A stretch of DNA of 64,000 nt from Bacteroidales bacterium (GTDB taxonomy: Bacteria > Bacteroidota > Bacteroidia > Bacteroidales > UBA932), in NCBI GenBank assembly GCA_017627955.1, contig JAGAFU010000059.1, positions 1 through 64,000 of the forward strand, read 5' to 3'. A program made the translations under genes and the position numbers. This document shows positions 1 through 64,000 of the stretch, piece by piece (position 1 is the stretch's first letter; each line of letters starts with the position of its first letter). The notes under the pieces were generated by a model. That model was not told the origin of the DNA, ran no database searches, and was given only the letters and a program-made list of their open reading frames with translations.

Positions 1-89
1 CCGACCACGTGTTCCGGAGGCCCGAAGCCAAGTGAGATCCCCATCGGAAAGGGGGTCAAGAGAGGCAGAATTCCAAAACATATTTGACT

Positions 90-407
90 ATGGATATGAA
101 ATTGGACTTGTTCGAGCTCCTCCGGGAATTTCCCGAAGCAACCCTGACCGTCCACGCCGGAGACCTGGGCCATTTCGCCCGGGAACTCCTGGCCGAAGCG
201 CGCCAGGACTTCGAACGCGAGCGCGCTGCGATCGCGGAGGAAAAGAAGGAGGAGTACCTCACCCCTGAGATGGTCAAGACCCTGCTCAGGATTTCGGAGA
301 GCACGCTCTACCGAATGGCGAAAGCCAAGATCCTCATCCCTGTGTTTGTCGGCGGACAGAAACGCTACCGGCGTTCCGACCTCGACAAGATCCTAAGCCC
401 CTCGTAG
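90..407 (+). CDS. Excisionase-like helix-turn-helix DNA-binding protein
   Basis: Small protein of about 105 residues. The C-terminal half (residues ~55-103) reads YLTPEMVKTLLRIS then STLYRMAKAK and GGQKRYRRSDLDKIL, the pattern of the HTH_17/MerR-like excisionase family, in which a short HTH is followed by a wing that contacts DNA. The N-terminal half is charged and probably helical. I chose the ATG at 90 over a TTG at 84; an ATG at 96 is also possible. It sits 2 nt before another HTH gene in a mobilization operon, so a role in excision or replication control of the element is likely but inferred. No integrase is visible; it may lie left of the window. Confidence 0.7.
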   Translation: MDMKLDLFELLREFPEATLTVHAGDLGHFARELLAEARQDFERERAAIAEEKKEEYLTPEMVKTLLRISESTLYRMAKAKILIPVFVGGQKRYRRSDLDKILSPS

Positions 408-409
408 CG

Positions 410-889
410 ATGATGCCTTTCACGACCATCTACAAGTTTATGTGGAAGGACCTGGGGCTCCACGGTGCCGAGAAGGAGTTCTTTGCGGTCATCTACGGCT
501 TCTGGCGGAGAAGCAAAACTCCGGTGGAAATCCCGATCAGGACCGTCACGGAAATCACCGGCCTGAGCCGGACCTCGGTCATCATGGCCAAGAGGGCCCT
601 GCTCAAAAAGGAGCTCGTCGCCGCCCAGGAGATCCGTGGAAAGCCCACCCGCTATGAGGTACTGATCCCGGACCCGTTGGAAAACAGAACGGGTGCGGAT
701 TCTGAACGGGGACCCGTACAGAAATCGAACGGGTACCCGTCCGGAAACTACACGGGTGCAGAGGCTGCACCCAAAATAAACAATTATAAGAAGAATTATA
801 AAACTGAATTGAATTATGGAACGTACTCAAAAAATGAATCAAATTGTATCAGCTCTCGTGGAGCATTCGACACTGCCGACAAGGAATGA
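410..889 (+). CDS. Helix-turn-helix protein of a mobilizable element, replication-initiator-like
   Basis: 159 residues. Residues 1-90 contain a winged-helix-like segment: FAVIYGFWRRSK, then IPIRTVTEITGLSRTSVIMAKRALLKK, resembling the HTH_36 domain found in plasmid replication proteins. The C-terminal ~70 residues are polar, low in hydrophobic content and probably disordered. Two ATG codons (410 and 413) are available. Its end overlaps the start of the ATPase gene by 74 nt in another frame, which suggests translational coupling. In Bacteroidota mobilizable elements a protein of this kind commonly precedes a DnaC-like ATPase. The replication role is inferred from that arrangement. Confidence 0.65.
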   Translation: MMPFTTIYKFMWKDLGLHGAEKEFFAVIYGFWRRSKTPVEIPIRTVTEITGLSRTSVIMAKRALLKKELVAAQEIRGKPTRYEVLIPDPLENRTGADSERGPVQKSNGYPSGNYTGAEAAPKINNYKKNYKTELNYGTYSKNESNCISSRGAFDTADKE

Positions 890-1490
890 CCTTGTCCCCA
901 AACTTCCGCCTCAAATAGAGGGAATAGAAAAAGAAGCACTGGTGGAAGCGCTCAGTCAGATCTACCGCAAAGCCGTCGAGTCCCGCGGCATCGAGTTCCA
1001 GGACATCACCGGAACCGAGGTCGGCGCCAAGATCCAGAAGGCGGCCGAATGGATGCTGGGTAGCCCCGTCCGCTCCGGCCTGCTCCTCCAGGGAACCATC
1101 GGGTCCGGGAAGACCACCCTCATGTACGCGATGTACGGGCTTTATAAGCAGCTCGCCTCGCCGGTGATCTTCACTACGGCCTATGACCTGTACGCCCACT
1201 TCAAGCACCAGCAGGAGAAGGAGGCTTCCCGCTACGAGGAATTCCTCCGGGCGAAGTACCTCTTTGTGGAAGAGGCCGGCGCGGAACCGGAGAGGTGCCA
1301 GAGCTATGGTACGGATTACACACCCATTCAGAATCTGATCTCCTACCGCTATGACCGGAAGCTCCCAACCATTATCACCACCAACCTTGCCGATGACAAG
1401 ATCCTGGACCGCTACGGTCCCAGGATGATGGACCGCATCAATGAGATGTTCTCCATCCTCCGGTTCAAAGGTGATTCCTATCGGAAGTAA
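816..1490 (+). CDS. DnaC/IstB-like ATP-binding protein
   Basis: 224 residues. A Walker A motif GTIGSGKTTLMYAM lies near residues 93-106, and a sensor-like stretch TIITTNLADDKILDRYG followed by RMMDRI lies near the C terminus, as in DnaC-type helicase loaders and IstB. The expected Walker B (hhhhDD) is replaced by YLFVEEAGAEPE, so the acidic pair is E-E. Members of this family load the replicative helicase or assist transposition; here it probably supports replication or transfer of the element. It overlaps the preceding gene by 74 nt. An internal ATG at 834 is an alternative start. Confidence 0.75.
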   Translation: MERTQKMNQIVSALVEHSTLPTRNDLVPKLPPQIEGIEKEALVEALSQIYRKAVESRGIEFQDITGTEVGAKIQKAAEWMLGSPVRSGLLLQGTIGSGKTTLMYAMYGLYKQLASPVIFTTAYDLYAHFKHQQEKEASRYEEFLRAKYLFVEEAGAEPERCQSYGTDYTPIQNLISYRYDRKLPTIITTNLADDKILDRYGPRMMDRINEMFSILRFKGDSYRK

Positions 1491-1649
1491 TGAGTGGCAC
1501 ACTCTGCATGTGTTTCGGGGAGAAACCCTCCCGAAACACTATGCTAGTTGTGCCGATGTCGAACAATTCCGCTGCGCGATTGTCCAACTCCCGGCGGGGA
1601 AGCCTGCTCGCAAGCTCGCATCCGTGGCGGAATTTAAACACCTTTAGTT
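1491..1649 (+). other. Candidate oriT region upstream of mobC-mobA
   Basis: A 159-nt gap between the ATPase and mobC. It contains a perfect 10-bp inverted repeat GTGTTTCGGG / CCCGAAACAC at 1510-1519 and 1530-1539, not followed by a T run, so it is unlikely to be a terminator. Origins of transfer in Bacteroidota mobilizable elements usually lie just upstream of the mob genes and contain such hairpins next to the nick site. The nick position itself cannot be identified by eye. Confidence 0.4.
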
Positions 1650-2027
1650 ATGAAACAGAAGTATTTTGACTCCAACAATTTCAAGGTCAACAAGACCTGC
1701 AGGATGGGATTCCGTGCCACTCAGCATGAGCAAATCACCATCCAGGCAAAGGCGCAAGCCTGTGGTAAATCCGTCAGCGAATACATCCGCCAGTGCGCCC
1801 TCGGCCACAAGCCCAAGCTCCGGATGACCCGGAGCCAGGCCCAGGCTTACATCAGCCTCAACGAAGCCCGAGGCGACCTGATCCATATCAAGAACGCTCT
1901 GAATGCCATGAAACCGGAAGACCGTCTCCTGTGTTTCGGGGATGCGTTCAAGATGCGCCGGTGGATTGCTGCCGCGAACAAACTCATCAAACGCTGGCGC
2001 GAAATTGAACGAACCTTAACAGAGTAA
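1650..2027 (+). CDS. MobC-like relaxosome accessory protein
   Basis: 125 residues, basic, starting with a ribbon-helix-helix-like segment: CRMGFRATQHEQITIQAKA followed by GKSVSEYIRQCALG, typical of plasmid mobilization relaxosome proteins (MobC family). The rest is helical with many Arg and Lys residues. These proteins bind oriT and help the relaxase melt the nick region. Its stop is 3 nt before the relaxase start, giving the usual mobC-mobA pair. The oriT candidate lies directly upstream. Confidence 0.8.
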   Translation: MKQKYFDSNNFKVNKTCRMGFRATQHEQITIQAKAQACGKSVSEYIRQCALGHKPKLRMTRSQAQAYISLNEARGDLIHIKNALNAMKPEDRLLCFGDAFKMRRWIAAANKLIKRWREIERTLTE

Positions 2028-2030
2028 GCC

Positions 2031-3215
2031 ATGATAGCAAAAGCTAAATCCATCGCCCACGGTGGCGTGTCCCTCGGGTACATAACCCGTCAAGGAAAAG
2101 CACAGGTAGTAAAACTGAACCACCTCCCGGAGGATGCCAGCCCCCAGGCCATCTACGGGTATATGAAACTGCACCAGAAACTCCGGGAGGAAGAGTTCCA
2201 ACGACGTCCCCTGAAGAACAATATGATCCGGATGGAGATTTCTCCGTCCAAGGAAGAATCTAAGGGCTGGACCCTGGAAGATTGGAAGAGGCTGGCCGAA
2301 GATTTCGTCCAGGCTTTCGACAGGGTCCGGCTCCCTGGAGAGGAGGGGCGCTATAGGTCTCCCTGCCGCCTTCCCAAATCCCAGTACATCATCACGCTCC
2401 ATACGGACAGCAAGTCCGGAATCCCTCACCTCCATCTCGACTGCAACCGAGTCGATATGGACAACTGCCTGAACAGCGACCACCTGATCGGCATCCGAGC
2501 AAAGACAGCAGCCGAGGAGATCAACCGCCTGCGCGGCTGGAAACGCACGGAAGATCGGTTCGAAAAGAACAAAGCCCGTATCAAGAAGGATTGCCTCGCG
2601 GCTCTGTCAGGATTGTCGGCCTTCTCCTGGGAGAAGTATTCCGCTGCGCTGGAGGCCAAAGGATATACCGTCAAGCTGAATAAGGATGCCGACGGGGCCA
2701 TTCGCGGATACTCCATCCAGAGTGGTAATTCCGTTTATAAGTCCTCCATCGTTTCCCGCGATCTTACGCCTGCAAGGATCCAGGAAACCTGGGAAAAGAT
2801 GCGTCCGGAGAACAGATATGGGCAGATGACCTATGAAGAGCGCCTCGCTTTTGCCACGTCCGATGAAGGGAAGGATTATCTGTTCCCGTTGGGTTTAACC
2901 TTGGATGGGAAGAGATATGAGACAAAAGTATCCGGAGGAGCTGTGAAGGCCTTTTATGAAGAGAGCAGAGAGATCGAGCGAATCCATTCGCCGGAAGAGA
3001 CAGGCAACATCTTTCGAACAGCCTTTCTTCTTTTCGTGGAACAAGTCGATGCCGCCACCTCCTTCGCACAAAACTGCGGAGGCGGCGGATCCGCTCCCGA
3101 CCCCAACTGGGGCCGCGACAAGAACGAGGACGACATCCTCTGGGCCCGCCGTTGCTTCCGCAAGGCCCGGGAGATGGTCACTACGCCGGTGATACGGTGG
3201 GGTAGAAGGAGATAA
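2031..3215 (+). CDS. MobA relaxase (mobilization nuclease)
   Basis: 394 residues. The N terminus (AKAKSIAHGGVSLGYITRQGK) matches Bacteroidota relaxases. The metal-binding motif is seen as YIITLHTDSKSGIPHLHLDC (H-x-D...H-x-H, residues ~125-145), followed by N-RVD. The family nicks one strand at oriT and stays covalently attached to the 5' end during conjugative transfer. The C terminus is Arg-rich. No coupling protein or type IV secretion genes are seen, so the element is mobilizable rather than self-transmissible, as far as the window shows. A terminator hairpin follows at 3232. Confidence 0.88.
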   Translation: MIAKAKSIAHGGVSLGYITRQGKAQVVKLNHLPEDASPQAIYGYMKLHQKLREEEFQRRPLKNNMIRMEISPSKEESKGWTLEDWKRLAEDFVQAFDRVRLPGEEGRYRSPCRLPKSQYIITLHTDSKSGIPHLHLDCNRVDMDNCLNSDHLIGIRAKTAAEEINRLRGWKRTEDRFEKNKARIKKDCLAALSGLSAFSWEKYSAALEAKGYTVKLNKDADGAIRGYSIQSGNSVYKSSIVSRDLTPARIQETWEKMRPENRYGQMTYEERLAFATSDEGKDYLFPLGLTLDGKRYETKVSGGAVKAFYEESREIERIHSPEETGNIFRTAFLLFVEQVDAATSFAQNCGGGGSAPDPNWGRDKNEDDILWARRCFRKAREMVTTPVIRWGRRR

Positions 3216-3231
3216 TTCTAAAGAACAAATT

Positions 3232-3264
3232 GAACTGCCAGGAATCTCTTGGCAGTTCTTTGTT
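3232..3264 (+). terminator. Rho-independent terminator after mobA
   Basis: A perfect 9-bp stem GAACTGCCA / TGGCAGTTC (3232-3240 and 3250-3258) with a 9-nt loop, followed by the T-rich TTTGTTTG. It lies 17 nt after the mobA stop and ends the mobilization operon. Confidence 0.8.
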
Positions 3265-3269
3265 TGTCA

Positions 3270-3319
3270 GTGGTTATTTCCAAAATGGAAAGAACCACGA
3301 CTGTTTCCATTTTGGAAAT
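3270..3319. repeat. Compound palindrome between the mob operon and the defence genes
   Basis: Bases 3270-3298 form a near-perfect 29-bp palindrome with outer arms GTGGTT / AACCAC and inner arms TTTCC / GGAAA. Bases 3304-3319 are an exact inverted copy of 3276-3291 (16 bp, ATTTCCAAAATGGAAA and its complement) with 12 nt between. The segment can therefore fold in two alternative ways. It is not followed by a T run. It could be an operator, a recombination site, or a protective structure at a module boundary; nothing in the sequence decides between these. Confidence 0.6.
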
Positions 3320-3448
3320 AGTCATAAAGATGTATGTGGAATAATAGCGGCCCTTTCAGAACAACGATAGATGCATTTTTGATGAAAGACAAAGTGTCTC
3401 AAGGTTATATAATTCCGTGAATAGGAAGCTGATCTAAATAAAAATCGT

Positions 3449-3456
3449 TAAATTTG
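3449..3456 (+). promoter_or_regulatory. Putative -7 promoter box for the helicase-methyltransferase operon
   Basis: TAAATTTG matches the Bacteroidota -7 consensus TAnnTTTG and lies 51 nt before the helicase ATG. No clear TTTG is seen at -33. The remainder of the 3320-3507 gap is AT-rich and shows no other gene. Confidence 0.4.
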
Positions 3457-3507
3457 ACTTTTTAAGCGGAAAACATACCCATTACAGACATTATTTGCAG
3501 CATCTAT

Positions 3508-6500
3508 ATGAGCCAGCATTTGATTACCAATCAGGAAAAGTTCCTGTCGGAAGTCATCAACGACATCCTCCCCGGATGCGACAAAGCCTACTTTCTGGTC
3601 GGCTATTTTTACTTTTCCGGCTTCCAGGAAATCTATGAAAAACTTCAAGATAAGCATCTCAGGATATTGGTCGGCCTCGACATCGAGCGCAGTCTTGCCA
3701 ATGGCATTCGCGAAATAGACGATTATACGCAGAGGACAAAGACGCGCGTCCAGACCCGTGACGAGTATTATCAGGGTCTCGTGGACATATTCAACAACAC
3801 CGACTTCTTCGATACGGAACGCCAGATTGAAGCATTCAAACTCTTCTGTGACAAAATTGCCAACGGTACCCTGGAGATTCGCAAGACACTTGACCCCAAT
3901 CACGCGAAGTTGTACCTGTTTGAATACAAGCCGGAGCATCAGTCAATCACTCAGCAGCCTGGACAGATGATAACCGGTTCCAGCAACTTGTCTGTTGCAG
4001 GTCTTAAAGGCCGAATTGAACTGAACACCATCCTTCGCGACCCTGTCTATTACAACGAAGGGAAAGAACTCTTTGACAAACTCTGGGAAACCGCAGTTCC
4101 AGTAGCTGACCTTGAGCATCTTCCTGAATTCACCGAGAAGGTCATAAAAAAGATTTGGATGGAGAAACTGTATTCCCCGTATGCAATGTTCATCCGCATC
4201 CTGCAGGAATACTTCTCTCAACCTGATGATAAAAACCTTCTCAAGCCGAGCGACATCACCGACGGCATCTACACAGACCTCAAATACCAGTTAGATGCTG
4301 TTCAAATGGCCATGAAAGCCATCGAAAACCACGACGGCGTCATCATTGCAGACGTTGTTGGCCTTGGTAAAAGTATCATTGCATCTACCGTTGCAAGGAA
4401 TCTTCACCTGCGCACAATCATTGTCAGTCCTCCGCATCTTAAACAGCAATGGGAAGAGTACAGGGACCAGTTCGGTTTCACTGCATCCGTATTCAGTAGC
4501 GGCAAGATTGAAGCCGCGCTGGATCACTATCGGATGATTGTCCGCAACAATGAGCAGTTCCTTATTATCGTCGACGAAGCCCACAAATACAAGAACGAAG
4601 ACATTCAGGATTACAGCATACTTCACGACCTGTGTATGGGTAACAAGGTAATGCTGCTCACAGCAACTCCTTTCAACAACCGCCCCAACGACATCTTCTC
4701 CATGCTCAAACTCTTCCAGATACCGAGCAAATCCACGTTGAAGACAGTCGATGACCTTGGCGTAGCGTTCCGTGACCTCATCAAGAAATACGAGGAAATG
4801 GCTGAAGCCCAGCGTAAGAAGACGATGACGGATGCAGAAATTAAGGCAGAAAGCAAGCGCATAGCCAAGCAAATACGCTCCATTATATCACCTCTGGTTA
4901 TCCGACGCTCCCGACTCGATTTGGACGAAATCCCTGCGTATAAGGCCGACCTGAAAGCTCAGAAGATAAAGACTGTCATCCCCGAAGACCCTGTCTCTCT
5001 TACATATAACCTGGGCGGCGATAAAGATCTGTACCTGCGTACGCTTTCCATGATTTCTCCCACGGCCGAGGAGAAACTGGCTCACAAAGATGACGAATCC
5101 TTCGTCTATTACAAATCAGCACGATACAAACCGTCCTCTTATTTGACAGATGATGCAGAATTGCTGGAGCAGCTGAAAAGAGAACTTGAAGACAAGACCG
5201 GGATTAGCCTCCAACTCTTGTTAGGACGACAGGCCAGCGTATCAGACTTCATGCGCAAGATGCTCGTCCGCCGCTTTGAAAGCTCGGTTGCTGCATTCAA
5301 AGAATCGCTCAACTCAATGATTCAATCCTCCGAGAGTATCCTCCGCTGGATCGAAAAACGGGACAAGATACCTGTTTACAAGAAAGGCTCCCTGCCGGAC
5401 GTAGACGAATTCTACGAAACCACCGACGATGACCTCAGCCAGGAAATCGAAGAAGCTTTTGAAAAGTACACAGACCGTGGATTTTTCGAGATTGACATGA
5501 AATACATCAAGCGGGACGAATACCTCGCCGATATGCTTTCAGATCTGAACCTTCTTCAGCAGATTCAGGAAGAATGGTTTGGGAAAGACCAGGTTATCCG
5601 CTTTGACCATAAACTCACGGAGTTCAAAGCGCAGCTTCGTTTCCTTCGTGCAAGTGATCCAAAGCGCAAAATTGTCGTTTTCACTGAATTCGCAGACACA
5701 GCAAACTATCTTGGAGAGTCCTTAAAAGGAGAGGGCCTCGGCATCTTCAAATACACCTCAGGAGACAGTTCTACTACCAGCAAGAAAACCATCCGGGAAA
5801 ACTTCGATGCGGGTCTGAAACTGGATTTCCAGAAAGATGACTACCAGGTTTTGATTGCTACCGATGCCATCTCGGAAGGATACAACCTCCACCGTGCTGG
5901 CACTGTCTTCAACTACGACATCCCATACAATCCGACCCGTGTGATCCAGCGTATCGGCCGTATCAATCGTATCAATAAGAAGATGTTCGATAAGTTGTAC
6001 ATTTACAACTACTTCCCGACAGATATTGGCGAGCAGGAAACTCGTACCAAACAGATTTCCACGCTGAAAATGGCTATGATCCACGCCATTATGGGTGAAG
6101 ACACCAAAGCACTTACCAGCGATGAAGAGCTTAACGCATTCTTCAAAGAGAGATACCGCAAGGAACTGGCTTCCAGCGAAGAATTATCCTGGGACACCAA
6201 ATATCGCCGCATACTTGATAGCGTCAAGAATACAGATATCTACCAGGAGGCGATGAGTATTCCTCACCGCTCCCGCATTGGGCGTAAGGTCGAGAAACCT
6301 ATCCAGGGTGTAATCCTCTGTGACAAGAAAGGCAATGATTTCGTATTCAAAGTGGGCCAGGCAGATGATCTGAATCCCATCTCCATCAGCGCAGAGGACG
6401 CTCTTGGAATCTTTGAGGCAGAAGAGACCGAAGCCCCTGTTGCCGTGAGCAAAGGATTTGAGCCGGTGTACCAGACCGTCAAGTCAAAACTCTTCAAGGA

Positions 6501-6789
6501 TACTGTTGATGGCGAGAATGAGCGTAGTCGCCGCGAGGCCTATTCAATAATCAAAGCTTGGCAGAAGAACAAGATCCTCTCCACCGATTATCTGGAAGAC
6601 CTGCTTCTCCTGATGCGAAATGATGGTCTTACTGGTGAAGAGATTCGTTTCATTAACAAGCTGAAGCCTAAAAACGCCGATACCTTGCCCAAGAAAATCA
6701 CTCCCGACTACATCAAACGCTGCATTATGAAGATGAATGCCGTTGATGAAGGCGAGGAAACCCTCATATTAGCAGAAGAAATCCAATAA
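3508..6789 (+). CDS. PLD-nuclease/SNF2-type helicase of a restriction-like defence module
   Basis: 1093 residues. The N-terminal ~200 residues carry a phospholipase-D-like nuclease motif: HAKLYLF with H at ~132, and GSSNLSVAGL at ~157-166. A superfamily-2 helicase follows: Walker A VVGLGKS (K ~288), DEAH at ~356-359, LLTATPFNN ~383, and the C-terminal lobe with VVFTEFADTANYL (~725), ATDAISEGYNL (~785) and QRIGRINRI (~815). The last ~250 residues are unassigned. SNF2/HepA-type helicases with PLD domains occur in defence islands as the translocating and cutting subunit of restriction-like systems. It ends 15 nt before the methyltransferase gene, so the two are co-transcribed. DISARM drmD is a similar helicase, but no drmA or drmB is present here. 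The defence role is inferred. Confidence 0.85.
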   Translation: MSQHLITNQEKFLSEVINDILPGCDKAYFLVGYFYFSGFQEIYEKLQDKHLRILVGLDIERSLANGIREIDDYTQRTKTRVQTRDEYYQGLVDIFNNTDFFDTERQIEAFKLFCDKIANGTLEIRKTLDPNHAKLYLFEYKPEHQSITQQPGQMITGSSNLSVAGLKGRIELNTILRDPVYYNEGKELFDKLWETAVPVADLEHLPEFTEKVIKKIWMEKLYSPYAMFIRILQEYFSQPDDKNLLKPSDITDGIYTDLKYQLDAVQMAMKAIENHDGVIIADVVGLGKSIIASTVARNLHLRTIIVSPPHLKQQWEEYRDQFGFTASVFSSGKIEAALDHYRMIVRNNEQFLIIVDEAHKYKNEDIQDYSILHDLCMGNKVMLLTATPFNNRPNDIFSMLKLFQIPSKSTLKTVDDLGVAFRDLIKKYEEMAEAQRKKTMTDAEIKAESKRIAKQIRSIISPLVIRRSRLDLDEIPAYKADLKAQKIKTVIPEDPVSLTYNLGGDKDLYLRTLSMISPTAEEKLAHKDDESFVYYKSARYKPSSYLTDDAELLEQLKRELEDKTGISLQLLLGRQASVSDFMRKMLVRRFESSVAAFKESLNSMIQSSESILRWIEKRDKIPVYKKGSLPDVDEFYETTDDDLSQEIEEAFEKYTDRGFFEIDMKYIKRDEYLADMLSDLNLLQQIQEEWFGKDQVIRFDHKLTEFKAQLRFLRASDPKRKIVVFTEFADTANYLGESLKGEGLGIFKYTSGDSSTTSKKTIRENFDAGLKLDFQKDDYQVLIATDAISEGYNLHRAGTVFNYDIPYNPTRVIQRIGRINRINKKMFDKLYIYNYFPTDIGEQETRTKQISTLKMAMIHAIMGEDTKALTSDEELNAFFKERYRKELASSEELSWDTKYRRILDSVKNTDIYQEAMSIPHRSRIGRKVEKPIQGVILCDKKGNDFVFKVGQADDLNPISISAEDALGIFEAEETEAPVAVSKGFEPVYQTVKSKLFKDTVDGENERSRREAYSIIKAWQKNKILSTDYLEDLLLLMRNDGLTGEEIRFINKLKPKNADTLPKKITPDYIKRCIMKMNAVDEGEETLILAEEIQ

Positions 6790-6804
6790 CCAACAACATA
6801 GACC

Positions 6805-9800
6805 ATGCAGTTCAACAAAGCATACAACCGTCAGGAATTCGTGAGTTTCCTCCGCAATTCTTTCCTTCCTGATGACTTTCAACCCGCTGAAACCCCCGTT
6901 ACTCTGCATACGCAGACCAAGTTTACGTCATCCGTAACCAAACTGGGGAGCTGTTCCTCGCTGGACCTCGTGGTCTATGAAATCCGGCACCGTTCCAGAA
7001 ACGACGCCCGCGTCGGCCTCTCCAAAGAAGCTTTCCGCGTCCTAGCCGACGAATGGGAAGACCGGGCGCTGGTCATCTTCGTTCCGGAAGAATCTGCAAA
7101 CAATTACCGTTTCTCATTGATCACCGTTGAATTGGATCTTTCCGATTCCGGCAAACTTAACAAGCGCTATTCCAATCCTCGTCGCTATTCTTACTACCTG
7201 GGTGCTGGCATAGCAACCCATACTCCGGATCAGTTCCTTCAGCAGAAGGGTCGCGTTGTGGACGGAAACGACCTCAAAGACCGTTTCTCCGTGGAAGTCC
7301 TTACCAAAGCTTTTTACAACGAACTCTCCGACTGGTATGCCTGGGCAGTACGCGTGGTACGTTTCCCGAACAAGATTGATGACCCTTACGATGATGACCA
7401 ATACAATTCAGAAGCGACTATCCGCCTGGTTACAAGACTCATCTTTGTCTGGTTCCTTAAACAGAAGCATCTAATTCCTGACGAATTCTTTGACGAGAAG
7501 TTCATTGCAAACAATCTTCTGGACGGTTTTGAGCCCAACGCCATCGTGAATCTCTTTGGAAAATCAGAAGAGAGTCGTTACTACAAGGCCATTCTGCAGA
7601 ACCTCTTCTTCGCGATGCTCAATAGCCCCATTACGCCGGAAGATAAGGATACCATCAGTGAACGGCGTTTCCGTAGCGGCAGAGGCGATTATGACAACAA
7701 CAAGCTGATGCGCTACGAGTCAATGTTCTCCAATCCAAAACTCTTTGTGGAACTTGCCAACAAGACCGTTCCTTTCCTCAACGGTGGCCTATTCGACTGC
7801 TTGGATGACAAAGATCACGGCAACTACATTGACGGCTTCTCAGATCGCGATGTCGTTAAGCGCAGCCTTATTGTGCCGGATTACCTGTTCTTTGGTGACA
7901 CCGTAGGTAAAGATATCGACCTTTCAGAGTGGTATGGAGACGCTTCCAAGAAGAAGGTCAGTGCATCCGGCATAATTGATATCCTCAAACGCTACAACTT
8001 CACTGTCGAAGAAAACACGCCATACGACCAGGAGGTTTCTCTTGATCCAGAGTTGTTGGGTAAGGTTTTCGAAAACCTGCTGGCCAGTTACAACCCGGAG
8101 ACAAAAACTACTGCCCGTAAACAAACAGGTTCTTTCTACACGCCGCGTGAAATCGTGCAGTACATGGTTGACGAAAGCATCATTGCTCACCTCAACAAGA
8201 CCGTCGGAAAGGAACTTGAGCCCGAATACCGCAAACTCGTCAGTTATACGGATGAGCCTCTGAAGTTGACGGAGAACCAGAAGTCAGCCATTATCAGCGC
8301 CCTGTACGATTGCAAGGTCCTTGACCCCGCCTGTGGCTCTGGAGCATTCCCTATGGGTATTCTGCAACAGATGGTCCATATCCTGTCCGAACTTGACCCG
8401 ACTAACGAGAAGTGGGAGGACATAGTTTTGGATAAGGCTGTGGAAGAATCCAATGACGAAAGCAGCACACTATCCGAGGAGGAGAAGGAAGAGCGCCGTA
8501 GAGACATCGAGCGCAGCTTTGACGAAAGCCTCAACTACCCGGACTATGCCCGAAAGCTCTACCTCATCGAGAACTGTATCTACGGTGTGGACATCCAGCC
8601 GATTGCTATCCAGATTTCTAAGCTCCGTTTCTTCATCTCCCTGGTAGTGGACCAAAAGGCCAACAACAACCCGGTAGAGAACTTTGGTATTCGCCCCCTG
8701 CCTAACCTGGAAGCCAAGTTTGTTGCCGCGAACTCATTGATTGGACTCAAGAAGAATAACTCGCTCTTCGTGACCAATATCATCGAAATAGAAGAGAAAC
8801 TCCAGAAGGCCAACCATAAGATATTCAGCGCTAAAACCTATCGCACCAAGCGCAAATACCGTGAGCTCCTCAAGACGCTCCGGCATGAGATGGTGGAGAA
8901 ATTGGCAGAGATTGATGTTATCTCCAACGACCAGGTCGAGCAGCTGGCTTCCTGGGATATGTTTGACCAGAACAGCTACGCATCCTTCTTTGACCCTGAG
9001 TGGATGTTTGGTGTTTCCTCTGGCTTTGACATCGTTATTGGCAATCCGCCATATGTTTCGACAAAGGGAGTAAAGGAAGAGGACAAAAAGAAATATGAAG
9101 CTGAATTTGGATTCTCCGATGACACCTACAATTTATTTACATTCAAAGGATTGAGCCTGACTAATAAAGGTGGTTCATTGTCATACATCATTCCAAAAAC
9201 CTTCTGGACAACTGGGACTAAACGTGGGATGCGTGATTTGATTTTAGGTAAACAGATCCGCTACGTTTTCGATACGGCTAATCCTTTTGAGGCCGTTATG
9301 GTGGACACATGTATCATCCAAGTATTGAACGAAGATTTCGTAGGTAATAATTTGGTTCATTTTCTGGATGGCAGCAAGGATTTGCGGAATCCTATCGTCT
9401 TTGACCCTATTGAGCAGAGAATATTCTGTAATACTCAGAACTCCGTGATTTTCAAACCGTCAGCATATAATATGCACATTTGGAATCTTTATGGGGAGAA
9501 GGTTAAAGATCTATACAACCAATGGTGGGACAAAATTGAAACAAGCAAGAAGATTAGCCAGAATGCGGCTGTTCTAAAGAAGTACAGGGAGAGTCTTAAG
9601 CCAGGCGACGTTGCTCTGCTTGGTTGTCTTACTGAAGGCGGTCAAGGACTTGCCACAGCAAACAATGGAAAATACATCGCCGTGCGCAAATCTACGAAGT
9701 GGGCTGGTAACATTCTTGAATCACGTCCAAAGAAATTGCAAGATGCAGTTGTTCGATTCAAGATAGCCCCTCGTGAGCTATATGGTCTTTCTCCTATTGA

Positions 9801-10539
9801 GTTCTTGAGAACAAGTTCTGAGGAGGAGATTGCAGAAACATTTGATCGTCTGAAAGAAAAATACGGTCGTGATATTTTTGGGCAGGGGTACATATACAAA
9901 ATTATTGATGATTCTGAATTGGCAGATGTAGATTCTCTCACTGAAGATGAAAAGGAGAATGGGATTGACACCTCGAAGGATTATTATGTACCATACGATA
10001 AAGGAGATAAGGACGGAAATCGCTGGTATCTTGAGACTCCTTTCGCCATCGCCTGGTCCAAGGAAAATGTCCATTTTTTGAAGACAAATTCTGGTAAGAA
10101 AGGTGCGGGAATGCCTGTTGTTAGAAATACTCAATTCAATTTTAAGGAGGGATTTTGTTGGAGTCTGATTAATGGTACTCGAAGCGAGAATGATTTGAAG
10201 TTTAGGCTTTCAAGCGCAGGAGTAAATGATGTAGGTGGAATGAGCTTGCATAGCATGTCATCGTTACTGCCAGACTACTACATTGTGTGCCTCGGTAATA
10301 GTAATCTGATGAGTAGGTACTCTGAAACATTTATCAATTTTACCGTCAATTTTCAGATTAACGATGCAAGAATCCTTCCTATTATTGTCCCTAATCAAGA
10401 CGAACTGAATTCCTTTAGAAAAGTATTTGATAAAGCGTTGTCAATGAAGAAACTACACTCAGAATATCAAGATGAAGAGGAGATTCGCAGGGAACTAAAT
10501 CAACTAGTTGATAACCTCTATATTGGTAAGACCATATAG
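6805..10539 (+). CDS. Eco57I-type adenine-specific DNA methyltransferase with an exchangeable C terminus
   Basis: 1244 residues. Methyltransferase motif I is VLDPACGSGAF (D ~507) and the catalytic motif IV is NPPY (747-750), together defining an N6-adenine methylase of the Eco57I/PglX/Type IIG group. The N terminus has LDLVVYEIRH, possibly a degenerate nuclease fold, without a clear ExK. The region after NPPY should hold target recognition. From about 9055 the DNA becomes markedly more AT-rich. Codons 1089-1094 (VHFLKT) lie in a 17-bp sequence repeated inverted at 11347-11363, and codons 1115-1119 (EGFCW) in a 16-bp sequence repeated inverted at 10914-10929. Homologous alternative C termini lie in reverse orientation downstream. 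The last ~150 residues are therefore probably switchable by DNA inversion. No pglZ, brxC or brxL is nearby, so this is not a BREX locus. Confidence 0.9.
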   Translation: MQFNKAYNRQEFVSFLRNSFLPDDFQPAETPVTLHTQTKFTSSVTKLGSCSSLDLVVYEIRHRSRNDARVGLSKEAFRVLADEWEDRALVIFVPEESANNYRFSLITVELDLSDSGKLNKRYSNPRRYSYYLGAGIATHTPDQFLQQKGRVVDGNDLKDRFSVEVLTKAFYNELSDWYAWAVRVVRFPNKIDDPYDDDQYNSEATIRLVTRLIFVWFLKQKHLIPDEFFDEKFIANNLLDGFEPNAIVNLFGKSEESRYYKAILQNLFFAMLNSPITPEDKDTISERRFRSGRGDYDNNKLMRYESMFSNPKLFVELANKTVPFLNGGLFDCLDDKDHGNYIDGFSDRDVVKRSLIVPDYLFFGDTVGKDIDLSEWYGDASKKKVSASGIIDILKRYNFTVEENTPYDQEVSLDPELLGKVFENLLASYNPETKTTARKQTGSFYTPREIVQYMVDESIIAHLNKTVGKELEPEYRKLVSYTDEPLKLTENQKSAIISALYDCKVLDPACGSGAFPMGILQQMVHILSELDPTNEKWEDIVLDKAVEESNDESSTLSEEEKEERRRDIERSFDESLNYPDYARKLYLIENCIYGVDIQPIAIQISKLRFFISLVVDQKANNNPVENFGIRPLPNLEAKFVAANSLIGLKKNNSLFVTNIIEIEEKLQKANHKIFSAKTYRTKRKYRELLKTLRHEMVEKLAEIDVISNDQVEQLASWDMFDQNSYASFFDPEWMFGVSSGFDIVIGNPPYVSTKGVKEEDKKKYEAEFGFSDDTYNLFTFKGLSLTNKGGSLSYIIPKTFWTTGTKRGMRDLILGKQIRYVFDTANPFEAVMVDTCIIQVLNEDFVGNNLVHFLDGSKDLRNPIVFDPIEQRIFCNTQNSVIFKPSAYNMHIWNLYGEKVKDLYNQWWDKIETSKKISQNAAVLKKYRESLKPGDVALLGCLTEGGQGLATANNGKYIAVRKSTKWAGNILESRPKKLQDAVVRFKIAPRELYGLSPIEFLRTSSEEEIAETFDRLKEKYGRDIFGQGYIYKIIDDSELADVDSLTEDEKENGIDTSKDYYVPYDKGDKDGNRWYLETPFAIAWSKENVHFLKTNSGKKGAGMPVVRNTQFNFKEGFCWSLINGTRSENDLKFRLSSAGVNDVGGMSLHSMSSLLPDYYIVCLGNSNLMSRYSETFINFTVNFQINDARILPIIVPNQDELNSFRKVFDKALSMKKLHSEYQDEEEIRRELNQLVDNLYIGKTI
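10069..10085 (+). repeat. Left 17-bp inversion site within the methyltransferase gene
   Basis: GTCCATTTTTTGAAGAC, encoding VHFLK plus the first two bases of the next codon, starting at codon 1089. It is identical in inverted orientation to 11347-11363, while flanking bases differ. The outermost GTC/GAC is dyad-symmetric, as expected weakly for a serine recombinase site. Confidence 0.8.
10147..10162 (+). repeat. 16-bp sequence shared with silent module C
   Basis: GAGGGATTTTGTTGGA encodes EGFCW. It is repeated exactly and inverted at 10914-10929, where module C begins, and identity stops on both sides. The matching position in module B (GAGGGTCTATGCTGGA) is diverged, so the match is not only due to protein conservation. 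It may be a second crossover point or a trace of past recombination. Confidence 0.5.
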
Positions 10540-10929
10540 CATATTTACTATATCATTGATAGAGCTCTCGATTACTTCTAATCGTGAGTTTTTCTGCTCT
10601 CCATGTGTCACAGCTTTAGATTCTTCTGATTTTATTTTGACCGCTTCTTGGAATAGGGGCTTTAAACATTCTAGAAACTCTTTGCTCGGCACTACAACCG
10701 GAAGTAAACGGATGTCGTTAATTTGGATGTTCACGGAGCAGTTTATGAATGTCCTGTAATAATTGAAAAGCAAAACCGAATTCAAGATGCTAACAAAATA
10801 ATAATTAGGTAGTTGTGTCGTGATTGAACATAAAGACATAGAGCCGACATCATTCACGGATGCAGACTTCATTTTGGCTTTTAAAAGCCTTGCTTGAGGG
10901 TTAAGAACATTGTTCCAACAAAATCCCTC
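10504..10929 (-). pseudogene. Silent C-terminal specificity module C of the methyltransferase
   Basis: An open frame of about 141 residues, starting EGFCWNN and containing SASVNDVGSMSL, LPNYYFV, TFINCSVNIQIND and LLPVVVP. It aligns along its length with residues 1115-1244 of the active methyltransferase (SAGVNDVGGMSL, LPDYYIV, TFINFTVNFQIND, ILPIIVP). There is no promoter or proper start: its first codons overlap the stop of module B in another frame. Its stop (10504-10506) lies in a 14-bp palindrome inside the coding end of the active gene, so the two 3' ends overlap antisense. It is a storage cassette rather than a gene. An internal ATG exists at 10872 but would give only a fragment. Confidence 0.78.
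10914..10929 (-). repeat. Inverted copy of the 16-bp sequence at the start of module C
   Basis: Exact inverted partner of 10147-10162. A crossover between the two would join codon 1114 of the active gene to module C in frame, giving a predicted 1255-aa protein. Confidence 0.5.
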
Positions 10930-11363
10930 TACTTTATGGAATAGATTCTGTCTACGGTCTTATCTAACCTTTGCTGAAGAACCATTAATTCATCTGCACC
11001 GTTAGATGACTTCTTAATTCGAATCGCATCTTCAAAGATGATTTTCAGCTCCTTCAAATCATCTTGAGTAGGAATGATAATAGGTAGCTGACGGGCATCG
11101 TTTATCTGAAAAGTCTGTGTATTATTTACATAATTATCAACGTAATAGCTCATTAATGTGGAATTAATGAGGCAAATAATGTAGTACTCTGGAACTCTCG
11201 GTGTGAGACCATATAAACTCATACTCTTAACGTCATTGATACTCTTCTGCTTGAGCCGACATTTAAGGAAAGTGGTGTTTATATCGCTCCAGCATAGACC
11301 CTCCTTAAAAAAGAACGTGTATCCCTGGTAACGAGCTCTTGGATCCGTCTTCAAAAAATGGAC
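10929..11363 (-). pseudogene. Silent C-terminal specificity module B of the methyltransferase
   Basis: An open frame of about 144 residues, beginning VHFLKTDPRARYQGY inside the 17-bp repeat, then FFFKEGLCWSDIN, SINDVKSMSL, VPEYYIICLINS, QTFQINDARQLPIIIP and ending RIYSIK. It aligns with residues 1089-1244 of the active protein over its whole length, with strong conservation at KEG-CW, ND--MSL and QINDAR-LPI and divergence between. A stop lies just upstream of the repeat (TGA TGC CCG TTC...), and no ATG is in a usable place, so it is not expressed in this orientation. After inversion at the 17-bp sites it would replace the active C terminus in frame. Confidence 0.82.
11347..11363 (-). repeat. 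Right 17-bp inversion site at the start of module B
   Basis: Exact inverted partner of 10069-10085, in the same reading frame (VHFLK). It lies 18 nt from the stop codon of the serine recombinase gene. Confidence 0.8.
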
Positions 11364-11381
11364 GGTATTTTGGAACGGGCA

Positions 11382-12032
11382 TCAATAGATGCCTCGATTC
11401 CATCGCTCACTTGTGATTTTTGTTGGAATTCGAATACCGGTATACGCAAGGTATCTATACAAAGTTCCTCTTGCTACTTTTATCTTTTTGGCAATATCTG
11501 GAATACTTACGCCATCCTCTAACTGCTTTACGATAAATGCGTGCTTACTTCTACACACTTTATTCAGAGCTCTGTTTCTAACGCCCTTTTTCCTTCCGAG
11601 GTTTGTGCCCTCAGCTTTAATTCTGGCCAGCGCCTCCTTGGTGCGTTGGCTGATTAGGTTGCGCTCAATCTCGGCAGACAGTCCGAAAGCAAAGGCCAGC
11701 ACCTTGCTCTGAATATCTTCGCCCAGCCGGTAATTATCCTTTATAGTCCATACCCTGCATTCCTTTGTCATGCAGATGTTCAGGATTTCCATAATCATGA
11801 ACAGATTTCTGCCCAAGCGGGACAACTCCGCGCAAATGATGAGATCATCTTTTTGAACACGCTTGAGAAGCTTGCCCAGCTGACGCTTGTTATAGTTCTT
11901 GGTTCCACTGATGGTCTCTTCAATCCACCCATCAATGGTCATAGATTGTTTGGCGCAGAAGTTATTAATTTCAAACCTCTGGTTCTCGACAGTTTGCTTG
12001 TCGCTGCTTACTCTGATGTACCCGTAAATCAT
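11382..12032 (-). CDS. Serine site-specific recombinase (DNA invertase, Mpi-like)
   Basis: 216 residues. The N-terminal resolvase/invertase domain has YGYIRVSSDKQ with the catalytic Ser near residue 9-10, ELSRLGRN (~69-76) and SAEIERNLISQRTKEAL at the long helix. The C-terminal ~60 residues hold an HTH (GVSIPDIAKKIKVARGTLYRYL). The start MIYGYIRVSSDKQTVENQRFEI resembles the Bacteroides master DNA invertase Mpi family, which flips promoters and other segments at short inverted repeats. Its place directly outside the inverted repeat pair makes it the likely enzyme switching the methyltransferase C terminus. It is transcribed away from the 12081 gene and shares a 48-nt AT-rich divergent gap with it. 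Confidence 0.88.
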   Translation of the reverse strand: MIYGYIRVSSDKQTVENQRFEINNFCAKQSMTIDGWIEETISGTKNYNKRQLGKLLKRVQKDDLIICAELSRLGRNLFMIMEILNICMTKECRVWTIKDNYRLGEDIQSKVLAFAFGLSAEIERNLISQRTKEALARIKAEGTNLGRKKGVRNRALNKVCRSKHAFIVKQLEDGVSIPDIAKKIKVARGTLYRYLAYTGIRIPTKITSERWNRGIY

Positions 12033-12080
12033 ATTTTATCCATTTAATTGAGCTTCAACCGATAAAAAGCGTAACTTTAC

Positions 12081-12755
12081 ATGACCAGAATAGAAACACA
12101 AACAAATAATTGCCAAGCGATGTCCAAACTGTCAAAACTCTACTCTATGATTACCAATGCCCAGGAACTTGGTATTGAGTTGGGTAAGGAGGTCTATAAG
12201 CAGACCGACAAACTGGAAGAAGAGATCATAAAAAAAGAGATTCTTCCTGTTGTAAAGGATCAAATTGAGCCAACGATGCGACAAATTAAACGTGATCTGA
12301 CGCTGGTTGTCGACTATGTGCCAGGCGCGCCTCTTCGTATTCGTCTCTCGCGAGAACCGGGCATCTATAATCGAGAAGATTTTATTGAGCTTACCCCGGA
12401 CCCTCAGGCAGAACACGGTACCCGTAAAGGTGGTAAGAATATCAAGCGTGCTCCAAGATCAATAATCAAGATTACCCGTTCAGACCAATCTGTCTTGCTG
12501 GAATCGACAGCCGCTGCCACTCTTGTGGCTGCCATAAAAGAGGCGGACCCTTTCAAAGTAAGGGGACTTGGTATTCTCTGTTGTAAGGTCCCACTTGTTT
12601 CTACGACAAAGGACAACAAATACGGTGATACGCAGGTAGAGGTCGCGCCTGGTCTTTTTGTTATTACTCATTCCAACAACCAGATGAAGAAAGATTATCT
12701 TGAGCAGATTTCCACGGCGCTGAATCTGGGCTGGAAAGTTGAACTAATCAAGTAG
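12081..12755 (+). CDS. Hypothetical protein of the defence cargo
   Basis: 224 residues, no family recognised. The N-terminal ~60 residues are helical and charged (KLEEEIIKKEILPVVKDQIEP). The rest looks globular: LRIRLSREPGIYNREDFIELTPD, a basic stretch RKGGKNIKRAPRS, VLLESTAAATLVAAIK, and a C-terminal KKDYLEQISTALNLGWKVELI. No signal peptide or membrane segment is seen. ATG at 12120 is an alternative start and may be better, since a -7-like box TAACTTTA sits at 12072-12079, too close to 12081. It lies between the recombinase and two further small cargo genes, so an accessory defence or regulatory role is possible but unsupported by motif. Confidence 0.6.
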   Translation: MTRIETQTNNCQAMSKLSKLYSMITNAQELGIELGKEVYKQTDKLEEEIIKKEILPVVKDQIEPTMRQIKRDLTLVVDYVPGAPLRIRLSREPGIYNREDFIELTPDPQAEHGTRKGGKNIKRAPRSIIKITRSDQSVLLESTAAATLVAAIKEADPFKVRGLGILCCKVPLVSTTKDNKYGDTQVEVAPGLFVITHSNNQMKKDYLEQISTALNLGWKVELIK

Positions 12756-12764
12756 TTTATTCAG

Positions 12765-13103
12765 ATGGTTGGCAAATTTCCCGTGATAACCCTCTGTGGC
12801 AGTACGCGTTTCAAGGAGCAGTTTCTGGAGGCGCAGAAGCGCCTAACCCTCGCCGGCAACATCGTTATTAGCGTCGGCCTCTTCGGGCATAGTGGGGACG
12901 ATGAAGTGTGGACGGAGGGTACGAAGGAGATGTTGGACGATATGCACAAGCGGAAAATCGACATGGCCGACGCAATCTACGTAATCAACGTAAACGGCTA
13001 TATCGGCTCCAGCACCCGATCCGAGATAGAATACGCTATAGCGAATGGTAAGAAAGTGTTGTTCTTGGAACCCGAAAAGTTGACAGAATCGTATGACTAC
13101 TGA
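12765..13103 (+). CDS. Nucleoside 2-deoxyribosyltransferase-like small protein
   Basis: 112 residues. Starts ITLCGSTRFKEQFLEAQKRL and continues with DDMHKRKIDMADAIYVINV, GYIGSSTRSEIEYAIANGKK and VLFLEP, the pattern of the nucleoside 2-deoxyribosyltransferase-like Rossmann superfamily. In the enzymes the Asp in the D-MADAI-type segment and a Glu (here SEIEYA) take part in catalysis. Substrate is unknown; superfamily members include nucleotide-hydrolysing enzymes, and some defence effectors share the general fold. Its end overlaps the next gene by 11 nt. A second unrelated superfamily member occurs at 39942 in the chromosome. Confidence 0.7.
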   Translation: MVGKFPVITLCGSTRFKEQFLEAQKRLTLAGNIVISVGLFGHSGDDEVWTEGTKEMLDDMHKRKIDMADAIYVINVNGYIGSSTRSEIEYAIANGKKVLFLEPEKLTESYDY

Positions 13104-13452
13104 AGAACTCTGCAAGATTCGCAGAATCATTCTGCTCTCAAGGATTGGATGCATCGTCGCAAAGATGTCCGAGTTATTCCGCATCTCCCTTACGGATGCA
13201 TTGGACGTATTCTATAGAAGCGACACCTGTCGCCGGTTCCATGATGAGAAGACGGGGCTGTATCTTTATGGGGATCTGTATATTATCGATGAGTTGGAGA
13301 TTGAGCTGCTGGGAGCGAAAGGAGATAGTGAACTTCGCAGCATTCTTTTTCAATCCCTCAGCATTGACGAGCAGATATCGGAAGTGGAAAAGTTCAGGCG
13401 GTTCTTAATGGATAATGTTTCCTTTCTGGATCCTCAACCTATGAGTATCTAG
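13093..13452 (+). CDS. DUF3791 domain protein
   Basis: 119 residues. The segment VAKMSELFRISLTDALDVFYRSDTCRRFHDEKTGLYLYGDLYIIDELEIE matches my recollection of DUF3791, a small domain often found beside DUF3990 in putative toxin-antitoxin-like pairs; no DUF3990 partner is visible here. The C-terminal ~35 residues are extra. The start overlaps the preceding gene by 11 nt, indicating coupled expression. It is the last gene before the tRNA-Leu, and therefore the last cargo gene of the element. Confidence 0.6.
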   Translation: MTTEELCKIRRIILLSRIGCIVAKMSELFRISLTDALDVFYRSDTCRRFHDEKTGLYLYGDLYIIDELEIELLGAKGDSELRSILFQSLSIDEQISEVEKFRRFLMDNVSFLDPQPMSI

Positions 13453-13487
13453 AGCGCTTAACCACACTTTTCCAAATGCACCAAGCA

Positions 13488-13543
13488 GGGACCAAGTCGG
13501 GACCAAGTCAGGGACTAAGTCGCCAAAATGTCGCCAAAAATTG
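13488..13543. repeat. Tandem 11-bp repeats next to the tRNA-Leu attachment site
   Basis: Units GGGACCAAGTC, GGGACCAAGTC, then GGGACTAAGTC after one extra base, followed by GCCAAAATGTC and GCCAAAAATTG. The array is close to the inferred end of the integrated element, where integrase or excisionase arm-binding sites are usually placed. It may also be the decayed end of a coding sequence. Not a CRISPR array: units are too short and there are no spacers. Confidence 0.55.
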
Positions 13544-13550
13544 AGACGCA

Positions 13551-13590
13551 AAAAGAGCTAACCACTGAAAATCAGGCAGTTAGCTCTTTT
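13551..13590 (-). terminator. Strong hairpin terminator after tRNA-Leu
   Basis: A perfect 12-bp stem AAAAGAGCTAAC / GTTAGCTCTTTT (13551-13562 and 13579-13590) with a 16-nt loop. On the minus strand it follows the tRNA 3' end directly and ends in a T run. The A/T ends make it bidirectional, so it may also stop transcripts from the element. Confidence 0.85.
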
Positions 13591-13595
13591 AAAGG

Positions 13596-13680
13596 TGCCC
13601 CGGGCGGGACTCGAACCCGCACAGCCGTTTCGGGCCAAGGGATTTTAAGTCCCTCGTGTCTACCATTCCACCACCAGGGC
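13596..13680 (-). tRNA. tRNA-Leu (anticodon UAA)
   Basis: 85 nt with a class-II layout. The acceptor arm is GCCCTGG at the 5' end and CCGGGGC plus discriminator A at the 3' end. The D-loop region contains GGTGGAATGGTAGACACG, the anticodon stem AGGGA/TCCCT encloses loop CTTAAAA with anticodon TAA at 13645-13647, a long variable arm follows, then TTCGAGTCC of the T arm. CCA is not encoded; the genomic 3' extension reads CCT. The 3' end faces the mobilizable element, consistent with use of the tRNA 3' end as its attachment site. Confidence 0.95.
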
Positions 13681-13714
13681 GTGGAGATCGACAATGCTGT
13701 CAATTACACGACGG

Positions 13715-13722
13715 CAAAGGTA
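13715..13722 (-). promoter_or_regulatory. Promoter -7 box of tRNA-Leu
   Basis: TACCTTTG on the minus strand matches TAnnTTTG and lies 35 nt upstream of the mature tRNA 5' end, leaving a short leader. Confidence 0.55.
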
Positions 13723-13749
13723 GTAAAAAAGAGCGAATCCTGCTAAAAC

Positions 13750-14136
13750 CTACTCCAGTTTCGTGTCGGTCTTGGCCTGGAAACGGGCGACGTTGACAAT
13801 AAAGCGCTCATGTGTACCCTCACCGATAATTCCATGTGAGTCTTGGGCTACCACCTTGAAAGTCAGCCTACGGCCGTCTATTCCTATTAGTTCCGAGTCG
13901 CACCAAACCTTCATCCCTTGGGGTGTGGCGCTGACATGGCTGACATTGACATGCGTCCCGACGGTCTCGAAACCTGCGTCGAGATAGGGCTGGACGCTGA
14001 GCCTGCAGGTCCGTTCCATAAGGGTGATCATAAGCGGGGTGGCGAAAACCCGCACTGTGCCGCTGCCGATGTGGCAGGCGAGAAGCTCCGGGGTGACGAT
14101 TTCCTCCTGGTAGCCTTTAATTCCTAGTTCGAGCAT
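13750..14136 (-). CDS. Hotdog-fold thioesterase family protein
   Basis: 128 residues from MLELGIKGYQEEIVTPELLACHIGSG. VFATPLMITLMERTCRLSVQPYL, TVGTHVNVSHVSATPQG and FKVVAQDSHGIIGEGTHERFIV are typical of the fluoroacetyl-CoA thioesterase-like hotdog family, with a Thr/Glu in the MITLMERT helix and a His in TVGTHVNV at the usual active-site places. It probably hydrolyses a small acyl-CoA; the substrate is unknown. An in-frame extension upstream (to 14262) reads through a dispersed repeat and is rejected as part of the gene. Confidence 0.8.
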   Translation of the reverse strand: MLELGIKGYQEEIVTPELLACHIGSGTVRVFATPLMITLMERTCRLSVQPYLDAGFETVGTHVNVSHVSATPQGMKVWCDSELIGIDGRRLTFKVVAQDSHGIIGEGTHERFIVNVARFQAKTDTKLE

Positions 14137-14140
14137 AATA

Positions 14141-14166
14141 GATTCTTCACTTCGTTCAGAATGACA
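14141..14166 (-). repeat. Dispersed repeat, family B copy 1
   Basis: On the minus strand it reads TGTCATTCTGAACGAAGTGA and continues AGAATC, almost the same as copies at 51480-51504 and 55404-55430. A partial second copy (TTGTTCAGAATGACAA) follows at about 14173-14188. It lies between two minus-strand genes. Confidence 0.7.
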
Positions 14167-14197
14167 ACAAAATCCTTGTTCAGAATGACAAATATCT

Positions 14198-15496
14198 TCA
14201 AGCCAGCAGCGCCTCCAGAACAGTGGCGTGATGGCCGGGGAGGATAATATGGTGATTGCCAATGGGTTCCGTCAAGAAATAAGAGGCAGCGGAACGAGGC
14301 AACTTAAGCACTGTCTGGGTCCTGCAAAGATCCGGCTTAGCCTCGCAGCGAAGAAGTTCCCCTTCGCAAACGAAGTGCCTTGACAAATCCCCTGAGACCT
14401 TGAACACCGTAACCGGCCCGGAAGGAAGCTGACCACGTATTCCTACCCCGATTCCGGACTCGAAATGAGTGTCCAACCCGAATGAAGAGACCATGTCCAG
14501 CGGCACCGTGCAATGCGAGAAAACGATCTCACCCGTTTCGGGATCAATGCTGGACGGATTGGCCTGGAAGCCGCTGACTCCCGAAACAGCCCGCCCGATC
14601 ATCATCGACAGCATGGCGGGAACATCTCCCTCACAACCAGCGACATAGCCCTCGGAATTAAGGCGGGCAAGAGCCAGGCAGCCAGTGTTATGAATAGAGG
14701 TCAAGAGGTCGAAACACCTGATAGTCAGGCCGGAAAGGCCGTAATCAGTGGCCAGGGTCAGTAGTGCTTTATAGAGGCGGTTTGCTCCGGGGATGGCTTG
14801 CTTTACGGGAGTGGAGAGCGGCCCTTCGGCTCCGCTCAGGGACCGGTCAGTGTCGTTCAGCGGCCCTTCGGCTCCGCTCAGGGACCGGTCTGTACCGCTC
14901 AGGGACCGGCAAGCGCTTCTCAAGGACTGAACCTCTTTCCAGGACTCCGCAACCTCATCCTTCAAGGATGAATATTCCTCCAGAAGCTCCTCCATCGGAA
15001 TATATTGCAACGATATCCCAAGCTTATCCAAGATCACATCCCGGTCGAAACCACTGGAAATCAGCCAGTCAGACGGATGGCCCACAATTCCGAGAGTCTT
15101 ATATTCAAGGAAGCGACGAGCCTCCTCAACCTTTGAGAGAGCCTCTATTCGAGAACGGATGTACGAAGGACTCCCGTGCAGGATCTCCCCACGGAGACCT
15201 TCCTGACGCAAATAGGACAGGATCTCCATCGAGGCCGCCAGCGAATTGCTTTTCCCGGAAGTCAACAGCAGGATCGGCTGGCGTGAAAGGCCCTGCAAAG
15301 TGGGCAGCAGCTCCTTGAAAAGACCTTCAGTCCCCCCTGTCCTGACAAAAATCAGCGACAACTCGGTACCGTAGTCTTCATAATCATCACCTTTAAAGGA
15401 ATATTCAATTCCAAGCCCTTCAAGGAATTCCTTGGTCGCGGCATCGACAGCGGCCTTGTCATGAAGAGTGGACGTAAGAGTGAAAATTGAAATCAT
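14198..15496 (-). CDS. L-fucose/L-arabinose isomerase-like protein
   Basis: 432 residues. KTLGIVGHPSDWLISS (~133-150) and the C-terminal segments ETGEIVFSHCTVPLDM, CRTQTVLKLP and EPIGNHHIILPGHH match the fucose isomerase-like family (COG2407), in which the final GNHH motif and acidic residues hold the metal. The N-terminal half is the sugar-isomerase Rossmann part. Residues ~195-240 contain an in-frame tandem insertion (DRSLSGAEGPLNDT, then DRSLSGAEGPLSTP) made from dispersed DNA repeats; it probably lies in a surface loop. Function as a true isomerase is not certain because the substrate-binding residues cannot be checked here. Confidence 0.7.
   Translation of the reverse strand: MISIFTLTSTLHDKAAVDAATKEFLEGLGIEYSFKGDDYEDYGTELSLIFVRTGGTEGLFKELLPTLQGLSRQPILLLTSGKSNSLAASMEILSYLRQEGLRGEILHGSPSYIRSRIEALSKVEEARRFLEYKTLGIVGHPSDWLISSGFDRDVILDKLGISLQYIPMEELLEEYSSLKDEVAESWKEVQSLRSACRSLSGTDRSLSGAEGPLNDTDRSLSGAEGPLSTPVKQAIPGANRLYKALLTLATDYGLSGLTIRCFDLLTSIHNTGCLALARLNSEGYVAGCEGDVPAMLSMMIGRAVSGVSGFQANPSSIDPETGEIVFSHCTVPLDMVSSFGLDTHFESGIGVGIRGQLPSGPVTVFKVSGDLSRHFVCEGELLRCEAKPDLCRTQTVLKLPRSAASYFLTEPIGNHHIILPGHHATVLEALLA
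14819..14909 (-). repeat. Dispersed repeat family A, two full copies and one partial, in frame
   Basis: A 28-bp unit beginning CGGCCCTTCGGCTCCGCTCA occurs at 14819-14846 and 14861-14888, with its last 15 bp again at 14895-14909. The period of 42 bp equals 14 codons, so the reading frame of the isomerase-like gene is kept. The identical 28-bp unit is at 53475-53502 in the MBOAT gene, and a diverged relative lies at 32264-32339. Confidence 0.85.
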
Positions 15497-15506
15497 ATTC
15501 GCCGGA

Positions 15507-15538
15507 TTTGTCAGTAAAGATAGTATTTATTAACTTTC
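15507..15538 (+). promoter_or_regulatory. Promoter of the exonuclease/phosphatase-family operon
   Basis: TTTG at 15507-15510, a 20-bp gap, then TAACTTTC at 15531-15538: a good match to the Bacteroidota TTTG-N19/21-TAnnTTTG promoter with one mismatch. The first gene starts at 15561. Confidence 0.55.
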
Positions 15539-15560
15539 GTAGCAATAAAAGATCAACGCC

Positions 15561-16502
15561 ATGAGGATCTCAAAACTGACAACATTAGTCTTTATAACCA
15601 CCCTCGCGGTCGCCATATCCAGCTGCGGCACCGCTCACCGCTTCACCACCTTGCAGGTAGGAACCTACAACATCCGCAACGATAATAGAGGCGACTCCCT
15701 AAAAGGCAACGGTTGGGGCCAGCGCCTTCCTATCATCGCCCAGCAGATCCTCTTCCACGACCTGGAGATATTCGGGACCCAGGAAGGCAAATACAACCAA
15801 CTGGAGCAGATGAAAGCCCTCCTCCCTGGTTACGAATATATTGGGGCTGGACGTGATGATGGAATACATGCCGGCGAGCATTCAGCGATTTTCTACAAGA
15901 CGGAAGTCTTTGATCTTCTGGATCATGGCGACTTCTGGCTCTCCCCCACGCCCGATGTGCCAAGCAAGGGTTGGGACGCGGCACTCAACAGGATCTGCAC
16001 TTGGGGCCATTTCAGGGTCAAAGCGACCAAACAGGAACTCTATTACATGAGCCTCCACATGGACCACATCGGAGTCCAGGCCAGGATGGAAAGCGCCAAA
16101 CTTGTGGTCGAGAAGATCAAGGAAATCTGCGGCGGCAAGCCCGTCGTCCTGACCGGAGACTTCAACGTTGACCAGAACAACCCGATCTACAATGTGTTCA
16201 CCGGCAGCGGCATCCTCTCCGACAGTTATGAAATCTGCGAGATCCGTTACGCCCTCGACGGCACGGCCAACGGTTTCGACCCCAACAGTTTCACCACCAG
16301 CAGGATAGACCATGTTTTCGTCACTCCTGGCACAAGGGTCATCCGCTACGGGGTCCTGACCGACACTTACCGCACAATGACCCCCGAGGCTCAGAAATAC
16401 GAGAACGGCAATTTCCCCAAGGAGATCTCCTTCCAAGCCTACCAGGCCCGCACTCCTTCAGACCACTTCCCCCTGAAAGTCATTCTCCAACTTAAAAAAT
16501 AA
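15561..16502 (+). CDS. Endonuclease/exonuclease/phosphatase family lipoprotein
   Basis: 313 residues. A lipoprotein signal ends at ISSCG (Cys ~22). The fold markers are VGTYNIRNDN (metal-binding Asn), GTQEGKYNQLEQM (Glu), MSLHMDHIGVQAR, VLTGDFNVDQNNP (D-N), SRIDHVFVTPG and the final TPSDHFPLKVIL (catalytic D-H). This is a secreted phosphodiesterase or phosphatase of the EEP superfamily; the substrate could be a nucleic acid, phospholipid or sugar phosphate. It is the first of five co-oriented genes with gaps of 2-15 nt. Confidence 0.88.
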   Translation: MRISKLTTLVFITTLAVAISSCGTAHRFTTLQVGTYNIRNDNRGDSLKGNGWGQRLPIIAQQILFHDLEIFGTQEGKYNQLEQMKALLPGYEYIGAGRDDGIHAGEHSAIFYKTEVFDLLDHGDFWLSPTPDVPSKGWDAALNRICTWGHFRVKATKQELYYMSLHMDHIGVQARMESAKLVVEKIKEICGGKPVVLTGDFNVDQNNPIYNVFTGSGILSDSYEICEIRYALDGTANGFDPNSFTTSRIDHVFVTPGTRVIRYGVLTDTYRTMTPEAQKYENGNFPKEISFQAYQARTPSDHFPLKVILQLKK

Positions 16503-16506
16503 CGTC

Positions 16507-17172
16507 ATGTACTTCTCCGAACACAACGACAATATCACATTCATCAACGAATGGGATGACAACCTCCGGGTGGAGGGCAAAGGGACGGTATGCGCTGAAG
16601 ACCTGAATGCCCGCCCTGGCTCCTTCAAGCCCGATGAGTATTCCTCACTGGAATTCGACAAGGGAATAACCAAGGTCACAAAAGGCTTCATCGAGGCGTT
16701 CACCTCCATCGAGTGCCTTATCATAGCCTTCTCGGTGAAGAGCATTGAGCGCACACCAGAGCTGGACAAGTACCTGGTAACCAACAAAGTCCTTATCAGG
16801 GGCGAATATAACTCCCTCGCTGAACGGCTGGCCAAAGAACTTGGACTCCAGTTCCTCCACTGCGACATTCCCCTGGGCTGGACCAGGTTCGAGAGTGGAG
16901 GCGGCTACACAGAGAGTACCAAACGCACCCTTTGCTTCAGGCTGGACGGGCCGCCCTACATCTACAAGGAGATCTTCACTCCGGGAATATCAGCCGGAAA
17001 CAACGGAGGGGCCGATCTCAGGGAGGATCTCCCCGAGGATTTCTATGTGGGCTGCGACCTTGAAGGTTTCACGTACCACATGCCTGTCAAATGCGAGGAA
17101 GCGATCATGAAAAACAAACAACTAGGTCGCTTCCTACGCATCTCCAACCAGCGCCTGAAACCCAGCAAATAA
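16507..17172 (+). CDS. Hypothetical protein with leucine-rich-repeat-like start
   Basis: 221 residues, not assigned. Residues ~40-80 (SLEFDKGITKVTKGFIEAF, then CLIIAFSVKSIERTPEL) resemble the short repeats of BspA-like LRR proteins, but only one or two units are seen. The C-terminal part has GYTESTKRTLCFRLDGPPYIYKEIF and is soluble, without a signal peptide. It starts 4 nt after the preceding gene and is co-oriented with a DUF4153 membrane protein. Confidence 0.6.
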   Translation: MYFSEHNDNITFINEWDDNLRVEGKGTVCAEDLNARPGSFKPDEYSSLEFDKGITKVTKGFIEAFTSIECLIIAFSVKSIERTPELDKYLVTNKVLIRGEYNSLAERLAKELGLQFLHCDIPLGWTRFESGGGYTESTKRTLCFRLDGPPYIYKEIFTPGISAGNNGGADLREDLPEDFYVGCDLEGFTYHMPVKCEEAIMKNKQLGRFLRISNQRLKPSK

Positions 17173-17187
17173 GATTTCTGAATCATC

Positions 17188-18633
17188 ATGGTAAATCTAA
17201 AGGACAGCATCGCTAAAGTGGCGAAAGGACTTGGCGGAAGCTTACGGGAGTTCCCGCTGGAGGCTCTGCTGGGGCTGACATATTTCATTATTTTCGTTCT
17301 GGCGAAAAGAATTGGAGCGGCAATGGACGAGAAAGACATCTACTACATGTTTTTCTGGTTCTTCCCGCACTATGTCCTGCTGTTCTCGCTCCACAGATTA
17401 AGCGGGAAACACCTGGCCTTCAAAGTCTTATACATCCTTTCATGGTTCCTGTGGATTCCGCTGTTGCTTTGGGGACAGGCAATTCCCGACTGGAGCCTGG
17501 CCGTAGCCTACATACTCGCCATAATCCTGCTCATAATCGGCAAGGAACCTCTTGATAACCAGCAATATGGAAAGAATATCCTGGACACTGGCGCGAAACT
17601 CGTCCCCGGCTTCCTGATCGGTTTCCTGTTGATGGCGATAATAACCGCGATCGTGGCTTCAATAGGATTCCTGTTCGACCTCAATCTGTCCGACAACTGG
17701 TTCACCCACCCCAACGCTTTCATAGCGTTTGGAGTAATCCCCTTGCTCTGCTGCTCTTTCGTGACCAAGGAAACAACCAGGCTGAACAGCGAGAAAGCCA
17801 TGCGAATCGCGATAGACTACATCCTTTCGCCGGCGCTCATAATTTACGCCGTAATCCTCATCCTCTACATCCTGAGGATAATCATCCGCTGGGAACTTCC
17901 GGACGGAGGCGTAGCCTACATGGTCGCCATATTCATGGCCCTGGCCCTGCTCTGCTATCTGCTGCGACTCCAGCTGGAAAAACGTCATTTCGAATGGTTC
18001 TACAAGGCTTTCCCGGCAATCGCAATCCCTCCCCTTGTCCTTCTCTGGACCGGAGTGATCCGGAGGATAAGCGACTACGGGATCACCGAACCCCGGTTCT
18101 ATGTCCTGCTAATAGCCATTCTCCAGACCATCTTTACCGCCATGCTGGTGAAAAAGAAGACAAGGAATTTCCAGCTGATGACCCTCATTCTGGCCGCGAC
18201 ACTGATCCTTTTCACCTACATCCCCGGCATCCGGGCAAAGGATTTTGAGAGAAGAAGCCAGGCGGGCAGACCGGAAGAGGTCATCGAGGAAACCTCAGAA
18301 AACATTGAGAAGGTGGAGAGCATACATGTATGGGATCTGAACAATATCGCGGAACCTATTGATCTTGGGGAATATACCATATTCGTCCCCCCTTCCCGTT
18401 ATCATTACTACGAAGATCACGATGTGGCCATTTTCTACAAGGACAGCACCCGGACCGAAGAATTGCTGAAATGCGAGATCCGTAAGGCTCTGGATTCCCC
18501 TGGCGAGGATCCGCTTCCGAAGCTCGTTTACAAAAATGATAGTTATTTAGCCCTATTCGATGAGATAAGCGACATCAACAATGAGGATATCTCTTTCTTG
18601 ACACTTCGAATCTCACTGTTTCGAAAGCCATAA
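17188..18633 (+). CDS. DUF4153 domain membrane protein
   Basis: 481 residues with about ten hydrophobic segments between residues 20 and 355 (for example LGLTYFIIFVLA, LVPGFLIGFLLMAIITAIVA, LSPALIIYAVILILYIL). The motif YGITEPRFYVLLIAIL is typical of DUF4153, a family of inner-membrane proteins of unknown function. The C-terminal ~125 residues are soluble, with a VWDLNNIAEPIDLGEY segment. No enzymatic motif is seen. It is the third gene of the operon. Confidence 0.8.
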   Translation: MVNLKDSIAKVAKGLGGSLREFPLEALLGLTYFIIFVLAKRIGAAMDEKDIYYMFFWFFPHYVLLFSLHRLSGKHLAFKVLYILSWFLWIPLLLWGQAIPDWSLAVAYILAIILLIIGKEPLDNQQYGKNILDTGAKLVPGFLIGFLLMAIITAIVASIGFLFDLNLSDNWFTHPNAFIAFGVIPLLCCSFVTKETTRLNSEKAMRIAIDYILSPALIIYAVILILYILRIIIRWELPDGGVAYMVAIFMALALLCYLLRLQLEKRHFEWFYKAFPAIAIPPLVLLWTGVIRRISDYGITEPRFYVLLIAILQTIFTAMLVKKKTRNFQLMTLILAATLILFTYIPGIRAKDFERRSQAGRPEEVIEETSENIEKVESIHVWDLNNIAEPIDLGEYTIFVPPSRYHYYEDHDVAIFYKDSTRTEELLKCEIRKALDSPGEDPLPKLVYKNDSYLALFDEISDINNEDISFLTLRISLFRKP

Positions 18634-18639
18634 GCCGGA

Positions 18640-19344
18640 ATGTCCATCTTCAATCATAAAGGTAATCCGCTCGGGATCAAGGTGACTGATAGCTTATCAA
18701 TGCTTGAAGCCATTAAGGCTTATGGGATTATTCCTTTTTTCGAGAACCCTATAACGGGTTATTCAATAGAAGAGCTCACTCCCCCGGACTGCTGGTTCAC
18801 GGAAGAGAATCTGGGACCATGGGACTGGAAAGTGGATGTCGTGCAAAGCGGGGAGATCGTCTACGGGAAGTTTCTCTGTGGAGGGAAATCCGCCTTCGCC
18901 ACCCCGGAGTGGTATGCCCATCTACGGAACTGGCGACTTCACCAAGAGAAACACAAGCCCTCCGCCGAAGGACGGAAAGTGTTGAGATTCATTGAAAAAG
19001 AAGGGTCCTGCGTCTCCAGACAAATCCGCGAACTGCTTAACGTAAAAAAAAGCAAGTCGGATTCCATACTCGCGAACCTCATGAACGGAACCAGACTGAT
19101 TATCGGAGACATCCAAAGAGTTTACAGAGGGCCTAACCTTGAATATAAAGGATGGCAGACAGCCTCCTACTGCACACCGGAGTCCCTGTTCGAGCGTCCG
19201 GCCGAAGATTTCGGTCCATGGCATATCGGCGGCAGCACGCTTAAATGTGGCTGCACTCCTGAAGAATCCAGAGGGAAACTCATCGCCCACATAAAGGAAT
19301 TATTCCCGGAAGCGACTGAAAAAGAAATCACTAAAATAATATAA
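18640..19344 (+). CDS. AlkZ-related winged-helix protein
   Basis: 234 residues. The layout (GPWDWKVDVV near residue 60, FLCGGKSAFATPEWYAHLRNW, a winged-helix-like KSKSDSILANLMNGTRLIIGD, and a closing GPWHIGG) fits short proteins related to the HTH_42/AlkZ DNA glycosylase group, as far as I recall. The catalytic QxQ motif of AlkZ is not seen, so DNA glycosylase activity should not be assumed. It ends 2 nt before the oxidoreductase gene. Confidence 0.55.
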   Translation: MSIFNHKGNPLGIKVTDSLSMLEAIKAYGIIPFFENPITGYSIEELTPPDCWFTEENLGPWDWKVDVVQSGEIVYGKFLCGGKSAFATPEWYAHLRNWRLHQEKHKPSAEGRKVLRFIEKEGSCVSRQIRELLNVKKSKSDSILANLMNGTRLIIGDIQRVYRGPNLEYKGWQTASYCTPESLFERPAEDFGPWHIGGSTLKCGCTPEESRGKLIAHIKELFPEATEKEITKII

Positions 19345-19346
19345 CC

Positions 19347-20315
19347 ATGAATGTCGGAATAATAGGGGCCGGTCATATAGCCGGAAAAATAGCCCGGACA
19401 CTGGAATGGACCGAAGGGATAGACTGCATCGCCGTCGGATCAAGAAGCCAGGAGAAGGCCGACTCTTTCGCAAAAGAATTCAGGATTCCAAGAGCTTACG
19501 GCTCCTACAACGCCCTTCTGGACGATCCGGACGTGGATCTCGTCTATATCGCCACTCCTCACTCGCACCATTTTGAACCGACGATGGAGGCCCTTGAAAA
19601 AGGCAAGGCCTGCCTTGTGGAGAAGGCATTCATGGCCAACGCCAGGGAGACAAAAGCCGTCCTCGAAAAGGCCAAGGAGAAAGGCGTATTCGTGGCTGAG
19701 GCTATCTGGACACGCTATCAACCCGCCAGAAACATAATAAACAGGTTGATCTCCTACGGCCGAATAGGCCAGATCCGCCAGATCTGCGCTACCCTCTCCC
19801 ATGGAGTCATGCACCTGCCCCGCATCACCCGGCCGGAACTCTGCGGAGGCACCCTTCTGGACATAGGGCTTTACCCCCTGAACTTCGTCAGGATGGTTTG
19901 TGACAACCCGATAGAGAAGATCGAGTCGCAATGCGTCCTGTCCGACGAAGGGGTGGACATCAGCGAGACCATCTCCTTGACTTTGGAAGGTGGAATTCTC
20001 GCCACAATCAGAAGCTCTGTATGCTGCGAAGGATTCAACACAGCGAGCGTTGAAGGCACCGAAGGCAGCATCGTAATCGACAACACCAACAATCCCGGCC
20101 TGATCCGCATCTATTCAAAAGGCGGTCGCCTGCAAGAGGAAATAGCTGTCCCAGAGAACATTACTGGTTATGAATATGAATTTCAAGCCTGCAAAGAGGC
20201 AATGGAAAAAGGTCTCATAGAGCCGCCACAGATGCCGCACTCCGAGACCTTGTTCCTCATGGAGCTAATGGACTCCCTCCGCCGTGACTGGGGTGTCCGT
20301 TACCCTATGGATTAA
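19347..20315 (+). CDS. Gfo/Idh/MocA family oxidoreductase
   Basis: 322 residues. The N-terminal Rossmann fold has GIIGAGHIAGKIARTL, followed by DLVYIATPHSHHFEPTMEALEKGKACLVEKAF, in which EKAF replaces the common EKP. The C-terminal half is the alpha/beta substrate domain with GGTLLDIGLYPLNFVR. The family uses NAD(P) to oxidise or reduce sugars and related compounds. It is most similar in pattern to trans-1,2-dihydrobenzene-1,2-diol-dehydrogenase-like members; the substrate is unknown. Last gene of the operon; its stop is 2 nt from the stop of a convergent gene. Confidence 0.9.
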   Translation: MNVGIIGAGHIAGKIARTLEWTEGIDCIAVGSRSQEKADSFAKEFRIPRAYGSYNALLDDPDVDLVYIATPHSHHFEPTMEALEKGKACLVEKAFMANARETKAVLEKAKEKGVFVAEAIWTRYQPARNIINRLISYGRIGQIRQICATLSHGVMHLPRITRPELCGGTLLDIGLYPLNFVRMVCDNPIEKIESQCVLSDEGVDISETISLTLEGGILATIRSSVCCEGFNTASVEGTEGSIVIDNTNNPGLIRIYSKGGRLQEEIAVPENITGYEYEFQACKEAMEKGLIEPPQMPHSETLFLMELMDSLRRDWGVRYPMD

Positions 20316-20317
20316 TC

Positions 20318-22234
20318 TTATTCGATGTAAATATTCCTAAAAGCGAGCGGACCGCCTTCGCTCTGGAGGGCAATATAGCCGGTCTTGTAATCCATAGTGG
20401 CCTCATTCTCAAGGCTTCCATTGATGTAAACCATCATCTTGTTCCCCTTGCAGATAATTTCCGCACGGTTCCACTCTCCGTCCGGAAGCTCTATCGCCGC
20501 ACCGGAGTGGACACGCTTCTTCATCGGGAACTTGACCTGGGGATCGTAAGGCACCTCCGCTATCCTCGCGCCACCAAGCGACACGATGTCTCCGGCCCTG
20601 CCAGCCATCAACTGGCACTCGTAAGCGGTAGGCCATACCTTGTCACCTTCCTGGATTCTCTGGAATATCCCGCTGTTGGTCCCGGAGCCTACCCATTTCC
20701 ACTCCACATGCAGGGAATAGTCCCCGTATTGCCGGGCTGTCCTGAGATAGCCGTTCGGCTTGCCGGACACCATAATGCATCCGTCCTCAACCTTGAACAC
20801 AGGCTCCTCTGTCTCGGACTCAAGCACGGGAACCCATCCGGTCAGATCCTTCCCGTTGAACAGGACGGTCTTACCATCTTCGAAATGATTATAAATGACA
20901 GTCGGACGGGAAGCCCTTGTGCTGAGATTCGGGAACCACATGTCCTCTTTGGTGAGGCCGCACTTGCGGGCCATGTCGATGCTGTATTCCAGCCTACCGA
21001 AATTGGCGTCCACATTGTTGGTGCCGAAAGTGAACTTGATTCCCCTCTTCTTCGCCTCACGGATAATGTATTCATTAGGAATAAGATAGCGGGCGCTAAT
21101 CTCAAGTGCTATCCCGTTTTTCTCCATCACGTCAAGGACCTTTGAGACCCTTTCCGGAGTCCACATCTGATCGAACCGGCCGTTCAGGAACTCAGGGAGG
21201 AAGAACGCGTTGGCGAATATGTCAGCCGGCTCGTTGGAGAGGATCTTGACGGTCTGGTCAACGATCAGGTCCATGTATTCCTGATCGGACAGACCCTCCG
21301 GAAGGACCTCCTCGTTACGGTAAATCCTGGCTATCCTGCCTTTCTGGTCAACGATAGTCATGGCGTCCGTGAACAGATAGTCGAAGATTCCCAGAGCTTC
21401 GGATGAGAAGTCGGCTGTCCATTTGCGACCCTCTCCCTGGACTCCGCGGAGGAACGGCATATCCTTGACCTCGTCGAAATATTCATAGACTTCCTCGTCA
21501 TTGGCAAGCATCCTTCCTACACCGCCGGCCCCGGCGTTGGGAGCGACACCATAGTTGATGCCATAGTTCATGCTCATCGCATGGGCCATCTCCGCGGTCA
21601 GGCCACCCTTAAGATGGACATGCCAGTCAATAACAGGGAAATCTTCCTGTTGGAGCTGGATCGCCTTGTCGGCGGATTCGTCCAAGGGTTCAAGGGTATC
21701 AGAGGGATTGACAGCGTCCGAAGGAATGCTGGTTAGCTTCATATTCCTGAAACTGACAGTTCCCTTTCCTCCCACCACGTTCACTCCACCATGCCCTATA
21801 CGCATGTTCCCATACTTCGCCAGTCTCCATGTCCTGGATGGCTCGGTGTAGCACACAACATCCTCTCCCTTTATCTTCACGGCGATATTCTTGCCCCTAA
21901 CAGATATTTCCAAAGGGGTCCACTCGCCTTCATCCTCAAGAGCCCTGTAAAGGTTGCGGATATGGAGGAGAGAGCCGCTCTTGATCGTCCCGTCGATCGG
22001 TCCTCCGTGCAGAAGTACTTGATAGCCACTGCCTGAACCATCGTCATGGAAGGCGACACAGGCGGAAGAGCCATCTTCCGTCTTGAATTCGCCAGTAAGA
22101 GTGAAATTCTTGTAATCACCCTTGAATTGATGGGTTGTACCTTCCTTGACAGAGAAGTCTCCCCCTCCACAAGAAACCATCGCGGCCACCATGACCGCCG
22201 CGAAAAACCCTTTTGCCAAACCAAATGTTCTCAT
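20318..22234 (-). CDS. Lipoprotein with two DUF1080 domains flanking a metal-dependent hydrolase-like barrel
   Basis: 638 residues. A lipoprotein signal ends at MVSCGGG (Cys ~22). Residues ~30-170 and ~450-638 are DUF1080 (3-keto-disaccharide hydrolase / GH16-like jelly roll) domains; the second has LFNGKDLTGWVPVLE, SGIFQRIQEG and a closing GYIALQSEGGPLAFRNI. Residues ~200-445 form a barrel-like domain starting DFPVIDWHVHLKGGLT (H-x-H metal motif) with EISARYLIP and GIKFTFGTNNVD, as in PHP or amidohydrolase-type enzymes. DUF1080 proteins act on glycosides in the periplasm. The central insertion is an unusual architecture. Confidence 0.75.
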   Translation of the reverse strand: MRTFGLAKGFFAAVMVAAMVSCGGGDFSVKEGTTHQFKGDYKNFTLTGEFKTEDGSSACVAFHDDGSGSGYQVLLHGGPIDGTIKSGSLLHIRNLYRALEDEGEWTPLEISVRGKNIAVKIKGEDVVCYTEPSRTWRLAKYGNMRIGHGGVNVVGGKGTVSFRNMKLTSIPSDAVNPSDTLEPLDESADKAIQLQQEDFPVIDWHVHLKGGLTAEMAHAMSMNYGINYGVAPNAGAGGVGRMLANDEEVYEYFDEVKDMPFLRGVQGEGRKWTADFSSEALGIFDYLFTDAMTIVDQKGRIARIYRNEEVLPEGLSDQEYMDLIVDQTVKILSNEPADIFANAFFLPEFLNGRFDQMWTPERVSKVLDVMEKNGIALEISARYLIPNEYIIREAKKRGIKFTFGTNNVDANFGRLEYSIDMARKCGLTKEDMWFPNLSTRASRPTVIYNHFEDGKTVLFNGKDLTGWVPVLESETEEPVFKVEDGCIMVSGKPNGYLRTARQYGDYSLHVEWKWVGSGTNSGIFQRIQEGDKVWPTAYECQLMAGRAGDIVSLGGARIAEVPYDPQVKFPMKKRVHSGAAIELPDGEWNRAEIICKGNKMMVYINGSLENEATMDYKTGYIALQSEGGPLAFRNIYIE

Positions 22235-22253
22235 CGTCTATTTGTCTGAGTCA

Positions 22254-23384
22254 TTATTTGTTAGCCGTAAATGAAAGGATGTTGGAGATCACCTCGTCCG
22301 GATCGTCCGTGATGGAAAGGATCAGATTCTTGTAGACTCCCCGGGAGAGCAGGTCCTCCAGCAGAGGATAGACCGGAATCTGCTTGCTGAAGAAATCCTT
22401 ACCGAAAAAGACCATGGGACTGGCGTACCCGAACGACTGGTAGTGGTTCTGCGCCGCATCCTGGAATATCTCCTGCATCGTTCCGGCCGAACCTGGGGAG
22501 TAGATGATGCCTCCCTTGGAGATGGTCAAAAGAATATCTTCCCGGACACTGTTCATGAAATACTTTGCTATGTCCGTCGCCAATGGGGTGGAAGGCTCGT
22601 GACCATAGAACCATGTCGGGATTCCGAGGCTGCGGTACATTTCCTGGGGATATTTCTTACGGACTTCGAAAGCGGTCCTGAGCCAGCCTGGATCCCTGAA
22701 TGTAGGAGCGACCTTCAGTATGTTCAGGGCATCGTCCAGGTCCTCCTGACTCTTTCCAGCCATCCATGCGCCAAGATGAGTGGCCTCCATGGCTCCGGGG
22801 CCACCACCGGAAGCCATAAGTTTCCCTCTCTCTGTCAAGCATTTGCTTATATAAGCGATAGTCGCGTAGGCGTCATCAGTCCTCTTCAAGGCATGACCAC
22901 CCATCACGGCGACTACCTGTCTCTCGTCGAAACGGCTGAGGAAATCGTTCATAGCCTCCCCGATCGCATGGTCATGAAGCGACCGCCCAAGAGTCTCCCG
23001 GATATTGTCGCTCTCCTTGCCTTTCTCTATGTAGTCGGCGTAAACCTTGGAGTCAAAGCAGTTGGGGAAAGTCTCCTCATTCTCAGGGTCATAGCCGTCA
23101 TAAAGATATTCAGCTGTGTATAATTTGCTGCGGAACACATTGTACGGCATTCCCATACGGGGAAAAACCAGACACGAGGAGCCGATCCCGTCCTCAAGTT
23201 CTTTTGGAATCTCGCATCCGAAGAAAAAACAGTCGCGGAAACGATGGCCGGCGGCGATGTACTGTGGTGCCTTGTTGAAGTCAATATACTGGAACACAAA
23301 GTGCGTCACGAAACCGGAGCCGTCCGGCGCCGGGAGCTTGTCCAGACTCTCGATCTGTTTGTAGGAAGCAGTGGTGGTCATCAT
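22254..23384 (-). CDS. LOG-family (lysine decarboxylase-like) protein
   Basis: 376 residues. The central part has VVAVMGGHALKRTDDAYATIAYISK, then GGGPGAMEATHLGAW and PGSAGTMQEIFQDAA. The last is the PGGxGTxxE motif of the LOG family with S-A in place of G-x, keeping the Thr and Glu. LOG proteins are usually cytokinin-type nucleotide phosphoribohydrolases that cleave AMP derivatives. This one is longer than the usual ~200 residues, with a ~130-residue N-terminal extension. It is cytoplasmic. It lies between secreted hydrolases but may be independent of them. Confidence 0.8.
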   Translation of the reverse strand: MMTTTASYKQIESLDKLPAPDGSGFVTHFVFQYIDFNKAPQYIAAGHRFRDCFFFGCEIPKELEDGIGSSCLVFPRMGMPYNVFRSKLYTAEYLYDGYDPENEETFPNCFDSKVYADYIEKGKESDNIRETLGRSLHDHAIGEAMNDFLSRFDERQVVAVMGGHALKRTDDAYATIAYISKCLTERGKLMASGGGPGAMEATHLGAWMAGKSQEDLDDALNILKVAPTFRDPGWLRTAFEVRKKYPQEMYRSLGIPTWFYGHEPSTPLATDIAKYFMNSVREDILLTISKGGIIYSPGSAGTMQEIFQDAAQNHYQSFGYASPMVFFGKDFFSKQIPVYPLLEDLLSRGVYKNLILSITDDPDEVISNILSFTANK

Positions 23385-23398
23385 ATCTCGGACAATTT

Positions 23399-25123
23399 TT
23401 AATCAAACTGAGGTTTCAGGTATTCGCCAATACGGTCCAGCCAGGTGTAGCTGCCGGTTCCCGGGGAAGCTTTCTCCTGGAAGCAATGGGGCCTCAACGC
23501 CAAGGTGTGAAGCTCGGACTGGATTCCCATCGCCCGCATCTTCTCCCAAATCTTGACAGAGTTCATGGCCGCCCACGAATCAGCGTCACCATGGATGAAG
23601 AGCATCGGGGCGGTGTCGAGGTCAAAGGAGAACTCCGGTGCCAGGACGGCTGAGTCGTCATTTCCTCCGCCGGAGTTCGGGCTCTCAAGCCCGTCAGTCA
23701 AGGAATATGCGGGGTATATTCCGATGCCCCACTGGACCTTGCAGGAAACCTTGTCGATGTTGTCTATCGGATAATAGGCCTTATGACGGGAGGAAGTGAC
23801 ACCCATCAATGTCAGGTGGCCTCCTGCCGAGGATCCCATGATCCCGATCCTGTCAGGGTCGAGTCCCTTTTCAGCAGCCTCGGAGCGTACGATACGGATC
23901 GCTCTCTGGAGATCCTGCCAGGCGGTGGTGTGTTTCGCAAGACCGGTCTTCGGCCGGGGGGTGCGGTATTTCATGACCACGACGGCCATTCCCTTCTCAT
24001 TCAAGTACTTCCGGGCTGGAGCGACCTCGAAGTCTTCCGGACGATTGAAGTTATAGGCGCCTCCGGCATAGATGATCTGGATGGCCTTGGTCTTAAGAAC
24101 CGCGGGAATATGCCACTCGATATAAGGCTTGCACTGGTCGGGCTGGGGATCGGGCATCTTCCCTTCCGGCCAGATGTCCTCGACGGTCTTTGTTACCCCG
24201 GGGACCTCGGCGCTGAAGCGGTCCATCAGCTTCTCAGGCTCGCCAAGGGGCCCGAGATACCCCATCTGAGTCATAAACTCGATCCCTCTCTCGAAGCCGA
24301 AGGCTCCATGGCCCTGGCCAGGATAAAGATGCAGCTCGGCGGGAATACCCATGCGGCGAAGCTGCCTGTAGACCTGCGTCGATCCATTCGGGGAATATGG
24401 ATCCATTCCTCCGTGATGGAGACTCATGGGGCAGGTCTTTTCGTCGAACTTGAACACCTTGCTGAGGCTGACATCCGCTCCGTATCCGTCCCTGAGGGAA
24501 GGGGTCCCGGTCTCTCCGTCAGTAGTGACGTAAGCGGGAGCGTTGACGATGGCCCAGTTGATGTGGCAAGGGACCTCGTCCAGCTTGTCAATCGGGGTGT
24601 AAGCTGGAGTCTGGGACGAAGTTGCGAGCAGAAGAGCCAGATGGGAACCAGCTGACATGGAGACTGTTCCTATCTTCTCAGGATCAAATCCCCTCTTGGC
24701 AGCCTCGCTCCGGACCATCCTGACAGCCCTCTGACCATCCTCCCAAGCGCTCTGGTAGATTGGAAGACCGACAGGGCGGGGAGTCCTGTAGACAAAGTTG
24801 ACACACTGGACTCCGATCTTGGTAAGTTCTTTCTCCCAATAGTCAATCAGGTACTTATCACAGCAATTCTGATACGAGCCGCCTGAGATAAGGATCATGC
24901 AGACATCCTTTTTGATTGAGGGGTCAGGGGCGTCGAACCATTCAATATAAGCCACTTTATGCTTTTCCGGCTTGAAACCTTTCTCCCCGACCTCATAGGT
25001 CATGGCAGCGATCTGGTGATCCTGCGGATCGGGCATCTTGCCCTTAGGCCAAATAAGCTCACGCTCCAAGGCAAAGGCCTGCATGGAGCAAAACAGAAGA
25101 ACTAATCCTAATAACTTTTTCAT
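23399..25123 (-). CDS. Secreted tandem alpha/beta hydrolase (duplicated esterase)
   Basis: 574 residues with a signal peptide (LLGLVLLFCSMQAFA). It contains two similar hydrolase units, each opening with WP(K/E)GKMPDPQ: residues ~20-290 and ~300-574. Unit 1 has VCMILISGGSYQNCC, IGTVSMSAGSHLALLLA and the acid/His end HLYPGQGHGAFGF. Unit 2 has IQIIYAGGAYNFNRPE, IGIMGSSAGGHLTLMG (G-x-S-x-G nucleophile) and LHTLALRPHCFQ. In unit 1 the nucleophile is in MSAGS. Related BD-FAE-type esterases remove acetyl or similar groups from plant or host glycans. It lies next to a GH36 enzyme. Confidence 0.82.
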   Translation of the reverse strand: MKKLLGLVLLFCSMQAFALERELIWPKGKMPDPQDHQIAAMTYEVGEKGFKPEKHKVAYIEWFDAPDPSIKKDVCMILISGGSYQNCCDKYLIDYWEKELTKIGVQCVNFVYRTPRPVGLPIYQSAWEDGQRAVRMVRSEAAKRGFDPEKIGTVSMSAGSHLALLLATSSQTPAYTPIDKLDEVPCHINWAIVNAPAYVTTDGETGTPSLRDGYGADVSLSKVFKFDEKTCPMSLHHGGMDPYSPNGSTQVYRQLRRMGIPAELHLYPGQGHGAFGFERGIEFMTQMGYLGPLGEPEKLMDRFSAEVPGVTKTVEDIWPEGKMPDPQPDQCKPYIEWHIPAVLKTKAIQIIYAGGAYNFNRPEDFEVAPARKYLNEKGMAVVVMKYRTPRPKTGLAKHTTAWQDLQRAIRIVRSEAAEKGLDPDRIGIMGSSAGGHLTLMGVTSSRHKAYYPIDNIDKVSCKVQWGIGIYPAYSLTDGLESPNSGGGNDDSAVLAPEFSFDLDTAPMLFIHGDADSWAAMNSVKIWEKMRAMGIQSELHTLALRPHCFQEKASPGTGSYTWLDRIGEYLKPQFD

Positions 25124-25138
25124 ATTTTAAATAATTGA

Positions 25139-27277
25139 TTATTCGGGCAATATGTGATAAATCGCTGATGATTTCGGCTCCGGGAGCGAAATCTTTATTC
25201 CTTCGGAAGCAAGAGCGGAACCCGTCTTTATCACGGTTTCGGCAGTGTCCTCATTTGTGACTTTGTAGTTCCTGGAGGGATCGAGGAATTTAAGGAAGGC
25301 GGTATATTCCGGCTCCTGGCAAGTCTCCTGGCGGAAGGCCTGAAGCACAGCCTCATCAGTCTCCCTGTCGTGCCAGGCTATAGCCGTCCAGTTGGAGTCA
25401 TCCTCCGGACGATGCCAAGGAGTCAAGGGATACATATCCTTGATCAGCAAGTGGTTATATTTCTTCCATTCTCCAAAGGTCGCCCTGAGGCGGTCGTAGT
25501 CCAGCTGCACGTCGTGGGTAAACACTTCTGAAATGTTGTAGACCGGCAACCAGGATGCCCTGGTGATATAGAACGTGCTTCCCCCTGCGAGACCCGGGTC
25601 AAGCTCGCCTGTGGATTCCTTTGTGTTGGCTCCATGGAAAGGAACCCAGCGGTTGAAAGATGTGGTCATCGAGAGGCGAAGGGCCGTGGTCGTACGATCC
25701 GCGTCACTGCGCATGAAAGGAAGGCTCCGGCGCAGGGACTCTATGTCGTTTCTTCCACCTCCGGAAGCGCAATTGTCTATGAATGTGCACTTTCCGTTCT
25801 TCGCACAGAACTCTATGATCCGGTCCCATAGCTCGTAATGACCTTGGATCGCCAGGTTTTCTGTGATTCCGGTCCGTGGCAGTCCTGTCTTCTCAGCTGT
25901 CTTGGCATCAAATCCTGTCCAGGCCTTGACAGGGTTGGAGTTATTGTCCTCCCTGAACAGATCAACACCGTTCTCCCCCATCATCTTCGTGATCCTGCCG
26001 AGGGTCCACTCCAGACAGTCCTTATTACCGAGATTGTTGGTGTACCGGTTTCCACGGTTGTGGTCCGCCCACTGGGGATCGTAGCCGTAATTCTTCGCCA
26101 GGTCTTCCACATCACAGACACTCTCCGGCTCAAACCAGGTCAGGACCTTCATCCCTGCCTTGTGACAAGCCTCATTTGACTCAAGGAAGGTCTTGCCTGG
26201 CCATTTGACCGTGTCCAGTTCCCAGGTTCCGACAGTCCCGTACCAGTCTGAAGGTACCGTGTTGCCTCTAGGGTCGAAGTACCACCCGGCGTCGAACCAC
26301 CGAAAATCAGGGACAACATCCTCATAAACAAGCCTTTCCAAAGTCCTTTTCCAAGTGTAGAACCGCTCTGAGATCGATCCGTCGGAGTTGGGAAGTCCGG
26401 TGTCGGCGGCGAAACAGGTGGTCGAGAACGGCTTTATCCGGTTGCCTTGCGCATCGGCGGCAGGCATGTTGTATTTGATGAACCACTCTCTCCAAAGGTT
26501 GGTGGCGGCATCCCTGTCCCGGCCTTTGTAAGGAAGCATCACGATGAGGGCCGTACGAACCTTCTCCCCGGGAATCAGGACGGAATCGAATCCGACGCAA
26601 TTGGCCGCGGTCAAGGTCGTGACATCGCCTTCCGACTTGAACTCGGCACTCCAGGTCCCCGCCCAACCCAAAGCGAGCAAGGTTCCTCCGTCCCCATGGA
26701 CGAGATCGAAATAAGGGAAATAGACATGCGTGGCTCTCCCGTAAGGAGACACGAAAGTGACCGTTGTGTCTTTAAGAGGAGTCTGATAATCAGCGTATTT
26801 GTTTCGCTGGTCACCAAGGCAACCGCACAGGACAGGATCAACGCCATTGAATCCGATGACCGCGCTGTTGAGTCCGGACAGTGTCTTGCTGGGAGCTGAA
26901 CCGGAGTTCTCGAACCAGACAGTGTACTCCAATTCCCCGAACTCACTGTTGAGGAAGGCTTCCACGGTGGCTGTCAGATTCTCATCCATTCGGAAAGTGG
27001 CCGTTAGGGACTTCCCGGAAGTTTCTGTTTTACAGTCTTTTGAGACCAACTCAAAACCTTTGAGGCCCTTTACCGGCACACCGCCATAAACAAACGAGAC
27101 AGGCACCTGCGAGGGGTCCTCAACCCAATTCCCGAACATTTCAGGTCCGGTCTGAAGATCGGCGCATCCTCTGTCAGTTGGAGCGACCACCCCTTTAGTG
27201 GGATTGACCACACCTCCATTCCCGCAGCCGGACAGAAAGATGGAAGCGAAAATCAGCGATAAAACGAATCTTCTCAT
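25139..27277 (-). CDS. GH36-family alpha-galactosidase lipoprotein
   Basis: 712 residues from MRRFVLSLIFASIFLSGCGN, a lipoprotein signal. An in-frame extension to 27304 is rejected because it runs into the promoter box. The N-terminal ~270 residues form the beta-sandwich. The barrel has WFDAGWYFD, VLTWFEPESVCD, DLFREDNNSNP (the nucleophile Asp is expected in this segment) and CASGGGRNDIESLRRS with PFMRSDADRTT (acid/base Asp), all typical of clan GH-D family 36. It probably cleaves terminal alpha-galactosides at the cell surface or in the periplasm. Confidence 0.85.
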   Translation of the reverse strand: MRRFVLSLIFASIFLSGCGNGGVVNPTKGVVAPTDRGCADLQTGPEMFGNWVEDPSQVPVSFVYGGVPVKGLKGFELVSKDCKTETSGKSLTATFRMDENLTATVEAFLNSEFGELEYTVWFENSGSAPSKTLSGLNSAVIGFNGVDPVLCGCLGDQRNKYADYQTPLKDTTVTFVSPYGRATHVYFPYFDLVHGDGGTLLALGWAGTWSAEFKSEGDVTTLTAANCVGFDSVLIPGEKVRTALIVMLPYKGRDRDAATNLWREWFIKYNMPAADAQGNRIKPFSTTCFAADTGLPNSDGSISERFYTWKRTLERLVYEDVVPDFRWFDAGWYFDPRGNTVPSDWYGTVGTWELDTVKWPGKTFLESNEACHKAGMKVLTWFEPESVCDVEDLAKNYGYDPQWADHNRGNRYTNNLGNKDCLEWTLGRITKMMGENGVDLFREDNNSNPVKAWTGFDAKTAEKTGLPRTGITENLAIQGHYELWDRIIEFCAKNGKCTFIDNCASGGGRNDIESLRRSLPFMRSDADRTTTALRLSMTTSFNRWVPFHGANTKESTGELDPGLAGGSTFYITRASWLPVYNISEVFTHDVQLDYDRLRATFGEWKKYNHLLIKDMYPLTPWHRPEDDSNWTAIAWHDRETDEAVLQAFRQETCQEPEYTAFLKFLDPSRNYKVTNEDTAETVIKTGSALASEGIKISLPEPKSSAIYHILPE

Positions 27278-27301
27278 TGTGGAAAAAAATATGCGGTTAT
27301 T

Positions 27302-27309
27302 CAAAGATA
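27302..27309 (-). promoter_or_regulatory. Promoter -7 box of the GH36 gene
   Basis: TATCTTTG on the minus strand, 24 nt upstream of the ATG at 27277. It decides the start codon by excluding the longer frame. The divergent gene at 27363 has a weaker TATAATTG-like box at about 27350. Confidence 0.6.
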
Positions 27310-27362
27310 ATCACTATTTTTATATGTTCACTTAAAAAAACCGATTAATTATAATTGAGATT

Positions 27363-28220
27363 ATGAGAAAAATAATTTCCGCGTTGTCAGTGCTGCTGCT
27401 TTTGCCCGCAATCAGTCTCAAGGCCGGGAAAATCATAACCGACAGCGTCCAAAGCCAGATCCTCGGCGCTGAAGTGAAATACAATGTCTACCTTCCGGAT
27501 GGCTTCGACAAGTCCGAAAAGCAGTACCCTGTCGTCTATCTTCTCCATGGGCTCTACGGCACCTACCAGGACTGGGAGCAGAAAGGCACCATGAAAGATT
27601 TGGCTGACGAGCTGATCCGTTCCGGCGAGGCTGTTGAGATGATCATTGTCATGCCCAACGCCGGCGACCCTGACATACACAATGTCTACAACGGCTATTT
27701 CAATATGCCCAATTGGAACTACGAGGACTTCTTTTTCAAGGAGTTCATCCCGGCGGTGGAAAAGAAATATCGTGGAATAGGCGACAAGGGCCACAGGGCC
27801 GTGATGGGCCTTTCCATGGGCGGAGGCGGAAGCACGGTCTATGCCCAGAGGCATCCGGACATGTTCTCAAGCTGCTACGCCATGAGCGCCTGGCTCGACC
27901 AGCAGATCAATCCGAACACTCCTGAGGAGAAGAAGGACAAGTTCTACTACACCTGCAAGGCTGTCCGGGAGCATTCCGCGCTCGACTATGTCGATAACGC
28001 CGACGATGTCACCCTGGAGGCCCTCAGGACAGTCAAATGGTTCTTCGACTGCGGAGACGACGACTACCTCGTCACCCTTTCCTTCGAGCTGCACAAGAAG
28101 ATGGCCCTCAAGCGGGTGAAGGACGAACTGCGTGTCCGTGACGGAGTCCACAACTGGGAATATTGGCACACAGCCCTACGCACGGCCCTTCCATTCGCCT
28201 CAAGGAATTTTGACAAGTAA
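27363..28220 (+). CDS. Secreted esterase D / feruloyl-esterase-like alpha/beta hydrolase, copy 1
   Basis: 285 residues with a signal peptide (ISALSVLLLLPAISLKA). The fold is recognised from KYNVYLPDGFDKSEKQYPVVYLLHGLYGTYQDW, MPNAGDPDIHN, AVMGLSMGGGGSTVYAQRHP (nucleophile Ser in GLSMGG), FFDCGDDDYLV and RDGVHNWEYWHTAL (catalytic His). The family includes feruloyl and acetyl esterases that act on glycans. It is the first of two adjacent paralogues, 65% or more alike by eye. Confidence 0.88.
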   Translation: MRKIISALSVLLLLPAISLKAGKIITDSVQSQILGAEVKYNVYLPDGFDKSEKQYPVVYLLHGLYGTYQDWEQKGTMKDLADELIRSGEAVEMIIVMPNAGDPDIHNVYNGYFNMPNWNYEDFFFKEFIPAVEKKYRGIGDKGHRAVMGLSMGGGGSTVYAQRHPDMFSSCYAMSAWLDQQINPNTPEEKKDKFYYTCKAVREHSALDYVDNADDVTLEALRTVKWFFDCGDDDYLVTLSFELHKKMALKRVKDELRVRDGVHNWEYWHTALRTALPFASRNFDK

Positions 28221-28232
28221 CAACCGGTGATC

Positions 28233-29093
28233 ATGAGGAAGATCTTTTACTTGACCATTTTATCCCTTCTTCTGCCGGCATTTTCCGCCATGGCGGGAAA
28301 GGTTGTGACCGACAGCCTTGAAAGCAAGGTTCTGGGAGCGAGCATAAAATACAATGTTTATCTTCCCAGCGGTTTTGACAAGTCCGACAAACAATATCCT
28401 GTGATTTACATGCTTCACGGACTCAGCGACACCTACACCGCATGGGCCGAAAGAGGAGGTATGCAGACGGTTGCCGATGAGCTGATCGGCACCGGAGAGC
28501 TCAGGGAGGTTGTGATTATCATGCCCAATGCCGGTGGTCCGGACATCCACAACACCTGGAACGGCTATTTCAACATGCCTGGATGGAACTACGAGGATTT
28601 CTTCTTCAAGGAATTCCTTCCTCAAGTCGAACGGAAGTATCGGATAATCAGTGATAAAGGGCACCGGGCTGTTATGGGTCTCTCCATGGGCGGAGGCGGC
28701 AGTACCGTCTATTGCCAAAGGCATCCGGACATGTTCTCGAGCTGCTACGCGATGAGCGCCTGGCTGGAGAACAAGCAGGGCCAGGTAGGAGGGAAAGACT
28801 TGAAAAAAGACAAGTTGTACTATGTCAGCAACGCTGTCAATGAACATTCCGCGCTCGATTTCATCGACAATGCTGACGATGCCACGCTTAAGGCTCTCCG
28901 CACGGTGAAATGGTTCTTCGACTGCGGCGACGATGACTTTCTCGTCCGTCTCTCCTTTGATCTCCACATGAAGATGAAAGAGAAAGGAGTGAAAAGCGAG
29001 CTGCGGGTGCGCAACGGGGTCCATAACTGGGAATATTGGCACACGGCCCTTCGCACTGCCCTGCCGTACGCTTCAAGGAACTTCGACAAATAG
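28233..29093 (+). CDS. Secreted esterase D / feruloyl-esterase-like alpha/beta hydrolase, copy 2
   Basis: 286 residues from the ATG at 28233; a GTG at 28227 is an alternative. It has a signal peptide and the same motifs as copy 1: KYNVYLPSGFDKSDKQYPVIYMLHG, MPNAGGPDIHN, AVMGLSMGGGGSTVYCQRHP and RNGVHNWEYWHTAL. It begins 12 nt after copy 1 and ends 3 nt before the sialidase-like gene, so these are one operon. The tandem pair arose by duplication; the differences lie mainly in the segment between the Ser and His residues, which may change substrate choice. Confidence 0.88.
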   Translation: MRKIFYLTILSLLLPAFSAMAGKVVTDSLESKVLGASIKYNVYLPSGFDKSDKQYPVIYMLHGLSDTYTAWAERGGMQTVADELIGTGELREVVIIMPNAGGPDIHNTWNGYFNMPGWNYEDFFFKEFLPQVERKYRIISDKGHRAVMGLSMGGGGSTVYCQRHPDMFSSCYAMSAWLENKQGQVGGKDLKKDKLYYVSNAVNEHSALDFIDNADDATLKALRTVKWFFDCGDDDFLVRLSFDLHMKMKEKGVKSELRVRNGVHNWEYWHTALRTALPYASRNFDK

Positions 29094-29096
29094 GAC

Positions 29097-30332
29097 ATGA
29101 GGTTCAGGGGACTGGGAATATTGCTCGCGGCGGTCACCGCCTCCGTCTTGGCTTCTTGCCGGTCGGGCGGTAAGGATAGTCATATCGTCGCCTCCGAGGT
29201 CGTGATAACCGAGTCCCCGGCCCCGGACAGCGTGTTCCTCTACACCCCCGGAATTGTTGAGGGATTTGACGGAAGGCTCGTCGTGTCAGTCGATTACGGT
29301 GGCCCTGGCACAAGCGTGCTGGATGGTTCCCGGTCAGATTTCGGGGACTACAAGTCCGGCAACCAGATCCGGGTACTTTTGTCGGACGACGAAGGGAAAA
29401 CCTGGAGGGAGACATCCGCCAGGATCCCTATGATGCACGAGATCCTGTTCAAAGCCGGGAAGTCTCTCTACATGATAGGCCATTCAGGCCGGCTTCTCAT
29501 AACCCGGAGTGACGACAACGGGGAGACCTGGTCTGAGCCTTCAGTCCTGTGCCCGGAACCACGCTGGCACCAGAGCTGCGCCCCGGTTGACATCCACGAC
29601 GGGAAAATAACCCTGGTCTATGAGAAATGGGTCTCTGACGGCCATCCTTGGCCAGGAGTGGGCCCGGTGCTGATGCAGGCCAAGGTCGACGACGACCTGA
29701 CGGAAGCTTCCAGCTGGAAGTTCTCGGATCTGTACAACCCGGACGAGGACATGGAAGCTTCGAGACCTTCCGGCATCCCCTTAACTGATCCCGGAAAGGC
29801 CGGCATCCTGGAGACAAATGTGATCAGGGTTTATGATGAGAAAAACCCTTTCTATGACCCGAGTGGCAAGGCTGTTGTCTTGATGATGAGGGCCAGCGTC
29901 GGTCTTCCTGACATCGGGGTCATGATGAAGGGTGTGGAGAAGCCTGACGGGAGCCTCGCTGTCGAAAAGCTCACGAAGAACGGCCGGGAGATGTACTTTG
30001 CCCATATTCCAGGAGCCGACCTGAAGTTCTACGTGGTTTATGACCCTGAAAGCCGCCTTTACTGGTTGCTTCATTCCCAGATGGACGGGAGGATGAACTA
30101 CCGTCGAAGGCTCGCCCTGTCATATTCCCCGGACCTTCTGAAATGGACTTTCGCCGGTCTCGTGGCCGTCGGCCCGGCGGACAACGCCGCGCGCCACTAT
30201 GCCTCCATGATCATTCATGGGGACGACCTCCTTATTGTCAGCCGCTCCGGAGACGAGCAGGCCAGAAACTCCCATGACGGGAACCTTGTGACCTTCCATA
30301 GAGTAAAGGATTTTAGAAGTTTAATATATTAA
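29097..30332 (+). CDS. Sialidase/BNR-repeat family lipoprotein
   Basis: 411 residues. A lipoprotein signal ends at VLASCRSG (Cys ~21). Asp-box repeats are visible: LLSDDEGKTWRET (~98) and TRSDDNGETWSEP (~140), with further degenerate blades (GRMNYRRRLALSYSPDLLKW). This is a six-bladed propeller of the exo-alpha-sialidase superfamily. A catalytic Arg triad cannot be assigned with confidence, so sialidase activity is not certain; other glycoside-acting propellers look alike. It lies in an operon with two esterases. Confidence 0.75.
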   Translation: MRFRGLGILLAAVTASVLASCRSGGKDSHIVASEVVITESPAPDSVFLYTPGIVEGFDGRLVVSVDYGGPGTSVLDGSRSDFGDYKSGNQIRVLLSDDEGKTWRETSARIPMMHEILFKAGKSLYMIGHSGRLLITRSDDNGETWSEPSVLCPEPRWHQSCAPVDIHDGKITLVYEKWVSDGHPWPGVGPVLMQAKVDDDLTEASSWKFSDLYNPDEDMEASRPSGIPLTDPGKAGILETNVIRVYDEKNPFYDPSGKAVVLMMRASVGLPDIGVMMKGVEKPDGSLAVEKLTKNGREMYFAHIPGADLKFYVVYDPESRLYWLLHSQMDGRMNYRRRLALSYSPDLLKWTFAGLVAVGPADNAARHYASMIIHGDDLLIVSRSGDEQARNSHDGNLVTFHRVKDFRSLIY

Positions 30333-30350
30333 CACAAAACTATTTCCATT

Positions 30351-31721
30351 ATGCGACCTTTGAAATTATTATCCACCTTAGCCGTATTTCTGATCTCTTT
30401 GACCGTCTCGGCGCAGCAAGTGAAACTCTCTGATAAGGAGCTTTACAACGCCATCTGGGCGATGGGACAGATGTATCCCGACGGCTTCACCCTTGACCTG
30501 AACACCCTCAGACAGCCAGAAAAAGGACTGATGGTGTCCTACATCGCTACTCAGAACAGTTTTGACAAAAAAAGTATCCCCGCAGTGGTGAAACACGCCC
30601 GCGAACATGACGGTCTCGTCGGTGGCTGGTACAATCCCGAGAATGGCAAATATTATTTCGACTCGACTCGCATGTTCCCTGAGGACAGCCTCGCGGCGGC
30701 CCTGGAATTCGCCCGTCAGAACCATCAGCACACTGTTTATGACGCTGGCAAGGGCATCAACATCAAGTCCAACTACGAGCAGAAAGACTGCCGCATCATT
30801 TTCGACTGCGACATGGGCTCCTCGACCGACGACCTGTTCGCCCTGATGCTCCTTTACCGTTACATGGACATGAAGCGCTGCAACCTCCTTGGTGTCGTGG
30901 TTGACCGCATGGGAGCCGCCAACGCTGACGCTGTCGACGTGATGAACAACTTCTACGGCTACCCGGACATCCCGATCGGCCTTGAGAGGGCGGGAATACA
31001 TGATCCTAAGGTGTTTATCCCCTATCACAATGTCGCTTACGCGCGCACCGAGGATGCCGAGAAACTCTTCAAGCAGACCTACAAGAGCAAGGACGAGTAC
31101 CCGGAGGGCTACAAGCTTTACCGCAAACTCCTCGCGGAGCAGCCTGACCACAGCGTGACGATCGCCTCCGTCGGATTCGTGACCTCTCTTTCACGCCTGC
31201 TCCAATCCGGTCCGGATGAATATTCCAACCTGTCCGGAGTCGAGCTTGTTAGGAATAAGGTGAAAGCCATCTATGCGATGGGCGGAGTGTTTGGCGAGGC
31301 TGTAGAGCCTGACTACAACTTCACTCAGGCCATCGATTTCTCGCTGAAATTCTTTGAGTTATGGCCCAAGGAGGTCGACATCATTTTCTGCCCCGGAGAG
31401 GTCGGAGATCCTCTCGACTACAAGCCGGACCAGGTCATCGCCGACATCAACTGGACCGACTGCCATCCGATCAAGTGGGTTTACCAGAACGTGCAGTGCG
31501 ACACCGGCCAGAAGATGTGGGATCCGCTCGCCGTGATCAACGCTGTCGAGGGTGACGACCTCTATACCCTTTCCGAGAGGGGCTGGGTAGAGCTGACTCC
31601 GAAGGGCGAGACCATCTTCACTGCCGACCCGAAGGGCAACGCCCGTTACCAGTTCCCCGGCGACCAGGAGTGGTGCGACACCGTCCTGAAGTACATAAGA
31701 CTGATGGCAATCCAGCATTAG
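30351..31721 (+). CDS. Nucleoside-hydrolase-like secreted protein with an extra N-terminal domain
   Basis: 456 residues with a signal peptide (LLSTLAVFLISLTVSA). Residues ~145-456 carry the inosine/uridine-preferring nucleoside hydrolase pattern: RIIFDCDMGSSTDDLFALMLLYR (calcium-binding DxDxxxDD), LLGVVVDRMGAANADAVDVM, and VTIASVGFVTSLSRLL. The N-terminal ~120 residues (KLSDKELYNAIWAMGQMYPDGFTLDL and so on) form an additional domain I do not recognise. Secreted members may salvage ribose or bases, or act on other N-glycosides. The gene follows the sialidase-like gene by 18 nt. Confidence 0.75.
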   Translation: MRPLKLLSTLAVFLISLTVSAQQVKLSDKELYNAIWAMGQMYPDGFTLDLNTLRQPEKGLMVSYIATQNSFDKKSIPAVVKHAREHDGLVGGWYNPENGKYYFDSTRMFPEDSLAAALEFARQNHQHTVYDAGKGINIKSNYEQKDCRIIFDCDMGSSTDDLFALMLLYRYMDMKRCNLLGVVVDRMGAANADAVDVMNNFYGYPDIPIGLERAGIHDPKVFIPYHNVAYARTEDAEKLFKQTYKSKDEYPEGYKLYRKLLAEQPDHSVTIASVGFVTSLSRLLQSGPDEYSNLSGVELVRNKVKAIYAMGGVFGEAVEPDYNFTQAIDFSLKFFELWPKEVDIIFCPGEVGDPLDYKPDQVIADINWTDCHPIKWVYQNVQCDTGQKMWDPLAVINAVEGDDLYTLSERGWVELTPKGETIFTADPKGNARYQFPGDQEWCDTVLKYIRLMAIQH

Positions 31722-31728
31722 AAGCGAT

Positions 31729-32247
31729 ATGGTAAAGACTATTCTGGCTCTTTCGCTCATGGGAGTACTGTTCTCATGCGTCAAACCATGGGACAACAAA
31801 TATGTGAAAAATGTCGCGCCAGAGACGATCAAGGAATATGAGCACTCATATTCCGGAACGATGATGTGGTACATCACCTGGTACAGGATTGAGAAGGGGG
31901 AAGACGGCAAACCGCGGCTCCTGTATTCCAAAGACTGCAATCCGGAGATAACGATCTACAAGTGCCCCGACGACGCTCTTGCCAAGATCGACGGGTTCGT
32001 CAGGGAGCATAAGCTCTGGAAGCTGGAGAACTCCTATACTCCTAAGTTTGAGGTACTTGACGGATACATGTGGCACACCCACATAGGTTACGAAGACGGT
32101 TCGATCTCGACCGGTGGCTCCAATGCCTGGCCACCGGCCAAGCTCCAGGCCGGACTCGCCGCCATCGAATCATATATCCAGTCCATACTCGACTCCGCCA
32201 CCCCCTCCGACATCCTCGGCACCACCTCCCACCCGCTCGACCGCTGA
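31729..32247 (+). CDS. Hypothetical lipoprotein
   Basis: 172 residues. A lipoprotein signal ends at LFSCVKPWD (Cys ~17). The body (MMWYITWYRIEKGEDGKPRLLYSKDC, then HTHIGYEDGSISTGGSNAWP) has no recognised family. The last ~20 residues (SATPSDILGTTSHPLDR) run into the repeat-rich gap and may be an extension. It starts 7 nt after the nucleoside-hydrolase-like gene and ends that operon. Confidence 0.6.
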   Translation: MVKTILALSLMGVLFSCVKPWDNKYVKNVAPETIKEYEHSYSGTMMWYITWYRIEKGEDGKPRLLYSKDCNPEITIYKCPDDALAKIDGFVREHKLWKLENSYTPKFEVLDGYMWHTHIGYEDGSISTGGSNAWPPAKLQAGLAAIESYIQSILDSATPSDILGTTSHPLDR

Positions 32248-32263
32248 TCCAAGCTGCCGGCGG

Positions 32264-32339
32264 CGGTCCCTGAGCGGTAGTTCGGCTCCGCTCACTAACC
32301 GTGGTTCGGCGGCGGTCCCTGAGCGAAGTCGAAGGATCT
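32264..32339 (+). repeat. Intergenic cluster of dispersed repeats related to family A
   Basis: CGGTCCCTGAGCGG at 32264-32277 is followed by TTCGGCTCCGCTCACTAACC, and CGGTCCCTGAGCGAAGTCGA begins again at 32313. The pieces are diverged, rearranged relatives of the 28-bp family A unit. They separate the preceding operon from the S41 protease gene. Confidence 0.6.
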
Positions 32340-32371
32340 CACCGGCATTAGGAGAATGGCACGATATTTAG

Positions 32372-32379
32372 TACTTTTG
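32372..32379 (+). promoter_or_regulatory. Promoter -7 box of the S41 protease operon
   Basis: TACTTTTG fits TAnnTTTG and lies 23 nt before the ATG at 32403. It overlaps a possible GTG start at 32379, which is therefore rejected. Confidence 0.55.
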
Positions 32380-32402
32380 TGCTTCGGTTAATTACGAAGA
32401 AC

Positions 32403-34013
32403 ATGAATACCAAGTCAATCATAGCGGCCGCCGCGGCAATAATCCTGAGCGGCACCGCATTCGGGCAGTCCCAGAGCTTCAAATTAGGGCAGTGGACAGA
32501 GATCCAGAACTCCATCCTAAAGGAACTCAACCGTTCCTACGTGGACTCACTCCCCGTGGACCGGATAGAAAGAGCCGGCATCAACGCGATGCTGGAGGCC
32601 CTCGACCCTTACACGATCTATATACCGGAAGAGGAAAACGAGGACCTTCAGATGATGGTCAGCAAAAGCTATGGCGGTATCGGAGCGATCATCTACAAGC
32701 CTGACCAGAACGGGAACGTCATCATCAATGAACCATACAAGAACTCACCAGCCGAGAAGTACGGCTTGAGGTGTGGCGACGAGATCATGGAGATCGACGG
32801 ACAGACAACCCATGGGCTGACCAGCCAGCAAGCGTCCGACAAAATGAAGGGGAAGCCCGGCACCACCGTGAGGTTCAAGGTCAAGAAAGTCCACACCGGA
32901 GAAATCGTGGACATCGACATCACAAGGGAAAGGATTCATCTTCCGGACGTTGAATATTACGGGATGCTCGATTCCGAGACAGGATACATCTACCAGAGCG
33001 GCTTCACGGAGAATGTCTCCGGAGAGATCAGGAACGCTGTAATGGACCTCAAGAAGCAGGGCATGAAGAAGCTGGTTCTTGACCTGAGAGGCAACGGTGG
33101 CGGACTGATGAGCGAGGCTGTCAACATTGTCTCCCTTTTCGTTCCCAAAGGCTCGCTCGTAGTGTCCTCAAAAGGCAAGGGATCAGGCGAGCAGCAGTAC
33201 AAAACGACCTCGGAACCCATTGACACTGAGCTTCCTCTGATTGTCATGGTAGATGGTGGATCCGCTTCCTCCTCCGAAATCGTCACAGGAGCCCTGCAGG
33301 ATCTCGACAGAGCGACGGTTATGGGCACCAGAACCTATGGCAAAGGCCTCGTCCAGACTATCAGGCCGCTTCCCTACAACGGCCAGATCAAGGTCACCAC
33401 GGCCAAGTACTACACCCCTTCAGGGCGCTGCGTCCAGGCGATAGACTACGCGAAGCGCAATGAGGACGGAAGCGTGGCACATATTCCCGACTCCCTCACA
33501 CATGAGTTCAAGACAGCCCATGGAAGAACGGTAAAGGACGGCGGCGGCATCACTCCTGATGTCATCGTTAAAGGCCATGAATACAGCAGGTTGACTTTCT
33601 CACTCGTCTACTCCAACATAATCGAGGAATATACCCTCAAATTTGTCCGTGAGCATCAGAGCATTCCTGAGGATTGGACCTTGAGCGACAGCGACTGGAA
33701 AGATTTCGTCGAGTTCGCCAAGACAAAGGAGTTCGACTACCGCTCCAGCGCCAGGACCTATTTCGACCAGGTCAAGAAAGAACTTGAGAAGGATGGGCTC
33801 TCAGAAAGCATGAAAGACCAGATCGAGGCCATGGGAAAGGCTCTTGAGATGGACAAGGAGACCTTCCTCAACCTCAAGAGGGACGAGATCGTGCCATTCA
33901 TCGAAGAGGAGATCATGGTCCGCTACTTCTTCCAGGGAGCAGGCATCAAGACCAGGCTCAAATATGACGACCAACTTCGGGAGGCTCTCACTAAGCCTTT
34001 GATCTCTTTCTAA
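32403..34013 (+). CDS. S41-family C-terminal processing peptidase
   Basis: 536 residues with a signal peptide (SIIAAAAAIILSGTAFG). Order of domains: an N-terminal helical part, a PDZ domain (~95-185, with SYGGIGAIIYK and AEKYGLRCGDEIMEIDG), and the catalytic S41 domain with LVLDLRGNGGGLMSEAV, VDGGSASSSEIVTGAL (nucleophile Ser) and RTYGKGLVQTIRPL (Lys of the Ser-Lys dyad). A C-terminal helical region of ~130 residues follows. These periplasmic proteases trim or degrade exported proteins. The stop is 10 nt before the TonB receptor start, so they may be coexpressed. Confidence 0.92.
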   Translation: MNTKSIIAAAAAIILSGTAFGQSQSFKLGQWTEIQNSILKELNRSYVDSLPVDRIERAGINAMLEALDPYTIYIPEEENEDLQMMVSKSYGGIGAIIYKPDQNGNVIINEPYKNSPAEKYGLRCGDEIMEIDGQTTHGLTSQQASDKMKGKPGTTVRFKVKKVHTGEIVDIDITRERIHLPDVEYYGMLDSETGYIYQSGFTENVSGEIRNAVMDLKKQGMKKLVLDLRGNGGGLMSEAVNIVSLFVPKGSLVVSSKGKGSGEQQYKTTSEPIDTELPLIVMVDGGSASSSEIVTGALQDLDRATVMGTRTYGKGLVQTIRPLPYNGQIKVTTAKYYTPSGRCVQAIDYAKRNEDGSVAHIPDSLTHEFKTAHGRTVKDGGGITPDVIVKGHEYSRLTFSLVYSNIIEEYTLKFVREHQSIPEDWTLSDSDWKDFVEFAKTKEFDYRSSARTYFDQVKKELEKDGLSESMKDQIEAMGKALEMDKETFLNLKRDEIVPFIEEEIMVRYFFQGAGIKTRLKYDDQLREALTKPLISF

Positions 34014-34023
34014 AAGATTGATA

Positions 34024-36465
34024 ATGAGCATAACTAAGCTTAGATGGAAAACAGCGCGGGCGGCACTGATGCTCGCGCTTTTCATTAGTGTCTCGGCAGC
34101 CGCGCAAAAGAAGGTCACCATCAGCGGCCACATCACGGACATAGCCTCTGGAGAGACCCTCATCGGAGCAGGAATCCTCGAAAAAGAATCCGGGCTTGGG
34201 GCTGTTACCAACAATTTCGGTTATTACACCTTGACCATTCCGGCCGGGGAATATGACTTCCATTTCTCTTACGTCGGCTACTCTGAAAAGGTTATGCGTA
34301 TCGACATGCGTCGGGACACCGTGGTCAACGTGGCTCTTGAGGCCGGAGAGACCCTTTCTTCTTCCCACATCGTGGCGAGAAAGGATGCCGGAATACAATC
34401 AACCTATCTCGGAGCGATCGACATTCCAGCCGCCCAGATCAAGAACACTCCCGTGCTGTTCGGAGAGGCCGATGTGTTGAAAGTTCTTCAGATGATGCCC
34501 GGAGTTCAGGGCGGAAACGAAGGATTCTCAGGCATTTATGTCAGAGGAGGGGGACCCGATGAGAACCTCATCATGCTGGATGGTGTACCCATCTACAATG
34601 TCGATCACATGCTCGGCATATTCTCTGTCTTCCAGCCGGAGGCGGTCAAGAAAGTCACCCTGTACAAAGGCTCCTTCCCCGCCCGTTATGGAGGCCGTAT
34701 CTCAAGCATAGTGGACATCCGCACCAACGACGGTAACATGAAAGAGAACCACGGGACCGTCAGCATAGGACTCATCAGCGACAAACTCCACCTCGAAGGC
34801 CCGATAATCAAGGATAAACTCGCCTACTCCGTCAGCGCCAGGGGAATGCACACAGCGCTGTACGCGCCTGTGATCAAGATGGTGCTGAAAGACGCCTACG
34901 CCAACTACTATTTTTATGACCTCAACGGAAAGGTCACGTGGCGCCTGAGCGACCGGGACCGTTTTTATTTCGGCGCTTACCACGGACGTGACCGATTCGT
35001 TTACGATGAGAAAAACGAGGGAGAAGGGACCGAGACTTTTGGCGCGCAAACCACCCACCATAAGTACAAGGATAGAACCGATGTCGGGGTGCATTGGGGT
35101 AACACGGTAGGATCAGCAAGATGGAACCACGTGTTTAACAGCAAGTTATTCGCCAACACCACCCTCTCCTACAACCGCTATCGGATGGTCATGGGAGCCG
35201 GTTCGGCGGAAACCGACATTGTGGACGGAGTGACTACGACCAGCCGGTACCACCTCGACTACCACTCAGGAATACGGGATTTCGGAATCCGGACTGACTT
35301 TGACTATACCCCTTCCCCCAAACACCTTGTGAAATTCGGTTCTGAATATCTCTGGCACACCTTCATCCCGGAGAGAATGTCGGCCGTGGACAGGGAAGTC
35401 AACGGAGCGGAGATCCAGGTTGACACCACCATCCATTTCGCCGACCCGAAGAAAAAATACCTGGGACACGAGCTGTCTTTCTATGCCGAGGATGACTTCA
35501 GCGTCGGAGAGCACCTGACCGTCAACCCTGGAGTACATCTTTCCATGTTCAACACTGAAGGGAGAACTTACTGGAGTCTGCAGCCAAGAGTCTCCGCCAA
35601 GTTCTCGACAGGCACAGGATATTCATTCAAAGCCGGTTACGCCAGGATGGCGCAATATGTCCACCTGCTGAGCTCAGCGCAGATCTCCCTGCCTGTCGAT
35701 CTGTGGGTACCTATCACCAAGGACATCCGCCCTGTGACATCTGACCAGTTCTCGGTCGGGGCTTATTACGACGGGATCAAAGGCTGGGAATTCTCAGTCG
35801 AGGCTTACCTGAAAAACATGAGGAACATCCTCGAATACAAGGACGGCACACTTATGCTGGGTACTTCCGAAGGCTGGGAAAAACGGGTCGAGATGGGAGA
35901 AGGAACCGCTAAAGGCATAGAATTCCTAGTTCAGAAAACCGCGGGGAAGACAACCGGTTGGCTGGCTTACACCCTGGCGAAGACAGACAGGATATTCCCG
36001 GATGGGTCAATCAATAACGGGGAGCGATTCCCCTACAAATACGACCGCCGCCACTGCATAGACTTAAGCGTTGACCACCGGTTCAATAAAAAATGGGGTA
36101 TCAACGCCACCTGGTCATTCGCAACTGGTGGAACCACGACGGTGCCTGTCCGTCAAGTCGCGGTGTTGTCCCCTTATGGTTATGTCACTGACGCTCAGTA
36201 TGTTGATCACCGCAACAATTTCCGCATCCCTCCGAGCCACAGGCTCAACATCGGCTGCAACCTCCACAAGGAGCGCCGCAGGGGCGAGAGCATCTGGAAT
36301 CTCAGCGTGTACAACGCCTACAACCGGATGAACCCCAACTTCGTGTTTATGGACTACGGCCCTGACTATGACAATAACGGCAACTACACAGGAACGAGCC
36401 TAAAGATGAAGAAGATCACGATCCTTCCCCTTCTGCCTTCGGTAAGTTGGACTCGAAATTTTTAG
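34024..36465 (+). CDS. TonB-dependent outer-membrane receptor
   Basis: 813 residues from ATG 34024; a TTG at 34018 is less likely. After the signal peptide comes a carboxypeptidase-regulatory-like domain (TISGHITDIASGETLIGAGI, ~30-110). The plug follows with LGAIDIPAAQIKNTPVLFGEADVLKVL, GGNEGFSGIYVRGGGPDENLIMLDGVPIYN, and VTLYKGSFPARYGGRISSIVDI. The remainder is a beta barrel ending in an aromatic residue (SWTRNF). It takes up an unknown ligand using TonB energy. The next gene is a DUF4249 lipoprotein, a frequent partner of this receptor type. Confidence 0.9.
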   Translation: MSITKLRWKTARAALMLALFISVSAAAQKKVTISGHITDIASGETLIGAGILEKESGLGAVTNNFGYYTLTIPAGEYDFHFSYVGYSEKVMRIDMRRDTVVNVALEAGETLSSSHIVARKDAGIQSTYLGAIDIPAAQIKNTPVLFGEADVLKVLQMMPGVQGGNEGFSGIYVRGGGPDENLIMLDGVPIYNVDHMLGIFSVFQPEAVKKVTLYKGSFPARYGGRISSIVDIRTNDGNMKENHGTVSIGLISDKLHLEGPIIKDKLAYSVSARGMHTALYAPVIKMVLKDAYANYYFYDLNGKVTWRLSDRDRFYFGAYHGRDRFVYDEKNEGEGTETFGAQTTHHKYKDRTDVGVHWGNTVGSARWNHVFNSKLFANTTLSYNRYRMVMGAGSAETDIVDGVTTTSRYHLDYHSGIRDFGIRTDFDYTPSPKHLVKFGSEYLWHTFIPERMSAVDREVNGAEIQVDTTIHFADPKKKYLGHELSFYAEDDFSVGEHLTVNPGVHLSMFNTEGRTYWSLQPRVSAKFSTGTGYSFKAGYARMAQYVHLLSSAQISLPVDLWVPITKDIRPVTSDQFSVGAYYDGIKGWEFSVEAYLKNMRNILEYKDGTLMLGTSEGWEKRVEMGEGTAKGIEFLVQKTAGKTTGWLAYTLAKTDRIFPDGSINNGERFPYKYDRRHCIDLSVDHRFNKKWGINATWSFATGGTTTVPVRQVAVLSPYGYVTDAQYVDHRNNFRIPPSHRLNIGCNLHKERRRGESIWNLSVYNAYNRMNPNFVFMDYGPDYDNNGNYTGTSLKMKKITILPLLPSVSWTRNF

Positions 36466-36471
36466 GAAGCC

Positions 36472-37551
36472 ATGAGGAAATATCTAATATTCAGCATATT
36501 GCTCACAGCCCTTGTAAGTGTCGCCTGCGAGAATACCATAAAGTACGAATATGACCTGAACGACGGGAAGATGACCCTTCTTGGGCAGCTTTCCACCGCT
36601 GACACGACGCACACTATATTCCTTTCAATAAGCTACCCCGACAGGATTGACTCTCTCCCCGGAGCGACCGTGGAGTGTTTCGTCAACGGTTCCAGAACCC
36701 TGGCGAGGTCTATACCCGCTGGCTACAGGGAAGAAACTGACTGGATGACAGGCGAGACCGGTCTGGTTCCGAACCATTTACCTTACACTGAATATAAGTT
36801 CGAGGCCATTTTCAAGCCCGGAGACAAGGTTCGTATCGAGGCCACGAAAGGACAGATGAACGCCTGGGCGGAAATAGTTGTCCCACAACCGATAACACTC
36901 ATTGCCGCTGACACGGTGACTGTTGTCAAGTCTTCCGTGTACCAAAGTGTAGGAGAGACGGAGACCTACGAGCAGGAATATGTCGAATTCACCGTCCGCC
37001 TTAGTGACGCGAAGGGAATGGACAGCTATTACTCGATGAATCCGAAGACCTCCACGGTCATCAAACTGAGCTCGGAAAATGAAGAGGATTTCTCCACCAT
37101 CTCCCAGGGGCCGTCCTCGGTGTCATACGAAACCTTCCATGACCTCATCCTCGAGGATGGATATTCATCCGGAATGGGAGACCTGTTCGAAGACCTCGTG
37201 CCGGTCAACTACACCAGATGTTTCTCGGATAAAATGTTCCGCGATTCGGAGGCCACTGTAAGACTCTATATCCCGACCTATTATTTCCGATTCTACCCTT
37301 ACGAGTATTACTATATCGCCAATAAGATAGTGGTGGACAAGACCTTCCATCTCTCGGTCAAGAGTTTCGACCGTGACTTTTACAACTATCTCCGGGCGAT
37401 GAACAACATGCAATGCTACGGCTACGAAGTGTCGCCGATAATCGAGCCCACGATGTTGCCGAGCAACGTCACGGGAGGCTTGGGGATTATCTCTGTCGCT
37501 TCAGAGTCCGGGATAGACATAGCCTTCCCGACCGAGGTATTTTACCGCTAG
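36472..37551 (+). CDS. DUF4249 domain lipoprotein
   Basis: 359 residues. A lipoprotein signal ends at VSVACEN (Cys ~19). DUF4249 features are the opening LLGQLSTADTTHTIFLSISYP, PGATVECFVNG, YKFEAIFKPGDKVRIEAT and the closing GGLGIISVASESGIDIAFP. Such proteins are usually encoded next to TonB-dependent receptors and probably help capture the ligand at the cell surface. The gene starts 6 nt after the receptor. Its last 4 nt overlap a convergent gene. Confidence 0.85.
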   Translation: MRKYLIFSILLTALVSVACENTIKYEYDLNDGKMTLLGQLSTADTTHTIFLSISYPDRIDSLPGATVECFVNGSRTLARSIPAGYREETDWMTGETGLVPNHLPYTEYKFEAIFKPGDKVRIEATKGQMNAWAEIVVPQPITLIAADTVTVVKSSVYQSVGETETYEQEYVEFTVRLSDAKGMDSYYSMNPKTSTVIKLSSENEEDFSTISQGPSSVSYETFHDLILEDGYSSGMGDLFEDLVPVNYTRCFSDKMFRDSEATVRLYIPTYYFRFYPYEYYYIANKIVVDKTFHLSVKSFDRDFYNYLRAMNNMQCYGYEVSPIIEPTMLPSNVTGGLGIISVASESGIDIAFPTEVFYR

Positions 37552-38282
37552 TATTCTTTCAGGGCTTTTTCCAGCTGCTTCTGGACCTCCGGATCCTCAA
37601 GGGCTTTCTCAGCTTCCTTCATGGTCTCGTCGAAGCTCTTCTGGAGCCCTTTGTACATCTTTACGGAATAGCCAAGCTTGGTGTCGTTCTTCTCGAGGAG
37701 ACTGATCTCGCAGCGGTGCAAGACACCATCCCTGAGGAATGACCAGCCGTAACTTCCAATGTAGATCTCGATACCCAGGACCTTGGAGCCGGCATTGTCC
37801 TTTATCATCTGCTCCAGATCTTTCTCGGAATATGCCTCGTCCTTGTCGGACTTGTCCTCGAAACCATAGACATTGATCCCGTTATCGGCGACCTTTTTCG
37901 TCACGGCGTAAATCCGGCGAACATTGTCCTCGTGCTGTTCTTTGGTGTAGGTGTCCCCGTCCTGGATCTTGAAGTTGGCGAGGACATCGCGCTCATCACC
38001 GTAATAAGTGTACTTGCTGGTCTCATTGAGCTTATACTCAGGAACCAGGTCCGAGAACTTGATGCCCTCGTTCTTCTTGAAGTAGTACTCCGCGGCCTCC
38101 TTGGAGTATTTGTCACCCTCGAAAGCCTCATTGATCATCTTTTCGGCGACCTTTCCAAGGTCAACCTTGCCGTCCTCTGTGACAGCGCTACCGGCCTTCT
38201 TGCCGCCCTTCCCTCCGCAGGAAACCAGGGCCAGAGCGCAGGCCAAACTCATAATCAAAACAAATAAACGTTTCATTGCCAT
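37548..38282 (-). CDS. Hypothetical lipoprotein
   Basis: 244 residues with a lipoprotein signal ending at ALVSCGGKGG (Cys ~22). The mature protein is rich in Lys, Asp and Glu, with VAEKMINEAFEGDKYSKEAAEYYFKK and a terminal helix KEAEKALEDPEVQKQLEKALK that may form a coiled coil. No family is recognised. Starts at 38282 or 38276 are both possible. Its 3' end overlaps the convergent DUF4249 gene by 4 nt. Confidence 0.65.
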   Translation of the reverse strand: MAMKRLFVLIMSLACALALVSCGGKGGKKAGSAVTEDGKVDLGKVAEKMINEAFEGDKYSKEAAEYYFKKNEGIKFSDLVPEYKLNETSKYTYYGDERDVLANFKIQDGDTYTKEQHEDNVRRIYAVTKKVADNGINVYGFEDKSDKDEAYSEKDLEQMIKDNAGSKVLGIEIYIGSYGWSFLRDGVLHRCEISLLEKNDTKLGYSVKMYKGLQKSFDETMKEAEKALEDPEVQKQLEKALKEY

Positions 38283-38315
38283 CTATTTATAAAAGGTTTG
38301 TCATTTAATATGAAT

Positions 38316-38570
38316 TCAGATTATTCCGGCCTTGATGGCCTTGCTTACCATCTCGACTGTGGTCTCAGCCTCAAACTTCTCCTTCAGCCTTTTCCGGTAC
38401 CATTTGATGGTCGGAAGACTCAAGATCATGATCTCAGCGATCTGGGGACTTGTCTTCCCTTCAGCGATAAGGGTAAGGATCCTTGTCTCCTTCTTGTTCA
38501 AAACGATTCTTTTCGGATCTGTCGGTCGCATGTCAATAGGCATATTATTATCGCGAATTTCGTCAATCAT
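38316..38570 (-). CDS. Small LuxR-type HTH regulator
   Basis: About 84 residues from the ATG at 38570; a longer frame to 38648 exists, but its first part would cover two dyads that look like operators. Residues ~25-84 are a LuxR/GerE helix-turn-helix: LNKKETRILTLIAEGKTSPQIAEIMILSLPTIKWYRKRLKEKF. The same motif, very similar, ends the TPR protein encoded divergently at 38672. Without a receiver or sensor domain it may act as a stand-alone regulator or by pairing with the larger protein. Confidence 0.7.
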   Translation of the reverse strand: MIDEIRDNNMPIDMRPTDPKRIVLNKKETRILTLIAEGKTSPQIAEIMILSLPTIKWYRKRLKEKFEAETTVEMVSKAIKAGII

Positions 38571-38583
38571 ATACTTGAAAACA

Positions 38584-38621
38584 CTACCCGAAAGGATAGA
38601 ATGAACTATCCTAAAGGATAG
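38584..38621. promoter_or_regulatory. Tandem dyads between the two LuxR-type regulator genes
   Basis: CTACCCGAAAGGATAG (38584-38599) and CTATCCTAAAGGATAG (38606-38621) are two related dyads spaced 22 bp apart, about two helical turns. They lie between the divergent regulators and are the natural candidates for binding by one or both LuxR-type HTH proteins. Confidence 0.5.
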
Positions 38622-38671
38622 ATTTTTAAGTTGTTGAGTATTGATCAAGGGTTTTTTGCTATCTTTCAGAC

Positions 38672-39916
38672 ATGAATAGCCGACCTGCCCTGATCATAGC
38701 CTTTATCCTCTCTCTGGCATCCGCCACTCTTCGAGCGGAGTACACTGACCACCGCCGGAAGAACCTCGACTCCCTGGAGAATGTCGTGGTGAAATACACT
38801 CCCGACAAGATCGAGAACGCCACTGAAGAAGAACTGGAAGGGTTGATCAACGCCTACGACAACCTGATGAACGGCTACCTTCAGATCAACCGGGAGCGAA
38901 GCATCCTTTTCGCCCGGAAACAGATCGCCCTCGCCTCGAGAAAAGGATGGTATGTAAAGAAATCGGATGCGGAGAAGACTCTCGGGAAGCACTTCTGGGC
39001 GATGGAGCAGTACGACAGCGCCATGTTCTACTACATGACGGCCTTGAGCGATGTTGACAAGATAGCCATGATCGCGGCCGACCCTGACAATCCCAACGGC
39101 TACAGCCAGGCCACCGTGGACGACAGTTATTCAAGTCTTTACGGTGCCATCGGCAATTTATACAACATGATGGACTCAATCCCCCAGGCGATGGAATATT
39201 ACCGGATGGCAGGGGAGATATTCGACCGTTACGGCTGGAACGAGAGCAACTCGATCCTTTACCACAACATCGGAGAGACCTATCTTGATCTGAAAGACTA
39301 TCCGCAAGCCCTGGAGAATTACGAGAAATCTCTCCATTACGCCCTGGCGTCAGGGGACACTCTCCAGATCTCCAGCGCGTATACCGGCCTGGGAGCCCTG
39401 TATCTTGAACTCGGACGCACCAAGAAGGCCCTTAAGTACCTGAAAGAAGCCGACAACTACTACTCTCTCCACGAGGATCAGGAGTTCAGGTCCAGGATCG
39501 AGACTTTGGACTTGATGGGGCAAGTGCTTTCGTTGCAGAAGAAACAATTGAGAACCATCACTTTAACAGCTATACTTCTGGCTCTGCTCAGCATAATTCT
39601 CGCGGCCGTGCTGAGAAAGGCTTGGATATTCCGCAGGCAAAGGGACGCGGCGGACGAGGCCATAGACGAGGCTATCGCGGAGAGTAAGAATGATGACATT
39701 ACCGCGGACGAGACGGCCGACGAACTCACCTTGACGGAAAGGGAGACGGAAATACTTCCGTTGATCGCCTCGGGGATGACAAGCCCGCAGATAGCGGACA
39801 AGATATTCCTTTCCCTAGCCACAATCAAATGGCACCGCAAGAAACTACTCGAGAAGTTTGAGGCCGCAAACACCGCGGAACTTATCTCAAAAGCCAAGGA
39901 AAAGGGTTTCATTTAA
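38672..39916 (+). CDS. Membrane-anchored TPR protein with a LuxR-type HTH domain
   Basis: 414 residues. A signal peptide (ALIIAFILSLASATLRA) is followed by a periplasmic part with tetratricopeptide-like repeats (~60-280; for example ILYHNIGETYLDLKDYPQALENYEKSL and AYTGLGALYLELGRTKKALKYLKEA). One membrane segment follows (TITLTAILLALLSIILAAVL, ~292-311), then an acidic linker and a cytoplasmic LuxR HTH (LTERETEILPLIASGMTSPQIADKIFLSL, ~352-414). The layout suggests a one-component transmembrane regulator that senses something outside and binds DNA inside. A -7-like box TATCTTTC lies only 4 nt before the ATG. Confidence 0.8.
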   Translation: MNSRPALIIAFILSLASATLRAEYTDHRRKNLDSLENVVVKYTPDKIENATEEELEGLINAYDNLMNGYLQINRERSILFARKQIALASRKGWYVKKSDAEKTLGKHFWAMEQYDSAMFYYMTALSDVDKIAMIAADPDNPNGYSQATVDDSYSSLYGAIGNLYNMMDSIPQAMEYYRMAGEIFDRYGWNESNSILYHNIGETYLDLKDYPQALENYEKSLHYALASGDTLQISSAYTGLGALYLELGRTKKALKYLKEADNYYSLHEDQEFRSRIETLDLMGQVLSLQKKQLRTITLTAILLALLSIILAAVLRKAWIFRRQRDAADEAIDEAIAESKNDDITADETADELTLTERETEILPLIASGMTSPQIADKIFLSLATIKWHRKKLLEKFEAANTAELISKAKEKGFI

Positions 39917-39923
39917 TTCAAAA

Positions 39924-39942
39924 TAGCGCTATATTAGCGCTA
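39924..39942. promoter_or_regulatory. Paired TAGCGCTA palindromes over the start of the deoxyribosyltransferase-like gene
   Basis: Two copies of the 8-bp palindrome TAGCGCTA at 39924-39931 and 39935-39942, 11 bp apart (one helical turn); the second touches the ATG at 39942. They may form an operator or arise by chance. No matching regulator is known. Confidence 0.35.
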
Positions 39943-40391
39943 TGGCAAAGATCTATGTGGCGTCAAGCTGGCGCAATCCCTATCAGCCAGAGGTCGTGAG
40001 ACGGCTTCTTGAGGCTGGACATGAGGTTTATGATTTCCGCGATCCAGTCGCCAATCCGGGCGGTTTCCATTGGGCCGACATCGCTGAGGACTGGCAGCAG
40101 TGGAGTGTCGACGAATATATCGGCAACCTCACCCACCCAGTCGCCGAGAAGGGCTTCAAGGCCGACTTCGACGCCATGCTCTGGGCAGATACTTGCGTGC
40201 TGGTCCTTCCTTGCGGCCGATCAGCCCACACAGAGGCTGGCTGGTTCGCAGGAAAGGGCTTGAAGACGATTGTATATATTCCAGAAAAGCAGGAGCCGGA
40301 GCTGATGTACAAGATCTTCGACAAGGTGGTTGGCTCAATCGAAGACCTGCTACTCAACCTCAATGATGTCGTAAATCTCGAGGGAAGGTAG
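39942..40391 (+). CDS. Nucleoside 2-deoxyribosyltransferase-like protein
   Basis: 149 residues. KIYVASSWRNPYQPEVVRRLLEAGHEVYDFRDP, then MLWADTCVLVLPCGRSAHTEAGWFAGKGLKTIVYIPEK. The D-x-x-L-W-AD segment and the Glu in SAHTEAGW are in the positions of the catalytic Asp and Glu of the superfamily. It is a cytoplasmic protein likely to act on nucleosides or nucleotides; the substrate is unknown. The last 42 nt overlap antisense with the end of the convergent glycosidase gene. Confidence 0.75.
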   Translation: MAKIYVASSWRNPYQPEVVRRLLEAGHEVYDFRDPVANPGGFHWADIAEDWQQWSVDEYIGNLTHPVAEKGFKADFDAMLWADTCVLVLPCGRSAHTEAGWFAGKGLKTIVYIPEKQEPELMYKIFDKVVGSIEDLLLNLNDVVNLEGR

Positions 40392-42188
40392 CTTGAAGGT
40401 CGCCTTGCCGTCTTTATACTTGAATTTCAGGTCTTTACCTTCCGGTTGGCAAACAATCCGGGAAGGTTTCTCAGGAAGTCTCAAACTCACCTCAATATCC
40501 TTGACCGGGTCGATGGACTCAAGGATCGGGGTATTCCTGTGATCCCCCGAGGTGTTGACAAGATGAACCTGTAATTTGCCGTTCAAAGTCCTTAGAGAGA
40601 CGTCCACATAAGGAGATGAGGCCACCTCGACCATCGGCTCCGGAAACAGTTCATTCACAAGCATATTGACCTTCGCCCTTATTCCGTCCGAGCCCTTTCC
40701 GGACTCATAGTCTCCGGCGATTTCAGTTGGAATGAATCCGATTTTACCATCCCCGAGAGCCGCGCTGAACCATTCTGATTCTTTAAGTCCGATCCCTGAA
40801 GCTTTGGAGAAGAATCCGCTCATGCCCGCCCCAACAACAAGAAGCGATCCTCCCGCTTTGACATATTCAAGAAGATCATCCCTGAAGACTTCGGAAAGGG
40901 TTTCGCACTCCGGAACCACGATCAGCGGGAAACGGCTCATGTCGGGCAGAAGGGTGGCCTCGCCGACAAGATCCACGCTGTACTGGGCCTCCAGAAGGCA
41001 ATTGAGAACTCCAGTCACCCCGCCGGTAGCGTTGGGAAACAGGGCATCGTTCCGGTGCTGGTAATCATAAGTCGAGACCAGGACCGCCACCTGAGGGACT
41101 GATACGGAGTGGTGGCAATAAGGCTGCCTTGCCCTGGCGAAAACCGCCACATCGGCCATTGACTTAAGTTTGTCGAGGTTGAGCGATCCGTCCCTGTTCT
41201 GGGTGTAATAAGCCTGGAAACCACCGCCTTGCGAGAGTGTGACCGCGGCCTCCCGGATAAGTTGGATAGAGGGTTTCTGCAGGTGCGCGCCATCCGTCAA
41301 GGCGAAACTCCAGGCCATCAGGTCCCAAGGTACTCCCTGCCAAGCGAGGTATCTGGCAGCTACCCTAGCCGAGTTGAGACTATTGGTAGAAGAATAATCA
41401 CCTGACAAGAAGTCCACCGAAGCCGAGACGGGTTCGGACATGTGGTGGGTATATGCCCAGTTGCTGCAAATCTGGAAGTCCGGGTATTCGCTCTTCACAG
41501 CCGCGATGTAATGACGAAGATACTTCTTGTACGCCTCCCTGCAGAATTGTTTCCACTCGAACCAGTGAGGTTCCTGAGGGGAACGGGGAGCATCGAAACC
41601 GGTCTCTTCCTTGAAGAGCCTGACAGCCTTCTCGCCATAATCAAGGGTGGTCGCCCAGCACTCGCCGTCAACCCACATTCCGTCAACCTTGTACTTTCCA
41701 GCAAGCTCTTTCAGCTGGGGAATGAGCAGCTTGTCAACGTATGGCCCAAATACGGATGTGATTCTGTCACTGGGATTTCCCGCCAGATCTTTCACCGCCC
41801 AGTCCGGATGGAGTTCGACGGCTCTCGCATCCCAGACACCAGAATAATGCATGTAAAGCCCGACACCCCGGTCCGCTGTCACCTTTCTCCAAACAGCGAG
41901 AGGATCAGTGACCAGCCCCGGGGCGGGATTCCCCACTTCGGTCGGATAACTCGAATAGCCTGGATGGCCTTTGCAGTCAACCTGAATATAATCCGGATGG
42001 ACCATGTCCAGAATTGTCCCGACCATCTCGGGGGTTGTGTTCGCGCCGATGTTCTTGTCCGTGGCACCAGCATGGAAATCAAAGTGGATACCAAGGAAAC
42101 TCTGGTCCCGACGGAGACGCTCCTGGCCACTTGCCGCCAAGGAGCTTAAGATTACAAAAAGGAAGAGGATTTGATGTTTGGCTTTCAT
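40350..42188 (-). CDS. Secreted putative glycoside hydrolase with GH29/GH42-like barrel
   Basis: 612 residues with a signal peptide (ILFLFVILSSLAASG). The N-terminal half is a barrel: DFHAGATDKNIGANTTPEMV, DYIQVDCKGHPGYSSYP, VGLYMHYSGVWDARAVELHPDW, KVDGMWVDGECWATTLDYG (a candidate catalytic Asp/Glu segment) and SVDFLSGDYSS. Residues ~380-500 resemble the GATase-like domain of GH42 enzymes (LIVVPECETLSEVFRDDLLEYVKAGGSLLVVGAG). The C terminus is a small beta domain. It is possibly an alpha-L-fucosidase or beta-galactosidase-like enzyme; I cannot assign the family firmly. Confidence 0.7.
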   Translation of the reverse strand: MKAKHQILFLFVILSSLAASGQERLRRDQSFLGIHFDFHAGATDKNIGANTTPEMVGTILDMVHPDYIQVDCKGHPGYSSYPTEVGNPAPGLVTDPLAVWRKVTADRGVGLYMHYSGVWDARAVELHPDWAVKDLAGNPSDRITSVFGPYVDKLLIPQLKELAGKYKVDGMWVDGECWATTLDYGEKAVRLFKEETGFDAPRSPQEPHWFEWKQFCREAYKKYLRHYIAAVKSEYPDFQICSNWAYTHHMSEPVSASVDFLSGDYSSTNSLNSARVAARYLAWQGVPWDLMAWSFALTDGAHLQKPSIQLIREAAVTLSQGGGFQAYYTQNRDGSLNLDKLKSMADVAVFARARQPYCHHSVSVPQVAVLVSTYDYQHRNDALFPNATGGVTGVLNCLLEAQYSVDLVGEATLLPDMSRFPLIVVPECETLSEVFRDDLLEYVKAGGSLLVVGAGMSGFFSKASGIGLKESEWFSAALGDGKIGFIPTEIAGDYESGKGSDGIRAKVNMLVNELFPEPMVEVASSPYVDVSLRTLNGKLQVHLVNTSGDHRNTPILESIDPVKDIEVSLRLPEKPSRIVCQPEGKDLKFKYKDGKATFKLPSLEIYDIIEVE

Positions 42189-42195
42189 GATAAAA

Positions 42196-42203
42196 CAAAG
42201 ATA
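42196..42203 (-). promoter_or_regulatory. -7 box of the glycosidase gene, nearly leaderless
   Basis: TATCTTTG on the minus strand ends 7 nt before the ATG at 42188, so the transcript would have little or no 5' leader. Exact match to TAnnTTTG. Confidence 0.45.
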
Positions 42204-42225
42204 ACGATAATTGAGGAATAATGAT

Positions 42226-42233
42226 TATCTTTG
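42226..42233 (+). promoter_or_regulatory. -7 promoter box of the enolase gene
   Basis: TATCTTTG on the plus strand, 47 nt before the enolase ATG. It is divergent from the glycosidase promoter 23 nt away. Confidence 0.6.
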
Positions 42234-42277
42234 TCTTCTGGTTTGAAATGAGATATTTATAATCCAATATTCATTAA

Positions 42278-43588
<1,311 letters not shown>

Positions 43589-43606
43589 ATCCCTCCAGGG
43601 AATATG

Positions 43607-43643
43607 AAAGAGCGGCGGCCCAGACGGGTCGCCGCTCTCTTTT
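43607..43643. terminator. Bidirectional terminator between eno and aspA
   Basis: Stem AGAGCGGCG / CGCCGCTCT (43609-43617 and 43630-43638) followed by CTTTTAT on the plus strand, and CTTTC on the minus strand. It serves the convergent eno and aspA genes. Confidence 0.8.
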
Positions 43644-43658
43644 ATATTCAACCTCTGA

Positions 43659-45050
43659 TTAACCTATCATGTTCTCAGGATCAAGGGCCTTGTCAAGGGC
43701 TTCCTTGGTCATAATGCCCTGCTCAAGGACGATGTCGTAGACGGAGCGGTTGGTCTCAAGAGCCTCCTTGGCGATCTTCGTGCTGGCCTTGTAACCGATG
43801 ATCGGGTTGAGGGCGGTGACGATTCCGATGCTGTTCTTGACCATGTCGTAGCAACGCTCTTTGTTGACAGTGATGCCTTCAACACATTCTTTACGGAGTG
43901 TGTTCATGGCGTTGGTCAACCAAGTGATGCTCTCCATAATCGACTCCGCGATAACAGGTTCCATCACATTGAGCTGGAGCTGTCCGGCCTCAGCGGCGAA
44001 GGAAACGGTCGTGTCGTTGCCTATTACCTTGAAGCAGACCTGGTTCGTGACCTCGGGGATAACCGGGTTGACTTTGCCGGGCATGATAGAAGATCCGGGA
44101 GCCTTGGGTGGAAGATTGATCTCACCAAGACCACAACGGGGACCGGAGGCCATCAAACGAAGGTCATTGCATATTTTTGAAAGCTTCACCGCCAGCCTCT
44201 TAAGCGCTCCTGAATAGCTCACATAAGCGCCCGTGTCAGGAGTGGCCTCAACGAGATCAGGAGCCGCGATGAACTTCTCGCCGGTGAGTTCAGTAAGGTT
44301 AGCGGCGCAAAGGGTAGCGAAACCAGGCTTAGCGTTAAGGCCGGTCCCGATTGCCGTGCCGCCCATATTGATCTCGTAGAGAAGGTTCACATTCCTCTCA
44401 AGATTAGCGACTTCCTCCTCAAGATTGGTGGCGTATGCGTGGAACTCCTGACCAGAGGTCATAGGAACGGCGTCTTGAAGCTGGGTACGGCCCATCTTGA
44501 TGACATCCTTGAATTCTTCTCCTTTGGCTCTGAAAGCCTCGATAAGCTCCTTCAAGCTCTTCTCAAGCTTGCGGTTCATCCTGATGAAAGCATAACGGAA
44601 GGCTGAAGGGTAAGCGTCATTGGTGGACTGCGCGCAGTTCACATGATCATTCGGGGAGCAATACTTGTACTCACCTTTCTCGTGCCCCATGATCTCAAGA
44701 GCCCTGTTGGCGATCACCTCATTGGCGTTCATATTGACAGAAGTGCCGGCTCCTCCCTGCATCATGTCGACCGGGAACTGGTCGTGGAACTTGCCGTCAA
44801 TGATTTCTTTGCTGGCTTCCATTATGGCATCGGCAATTACCGGATCAAGAGCTCCGAGCTCTTTATTGGTCTTTGCCGCGGCATATTTGATACATGCCAT
44901 AGCTATCACATAATCAGGATAGTGGCACATTCTGGTCGTGGAGATCTTGTAATTGTTCAATGCCCTCTGGGTCTGAACACCATAATACGCGCTTGCGGGA
45001 ACCTTAAGTTCTCCAAGCAAATCGGATTCAATCCTGAACTTCTCGCTCAT
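43659..45050 (-). CDS. aspA: Aspartate ammonia-lyase
   Basis: 463 residues from MSEKFRIESDLLGELKVPASAYYGVQTQRA. An upstream in-frame ATG at 45116 is rejected because the -7 box lies at 45086-45093. Interconverts aspartate and fumarate plus ammonia. The family signature GSSIMPGKVNPVIPE (flexible loop with the catalytic Ser) and QVCFKVIGNDTTVSFAAEAGQLQLN favour aspartase over fumarase C. HVNCAQSTNDAYPSAF and GRTQLQDAVPMTSGQEF are also present. It feeds fumarate to anaerobic respiration or supplies aspartate. Confidence 0.93.
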   Translation of the reverse strand: MSEKFRIESDLLGELKVPASAYYGVQTQRALNNYKISTTRMCHYPDYVIAMACIKYAAAKTNKELGALDPVIADAIMEASKEIIDGKFHDQFPVDMMQGGAGTSVNMNANEVIANRALEIMGHEKGEYKYCSPNDHVNCAQSTNDAYPSAFRYAFIRMNRKLEKSLKELIEAFRAKGEEFKDVIKMGRTQLQDAVPMTSGQEFHAYATNLEEEVANLERNVNLLYEINMGGTAIGTGLNAKPGFATLCAANLTELTGEKFIAAPDLVEATPDTGAYVSYSGALKRLAVKLSKICNDLRLMASGPRCGLGEINLPPKAPGSSIMPGKVNPVIPEVTNQVCFKVIGNDTTVSFAAEAGQLQLNVMEPVIAESIMESITWLTNAMNTLRKECVEGITVNKERCYDMVKNSIGIVTALNPIIGYKASTKIAKEALETNRSVYDIVLEQGIMTKEALDKALDPENMIG

Positions 45051-45085
45051 ATCTATAAGTATATTAAAAAACGTATTAAATCGCA

Positions 45086-45093
45086 CAAATATA
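45086..45093 (-). promoter_or_regulatory. Promoter -7 box of aspA
   Basis: TATATTTG on the minus strand, 35 nt before the ATG at 45050; decides the start by lying inside the longer open frame. Confidence 0.6.
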
Positions 45094-45105
45094 GTAATTA
45101 TATCA

Positions 45106-45138
45106 GAAAGCGCCAACCATCACGGCTGGCGCTTCCCT
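45106..45138 (-). terminator. Hairpin after secDF
   Basis: A 13-bp stem with one mismatch and one wobble pair, GGAAGCGCCAGCC / GGTTGGCGCTTTC on the minus strand, around a 5-nt loop. It lies about 55 nt after the secDF stop and just upstream of the aspA promoter. The T run is poor, so termination strength is uncertain. Confidence 0.6.
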
Positions 45139-45190
45139 AATGCAAAATTTTCAAATATTAGGATTTAAATATAGTAACCTAAGTTTAGGT

Positions 45191-48100
45191 TTACTTCTTA
45201 ATAGCCTTCTTCGCACCCTTGGCAGGCTCGGCGATCGCACGCTTCTTGTTACGAGCGACTGTAGCATCGTACATCACCGGAGTACCGATGAAGATGGAAG
45301 CGTAAGTACCGATGAGGATACCGAGGATGAGGGCGACCGCGAGACCCCTGATGGACTCACCACCCCAGATCGCGATAGCGAGCATGGTGACGAGGGTCGA
45401 GACAGAGGTGTTGACCGTACGGGTCAGAGTCGCGTTAAGAGCAAGGTTGGTGTTCTCCTTGATGTCGGTATTCGGGTGCAGAGTCCTGTACTCGCGGATA
45501 CGGTCAAAGATAACCACGTTATCATTGATAGCGTATCCGATGATCGTCAGGATAGCCGCAATGAACGTCTGGTCAACATCCAGGTTGAACGGCAGGATGC
45601 CGGAGAACAAGGAGAAGAAACCGATGACGATGATGGCGGTGTGGGCCAGTGAGACGACACCACCAAGACCCCATGTCCAGCCCTTGAAACGGAACGCGAT
45701 GTAAGCGAATATCACGAAGAGGGCAAGGATCACGGCGATCACCGCATCCCTCTTGATGTCATTGGCGATAGTAGGACCGACCTTGTCAGATGAGATAATA
45801 CCATTGGCATTGCCAAGAGTTGACTTGAACTCGTCAATAGTAAGCTTCTCAGCGAAGAACGGAGCAAGAGCGTTGTAGAGCTTGCTCTCAACCTCGGCGT
45901 CAACCTCGGAAGACTCCTCATTGTTCTTGTACTGGGTCGTGATCTTCATCTGGCTCTCACCTCCGAACTGCTTGACCTCAACAGCACCGTCGAACTCGGC
46001 GATAGCGGCCTGGCGGATCTCCTCAGCGGTAACGGGCTTGTCGAAACGGACGACATAGGTACGGCCACCGGTGAAGTCAACACCATAGGTGAAGCCCTTG
46101 GTGAAGATCGACACGAGGGAGATGAGGATCAGGATGCCGGAGACGATATAGGAAACCTTGCGGGCTCTGATGAAATCGAAGTGGGTGTTCTTGAGGAAAT
46201 TCTTTGTCAGGCTGTTCTCGAACGTGATGTTCTTTCCCTTCTTGATACGGTCGTCGAAGATCAGACGGGTAATGAAGATGGAAGTGAGAACAGAGGTGAT
46301 GATACCGATGATGAGCGTGGTGGCGAAGCCCTGGACAGGACCGGAACCGAAGATGAAGAGGACGATACCGGTGAGGAGGGTTGTGACCTGACCGTCGATA
46401 ATGGCGGAATAAGCGTTCTTGTAACCGTCGGCGACAGCCTTGCTCAAGCCCTTGCCGGCGGCAAGTTCCTCCTTGATACGTTCATATATAATAACGTTGG
46501 CATCAACAGCCATACCCATAGTCAACACGAGACCGGCGATACCAGGCAATGTCAGGACAGCTCCGAATGATACGAGCACTCCGAAGAGCAGCAGGACGTT
46601 GCAGAGAAGCGCGATGTCGGCGGCGACTCCGGCTCCCTGATAGAAGAATATCATGTAAAGGAGAACCAGGAGGAAGGCAATCAGGAAGGAAATCATACCG
46701 GCCCTGATTGACTTGGCACCGAGGGAAGGTCCGACAACCTGCTCCTGGATGATGGTGGCGGGAGCGGGAAGCTTACCGGACTTGAGGACGTTCACAAGGT
46801 CAGTGGCCTCTTCCGGAGTGAAATTACCGGTGATGGAGGACTGGCCGCCAGTGATGGCGCTGTTGACATTAGGATAAGAATACACCATGCCGTCGAGGAC
46901 GATGGCGATCTGCCTTCCGACATTGTCGCCGGTCATGCGGGCCCAGATGTTGGCGCCCTCGGCATTCATGCTCATCGAGACAGAAGGCTCACCGTTGGTG
47001 CCGTGATCGTAAACGACACGGGCGTCGGTGACGACACCACCGTCAAGCTTGGCCTTGCCGTTGCGGGCGGTGGACTTGATGGCGACAAGCTCGAAGATGT
47101 TGTCGGAATCGAACATCTCTGAAGGCTTGACTGACCACATCGGTATGAACTCGGCCGGGAATATCTCGGCGATCTGAGGCATAGCGAGGTACCTGTTGAC
47201 CTTGGCGGTGTCAACGCCTGTGGCGAAACCGATGCAGGCGTTACCGGTGTATTGTGAAGGGGTCAATATTGAGAACAGGGGGTTCTGCTTATTGTAGGCA
47301 TCAAGATCAGCGTCCACATTCTGGTTCTGGGCGATCTCGGCATCGACGATGGAACCCTCTCCCTCAGCCTTGGGCTCAACCTCGGCGGCCTCGGTAGCGG
47401 CGGGCTCATCATTCGAGAGGATCTCAGCGAGCTTGGCGTTAGCCTCGGCCAGATAACCGGAGATCTCCTGGTTGGTGAAAGTCTCCCAGAACTCGAGGGA
47501 AGCGGTACCCTGGAGGAGTTTCCTGACACGCTCGGGCTCCTTGACACCAGGGAGCTCGACGAGGATACGGCCGCTGTTTCCGATCTTCTGGATGGAAGGC
47601 TGAGTCACACCGAAACGGTCGATACGGTTCCTCAAAACATTGAAGGAGTTCGAGACGGCGCTCTCGGCCTCACCACGGATCACCGTAAGCACCTCAGCGT
47701 CAGTCGATTCGGGTTTAACCTTGTCCTTCATCTCGAAAGTACCGAAGATCTGGGCGAGCCTCTGGCCTCCGGAGACCTCTTTCCAAGCGTTACCGAAGAG
47801 AGTTATGTAGTCCTCTCTTGAGTTGACGCTTCTTTCCTTGGCAAGCGCGAGGGCCTTCTGGAAAGCGGGATTGGGGTTATCACCAGAAAGAGCCTTGACA
47901 AGATCCTGCAACTGGACCTGGAGCATGACGTTCATACCTCCCTTAAGGTCCAAACCGAGGTTGATTTCCTTGGCCTTGCAGTCCTTGTAGGTGTTCCAGA
48001 GATAGACCTTCTTCGAAGAGACAGAATCAATGTAGACCCTGTTCTGGTCCTTCCTGATGGAATCGAGATAATAAGCCTGGTCCTCAGTGGAAACCTTGGC

Positions 48101-48256
48101 GAATGAAGCGGAATTCATGGCTGCGGTAGCCGCGTTCTCGGCAAATTTGTCAGCCTTTCTTTCCTGGATGGTCGTCACCGCGGTGAAAGAGAGCTGCCAG
48201 ATCGAAGCGATGGCAAGCAATATGGCGACGAGCCTTATCCAACCTTTACTTTGCAT
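45191..48256 (-). CDS. secDF: Fused protein translocase subunit SecDF
   Basis: 1021 residues. SecD (about 1-680) has a first membrane helix, a periplasmic P1 domain with GVTQPSIQKIGNSGRILVELPGVKEPERVRKLL, and NINSAITGG-type elements, then helices with GMAVDANVIIYERIKEELAAGK. SecF (about 690-1021) starts near TKNFLKNTHFDFIRARK and has GVDFTGGRTYVVRFD and YAINDNVVIFDRIRE. It uses the proton-motive force to pull proteins across the inner membrane. An acidic insert (~295-335, Glu/Ala-rich) lies in the SecD periplasmic part. The C terminus is basic. SecDF fusion is normal in Bacteroidota. Confidence 0.97.
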   Translation of the reverse strand: MQSKGWIRLVAILLAIASIWQLSFTAVTTIQERKADKFAENAATAAMNSASFAKVSTEDQAYYLDSIRKDQNRVYIDSVSSKKVYLWNTYKDCKAKEINLGLDLKGGMNVMLQVQLQDLVKALSGDNPNPAFQKALALAKERSVNSREDYITLFGNAWKEVSGGQRLAQIFGTFEMKDKVKPESTDAEVLTVIRGEAESAVSNSFNVLRNRIDRFGVTQPSIQKIGNSGRILVELPGVKEPERVRKLLQGTASLEFWETFTNQEISGYLAEANAKLAEILSNDEPAATEAAEVEPKAEGEGSIVDAEIAQNQNVDADLDAYNKQNPLFSILTPSQYTGNACIGFATGVDTAKVNRYLAMPQIAEIFPAEFIPMWSVKPSEMFDSDNIFELVAIKSTARNGKAKLDGGVVTDARVVYDHGTNGEPSVSMSMNAEGANIWARMTGDNVGRQIAIVLDGMVYSYPNVNSAITGGQSSITGNFTPEEATDLVNVLKSGKLPAPATIIQEQVVGPSLGAKSIRAGMISFLIAFLLVLLYMIFFYQGAGVAADIALLCNVLLLFGVLVSFGAVLTLPGIAGLVLTMGMAVDANVIIYERIKEELAAGKGLSKAVADGYKNAYSAIIDGQVTTLLTGIVLFIFGSGPVQGFATTLIIGIITSVLTSIFITRLIFDDRIKKGKNITFENSLTKNFLKNTHFDFIRARKVSYIVSGILILISLVSIFTKGFTYGVDFTGGRTYVVRFDKPVTAEEIRQAAIAEFDGAVEVKQFGGESQMKITTQYKNNEESSEVDAEVESKLYNALAPFFAEKLTIDEFKSTLGNANGIISSDKVGPTIANDIKRDAVIAVILALFVIFAYIAFRFKGWTWGLGGVVSLAHTAIIVIGFFSLFSGILPFNLDVDQTFIAAILTIIGYAINDNVVIFDRIREYRTLHPNTDIKENTNLALNATLTRTVNTSVSTLVTMLAIAIWGGESIRGLAVALILGILIGTYASIFIGTPVMYDATVARNKKRAIAEPAKGAKKAIKK

Positions 48257-48311
48257 AATGTTTTAGTTTATATTTTTATTGTTTTCACTTTCGCGCATAA
48301 AAATAAGGGTA

Positions 48312-48319
48312 CAAATTTA
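48312..48319 (-). promoter_or_regulatory. Promoter -7 box of secDF
   Basis: TAAATTTG on the minus strand, 55 nt upstream of the secDF ATG; matches TAnnTTTG. Confidence 0.5.
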
Positions 48320-48360
48320 GCATTTTTTTCTTAGAAAGAAATTATCTGCCAAGTATTTCT

Positions 48361-48368
48361 TATTTTTG
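48361..48368 (+). promoter_or_regulatory. Promoter -7 box of the PD40/SPOR gene
   Basis: TATTTTTG, 28 nt before the ATG at 48397, divergent from the secDF promoter. Confidence 0.5.
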
Positions 48369-48396
48369 CGGGAACATTGACTCCGATATTTCCGGA

Positions 48397-50235
48397 ATGA
48401 AAAAGATAACACTAAGCATTCTCATATTACCGCTGGCGCTAGCTCTCCTTAGTCAGGCAGCCTCCGCCCAGGTCTCAATTGATCGTCTGATCGCCAAAGC
48501 CGACTCCGCCAGGATGGCGTATGATTTCATCTCAGCCGAAGAGTTCTGCCGCCAGGCGGTGGAGATGGACTCGACCGCTATTCCCAAAGTGGAAGACTTG
48601 TTGATCATGAGCCGCAACGGCCAACAGATGATGGAGTTCTGCAGCCGGCCCGTGGTGGTGGCCAGCAAGGTTATGCCACTCAAGGACTTTCTGCTCTACT
48701 ATCCCCTCCCCGACAAAAGCTGGAGACAGTCTCCAAACCAACTGGACGCCTCTGAGGGAGAAGGTTTGACGCAAGCTGTATATTTCCCGGAAGGAGCAGG
48801 AGAAATCTATTATTCCGCTCCGGACGAGGAAGGGATACGCAACATCTACAAGACAACCTTCGCCGACACTGTCTGGACCGCCCCCACCCTTATCAACGAG
48901 CAGCTTACCAGTTCCTCCGATGAGATCTATCCGATGCTTTCTCCCGACGGGGAATCGCTGTACTTCGCCTCAAAGGGCCTCTACGGGATGGGAGGCTACG
49001 ACCTCTACGTATCGAAATGGAATCCGGAGACAGGAGACTGGGATGTCCCTGTCAACATGGGGTTCCCATATTCCTCTCCATACGACGATTTCCTGTTCAT
49101 CAACACCGAGGACGGCAAATATTCCATCTTCGCTTCCAACCGCGACTGCGGGAAGGATAGCGTGCGCGTGTATGTCATTGAATATGACGGGATGCCCGTG
49201 AGGGAGGCGATCATGGATGTCAAGGAGCTCAAGGAGCTGGCGGCTCTGTTCCCGGCCAATGACCCCTCGAGAATGTCCGCTGACCAGCCTTCAGTAGCGG
49301 ACGACAATCTTGGCGAAGAGGCGAAGCGCTATATGATGAAAATGAAGGAGGTGCGCTCCCTGAGGGATTCCGTCTCCAGATTCAGCAAAGGGATTGAGGC
49401 GCTAAGGGCGGAGTACCCTTCCGCCTCGGCCGGGCGAAAGGAAGAATTGTCCGCCGAGATCATCAGTAAGGAGCAAACGCTTCCGGCCCTGAACGAATCT
49501 CTCCAGAAGGCTGTCCGGGAGTTACAGTCCCTTGAGATGGAATTCCTTGAGAACGGCATAGTGCTGGACATGGGCAAGCTTCAGGAGAAGGCTGACAATG
49601 AGATTTCAAGCTCCGTCAAGGGATATTCATTCTCCCGTCATTCCTACGGACCGGCCCCGGACCTCAAGATGCTTGAGCCAGAGCGTAAATTCGACTATTC
49701 GTTCATGATCCTTCCCGAGGGAAGGTTCGCCGAGGACAATACCCTGCCGGAAGGCATCGTGTACCAGATCCAGATGTTCACCCAATCAAGGAAGGCCACC
49801 GTGGCAGACATCAAGGGCCTGAGCCCTGTCTTCGAGAAAGCCTCCGGAAGCCGTTACATTTGTTCCGTCGGGCTGTTCAGGACCTACGCCGATGCTCTTT
49901 CCAACCTCAACAAGGTCAAGAAGTTGGGATTCAGGACGGCCGAGATCAGGGCCTACAAGGATGGCGAAGCAATAGGGGTCAACGCCGCCAGGAAGCTTGA
50001 GTCGGAGCGCCTGTACACCGTGGTCTTCTACCCGGAAAACGGCCAATCCCTGCCTGACGGTGCGATGGACGCGATCCGGGAGACAGGGATGGATGTGGCC
50101 AAGAGCGTGGAGAACGGCTCCGTCGTGTTCAAGATCGGCCCGTTCCACGACAAGACCGAAGCCGAGGGACTCGTCAGCGCATTGAAGTCCCTCGGATCCG
50201 GAGATTGCTCGCTAACGCTTTCTGGGAGCGAATGA
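48397..50235 (+). CDS. Secreted PD40 beta-propeller protein with C-terminal SPOR-like repeats
   Basis: 612 residues with a signal peptide (LILPLALALLSQAASA). The N-terminal part begins with a helical segment, then WD40-like PD40 blades: SSSDEIYPMLSPDGESLYFASKGLYGMGGYDLYVSKWN and YDDFLFINTEDGKYSIFASNRDCGKDSVRVYVIE. A coiled-coil-like region (~310-400) follows. The C terminus has SPOR-like segments (YQIQMFTQSRKATVADIKGL, VGLFRTYADALSNLNKVKKLGF, FKIGPFHDKTEAEGLVSALKSL). SPOR domains bind denuded peptidoglycan, so it probably works at the cell wall or outer membrane. The 3' end overlaps a convergent gene by 24 nt. Confidence 0.75.
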   Translation: MKKITLSILILPLALALLSQAASAQVSIDRLIAKADSARMAYDFISAEEFCRQAVEMDSTAIPKVEDLLIMSRNGQQMMEFCSRPVVVASKVMPLKDFLLYYPLPDKSWRQSPNQLDASEGEGLTQAVYFPEGAGEIYYSAPDEEGIRNIYKTTFADTVWTAPTLINEQLTSSSDEIYPMLSPDGESLYFASKGLYGMGGYDLYVSKWNPETGDWDVPVNMGFPYSSPYDDFLFINTEDGKYSIFASNRDCGKDSVRVYVIEYDGMPVREAIMDVKELKELAALFPANDPSRMSADQPSVADDNLGEEAKRYMMKMKEVRSLRDSVSRFSKGIEALRAEYPSASAGRKEELSAEIISKEQTLPALNESLQKAVRELQSLEMEFLENGIVLDMGKLQEKADNEISSSVKGYSFSRHSYGPAPDLKMLEPERKFDYSFMILPEGRFAEDNTLPEGIVYQIQMFTQSRKATVADIKGLSPVFEKASGSRYICSVGLFRTYADALSNLNKVKKLGFRTAEIRAYKDGEAIGVNAARKLESERLYTVVFYPENGQSLPDGAMDAIRETGMDVAKSVENGSVVFKIGPFHDKTEAEGLVSALKSLGSGDCSLTLSGSE

Positions 50236-51585
50236 CACCTGGTCCTGGACTTGTCCTGTCAGGACATTGTGGACCGTGATGTTAAGCTTGCCACCCTCGA
50301 CTTTTCCTTCTATCACCGTGGGGAAATGTACCTCATCAAGTTTTGGCCCTCCTCCGACAAGTTGGGTCCAACTTCTGCCTGAGGTCGGATCATCCCGACG
50401 GTAAGTATGCTCGTGGGCAGTGATAATCAATTGGCAATGAGCTTTTTCCAAAAGCGGAGTCCAAAGCTCGGCACATGTGCGTTGCCAAATGGCGAAATCA
50501 TGGGTGTACTTTGGATCTTTGTCATCCGGAGCCACATCGCCAGGATTGGACGTCGGTCTGGAGTCAAATAACGGAATATGGCAGAAGGCGACAAGGTAAG
50601 GAGCCTTGGCTATTTCCTTCCGCTTCAGAGCGTCGCGAAGCCAGGCGACTTGCGCGCGGCGATAGGCGTCGCTGTTGAACAATCCGGCGAAGATCGGGTT
50701 GGTGTCCATCTTGTCCTCAGCGGTGTCAAGCCCGATCAGGGCTATATCTCCCATCCTGACGGCGAAATTCCTGCCGAGATCCCAGTCCCTCGGAGACCTT
50801 TCCTCGGGCTGGCGGTACATCCAGACCCTTTCCAGATGGCGATTGGCCATGCCTCTTGAGTCGTGGTTGCCCGGACTGAAAAGGTAAGGAATCTCTGAAG
50901 CGTAGTCCTTGGTTGAGATCTTTGGATCCAGGAATATCTCAATCTGGCTCTCAATGGTTTCCTGGGTGTTGGAAGCGTCACCGTTCCAAATCACACATGA
51001 AGGAGCAAGAGAGTTGACCTTGGCGATCGTCTTCTCAAGGCCGGGCCAATGTACGTGGGTGTCGTTGATCACACAGAAATGAGCCTTTGAATCTTTCCCG
51101 GCCGTCGTGAATGAATATGTCCTCGGATCTTCTTCATTGCCAAGAATCTTCATGTCGTAGCCACTGCCGTAATGGATCCTGTCAGCTCCGATCCTGTAGT
51201 AATACTTGGTGGAGGGTTTGAGGCCGGTCACCCTGATCTGGCTGACCTTGTCGCTGATCTCCGTCAGGCGGTAGCCACCGCACTTGATTTTCCTCGCGTC
51301 ACTCAGGTCAGGTTTTTCTCCGACAAGCACATAGCCGTTGGCCAGAGCCCCGACAGCGAAAGCCACACCGATTGAATCCTCAGCATAATTCTGCAGCATA
51401 GGAGCCGAAGTTATCAGCTTCCCGTCATCAGCAGCCATTTCACTGTCATGACTGGCCTGCGCGGTCTTCCCTTCCTCTGTCATACTGAGCGAAGCGAAGG
51501 ATCTATCCGCCGCCTTAAGCGCATTCCCCGCGCCGGCGGCCGCCACCAACATCGCCGAATCCTTTATGAACTCTCTTCTTTTCAT
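50212..51585 (-). CDS. Calcineurin-like metallophosphoesterase with Tat-type signal
   Basis: 457 residues. The start KRREFIKDSAMLVAAAGAG resembles a twin-arginine signal. Residues ~95-145 look like the Fn3-type N-terminal domain of purple acid phosphatases (LKPSTKYYYRIG). The catalytic domain has HFCVINDTHVHW, CVIWNGDASNTQE, YLFSPGNHDSRGMANRH, VAFCHIPLFDS and LIITAHEHTYRRD, the full set of metal-binding motifs. It is a periplasmic phosphomonoesterase or phosphodiesterase of unknown substrate. A dispersed repeat of family B lies in frame just after the signal peptide (RSFASLSMTEEG). Confidence 0.85.
   Translation of the reverse strand: MKRREFIKDSAMLVAAAGAGNALKAADRSFASLSMTEEGKTAQASHDSEMAADDGKLITSAPMLQNYAEDSIGVAFAVGALANGYVLVGEKPDLSDARKIKCGGYRLTEISDKVSQIRVTGLKPSTKYYYRIGADRIHYGSGYDMKILGNEEDPRTYSFTTAGKDSKAHFCVINDTHVHWPGLEKTIAKVNSLAPSCVIWNGDASNTQETIESQIEIFLDPKISTKDYASEIPYLFSPGNHDSRGMANRHLERVWMYRQPEERSPRDWDLGRNFAVRMGDIALIGLDTAEDKMDTNPIFAGLFNSDAYRRAQVAWLRDALKRKEIAKAPYLVAFCHIPLFDSRPTSNPGDVAPDDKDPKYTHDFAIWQRTCAELWTPLLEKAHCQLIITAHEHTYRRDDPTSGRSWTQLVGGGPKLDEVHFPTVIEGKVEGGKLNITVHNVLTGQVQDQVSFAPRKR
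51480..51504 (+). repeat. Dispersed repeat, family B copy 2, inside the phosphoesterase gene
   Basis: TCATACTGAGCGAAGCGAAG then GATCT, a close relative of the copies at 14141-14166 and 55404-55430. It is read in frame on the minus strand as part of DRSFASLSMTE after the signal peptide. Confidence 0.65.
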
Positions 51586-51609
51586 ATTGCCGTGTTTTAT
51601 AATTAATTA

Positions 51610-52110
51610 TTATTCAATACCTCGCATATAAGAACGGACTTTATTCCAGAGATCGTCACCTCGAAGATCCCTCTCCAGAATCGTCCCGTCCGGACCGACC
51701 AGGATGATGTAGGGGATGTAGTCGAAGCCATAGGCCTTGGAGACAGACTCGGGAACGTTCAGAATCTGTTTCCACGGGATTTTAAGCTCATTGACAGCTT
51801 CCAAGGTGTTCTCGGATTTGTCAAAGACAGGGGCGCCGACAATGTCAAACGGCTTGTCCTTAAACTGGTAATAAATGTCTTTAAGATGTGGGATCTCCTC
51901 CCTGCACGGGCCACACCAGGAGGCCCAGAAATCGACCAGGACATATTTCCCTTTACCCACGAAATCCGACAGCTTCAATGTTTTTCCGTCTGGTTGAACC
52001 GCCTCGAAATCAATGAATTTCTCGGATTTTTCTGTGGTTTTGGACTGCCCCGCGGCTGTCATGCAGCAAAGTGCCGCTATCAATGCGGTCAATATGTGTA
52101 TTCCTTTCAT
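51610..52110 (-). CDS. TlpA/ResA-like thioredoxin-fold protein
   Basis: 166 residues with a signal peptide (LTALIAALCCMTAAG). A thioredoxin fold of the AhpC/TSA-Redoxin type: KLSDFVGKGKYVLVDFWASWCGPCREEIPHLKDIY (active-site CGPC), WKQILNVPESVSKAYGFDYIPYIILVGPDG (cis-Pro region). Such proteins reduce disulfides in the periplasm. The N-terminal Cys pair near the signal (ALCC) could instead make it a lipoprotein. An inverted repeat lies immediately upstream of the start. Confidence 0.88.
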   Translation of the reverse strand: MKGIHILTALIAALCCMTAAGQSKTTEKSEKFIDFEAVQPDGKTLKLSDFVGKGKYVLVDFWASWCGPCREEIPHLKDIYYQFKDKPFDIVGAPVFDKSENTLEAVNELKIPWKQILNVPESVSKAYGFDYIPYIILVGPDGTILERDLRGDDLWNKVRSYMRGIE

Positions 52111-52111
52111 A

Positions 52112-52132
52112 TATTTCGCAATTTACGAAATA
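52112..52132. promoter_or_regulatory. Inverted repeat directly upstream of the thioredoxin-like gene
   Basis: TATTTCG (52112-52118) and CGAAATA (52126-52132) with a 7-nt centre, ending 1 nt before the ATG at 52110 on the minus strand. It could be an operator or an mRNA hairpin limiting translation. No regulator is identified. Confidence 0.4.
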
Positions 52133-52136
52133 ATAA

Positions 52137-54155
52137 TCAGAACTGGAAGTAGATGAAGGATTGCAGATCAGCGGTAATGAACTGACAGATGATGAAGATA
52201 GCGATCATGCAGGCAAAGACCATCAGCGCAAGAGGCATCTTGGCGAACCAGATACGGTACCTCCTCTTGAAGTTCTCCGGAAGCCAGTGAATCAGCATTC
52301 CTATCACAAACACCAGGATGATGCTCCTGTGCTGCCATGCCATCTGCGGCACCAGGGACCAGTCCCACTGCCCTCCGATCTGGTTAACCATGTTCTTGGC
52401 CGTACTCCAGGCCTTCTCATTCGCCTCCGCTGGATCAAGATTGGATCCGCTGCGGAAGAAAAGCCTGGTGAAAGTGATGAATATGAAGGTCATCAGCACG
52501 GCCCACGCGTCGCTGATCCAACTGACGGCCTTCCCCTTCCTGACCTTATGGAAAAGCATCCCGACGAAGGCGCCAAGGAGAATGATCACGGTCCACCAGA
52601 AGAACATATTGAACACCGGAGCTCCGAAATAATACTTCAAAGCCCCAAAAGCGGCGACGGTGGATCCGATCACAAGCACTTTGAAATAAGCGTTGCAGCT
52701 CGCCCAGAAACGGTAGATGAGCATTCCGAGGCCGTTGAGGCCGCCCCAGATCATGAAATTCCAGCTGGCTCCGTGCCAGAGTCCTCCAAGAAGCATGGTG
52801 TCCATCCTGTTGATGTCCGAGATGAGCTCCTTGCGCCAGGATTTCTTGAAAGCTATCAGTAAAGCCACTATGACCGTAAGAACCAGGACACTCCCGAAGA
52901 CCCACCAGCTTCCGGCCAGGGCGGAAGCCAGGAAAGCTATTCCAAGGATGATCGCATAAGAGCCGAAAGTGCCGTTGCGGTTGCCTCCAAGCGGGATGTA
53001 GAGATAGTCCTGCAGCCACTTGGATAGGGATATGTGCCACCTCTTCCAGAACTCTCCCGCGTTTCTGGCCTTGTAGGGAGAGTTGAAGTTCTTCGGAAGA
53101 TAGAAGCCCATCAGCATCGCCACACCTGTAGCGATGTCAGTGTAACCGGAGAAGTCCGCATAGACTTGCAAGGAATATCCGAACAGGGCGGTGAGGTTCT
53201 CGAAACCGGTGTAAAGAAGCGGGTTCTCGAAGACGCGGTCGCAGAAGTTAACTGCAAGGTAGTCGCTCAGGATCAGCTTCTTGGCAAGTCCGTTAAGGAT
53301 CCAGAACACAGCAAAACCGAACTGGGTGCGGCCAAGGAAGAAGGGCTTGTGGAGCTGGGGGATGAATTCCTTAGCCCTGACGATCGGTCCGGCGACAAGT
53401 TGGGGGAAGAAACTCAGGTAGAAGCCGAAGTCCAGGAAGTTCCGCACGGGCTCGATGCCGCCTTTGTATTTATTCGGCCCTTCGGCTCCGCTCAGGGACC
53501 GGGATGGTGCACTCTCGGACTTGTCATCAGCGGCAGAGGACTGCCGGCGAGCATTTTCCCGGATAGGGCGCGAAGCGCAGCGAGACGGCGGTAGCTCTGC
53601 CGCTGATGCTACTCCTCTGGAGACATCTACGACATAGCTGATGGCCTGGAAGATGAAGAAGGAGATACCGACCGGAAGAAATATCGAATCGACGCTGAAA
53701 GCTCCGGAACCGACCACAGAGTTGCCCCATGAAGCGATCCAATCCTTCACGACGAACGAAGTGCCGAACAAATTATTCAGAACATCTGTGATGAAATAGG
53801 CGTACTTGTAATAGCACAGGAGCGACAGGTCGACGACTATACTCGTGACCACCACGAAATTCCTCCAGAACTTTCGCTTGCAATGAGGTAAAACCAAGCC
53901 AGCCAGATAGTTATAGACTATTACAAAGCCAAGGAGCATCAAGAACAACCCGCTGGTCTTGTAGTAGAAGAAAAGGCTCACGAAGAACAGGAAGGCGTTC
54001 CGCAGCAGGGTTTTGTTCTTGAACACGCAAAGGAACGCGAGCACAATGGCGAAGAACGCCCAGAAATAGAACTGGGTGAACAGCAGCGGATGGGCCTGGT
54101 CAAAAGCGAACAGGTCCTTCAGAAACTGCAGCGACACTTCTTTCAAACCGGCCAT
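52137..54155 (-). CDS. MBOAT-family O-acyltransferase
   Basis: 672 residues, about a dozen membrane helices. MBOAT landmarks: PVGISFFIFQAISYVVDVSRG, FLDFGFYLSFFPQLVAGPIVRAKEFIPQL, YADFSGYTDIATGVAMLMGF, FWKRWHISLSKWLQDYLYIPLGGNRNG, and LLGGLWHGASWNFMIWGGLNGL with the catalytic His. The protein moves acyl groups across the membrane for O-acylation of a surface polymer, as AlgI, DltB or PatA do. It is followed by two SGNH-like partner genes in the same operon orientation. Between the YVVDVSRG helix and the FLDF segment there is a ~45-residue insertion (about 182-228) derived from dispersed DNA repeats. Confidence 0.92.
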   Translation of the reverse strand: MAGLKEVSLQFLKDLFAFDQAHPLLFTQFYFWAFFAIVLAFLCVFKNKTLLRNAFLFFVSLFFYYKTSGLFLMLLGFVIVYNYLAGLVLPHCKRKFWRNFVVVTSIVVDLSLLCYYKYAYFITDVLNNLFGTSFVVKDWIASWGNSVVGSGAFSVDSIFLPVGISFFIFQAISYVVDVSRGVASAAELPPSRCASRPIRENARRQSSAADDKSESAPSRSLSGAEGPNKYKGGIEPVRNFLDFGFYLSFFPQLVAGPIVRAKEFIPQLHKPFFLGRTQFGFAVFWILNGLAKKLILSDYLAVNFCDRVFENPLLYTGFENLTALFGYSLQVYADFSGYTDIATGVAMLMGFYLPKNFNSPYKARNAGEFWKRWHISLSKWLQDYLYIPLGGNRNGTFGSYAIILGIAFLASALAGSWWVFGSVLVLTVIVALLIAFKKSWRKELISDINRMDTMLLGGLWHGASWNFMIWGGLNGLGMLIYRFWASCNAYFKVLVIGSTVAAFGALKYYFGAPVFNMFFWWTVIILLGAFVGMLFHKVRKGKAVSWISDAWAVLMTFIFITFTRLFFRSGSNLDPAEANEKAWSTAKNMVNQIGGQWDWSLVPQMAWQHRSIILVFVIGMLIHWLPENFKRRYRIWFAKMPLALMVFACMIAIFIICQFITADLQSFIYFQF
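53475..53502 (-). repeat. Dispersed repeat family A copy inside the MBOAT gene
   Basis: Identical over 28 bp to 14819-14846 and in the same orientation, read as RSLSGAEGP in the protein. It is one of two repeats forming the MBOAT loop insertion. Confidence 0.85.
53525..53608. repeat. Hairpin (REP/MITE-like) element inside the MBOAT gene
   Basis: Perfect 14-bp terminal arms CATCAGCGGCAGAG (53525-53538) and CTCTGCCGCTGATG (53595-53608), with partial further pairing inward. The 84-bp length is a multiple of three, so the MBOAT frame is preserved. It codes for a polar stretch with no counterpart in usual family members. Confidence 0.65.
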
Positions 54156-55399
54156 GTCTTTCTCCTTAAATGCTCTATATATTTAGCCATGAAGGCATTG
54201 TACAGCAAGTCACCGATGATGGTGTAACCCTCATCAGTGAAATGGATCTTATCCCTCTTGGCAAGCCCTGCCTCCTCCCATTTCTTCATCGACTCCAGCC
54301 CGCCCATGATGTCAAACAAATCCCAATATCCACCACCACAATCCTGACAAAGCCGGAAAAAGGCTTCCTGCGCCTCCAATCCATTGCGGTTGACAGCATA
54401 CACCCTGCGGCGCACCCGCTTGTAGCTGTCGTTATTCGTCACAAACAGAAGGGCGCAATCGGGATTGACAGCCCGGACCCTGGCGATCAGACGCTTATAA
54501 CATGCGATAAAATCGTCTTGAGTGAAATTCTTCCCGGAAGCGTCATTGATCCCGATCGCGAAAATCACAAGGTCAGGATTGACCATCCCCAGGTCCCTTT
54601 CAAGGTCCTCGCACCTTAGGAACGACGGCACAGCGGCACCGTTAACTCCGATCCCCGTGACCGAAATCCCAGGAGATGGATTGTCCAGATATATTCCAGT
54701 CAAAGTCAGGTCTCCACCTTTCCCGGCCACCGCGATCTTGACAGAATCCAGTGGTTCAGGCAAAAGGTAAGACCAGCAAGAGTTCTCTTCGACCCGGACT
54801 CCCTGAAGAGTGTCCCCGGACTCCAGGACAACGACAGGAAACCTCTCTCCATCAGTGGCATAGCCAAGAATATTCAAACGATCGAAAGTGAAATCAGGAT
54901 CAGAGGAAGTAGCGTTTCTGGCCTTCAGGACAATTTTCACGGAAGCCGTTGAGTCAGATGTGGTTACAGCCATTCCGGTAAGGCCGAGCCTCCGTGGAAG
55001 ATCTCTTTTGACATTTTTCGTGGCCTCCCACTCTCCCTCGTAGCGGGAGCGGTAACTGCTCGGAGTGTTGGTCTTGGCCGCGGTGAAAGGAAACACCATT
55101 CCCCTTCCGCCTTCTATCCCTTTCCCAAGGGCAAGCAGGTCGTTGCGGAAACGCCTCGTCAGAGTGCCGGCCTGCACGTGCGAACCTCCTATATGCATGA
55201 TTCTGAAGTTGCCTTCTCCGCCCAGAAGGGCAGCGTCCATCTTCGCGAAAGCTTTCTCGAAGGCCGAGCTGTCACCGAGGAAGATGATCTTGTTCTTGTC
55301 GAAATGAGCGAACTCCAATTCGGGAATATCCTTGCGTACAGTCTGTCCGGAAAGGACCGACGGAATCGCCAGCAAAGCCAGAACCAGTATTTTCGTCAT
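54143..55399 (-). CDS. SGNH/GDSL-like protein, MBOAT partner 1
   Basis: 418 residues from MTKILVLALLAIPSVLSG, a signal peptide; an ATG at 55408 lies in a dispersed repeat and overlaps the preceding stop. SGNH blocks are present: KIIFLGDSSAFEKAF, FRIMHIGGSHVQAGTL, LVIFAIGINDAS and KIHFTDEGYTIIGDLLYNAF (catalytic Asp-x-x-His region). The protein probably acts in the periplasm as the acyl transferase or esterase paired with the MBOAT protein. The stop codon overlaps the MBOAT start by 13 nt. Confidence 0.8.
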   Translation of the reverse strand: MTKILVLALLAIPSVLSGQTVRKDIPELEFAHFDKNKIIFLGDSSAFEKAFAKMDAALLGGEGNFRIMHIGGSHVQAGTLTRRFRNDLLALGKGIEGGRGMVFPFTAAKTNTPSSYRSRYEGEWEATKNVKRDLPRRLGLTGMAVTTSDSTASVKIVLKARNATSSDPDFTFDRLNILGYATDGERFPVVVLESGDTLQGVRVEENSCWSYLLPEPLDSVKIAVAGKGGDLTLTGIYLDNPSPGISVTGIGVNGAAVPSFLRCEDLERDLGMVNPDLVIFAIGINDASGKNFTQDDFIACYKRLIARVRAVNPDCALLFVTNNDSYKRVRRRVYAVNRNGLEAQEAFFRLCQDCGGGYWDLFDIMGGLESMKKWEEAGLAKRDKIHFTDEGYTIIGDLLYNAFMAKYIEHLRRKTWPV

Positions 55400-55403
55400 C
55401 CTT

Positions 55404-55430
55404 GTCATTCTGAGCGAAGCGAAGAATCCG
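55404..55430 (+). repeat. Dispersed repeat, family B copy 3, at the junction of the two SGNH genes
   Basis: TGTCATTCTGAGCGAAGCGA then AGAATCC. On the minus strand it codes for the last residues of the upstream SGNH protein (SSLRSE) and holds an ATGA stop-start overlap. Confidence 0.75.
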
Positions 55431-56895
55431 CCTGAAGATCAGGCAATGAGTCAAGATACTCTCTGACAGCTGTTTCCGACAGAGTCAACCGCAAGCGGCG
55501 GAAATCGTCGTAAAGGAGCAGGGACTTGCCAAGGGCCGTACCGACTTCCTCCGCGCCCTTGGTTGTGAAATGGATATAATCCGGACCGGCCAGCGGTGGA
55601 TTATGTTTGACCCACTCTTTCATAGAACCGACTCCTCCCATCATGTTGAAAGTGTCCCAATATGCTATTCCGTTGTTGAGGCAGTGGACCTTGAGCGAGT
55701 CGTTCAAGTCCGGGAGCAGGGGCCATGTCACAAGGCTTCCGTTGACGCTCTTGCTCATGTCGGCCGGGCCGACAAAAAGCAGCTTTGCCCAAGGAGCGAC
55801 ACCTTTGAAATATTCAAACTGCTTCTCCAACTTATTCATGTAAAGGGATATAGCCTTCCTTGATCCGATTCCAGGCATGGCGTTGCCTCCGAACTGGAGA
55901 ATTATGAGGCGGGTGTCCGTGTTCTCGTAGGCGGCTCTCAACGAAGTGGAATCTATTCCTGAAAGGATGGTTCCGGAACAGCCGCGCATGGCAACATTGT
56001 CAACAGTCACTCCGGGGCCGCCATCAAGCATTATCCCGTAGATCTCAGCGGTGCCATTCAAGGTCAGCGATCCACCCCGGACCTCAGATGGGAGATCCCA
56101 AGTCACCACCGAGACTCCGTTCACTGAAGAATCTACTGTGGCCGTCAACAAGGAAAGAGTGTCGCACTTCAGGCTCATCTTCAACCCGGGACCGCTATGA
56201 CCGAACAGAACGCCGACCCTTTTTATGGATTTGACTCTCTCCCGCGCGTAACGGTTCTCGGCCCGGCGGAAATTGAACCTGGCCTGTCCGGTCAGCGTGG
56301 CGTAGCGGGTCAAGGGACCGTAACGATGGGTAGAGGACCACCTTGAAAGGGTGTCGGAGACTAATGAATACCTGGTCAAGCTTCCGGTTGTGTTCTGGCT
56401 GACCGAGACCGAAGACATCGGTTTCAGGATAGGGACCATCCCGGGGCCGGAACCGCCGAAACGGTCTTGCAGCATCTGTCGGAGCATCGACGAGATGCGG
56501 TCCATCTCCAACTGGGAGTCCCCGTAATGGACTATTCTCGCAAGTTGCCCGGAGACGGCCGCCGTGTCAAGTCCCTCGAAAAATGAGTCGAAGAAGGTGT
56601 AGTCATCTCCCGGAAGATGGATCCGGTTGGGATTGGAAGTAATATATTCCTTATAGAAAGCGAGAGTGTCTCCATGCTCCCGGACCATCTCGTAACTCTT
56701 CTGGACAGCCAGCAGGACCGAGTCCACATCGACTTCTGAGCCTCTGTTCTCAAGGTCTTGGATGGCAGACTCATAGGAAGGGAACCTCAATTTCACTCCC
56801 GCCACCTCAACCCCTTCCGAGGGGAAGAAAAACCAACAGGAGAACATCAACGCGAACAGCGCCAAAAAGAATAAAACTATCTTGTGAGGCTTCAT
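55405..56895 (-). CDS. SGNH/GDSL-like protein, MBOAT partner 2
   Basis: 496 residues. An N-terminal membrane helix (IVLFFLALFALMFSCWFFF) is followed by a long region and then SGNH-like blocks: RIVHYGDSQLEMDRISSML, LIILQFGGNAMPG, KLLFVGPADMS and DYIHFTTKGAEEVGTALGKSLL. Similar large proteins occur with MBOAT acyltransferases in alginate- or cellulose-acetylation systems. The three genes are transcribed in the order 55405-56895, 54143-55399, 52137-54155. The last residues are encoded by a dispersed repeat. Confidence 0.8.
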   Translation of the reverse strand: MKPHKIVLFFLALFALMFSCWFFFPSEGVEVAGVKLRFPSYESAIQDLENRGSEVDVDSVLLAVQKSYEMVREHGDTLAFYKEYITSNPNRIHLPGDDYTFFDSFFEGLDTAAVSGQLARIVHYGDSQLEMDRISSMLRQMLQDRFGGSGPGMVPILKPMSSVSVSQNTTGSLTRYSLVSDTLSRWSSTHRYGPLTRYATLTGQARFNFRRAENRYARERVKSIKRVGVLFGHSGPGLKMSLKCDTLSLLTATVDSSVNGVSVVTWDLPSEVRGGSLTLNGTAEIYGIMLDGGPGVTVDNVAMRGCSGTILSGIDSTSLRAAYENTDTRLIILQFGGNAMPGIGSRKAISLYMNKLEKQFEYFKGVAPWAKLLFVGPADMSKSVNGSLVTWPLLPDLNDSLKVHCLNNGIAYWDTFNMMGGVGSMKEWVKHNPPLAGPDYIHFTTKGAEEVGTALGKSLLLYDDFRRLRLTLSETAVREYLDSLPDLQADSSLRSE

Positions 56896-56914
56896 CCTTA
56901 TCCAAAAACGGCGT

Positions 56915-56922
56915 CAAAGTTA
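56915..56922 (-). promoter_or_regulatory. Promoter -7 box of the SGNH-MBOAT operon
   Basis: TAACTTTG on the minus strand, 19 nt before the ATG at 56895, matching TAnnTTTG. Confidence 0.55.
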
Positions 56923-56990
56923 CAAATTAATTATCTTATGCTTAACAATTAGGCTTTTATTTGTATATTGGTAAACAAAATCAAACAGTT

Positions 56991-57611
56991 ATGAGCCCAA
57001 ACGACTATTCTGGCAGCAGGGTGTCCCTATGCGAGGACGGTAAATACCGCTGGACCTACCCGCTGGACATGCTGAAGAACCCGAGCATCCTTTTCGTCCT
57101 CCTGAAGATTTTTGGAATCCTGCTGAGCATTCCTCTGCTTATCGCGCTCATCTCAGCCGCCGCCAACAATGACTGGCAGAAAATCTGGGACGGCTTCATT
57201 AAAATCTGGCTCATCGTCATGGTTGTGTTTTTCGTGATCATCTTGATCTCTTACCTGATCGTGGTCTGGATGAACGGAGGCAAATATGTCGTGAATTTCA
57301 CCATGGACGAGAAACGTCTCATCCACGAGCAGGTCCCTGTCCAGTACGAACGCGCGCGTAAAGTCGGGCTTCTCGCGGCCCTGGTGGGAATATTCGCTAA
57401 ACGTCCTGCCGCGGCCGGCGCCGGGGCTCTGGCCGCCTCCCGCGACACTTCAGTCTCGGTATTCGACAAAGTCCGGCGCGTCAAACCACGCCGCGGACAA
57501 AACCTCATAAAGGTCAACCAGAGCCTGGAACGGAACCAGGTCTATGTCCCCGACGAGGATTTCGACTTCGTCCTCGATTTCATCCGCAAACACTGCCCTA
57601 ACGCTAAATAA
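56991..57611 (+). CDS. Hypothetical two-helix membrane protein
   Basis: 206 residues from MSPNDYSGSRVSLCEDGKYRW; an in-frame ATG at 56961 lies in the promoter-like AT-rich gap and is rejected. Two membrane segments (ILFVLLKIFGILLSIPLLIALISA and IWLIVMVVFFVIILISYLIVVWM) follow a short beta-like start. The C-terminal half resembles a PH-like cytoplasmic domain (KYVVNFTMDEKRLIHEQVPVQ ... KVRRVKPRRGQNLIKVNQ). Function unknown. It is the first gene of a three-gene operon. Confidence 0.65.
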   Translation: MSPNDYSGSRVSLCEDGKYRWTYPLDMLKNPSILFVLLKIFGILLSIPLLIALISAAANNDWQKIWDGFIKIWLIVMVVFFVIILISYLIVVWMNGGKYVVNFTMDEKRLIHEQVPVQYERARKVGLLAALVGIFAKRPAAAGAGALAASRDTSVSVFDKVRRVKPRRGQNLIKVNQSLERNQVYVPDEDFDFVLDFIRKHCPNAK

Positions 57612-57621
57612 TTCTATACCA

Positions 57622-58038
57622 ATGGCATACTGCACCCATTGCGGCGCCTCCTTGCCTGACGGCGCCCGGTTCTGTCCTGTCTGCGGCAAGGCCGTAGCGA
57701 CCGTCACAGCAAGGACCTCGGCTGATGGCCGGGGCATCATCATCGACGCCCCCAAAGGCTCTACAGTAAGCATCTCCGAAGTCCCGGAGAAGACTTCAAC
57801 ATTCGACGCCCCGGACCTTAAGGGAGAATTCACATTGAGCGAATGGGACGAACCCGTAGCCAATCCCAAACAAACATCACAGCCAGCGGCCATTCCCGCA
57901 AAGCAGCCATCGGGCAAGAAAGGGAAAAAGAAAAGATCCCTCTTCGCGCGCGTTATCCGCTTCATTTTCGGGATGATCATAACCGTAATCATCCTGCTGT
58001 TCCTGTACTGGTTCTATCAAGGTTACACCTCAGTTTAA
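57622..58038 (+). CDS. Zinc-ribbon protein with C-terminal membrane anchor
   Basis: 138 residues. An N-terminal zinc ribbon YCTHCGASLPDGARFCPVCGKA holds two CxxC pairs. A polar linker rich in Pro, Lys and Gln follows, then a single C-terminal membrane helix (FIFGMIITVIILLFLYWFY), giving a tail-anchored layout. It starts 10 nt after the previous gene and ends 12 nt before the giant protein gene. Zinc-ribbon/TM proteins often act as scaffolds; no specific role is known here. Confidence 0.75.
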   Translation: MAYCTHCGASLPDGARFCPVCGKAVATVTARTSADGRGIIIDAPKGSTVSISEVPEKTSTFDAPDLKGEFTLSEWDEPVANPKQTSQPAAIPAKQPSGKKGKKKRSLFARVIRFIFGMIITVIILLFLYWFYQGYTSV

Positions 58039-58050
58039 TCCACGACCGCC

Positions 58051-61000
58051 ATGAAACGATTCCTGACAATATGCTTCGCTTTATTCCTTGCCGGTCCATT
58101 TTTAAGGGCAGACTACAAGGAAGCCACTCTGGATGGTGTGACCTTCCGGGCGGATATCCCCGGAGTAAAATTTCGGGATTTCGATCCCCGGAAGGATGAT
58201 TTAAGCGATTTTTCACGAGGATTGCTCACAACTGTTCGCGACAACACTGTCTACTGGGTAGCCACTTACAAGCCCGGAACCATTCTCGATGCTGAACTCT
58301 CTGCCGAAACGAGTTATATCGCCCACTTCAATCACTACAAAACCCAAAATAAACCGGAGCATACTCCTTTCCTCAGGTTCTTGGTAGACGATTCAACTTA
58401 TTCTTCGTATACCAACAAGTATACCGGCTGCTTTCAATACACTAAACACAGCCGTGAGGTCAATGTTTTCGACTATTATGGCCAATCGCGCCAAACTGGT
58501 CGTATTACAGCACTGCATGAACTTTCAGACCAGGGCAAGGGAAAGTTTTATTGGCGTTTTGAGGCAACAACACTTAAAGAATATCAGAGACCAAGCGTGC
58601 CGGGTGAATACGACAATAAATCACATGTTGTTTATTTGGTAATTTTATTTGAGAGGAATAACTCCGCCACTTACGAGACCACGACCATCGCCTCGGATGA
58701 TATCGGTGAGGAAGGAGAGGGGTATGACGAGGATGGAAGCGGCCGTGAGAAAGGGACCGAAATCCCCTGGGAGATCATCGGCGGCGGAGCTGCCGTCATC
58801 GGCACCGGGATAGCGCTGGGACGGAGAAAGAACAAGAATAAGAAGGGCAAAGCCGAGGATAAGGATAAGGAAAAGAAAGAAGACAAGAAAAAGAAAGGAC
58901 AGAGTTCCTTCCGGATGATCCTGTACAAGAATTTCGGAAGTACTCTTCCACTGGATGCCGACAACCTGGAAGTTGGGGCGAGGATCGAGGAGACCACCCC
59001 TGAAGGACATAAGGTTGACCGACGGGACCTATCAGCGCAGATCACGATCGAGGATGAGGAGAACTGCGTCATCAGCCGGGTCCGGATGAACGGGCCATAC
59101 CAGCTGGCCCAGATCAAAGGAAGCGAGAATCCCACATCTTCCGGAAGGGCTGTTGTCCGCCTCAGTTTCAAAGGCAAGGGGGGAACTTTTGTGAACCATG
59201 TCGTCTTTAAGCTTGAAGAGGCTGCGGAAATAGTGATGGATGAGGCGCTTACGTTCGCCGCCTGCAGCGGGAAGACCCTCGACATGGAATTCGGGATCAA
59301 CAATTTCAACGAAGAGGTGACGGCCCTCACCGCCGATGCGGGAACCCGGGCGAAAGACATCTTCAAGATCGCCATAGAAAAGGCAAAGGATGTTCCCGGA
59401 AAATTCGTCGTCCACGTCACCGAATGCGGCAGCAAGAAGATGGATTCGGGCGAGATCGACCGGTACACATGCGACATTTCCGTCCAGTCCCGCTCCAGGA
59501 AGAAACCCATCACCGGCTCTTTCGACATCTACCGGGTTGGCCTCGGATTGCGGCTTGAAATGCGGGCAATCAAAGCGTATCTGGTCGAGTTCGACAGCAC
59601 CTATGACAGTGAGCGGCTGGCCACTGACCCGAAGGTGCGGAAGAAATTCGCCGAGAGCAAGGTGACCTTCAAACTGCTTGCGGAGGATCCCGAGACAGGG
59701 CAGATCCAGGCCGTCATTCCGGACAGCGGCCCGGACTTCACCTACGAGGACATCAGGGAGGAGAGCCTTCTGTTCCGGGACAAATACGGCAACGATGTCC
59801 CGTCTCCGGTGGGATCGATGATGCCGAAATTCGAATTCGTGGGTGTCGACACCGACAACACGGTCATTGGGGTCATCCATTCCACGGCGGGCGGTCTGCT
59901 GCCGCCAAACCGCGGCAAAGCCAAGGTGACGCTGAAAGTAGGCTGGAAAGGAAAGACCTTCCAGGAGAGCGTCACCGTTCCGGTCATCTCGCAGCCGTTC
60001 GTGGACATCAATGACAACAGGGAGTACAACAACTGGCTCAAAGACAACCAGAAGAAATACGAGCAGCTGGTGGACATCCGTTCCAAGATTGCCTACGATC
60101 CCCGCTTTGCCGAGCTCCTCCCGTTCTACTATAAGGTCCACGCCCTGGTGGAAGCCTACGATCCGAAGTTCGGAGTCTATGAGCCTGATTACCAGAAGAT
60201 CAAGCGAGTCTTCGACCTGTATTGCTCCGGCCAGATCGGCCACTATTTCGTCAATGACTCCGTCTGGACTCCCGCTTGGACCGAGGCTGACGAGAATTTC
60301 AACGCCTTCGTTGCCACCTTCGGCAAAATGGAGAAATCAATCCCGGTCATCGGCCTTCGCATAGCGCTGGGGTATTTCACGGCAGGAGCGTCGGAGCTTG
60401 TCCTGACCCCCTACAGCAGTCTAGCGAAAATGCAGGAATATGTGAATAAGGGCGGAGACAGCGCCTGGGAAGGCTTCGTGATCGCCAGCAAGAATGTAAT
60501 CTTCTGGGAGGGCGTATTTTACGTCGGAGGAAAAGCCTTCGAGTTTGCCAAGCATAAGGGCTGGACCACCGCGGTCAAGGATAAGGCGAAGGCTGGCTTC
60601 TCCAAGCTGAAAGAGGGTTACAACAAGCTGAAGGAAGGATTTAAGAAATCCAGCAGTGCCAAACAGGCGGCTGAAAACATGTCCAAGGCTAAGGGCGTCA
60701 ACACTGCCGGTCTCGGTGACAAGGTGACGAGATCCGCCGGAAATGTCAAAGCCACCAAGGAGGGTGCCGCCCAGAAGGCCAACGATGCCATCCGCCGCAC
60801 CCGTATGAAAGGGGATGATGTCTTCACCAAGAGCTCCGTCTATGCCGAAGAATGCGCCAAACGCGCCCGCCAGGATGCCCGCAAGATCCTCGACGAGTTT
60901 GAAGCCGTGATGAACAATCCGACCGCGTCACCTGACGAGATGAGGCGGGTGACCCTGATGCTCCAGGGGAACAAGAACGCCCAGAACCTGCTTCGCAACC

Positions 61001-61866
61001 ACCCTTCAGACATCCTGAGGGCCAACTTCAACGCCCAGATGCAGCAGATGTACAAGAACACGGACCCTATAGCGATCAAAAAGATGGCCGAGAAGCTCGG
61101 GGTGCCGGAATCGGACATCAAGGTCTGGAACGGGGCGACGGGTAACGACGCCAAGGACCTGTTCCAGGGCAAGAAGATCGGCGCTGACCGTGACGTGACC
61201 TTCCAGGTGCGCGGCAAGGACGGGAAGTGGATGGACATCCAGGAGGATGTCATGGAGGAATGCTATGCCCAGGCCTTTGACGAGGTCCATTACGGGTTCT
61301 ACTCGCACCAGCGTCAGGAACTGCTCAAGACCCTGAAGAAATACGACCAGGCGACCGTCAACGGCATGTATGGAGCCGAGTCGTACGGACAGGATCTGGG
61401 CAGGATCATCGACAAGGCAAGGCAGGCCGAGAAGTTGATGGATCCCCAGCGTGTCGCTGGCACTTTCAAGTATAAATGCAAGGAGTTCATCGGCCAGGGA
61501 GAGAGCTGCCGGAGGCAGGCGGAAGCGCTGTACGACGCGGGGCTCTATGAAGAGGCGATGCGGGTACAGGGTTATGGAGAAGCCCTTGTCGAGGAGGGTA
61601 TCCGCCAGAATGTCAAGCAGTTCAAACGTATCCTGGACCCCCGTATCCAAGCGCTTGCGACCAAAGGTGCCGGGAAGGACTACTCAGTCCTTTACGAGAA
61701 AATACGCATCCTGGAAAGCCTGGGCAATCCACCACCCAAGGATGCCCTTTCAATCACCCTGGAAGAAGCCCGGATTGTGCTGAAAGACCAGTATGGAACC
61801 ACACTGGAGAATGTCATCGAGGAGTGCGCGAACGTCATCGAGGAGATAAATCCGCTCCTTTCTTGA
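58051..61866 (+). CDS. Giant multidomain membrane protein of unknown function
   Basis: 1271 residues. A signal peptide (RFLTICFALFLAGPFLRA) is followed by a ~190-residue extracytoplasmic domain, an acidic linker and a membrane helix (IIGGGAAVIGTGIALG, ~244-260). A very Lys-rich stretch (NKNKKGKAEDKDKEKKEDKK) is next. Residues ~290-660 look like several beta-sandwich (Ig-like) domains. Residues ~665-830 are mixed. From ~830 the protein is helical and rich in Lys, Ala and Glu, ending in a ~300-residue helical domain. The positive stretch after the helix suggests the large C-terminal part is cytoplasmic. I recognise no family; polymorphic-toxin-like or structural roles are possible. Confidence 0.65.
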   Translation: MKRFLTICFALFLAGPFLRADYKEATLDGVTFRADIPGVKFRDFDPRKDDLSDFSRGLLTTVRDNTVYWVATYKPGTILDAELSAETSYIAHFNHYKTQNKPEHTPFLRFLVDDSTYSSYTNKYTGCFQYTKHSREVNVFDYYGQSRQTGRITALHELSDQGKGKFYWRFEATTLKEYQRPSVPGEYDNKSHVVYLVILFERNNSATYETTTIASDDIGEEGEGYDEDGSGREKGTEIPWEIIGGGAAVIGTGIALGRRKNKNKKGKAEDKDKEKKEDKKKKGQSSFRMILYKNFGSTLPLDADNLEVGARIEETTPEGHKVDRRDLSAQITIEDEENCVISRVRMNGPYQLAQIKGSENPTSSGRAVVRLSFKGKGGTFVNHVVFKLEEAAEIVMDEALTFAACSGKTLDMEFGINNFNEEVTALTADAGTRAKDIFKIAIEKAKDVPGKFVVHVTECGSKKMDSGEIDRYTCDISVQSRSRKKPITGSFDIYRVGLGLRLEMRAIKAYLVEFDSTYDSERLATDPKVRKKFAESKVTFKLLAEDPETGQIQAVIPDSGPDFTYEDIREESLLFRDKYGNDVPSPVGSMMPKFEFVGVDTDNTVIGVIHSTAGGLLPPNRGKAKVTLKVGWKGKTFQESVTVPVISQPFVDINDNREYNNWLKDNQKKYEQLVDIRSKIAYDPRFAELLPFYYKVHALVEAYDPKFGVYEPDYQKIKRVFDLYCSGQIGHYFVNDSVWTPAWTEADENFNAFVATFGKMEKSIPVIGLRIALGYFTAGASELVLTPYSSLAKMQEYVNKGGDSAWEGFVIASKNVIFWEGVFYVGGKAFEFAKHKGWTTAVKDKAKAGFSKLKEGYNKLKEGFKKSSSAKQAAENMSKAKGVNTAGLGDKVTRSAGNVKATKEGAAQKANDAIRRTRMKGDDVFTKSSVYAEECAKRARQDARKILDEFEAVMNNPTASPDEMRRVTLMLQGNKNAQNLLRNHPSDILRANFNAQMQQMYKNTDPIAIKKMAEKLGVPESDIKVWNGATGNDAKDLFQGKKIGADRDVTFQVRGKDGKWMDIQEDVMEECYAQAFDEVHYGFYSHQRQELLKTLKKYDQATVNGMYGAESYGQDLGRIIDKARQAEKLMDPQRVAGTFKYKCKEFIGQGESCRRQAEALYDAGLYEEAMRVQGYGEALVEEGIRQNVKQFKRILDPRIQALATKGAGKDYSVLYEKIRILESLGNPPPKDALSITLEEARIVLKDQYGTTLENVIEECANVIEEINPLLS

Positions 61867-61887
61867 CCAAAACTCAACCTCTTTTAT

Positions 61888-61895
61888 TATCTTTG
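61888..61895 (+). promoter_or_regulatory. Promoter -7 box of the transglutaminase-like gene
   Basis: TATCTTTG, 22 nt before the ATG at 61918; exact fit to TAnnTTTG. Confidence 0.6.
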
Positions 61896-61917
61896 TAAGA
61901 TTGATTTTAGTTAAAAA

Positions 61918-64000
61918 ATGAGAAAATTCTTACTTATTTTGCTGTCGCTCGTGGTTTTATCATCGTGCGAAGTTCATCATTTGATCAATGACCCGGATTA
62001 CCGCCGCCAGGTGGAGAAAGACCTCCAGACGAGGCTCGACGGCGAGGGTGACCTCAAGCAGTTTTACAAAGCTGATGATCTAGTCATCACGACCGAGGAA
62101 AAAGAGGCTCTCCAGTTCCTATATGCCTACATGCCGCTGGCTGACCTGACTGATTACACGACGGAGTACTATCTGGCGAATGTCCAGTCCTCACTCGCCA
62201 CAAGAGACGAGATGGGCTGGAACGTCCCGGAGAGGGAGTTCAGGCATTTTGTCCTTCCGATAAGGGTCAACAATGAGGACCTTGACAGCGCGAGGATCGT
62301 ATTCTCAAAAGAGATAAAGCCCAGGATCAAGGGAATGCCGATGAAAGACGCTATCCTTGAGGTCAATCACTGGTGCCACGAGAAACTCACCTACAAGCCC
62401 TCTGACGCCAGGACGCTTTCCCCTCTCTCAAGCGCGAGAAGCTCCCTAGGACGCTGCGGAGAGGAATCCACTTTCACGGTGGCCGCCCTCCGCTCGGTAG
62501 GTATTCCCGCAAGGCAGGTCTACACCCCCCGCTGGGCTCACTCAGACGACAATCACGCCTGGGTCGAGGCGTGGGCCGACGGGACATGGTACTTCCTCGG
62601 GGCCTGCGAGCCTGAGGCGGTGCTCAACCTTGGATGGTTCAACACACCGGCAAGCCGAGGCCTGCTTATGCACACGAGGGTATTCGGATGCTATGACGGA
62701 CCGGAAGAGAAGGTCATGGAAGGACCTAATTATACCGAGATAAACCTGATCGACAACTACGCCAAGACCGCCAAGGTAGATTTCATAGTAAAGGACGAGA
62801 GCGGGGCCCCTGTCGACAGCGCCCTCGTGGATTTCGACATCTACAATTACGCCGAGTTCTATCCCGCCCTTGCCAAATACACCGACAATGAAGGCAAGAC
62901 CTTCCTCACCGCCGGCATGGGTGACATGCTCGCATGGGCCTCAAAGGACGGAAAGTACGGCCATTCTAAGGTCTCCTTCGGAAAAGACTCCCTCGTGACG
63001 ATCGTGATCACAGCCAACCATCCCGACAATTCTGAGAGCATGATGATTGTCCCGCCGGTCGGAGGAGCGAATATTCCTGAAGTCACCCCTGAACAGCGTC
63101 AGGAGAACAACGCCCGCACCGCCAAGGAAGACGAGATCCGCAAGTCCTACATGGCCACATTCGTCCAGGACGACGGGACCCCAAAGGGCAAGTTCCTTTC
63201 CAAGTCGGCCGGCAACCACGAGGTGATCGAGGGGTTCCTCGCCGACCATCCGGACCAGAGGGCTCTCGACCTGCTCGCCTCTCTCTCGGAGAAAGATCTT
63301 GTTGACGTGACAAGGGAGATCCTTGAGGACAGTTACCAGGCAAAGGATGCCATTCTTTGCCCCAGGGTGGCCAACGAGTTCCTCTCCCCTTACAAGAGTT
63401 TCTTCAACAGCGCCCTGACCGCCGACCAGAAGAAAGAGCTTTCGAACCCCGCAAACCTTGTCAAATGGGTGAAAGACAACATCACTCTTGTAAACGACAC
63501 CAAGGCCTGGAGAATAACGATGTCCCCGATCGGGGTCTTCAAGTCAAAGCTGGCTGATCCCCGTTCAAGGGAGATCTTCTTCGTGGCACTTGCCAGAACC
63601 CTCGGCATCGACGCCCGGAAAGACCCCGTAACCGGAAAGGTGCAATACAACACAGGAGAATGGATCGATGTGGACTTCGAGTCCGCTAAAGAGACCGTGA
63701 CCCCCAAAGGCACAGTGATTCTCAAATACGTCCCCGTCGGGAAGCTCACCAACCCGGGTTATTACAGCCATTTCACAATCAGCAAGATAGAGAATGGCCG
63801 CACCAGCCTTCTAACTTTTGACGAGGGTGAGGTCGACATGGGCGGCGGTGTCAGCTGGGAGAACGTGTTCAAGAAGGGAACAACCCTTGACGCGGGAGAT
63901 TACATCCTCGTGAGCGGCAACCGCCTCTCTGATGGCAGCGTGCCGGTGACCTTGAAGAAATTCTCAATCAAGGAAGGCCAGACGACGACCGTTGACCTGG
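61918..64000 (+). CDS. Transglutaminase-like lipoprotein, cut by the window end
   Basis: At least 694 residues; no stop before the window ends. A lipoprotein signal MRKFLLILLSLVVLSSCEV (Cys ~17). The transglutaminase core has SSLGRCGEESTFTVAALRSV (catalytic Cys), GIPARQVYTPRWAHSDDNHAW (catalytic His) and ADGTWYFLGACEP (Asp region), roughly residues 140-240. A carboxypeptidase-regulatory-like segment follows (VDFIVKDESGAPVDSALVDF), then further domains with a second, weaker transglutaminase-like stretch (REIFFVALARTLGIDAR). Such proteins are probably surface or periplasmic proteases or crosslinkers. Confidence 0.85.
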   Translation, partial: MRKFLLILLSLVVLSSCEVHHLINDPDYRRQVEKDLQTRLDGEGDLKQFYKADDLVITTEEKEALQFLYAYMPLADLTDYTTEYYLANVQSSLATRDEMGWNVPEREFRHFVLPIRVNNEDLDSARIVFSKEIKPRIKGMPMKDAILEVNHWCHEKLTYKPSDARTLSPLSSARSSLGRCGEESTFTVAALRSVGIPARQVYTPRWAHSDDNHAWVEAWADGTWYFLGACEPEAVLNLGWFNTPASRGLLMHTRVFGCYDGPEEKVMEGPNYTEINLIDNYAKTAKVDFIVKDESGAPVDSALVDFDIYNYAEFYPALAKYTDNEGKTFLTAGMGDMLAWASKDGKYGHSKVSFGKDSLVTIVITANHPDNSESMMIVPPVGGANIPEVTPEQRQENNARTAKEDEIRKSYMATFVQDDGTPKGKFLSKSAGNHEVIEGFLADHPDQRALDLLASLSEKDLVDVTREILEDSYQAKDAILCPRVANEFLSPYKSFFNSALTADQKKELSNPANLVKWVKDNITLVNDTKAWRITMSPIGVFKSKLADPRSREIFFVALARTLGIDARKDPVTGKVQYNTGEWIDVDFESAKETVTPKGTVILKYVPVGKLTNPGYYSHFTISKIENGRTSLLTFDEGEVDMGGGVSWENVFKKGTTLDAGDYILVSGNRLSDGSVPVTLKKFSIKEGQTTTVDL

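Follow-up and report, generated by a model that had tools for sequence, protein, structure and literature searches.

A probable recombinase-driven specificity switch in the gene of an Eco57I/PglX-like methyltransferase from a Bacteroidales bacterium

The stretch of DNA analysed here, a 64-kb window of a Bacteroidales genome, contains an Eco57I/PglX-like adenine methyltransferase gene whose specificity end is, with a probability that we put at roughly 86%, switched by inversion at a short coding repeat (site 1), driven by the Mpi-type serine recombinase encoded next to it. The features of a programmed inversion are in place: in-frame inverted repeats lie in the gene and in a silent homologue, and the locus includes a recombinase gene (Table 1). 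The locus would then be a specificity shufflon, in which the recombinase joins matching sites that face opposite ways, inverting the DNA that separates them. Form X would be on as assembled; joining at site 1 would replace all that follows VHFLK by module B, and joining at site 2 all that follows EGFCW by module A. Exchange of the specificity end by a recombinase had been put forward in the original prediction, and is supported by the recurrence of the layout, by recognition-domain (TRD) types that occur both active and silent, depending on the locus, by site classes that match recombinase groups and by the intact 1232-aa protein that results when site 1 is inverted in silico. Inversion presumably occurs in this strain, judging from the sequence.

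Table 1. Features of the methyltransferase locus (positions in the window).
Feature	Position	Strand	Remarks
PLD (HKD-like)-SNF2 helicase, 1093 aa, predicted restriction effector	3508..6789	+	Pfam PLDc_2, SNF2-rel_dom, Helicase_C above gathering scores
Eco57I/PglX-like adenine methyltransferase, 1244 aa, form X active as assembled	6805..10539	+	Pfam Eco57I 4e-30
Site 1, gene copy	10069..10085	+	GTCC-AT-TTTTTGAAGAC; VHFLK codons; exact repeat, conserved in relatives
Segment N1, between sites 1 and 2	10086..10146	+	TNSGKKGAGMPVVRNTQFNFK; holds R1107, aligned to BrxX R751
Site 2, gene copy	10147..10162	+	GAGG-GA-TTTTGTTGGA; codons of EGFCW, residues 1115-1119
Active C-segment X, type alpha	10163..10539	+	SLINGTRS...; groups with silent L127 and L068 modules and active L009 end
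Silent C-segment A, type gamma	10504..10913	-	NNVLNPQARLLKAK...; without site 1; no start codon at head
Site 2, module A copy	10914..10929	-	Its first base ends the TAG stop of module B
Silent module B, segment N2 + type-beta C-segment	10929..11346	-	N2 = TDPRARYQGYTFFFKEG; beta = SDINTTFLKCR...
Site 1, module B copy	11347..11363	-	Exact 17-bp inverted repeat
Mpi-family serine recombinase (invertase), 216 aa	11382..12032	-	NF009949; Pfam Resolvase, HTH_7

The site-1 repeat, GTCCATTTTTTGAAGAC, is exact over 17 bp and matches only these two places in the whole window even with up to 3 mismatches allowed; the expected number of matches averages 0.14, and two were found in 0/100 shuffles. When the region 9400-12032 was resampled 500 times, as first-order Markov draws rather than exact dinucleotide shuffles, repeats more than 300 bp apart never exceeded 15 bp, so that the predicted repeat is there and beyond chance (0/500 as long). 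Both copies are read in the same frame as VHFLK, as had been noticed, at residues 1089-1093 of the methyltransferase and in module B. The recombinase also stands where the prediction had placed it, its gene stopping 18 nt from the repeat; it is full length against the Mpi-family model NF009949, which it matches at 331.5 bits for a cut-off of 272.

The methyltransferase itself has the motifs DPACGSG at residue 507 and NPPY at residue 747. Its 3' end has two homologues on the opposite strand, module A (about 10504-10929, 42% identical) and module B (10929-11363, 46% identical), each open as far as its stop and, in agreement with the earlier description, lacking a start codon where it begins: the TTG given as the start of B falls within the site-1 repeat, and the first ATG of A, at 10872, lies about 19 codons inside the module. 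The N2-beta combination of module B is active in a related locus, L062. We rejected on/off switching, both simulated inversions yielding a full-length enzyme. We also rejected translation through the recombinase stop into module B: the two are in the same frame in the window, separated only by the TGA at 11382, and in L052, but the open frames overlap in L044, L068 and L032 and must therefore be different ones there, and read-through is thus not a conserved design.

What is new is an apparent exchange point of module A's own, a second inverted repeat of 16 bp (GAGGGATTTTGTTGGA) starting at the stop of B, which had been overlooked. Joining at site 2 in silico preserves the frame and gives a 1255-aa protein, which brings the possible products of the locus to three, of 1244, 1232 and 1255 aa. 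Taken alone, exchange of module A at 10147/10914 seems to us rather probable, and the same recombinase would presumably act there too. We think it unlikely that only site 1 works as a switch, module A being a dead remnant and site 2 being kept for the protein. Site 2 is coding and sits in conserved residues (EGFCW), a conservation that may reflect protein constraint; A modules have no site 1; and two module-less homologues keep EGFCW and most of the site (L168, GAG GGG TTT TGC TGG; L167, GAG GGT TTT TGT TGG). Against this, module A begins at the site-2 repeat, at or a few bases from the stop of B, in all three contiguous loci that have an A module (the window, L032 and L068), its frame runs uninterrupted as far as the stop, and L127 has the same type, gamma, in the active position. 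The codons TTT TGT are found in 21/21 F-type copies of site 2, versus Leu and Cys codons that vary among the six L-type copies, and the third base of GGN agrees in 8/8 loci with two F-type copies, G, T and C included. The reassortment of N and C segments described below likewise argues for a working site 2.

The layout recurs in isolates of Bacteroidota as well as in Treponema and Helicobacteraceae, the latter two through MAG-derived loci only, which we count as a weak point. Every related locus with an opposite-strand module (8/8: L007, L008, L032, L044, L052, L062, L068 and L074, the first two re-fetched as L128 and L127, as L009 was as L169) also carries a recombinase and a class-1 or class-2 repeat pair. 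A ninth member, L126, lies on a contig that ends within the switch, and the same genome, G444, has a recombinase on another contig (L150). Six further loci, sought because a recombinase was present, have a class-3 arrangement (L031, L053, L111, L113, L157 and L159); L151, with another exchange point (GFDIV), stands outside the class counts. A search of other genomes with the single-site pattern gave five matches, G444 being a real member; in L122-L125 neither a methyltransferase nor a recombinase was matched, and these four appear to be chance hits. Phage records gave no match, and viral contigs 0 matches to the flipped junction, in a collection unlikely to contain such a junction. One plasmid record, from L. 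plantarum, has a copy with one TRD and an annotated site-specific integrase; neither a relative of the window recombinase nor a second module was found in it.

The sites vary in a way that would suit a serine recombinase. In the six class-1 loci, window included, site 1 reads GTCC-NN-TTTTTGAAGAC, with NN being AT, GG, GT, AC, AA or AG and identical in both copies within each locus. Pairs were first found as exact matches, and identity within them is partly by construction. In a scan with NN left free, ignoring chance class-3 pattern matches elsewhere in L127, L031, L157 and L150, both copies were present in 14/18 loci, with no disagreement at NN; the module copy of L052 misses the class-1 pattern at its first base. 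Variation between class-1 loci on a dinucleotide that is constant within each resembles the overlap of a serine recombinase. Site-1 and site-2 dinucleotides differ in five of eight loci (AT and GA in the window) and are shared in L127 (GG), L032 (GT) and L074 (GC); both sites being in the same codon phase, cross-joins would stay in frame. Among the recombinases, the 7 from class-1 loci group together (support 87/77), as do the 3 from class-2 loci (100/100); those of class 3 are not united in a single group, and L031 and L053 have recombinases 83% and 89% identical to that of the window, yet a different site.

These observations bear on the possibility that the modules are swapped by general homologous recombination or gene conversion at the repeats and that the adjacent recombinase serves another purpose. 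Gene and module share 76 bp of uninterrupted identity in L127, and about 100-140 bp in class-3 loci; moreover N1-beta combinations arise despite the degenerate site 2 of beta. Against it, the repeats of classes 1 and 2, apart from that of L127, span only 15-28 bp, which is short for RecA, class-1 and class-2 sites track recombinase groups, class-1 variation is concentrated on a dinucleotide, and none of the eight module-bearing relatives is without the recombinase; we consider it improbable. An equally small chance is that the switch once worked and is now locked in this genome: L034 retains both sites with no recombinase found in its 17.6 kb, and the assembly of this strain shows form X alone, but in the window the recombinase is full length, both modules are open and both sites are exact. 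Inversion by the Mpi-type recombinase remains our preferred reading.

Related genomes had been proposed as a place to look for exchanged modules, and both arrangements were found, across species only. In a tree of 25 C-terminal segments (12 active and 13 silent; L059 and L051, cut by contig ends, were left out), the active/silent label needs 10 changes (8-10 in bootstraps, at least 6 forced by well-supported branches, for a shuffled mean of about 8.5), so that both states exist across species. Silent ORFs were picked as modules by a regular expression that would miss any without [EGQ]G[FIL]C[WF]. All five TRD types, alpha to epsilon, occur in both the active and the silent state, and L062, with N2-beta on and N1-delta off, is the opposite of the window in its N segment. 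N1 and N2 are each combined with types alpha, beta, gamma and epsilon, that is, N and C segments reassort; N1-beta in L126 and L051 requires exchange at the degenerate site 2 (EGLCW, as in module B), where a strict site rule fails. A two-level half-domain shufflon, in which one recombinase would use two kinds of coding site, held distinct in five of eight loci by their differing overlap dinucleotides, to exchange N and C segments separately and rewrite bases 1 and 4, the cassette having moved between methyltransferase backbones and phyla, is a tentative extension that we hold to be somewhat doubtful.

Replacement of the last ~150 residues by one flip, as initially envisaged, needs amendment: the specificity end is the part exchanged, but the exchange would be three-way, through two exchange points, and would probably involve only a second half-domain. 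Among 12 active ends (66 pairs), identity drops from 79% across the 80 residues that precede site 1 to 42% beyond site 2, and by profile alignment the swapped part corresponds to BrxX 749-862 (E 1.2e-7), a region that reads DNA bases (PMC11842806). It probably represents the second, DNA-reading half of the BrxX/PglX recognition domain, while the catalytic domain and first part of the recognition domain would stay constant; the methylated adenine would then be kept and other bases, probably 1 and 4, would change. Residues aligned to the readers of motif bases 1 and 4 do differ between segments. At the readers of position -1, forms X and A have G/N, as does E. coli BrxX, which is described as reading A at -1, adjoining the methylated adenine; form B has K/T, and lysine at this reader is described as covarying with C in PglX. 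Inversion would presumably alter the methylated motif, with the helicase sparing marked DNA.

The methyltransferase is probably part of a virus-defence system. The helicase matches the PADLOC models C3a139 HKD+Snf2 and DrmD and has an HKD-like motif (HAKLYLFE, residue 132) in which E takes the place of D; in L044, L052 and L068 the helicase partner has no more than 26-30% identity, and none was found in the 14 kb of L159. Scores fall below cut-off for BREX PglX (NF033452, 105.6 vs 500 bits) and DISARM DrmD (NF038317, 162.3 vs 610 bits). Pfam showed neither PglZ nor BrxC families among the 11 ORFs submitted from 84 to 13449. The sole DrmA-model match was the SNF2 helicase itself, and no further helicase or DrmB-like family appeared among the neighbours tested. 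Like Type IIG/IIL enzymes, the Eco57I/PglX-like protein has methyltransferase and TRD in one chain (an Eco57I domain, with REase_MTase_IIG as best PADLOC match), and its C-terminus aligns to MmeI, BrxX and PglX; its N-terminal 400 residues gave no Pfam nuclease match at E 0.001.

Specificity inversion is already known for other genes. In hsdS inversion, repeats inside the specificity gene, silent partners and a local recombinase together bring about altered methylation. Programmed inversion of Type I hsdS genes is documented (PMC11868660, PMC11892184, PMC5903667). The present locus shares the inverted repeats within the specificity gene, the silent partners and the local recombinase, and presumably the change in methylation, but in it specificity belongs to the C-terminal part of a one-piece methyltransferase, the recombinase is a serine recombinase of Mpi type and the gene sits with a PLD-SNF2 helicase. 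In some BREX loci pglX also varies by inversion; that system resembles ours in having a PglX-like methyltransferase of variable expression or recognition domain, unlike ours in that the PglX score here is below cut-off and no other BREX gene is among the neighbouring ORFs tested. Mpi of Bacteroides fragilis flips promoters of capsule loci at distant sites; the recombinase family is the same, above cut-off, but here the sites are coding and lie beside the recombinase gene. Milman et al. 2023 reportedly found that Type II restriction-modification genes, too, undergo programmed inversion; this is probably the same phenomenon in broad terms and may extend to Eco57I-type genes, and the earlier view that no such case had been described was too strong. 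The published HKD-SNF2 system likewise pairs an HKD-SNF2 effector with an N6-methyltransferase, as far as its main text describes it, and also has a DUF499 ATPase and DUF3780, neither of which matched in the neighbouring ORFs tested here; that text does not mention recombinase, inversion, invertase or phase variation.

A cell carrying such a locus can probably alter the sequence at which it labels DNA as self. The PLD-SNF2 protein would presumably attack DNA without the mark in force, and a clone would thus keep subpopulations with different self marks. If this is true, a two-gene defence module changes self by flipping, not by mutation, and the flip swaps only the segment responsible for reading defined bases; since the aligned BrxX/PglX positions predict the base at -1, a programmed change of specificity would be testable base by base. 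The loci would also supply a natural library of half-domains that can be exchanged for one another, seen here in Bacteroidota and, from MAGs, in Spirochaetota and Campylobacterota.

The elements on which the original prediction rested, namely an exact 17-bp inverted repeat (site 1), two homologous silent 3' modules (A and B) on the strand opposite the methyltransferase gene and a serine recombinase beside them, are all found in the window, contig 46 of a genome of 60 contigs (2.58 Mb); the recombinase passes the curated cut-off for the Mpi family. Among 500 first-order Markov resamplings of the region, no repeat with copies >300 bp apart was longer than 15 bp, and no further copy of the 17-mer, allowing up to three mismatches, was found elsewhere in the window. 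The 156-residue methyltransferase end matches, within its own genome, the gene and the two modules only. Inversion at site 1 in silico yields an uninterrupted protein of 1232 aa carrying the B end, compared with 1244 aa for the form as assembled (end X). We put the probability of a site-1 switch by the window recombinase at about 0.86.

Coordinates of features in the window
Feature	Position	Strand
Helix-turn-helix, IstB-like, NikA-like and MobA-type genes	84-3215	
PLD-SNF2 helicase gene	3508-6789	
Eco57I-type methyltransferase gene	6805-10539	
Site 1, gene copy	10069-10085	+
Site 2, gene copy	10147-10162	
Silent modules A and B		-
Site 2, module A copy	10914-10929	
Site 1, module B copy	11347-11363	-
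TGA and six codons	11364-11384	
Recombinase gene	11382-12032	-
Frame containing 42-nt repeats	14198-15496	-
42-nt direct repeats, three copies	14817-14921	

The recombinase and module B share one reading frame, with TGA and six codons between them; this frame relation is not the same in the related loci L044, L068 and L032. Directly upstream of the helicase gene are genes for a helix-turn-helix protein, an IstB-like ATPase, a NikA-like mobilization protein and a MobA-type relaxase, and because these adjoin it the helicase-methyltransferase module is probably carried on a mobilizable element. The 42-nt repeats encode repeated RSLSG peptides.

Module A of the window has no copy of site 1. It starts with a 16-bp inverted repeat, GAGGGATTTTGTTGGA (site 2), common to the gene at its EGFCW codons, and the last base of the module B stop codon is the first base of this copy. 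The other two contiguous loci with an A-like module, L032 and L068 (Prevotella bivia DSM 20514), have the same build, the site-2 repeat lying at, or a few bases from, the B stop. Inversion at site 2 in silico yields 1255 aa with the A end; we consider the site-2 step, judged by itself, fairly probable.

Relatives were gathered by three queries. The methyltransferase had matches in 18 of 299 genomes from the family; the site pattern occurred in 6 of 393 genomes and the recombinase, at E <= 1e-75, in 15 of 393, the last two counts including the window's own genome. Besides the window, eight loci combine the gene, opposite-strand module(s), a recombinase and paired repeats, which belong to class 1 in L128, L032, L044 (Porphyromonas macacae), L052 (a Treponema MAG) and L068, and to class 2 in L127, L062 and L074 (a Helicobacteraceae MAG). 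L126 (genome G444) has gene and module on a contig that stops within the switch, and a recombinase on another contig. Class-3 loci (L031, L053, L111, L113, L157, L159) exchange at another place, involving 289-310 residues where the open frames are long (L031, L113, L157, L159); frames in L053 and L111 are shorter. L031 has a class-3 switch although no other relative is closer to the window system: identity is 92% in the helicase and 84% over residues 1-838 of the methyltransferase. Few genomes carry the switch end, since among 395 taken from the phylum a query with the C-terminal 245 residues matched 2, its own and G692, and in G692 neither a module nor a recombinase was seen.

Several of these loci show further peculiarities. 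The methyltransferases of L068, L074 and L126 are 41-47% identical to the window protein from residue ~386 to ~711 and 58-65% beyond, a rise from which the 3' half, switch included, seems to have moved between different methyltransferase backbones. L151 (7393-12794) is switch-like: it has two silent segments, and its inverted repeat of 31 bp lies at GFDIV codons; as this precedes NPPY, an exchange would also include part of the catalytic domain. Contigs of L126 and L169 (also L009; genome G137) break off within or next to the switch, which is what mixed orientations would be expected to cause in assembly; repeats alone could give the same. In L111 (10844-11044) the module start occurs twice in tandem, as near-identical ~100-nt copies with N between, which may reflect an error of scaffolding or else a duplication of the module head. 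In G003 (contig 1, 1534412-1537043) a methyltransferase homologue is split into several frames with internal stops.

The search of related genomes for exchanged modules, proposed with the original prediction, supports it across species: each of five types of C-segment (the part after site 2), assigned by eye, is active in some loci and silent in others.

C-segment types and their states
Type	Active	Silent
alpha	window, L009	L127, L068
beta	L062, L126, L051	window B, L032, L044, L068
gamma	L127	window A, L052, L074
delta	L128, L044, L068	L032, L062
epsilon	L032	L128, L126

Active ends of L052, L074 and L034 fall outside all five. On a tree of 25 C-segments (12 active, 13 silent) the active/silent label has to change 10 times (8-10 in bootstraps), with starred branches forcing at least 6 of these changes; shuffled labels average about 8.5, and the real one shows no greater clustering than they do. 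Two exchange points predict reassortment of C-segments with the N segment between sites 1 and 2. The latter is either N1 (TNSGKKGEGMPVVRNPQFYF) or N2 (TDPKARYQGYTFYF); both are found with each of alpha, beta, gamma and epsilon, and delta has either N1 or no N segment. In L062 the active combination is N2-beta and the silent one N1-delta, whereas in the window N1 is active and N2-beta silent.

Class 1 sites read GTCC-NN-TTTTTGAAGAC, NN being AT, GG, GT, AC, AA or AG in six loci, equal in gene and module copies of each; outside NN the site is constant, save that the L052 module copy departs from it at the first base. Class 2 is GTCG-NN-TTTCTTAA (GG, GG, GC) and class 3 GAGC-NN-TTTYGT (GT, GA, CT, GA, GT, GT). 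Site pairs were originally detected as exact repeats, which bears on their within-pair identity; a scan that put no constraint on NN recovered both copies at 14 of 18 loci, with NN disagreement in none. Serine recombinases make a 2-bp staggered cut and require matching overlaps, and NN is therefore most simply the recombinase overlap. Site 2, GAGG-GN-TTTTGTTGG, is F-type in 21 of the 27 copies listed, all 21 with TTT TGT, and the third base of GGN is identical within all eight loci having two F-type copies (A, A, G, T, A, A, A, C); in the six L-type copies (EGLCW) the Leu and Cys codons vary. In L127 (GG), L032 (GT) and L074 (GC) the dinucleotide of site 1 is also that of site 2; the two sites differ in it in the window, L128, L052, L062 and L068.

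On a tree of 30 recombinases the seven of class 1 form one group (support 87/77), as do the three of class 2; those of class 3 do not. The class-1 site is not preserved in L167 (GTT GCC TAT CTT AAA) or L168 (GTG AAA TTT TTG AAA), homologues that have one target recognition domain (TRD) and in which no switch was found. L034 keeps it, and no recombinase was found there.

Programmed inversion of hsdS is well known and phase variation of pglX has been reported; Milman et al. in 2023 reportedly added Type II systems. In openly licensed literature on Eco57I/Type IIG inversion, serine recombinases and shufflons we found no description of this helicase-methyltransferase pair with a serine invertase. 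A restriction role for the pair is plausible: the models matched include DISARM DrmD and HKD+Snf2 for the helicase, and Type IIG and PglX for the methyltransferase, and neither protein reached any NCBIfam cut-off. An RM-like system related to BREX has been described that joins an HKD-nuclease and Swi2/Snf2 helicase with an N6-methyltransferase and additional genes (PMC12839542), and ARMADA is described as including a PglX-like methyltransferase and Snf2-type helicase with a YprA helicase (PMC12458937).

Among 12 proteins, pairwise identity averages 79% over the 80 residues preceding site 1 and 42% after site 2. The exchanged part can be aligned with E. coli BrxX 749-862 (E 1.2e-7); for the C-terminal profile the match is Salmonella PglX 708-878 (E 2.9e-5). 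PMC11842806 places the BrxX TRD at 651-837 and assigns R751 to G1, K681 and D684 to base pair 2, Q784 to A3', N823 to A4 and an MTD loop to base 6. In alignments read by hand, R751 pairs with R1107 in N1 and has no counterpart in N2, BrxX G785/PglX 802 pairs with G1144 of form X, and BrxX N823/PglX 838 with its N1182; at these two positions form A has G and N, form B K and T, delta L and H, and epsilon E and H. Counterparts of K681/D684 should lie upstream of site 1, unchanged by exchange. Among PglX relatives, the base at position -1 covaries with two residues: C accompanies lysine at 802, whereas G accompanies histidine and A asparagine at 838 (PMC11341690). In BrxX, engineering of the positions concerned yielded degenerate motifs (PMC11842806). 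From the aligned residues, this covariation and the missing R751 counterpart in N2, we tentatively predict that X and A would read A, and B would read C, beside the methylated adenine, and that the B form would change base 1 of the motif.
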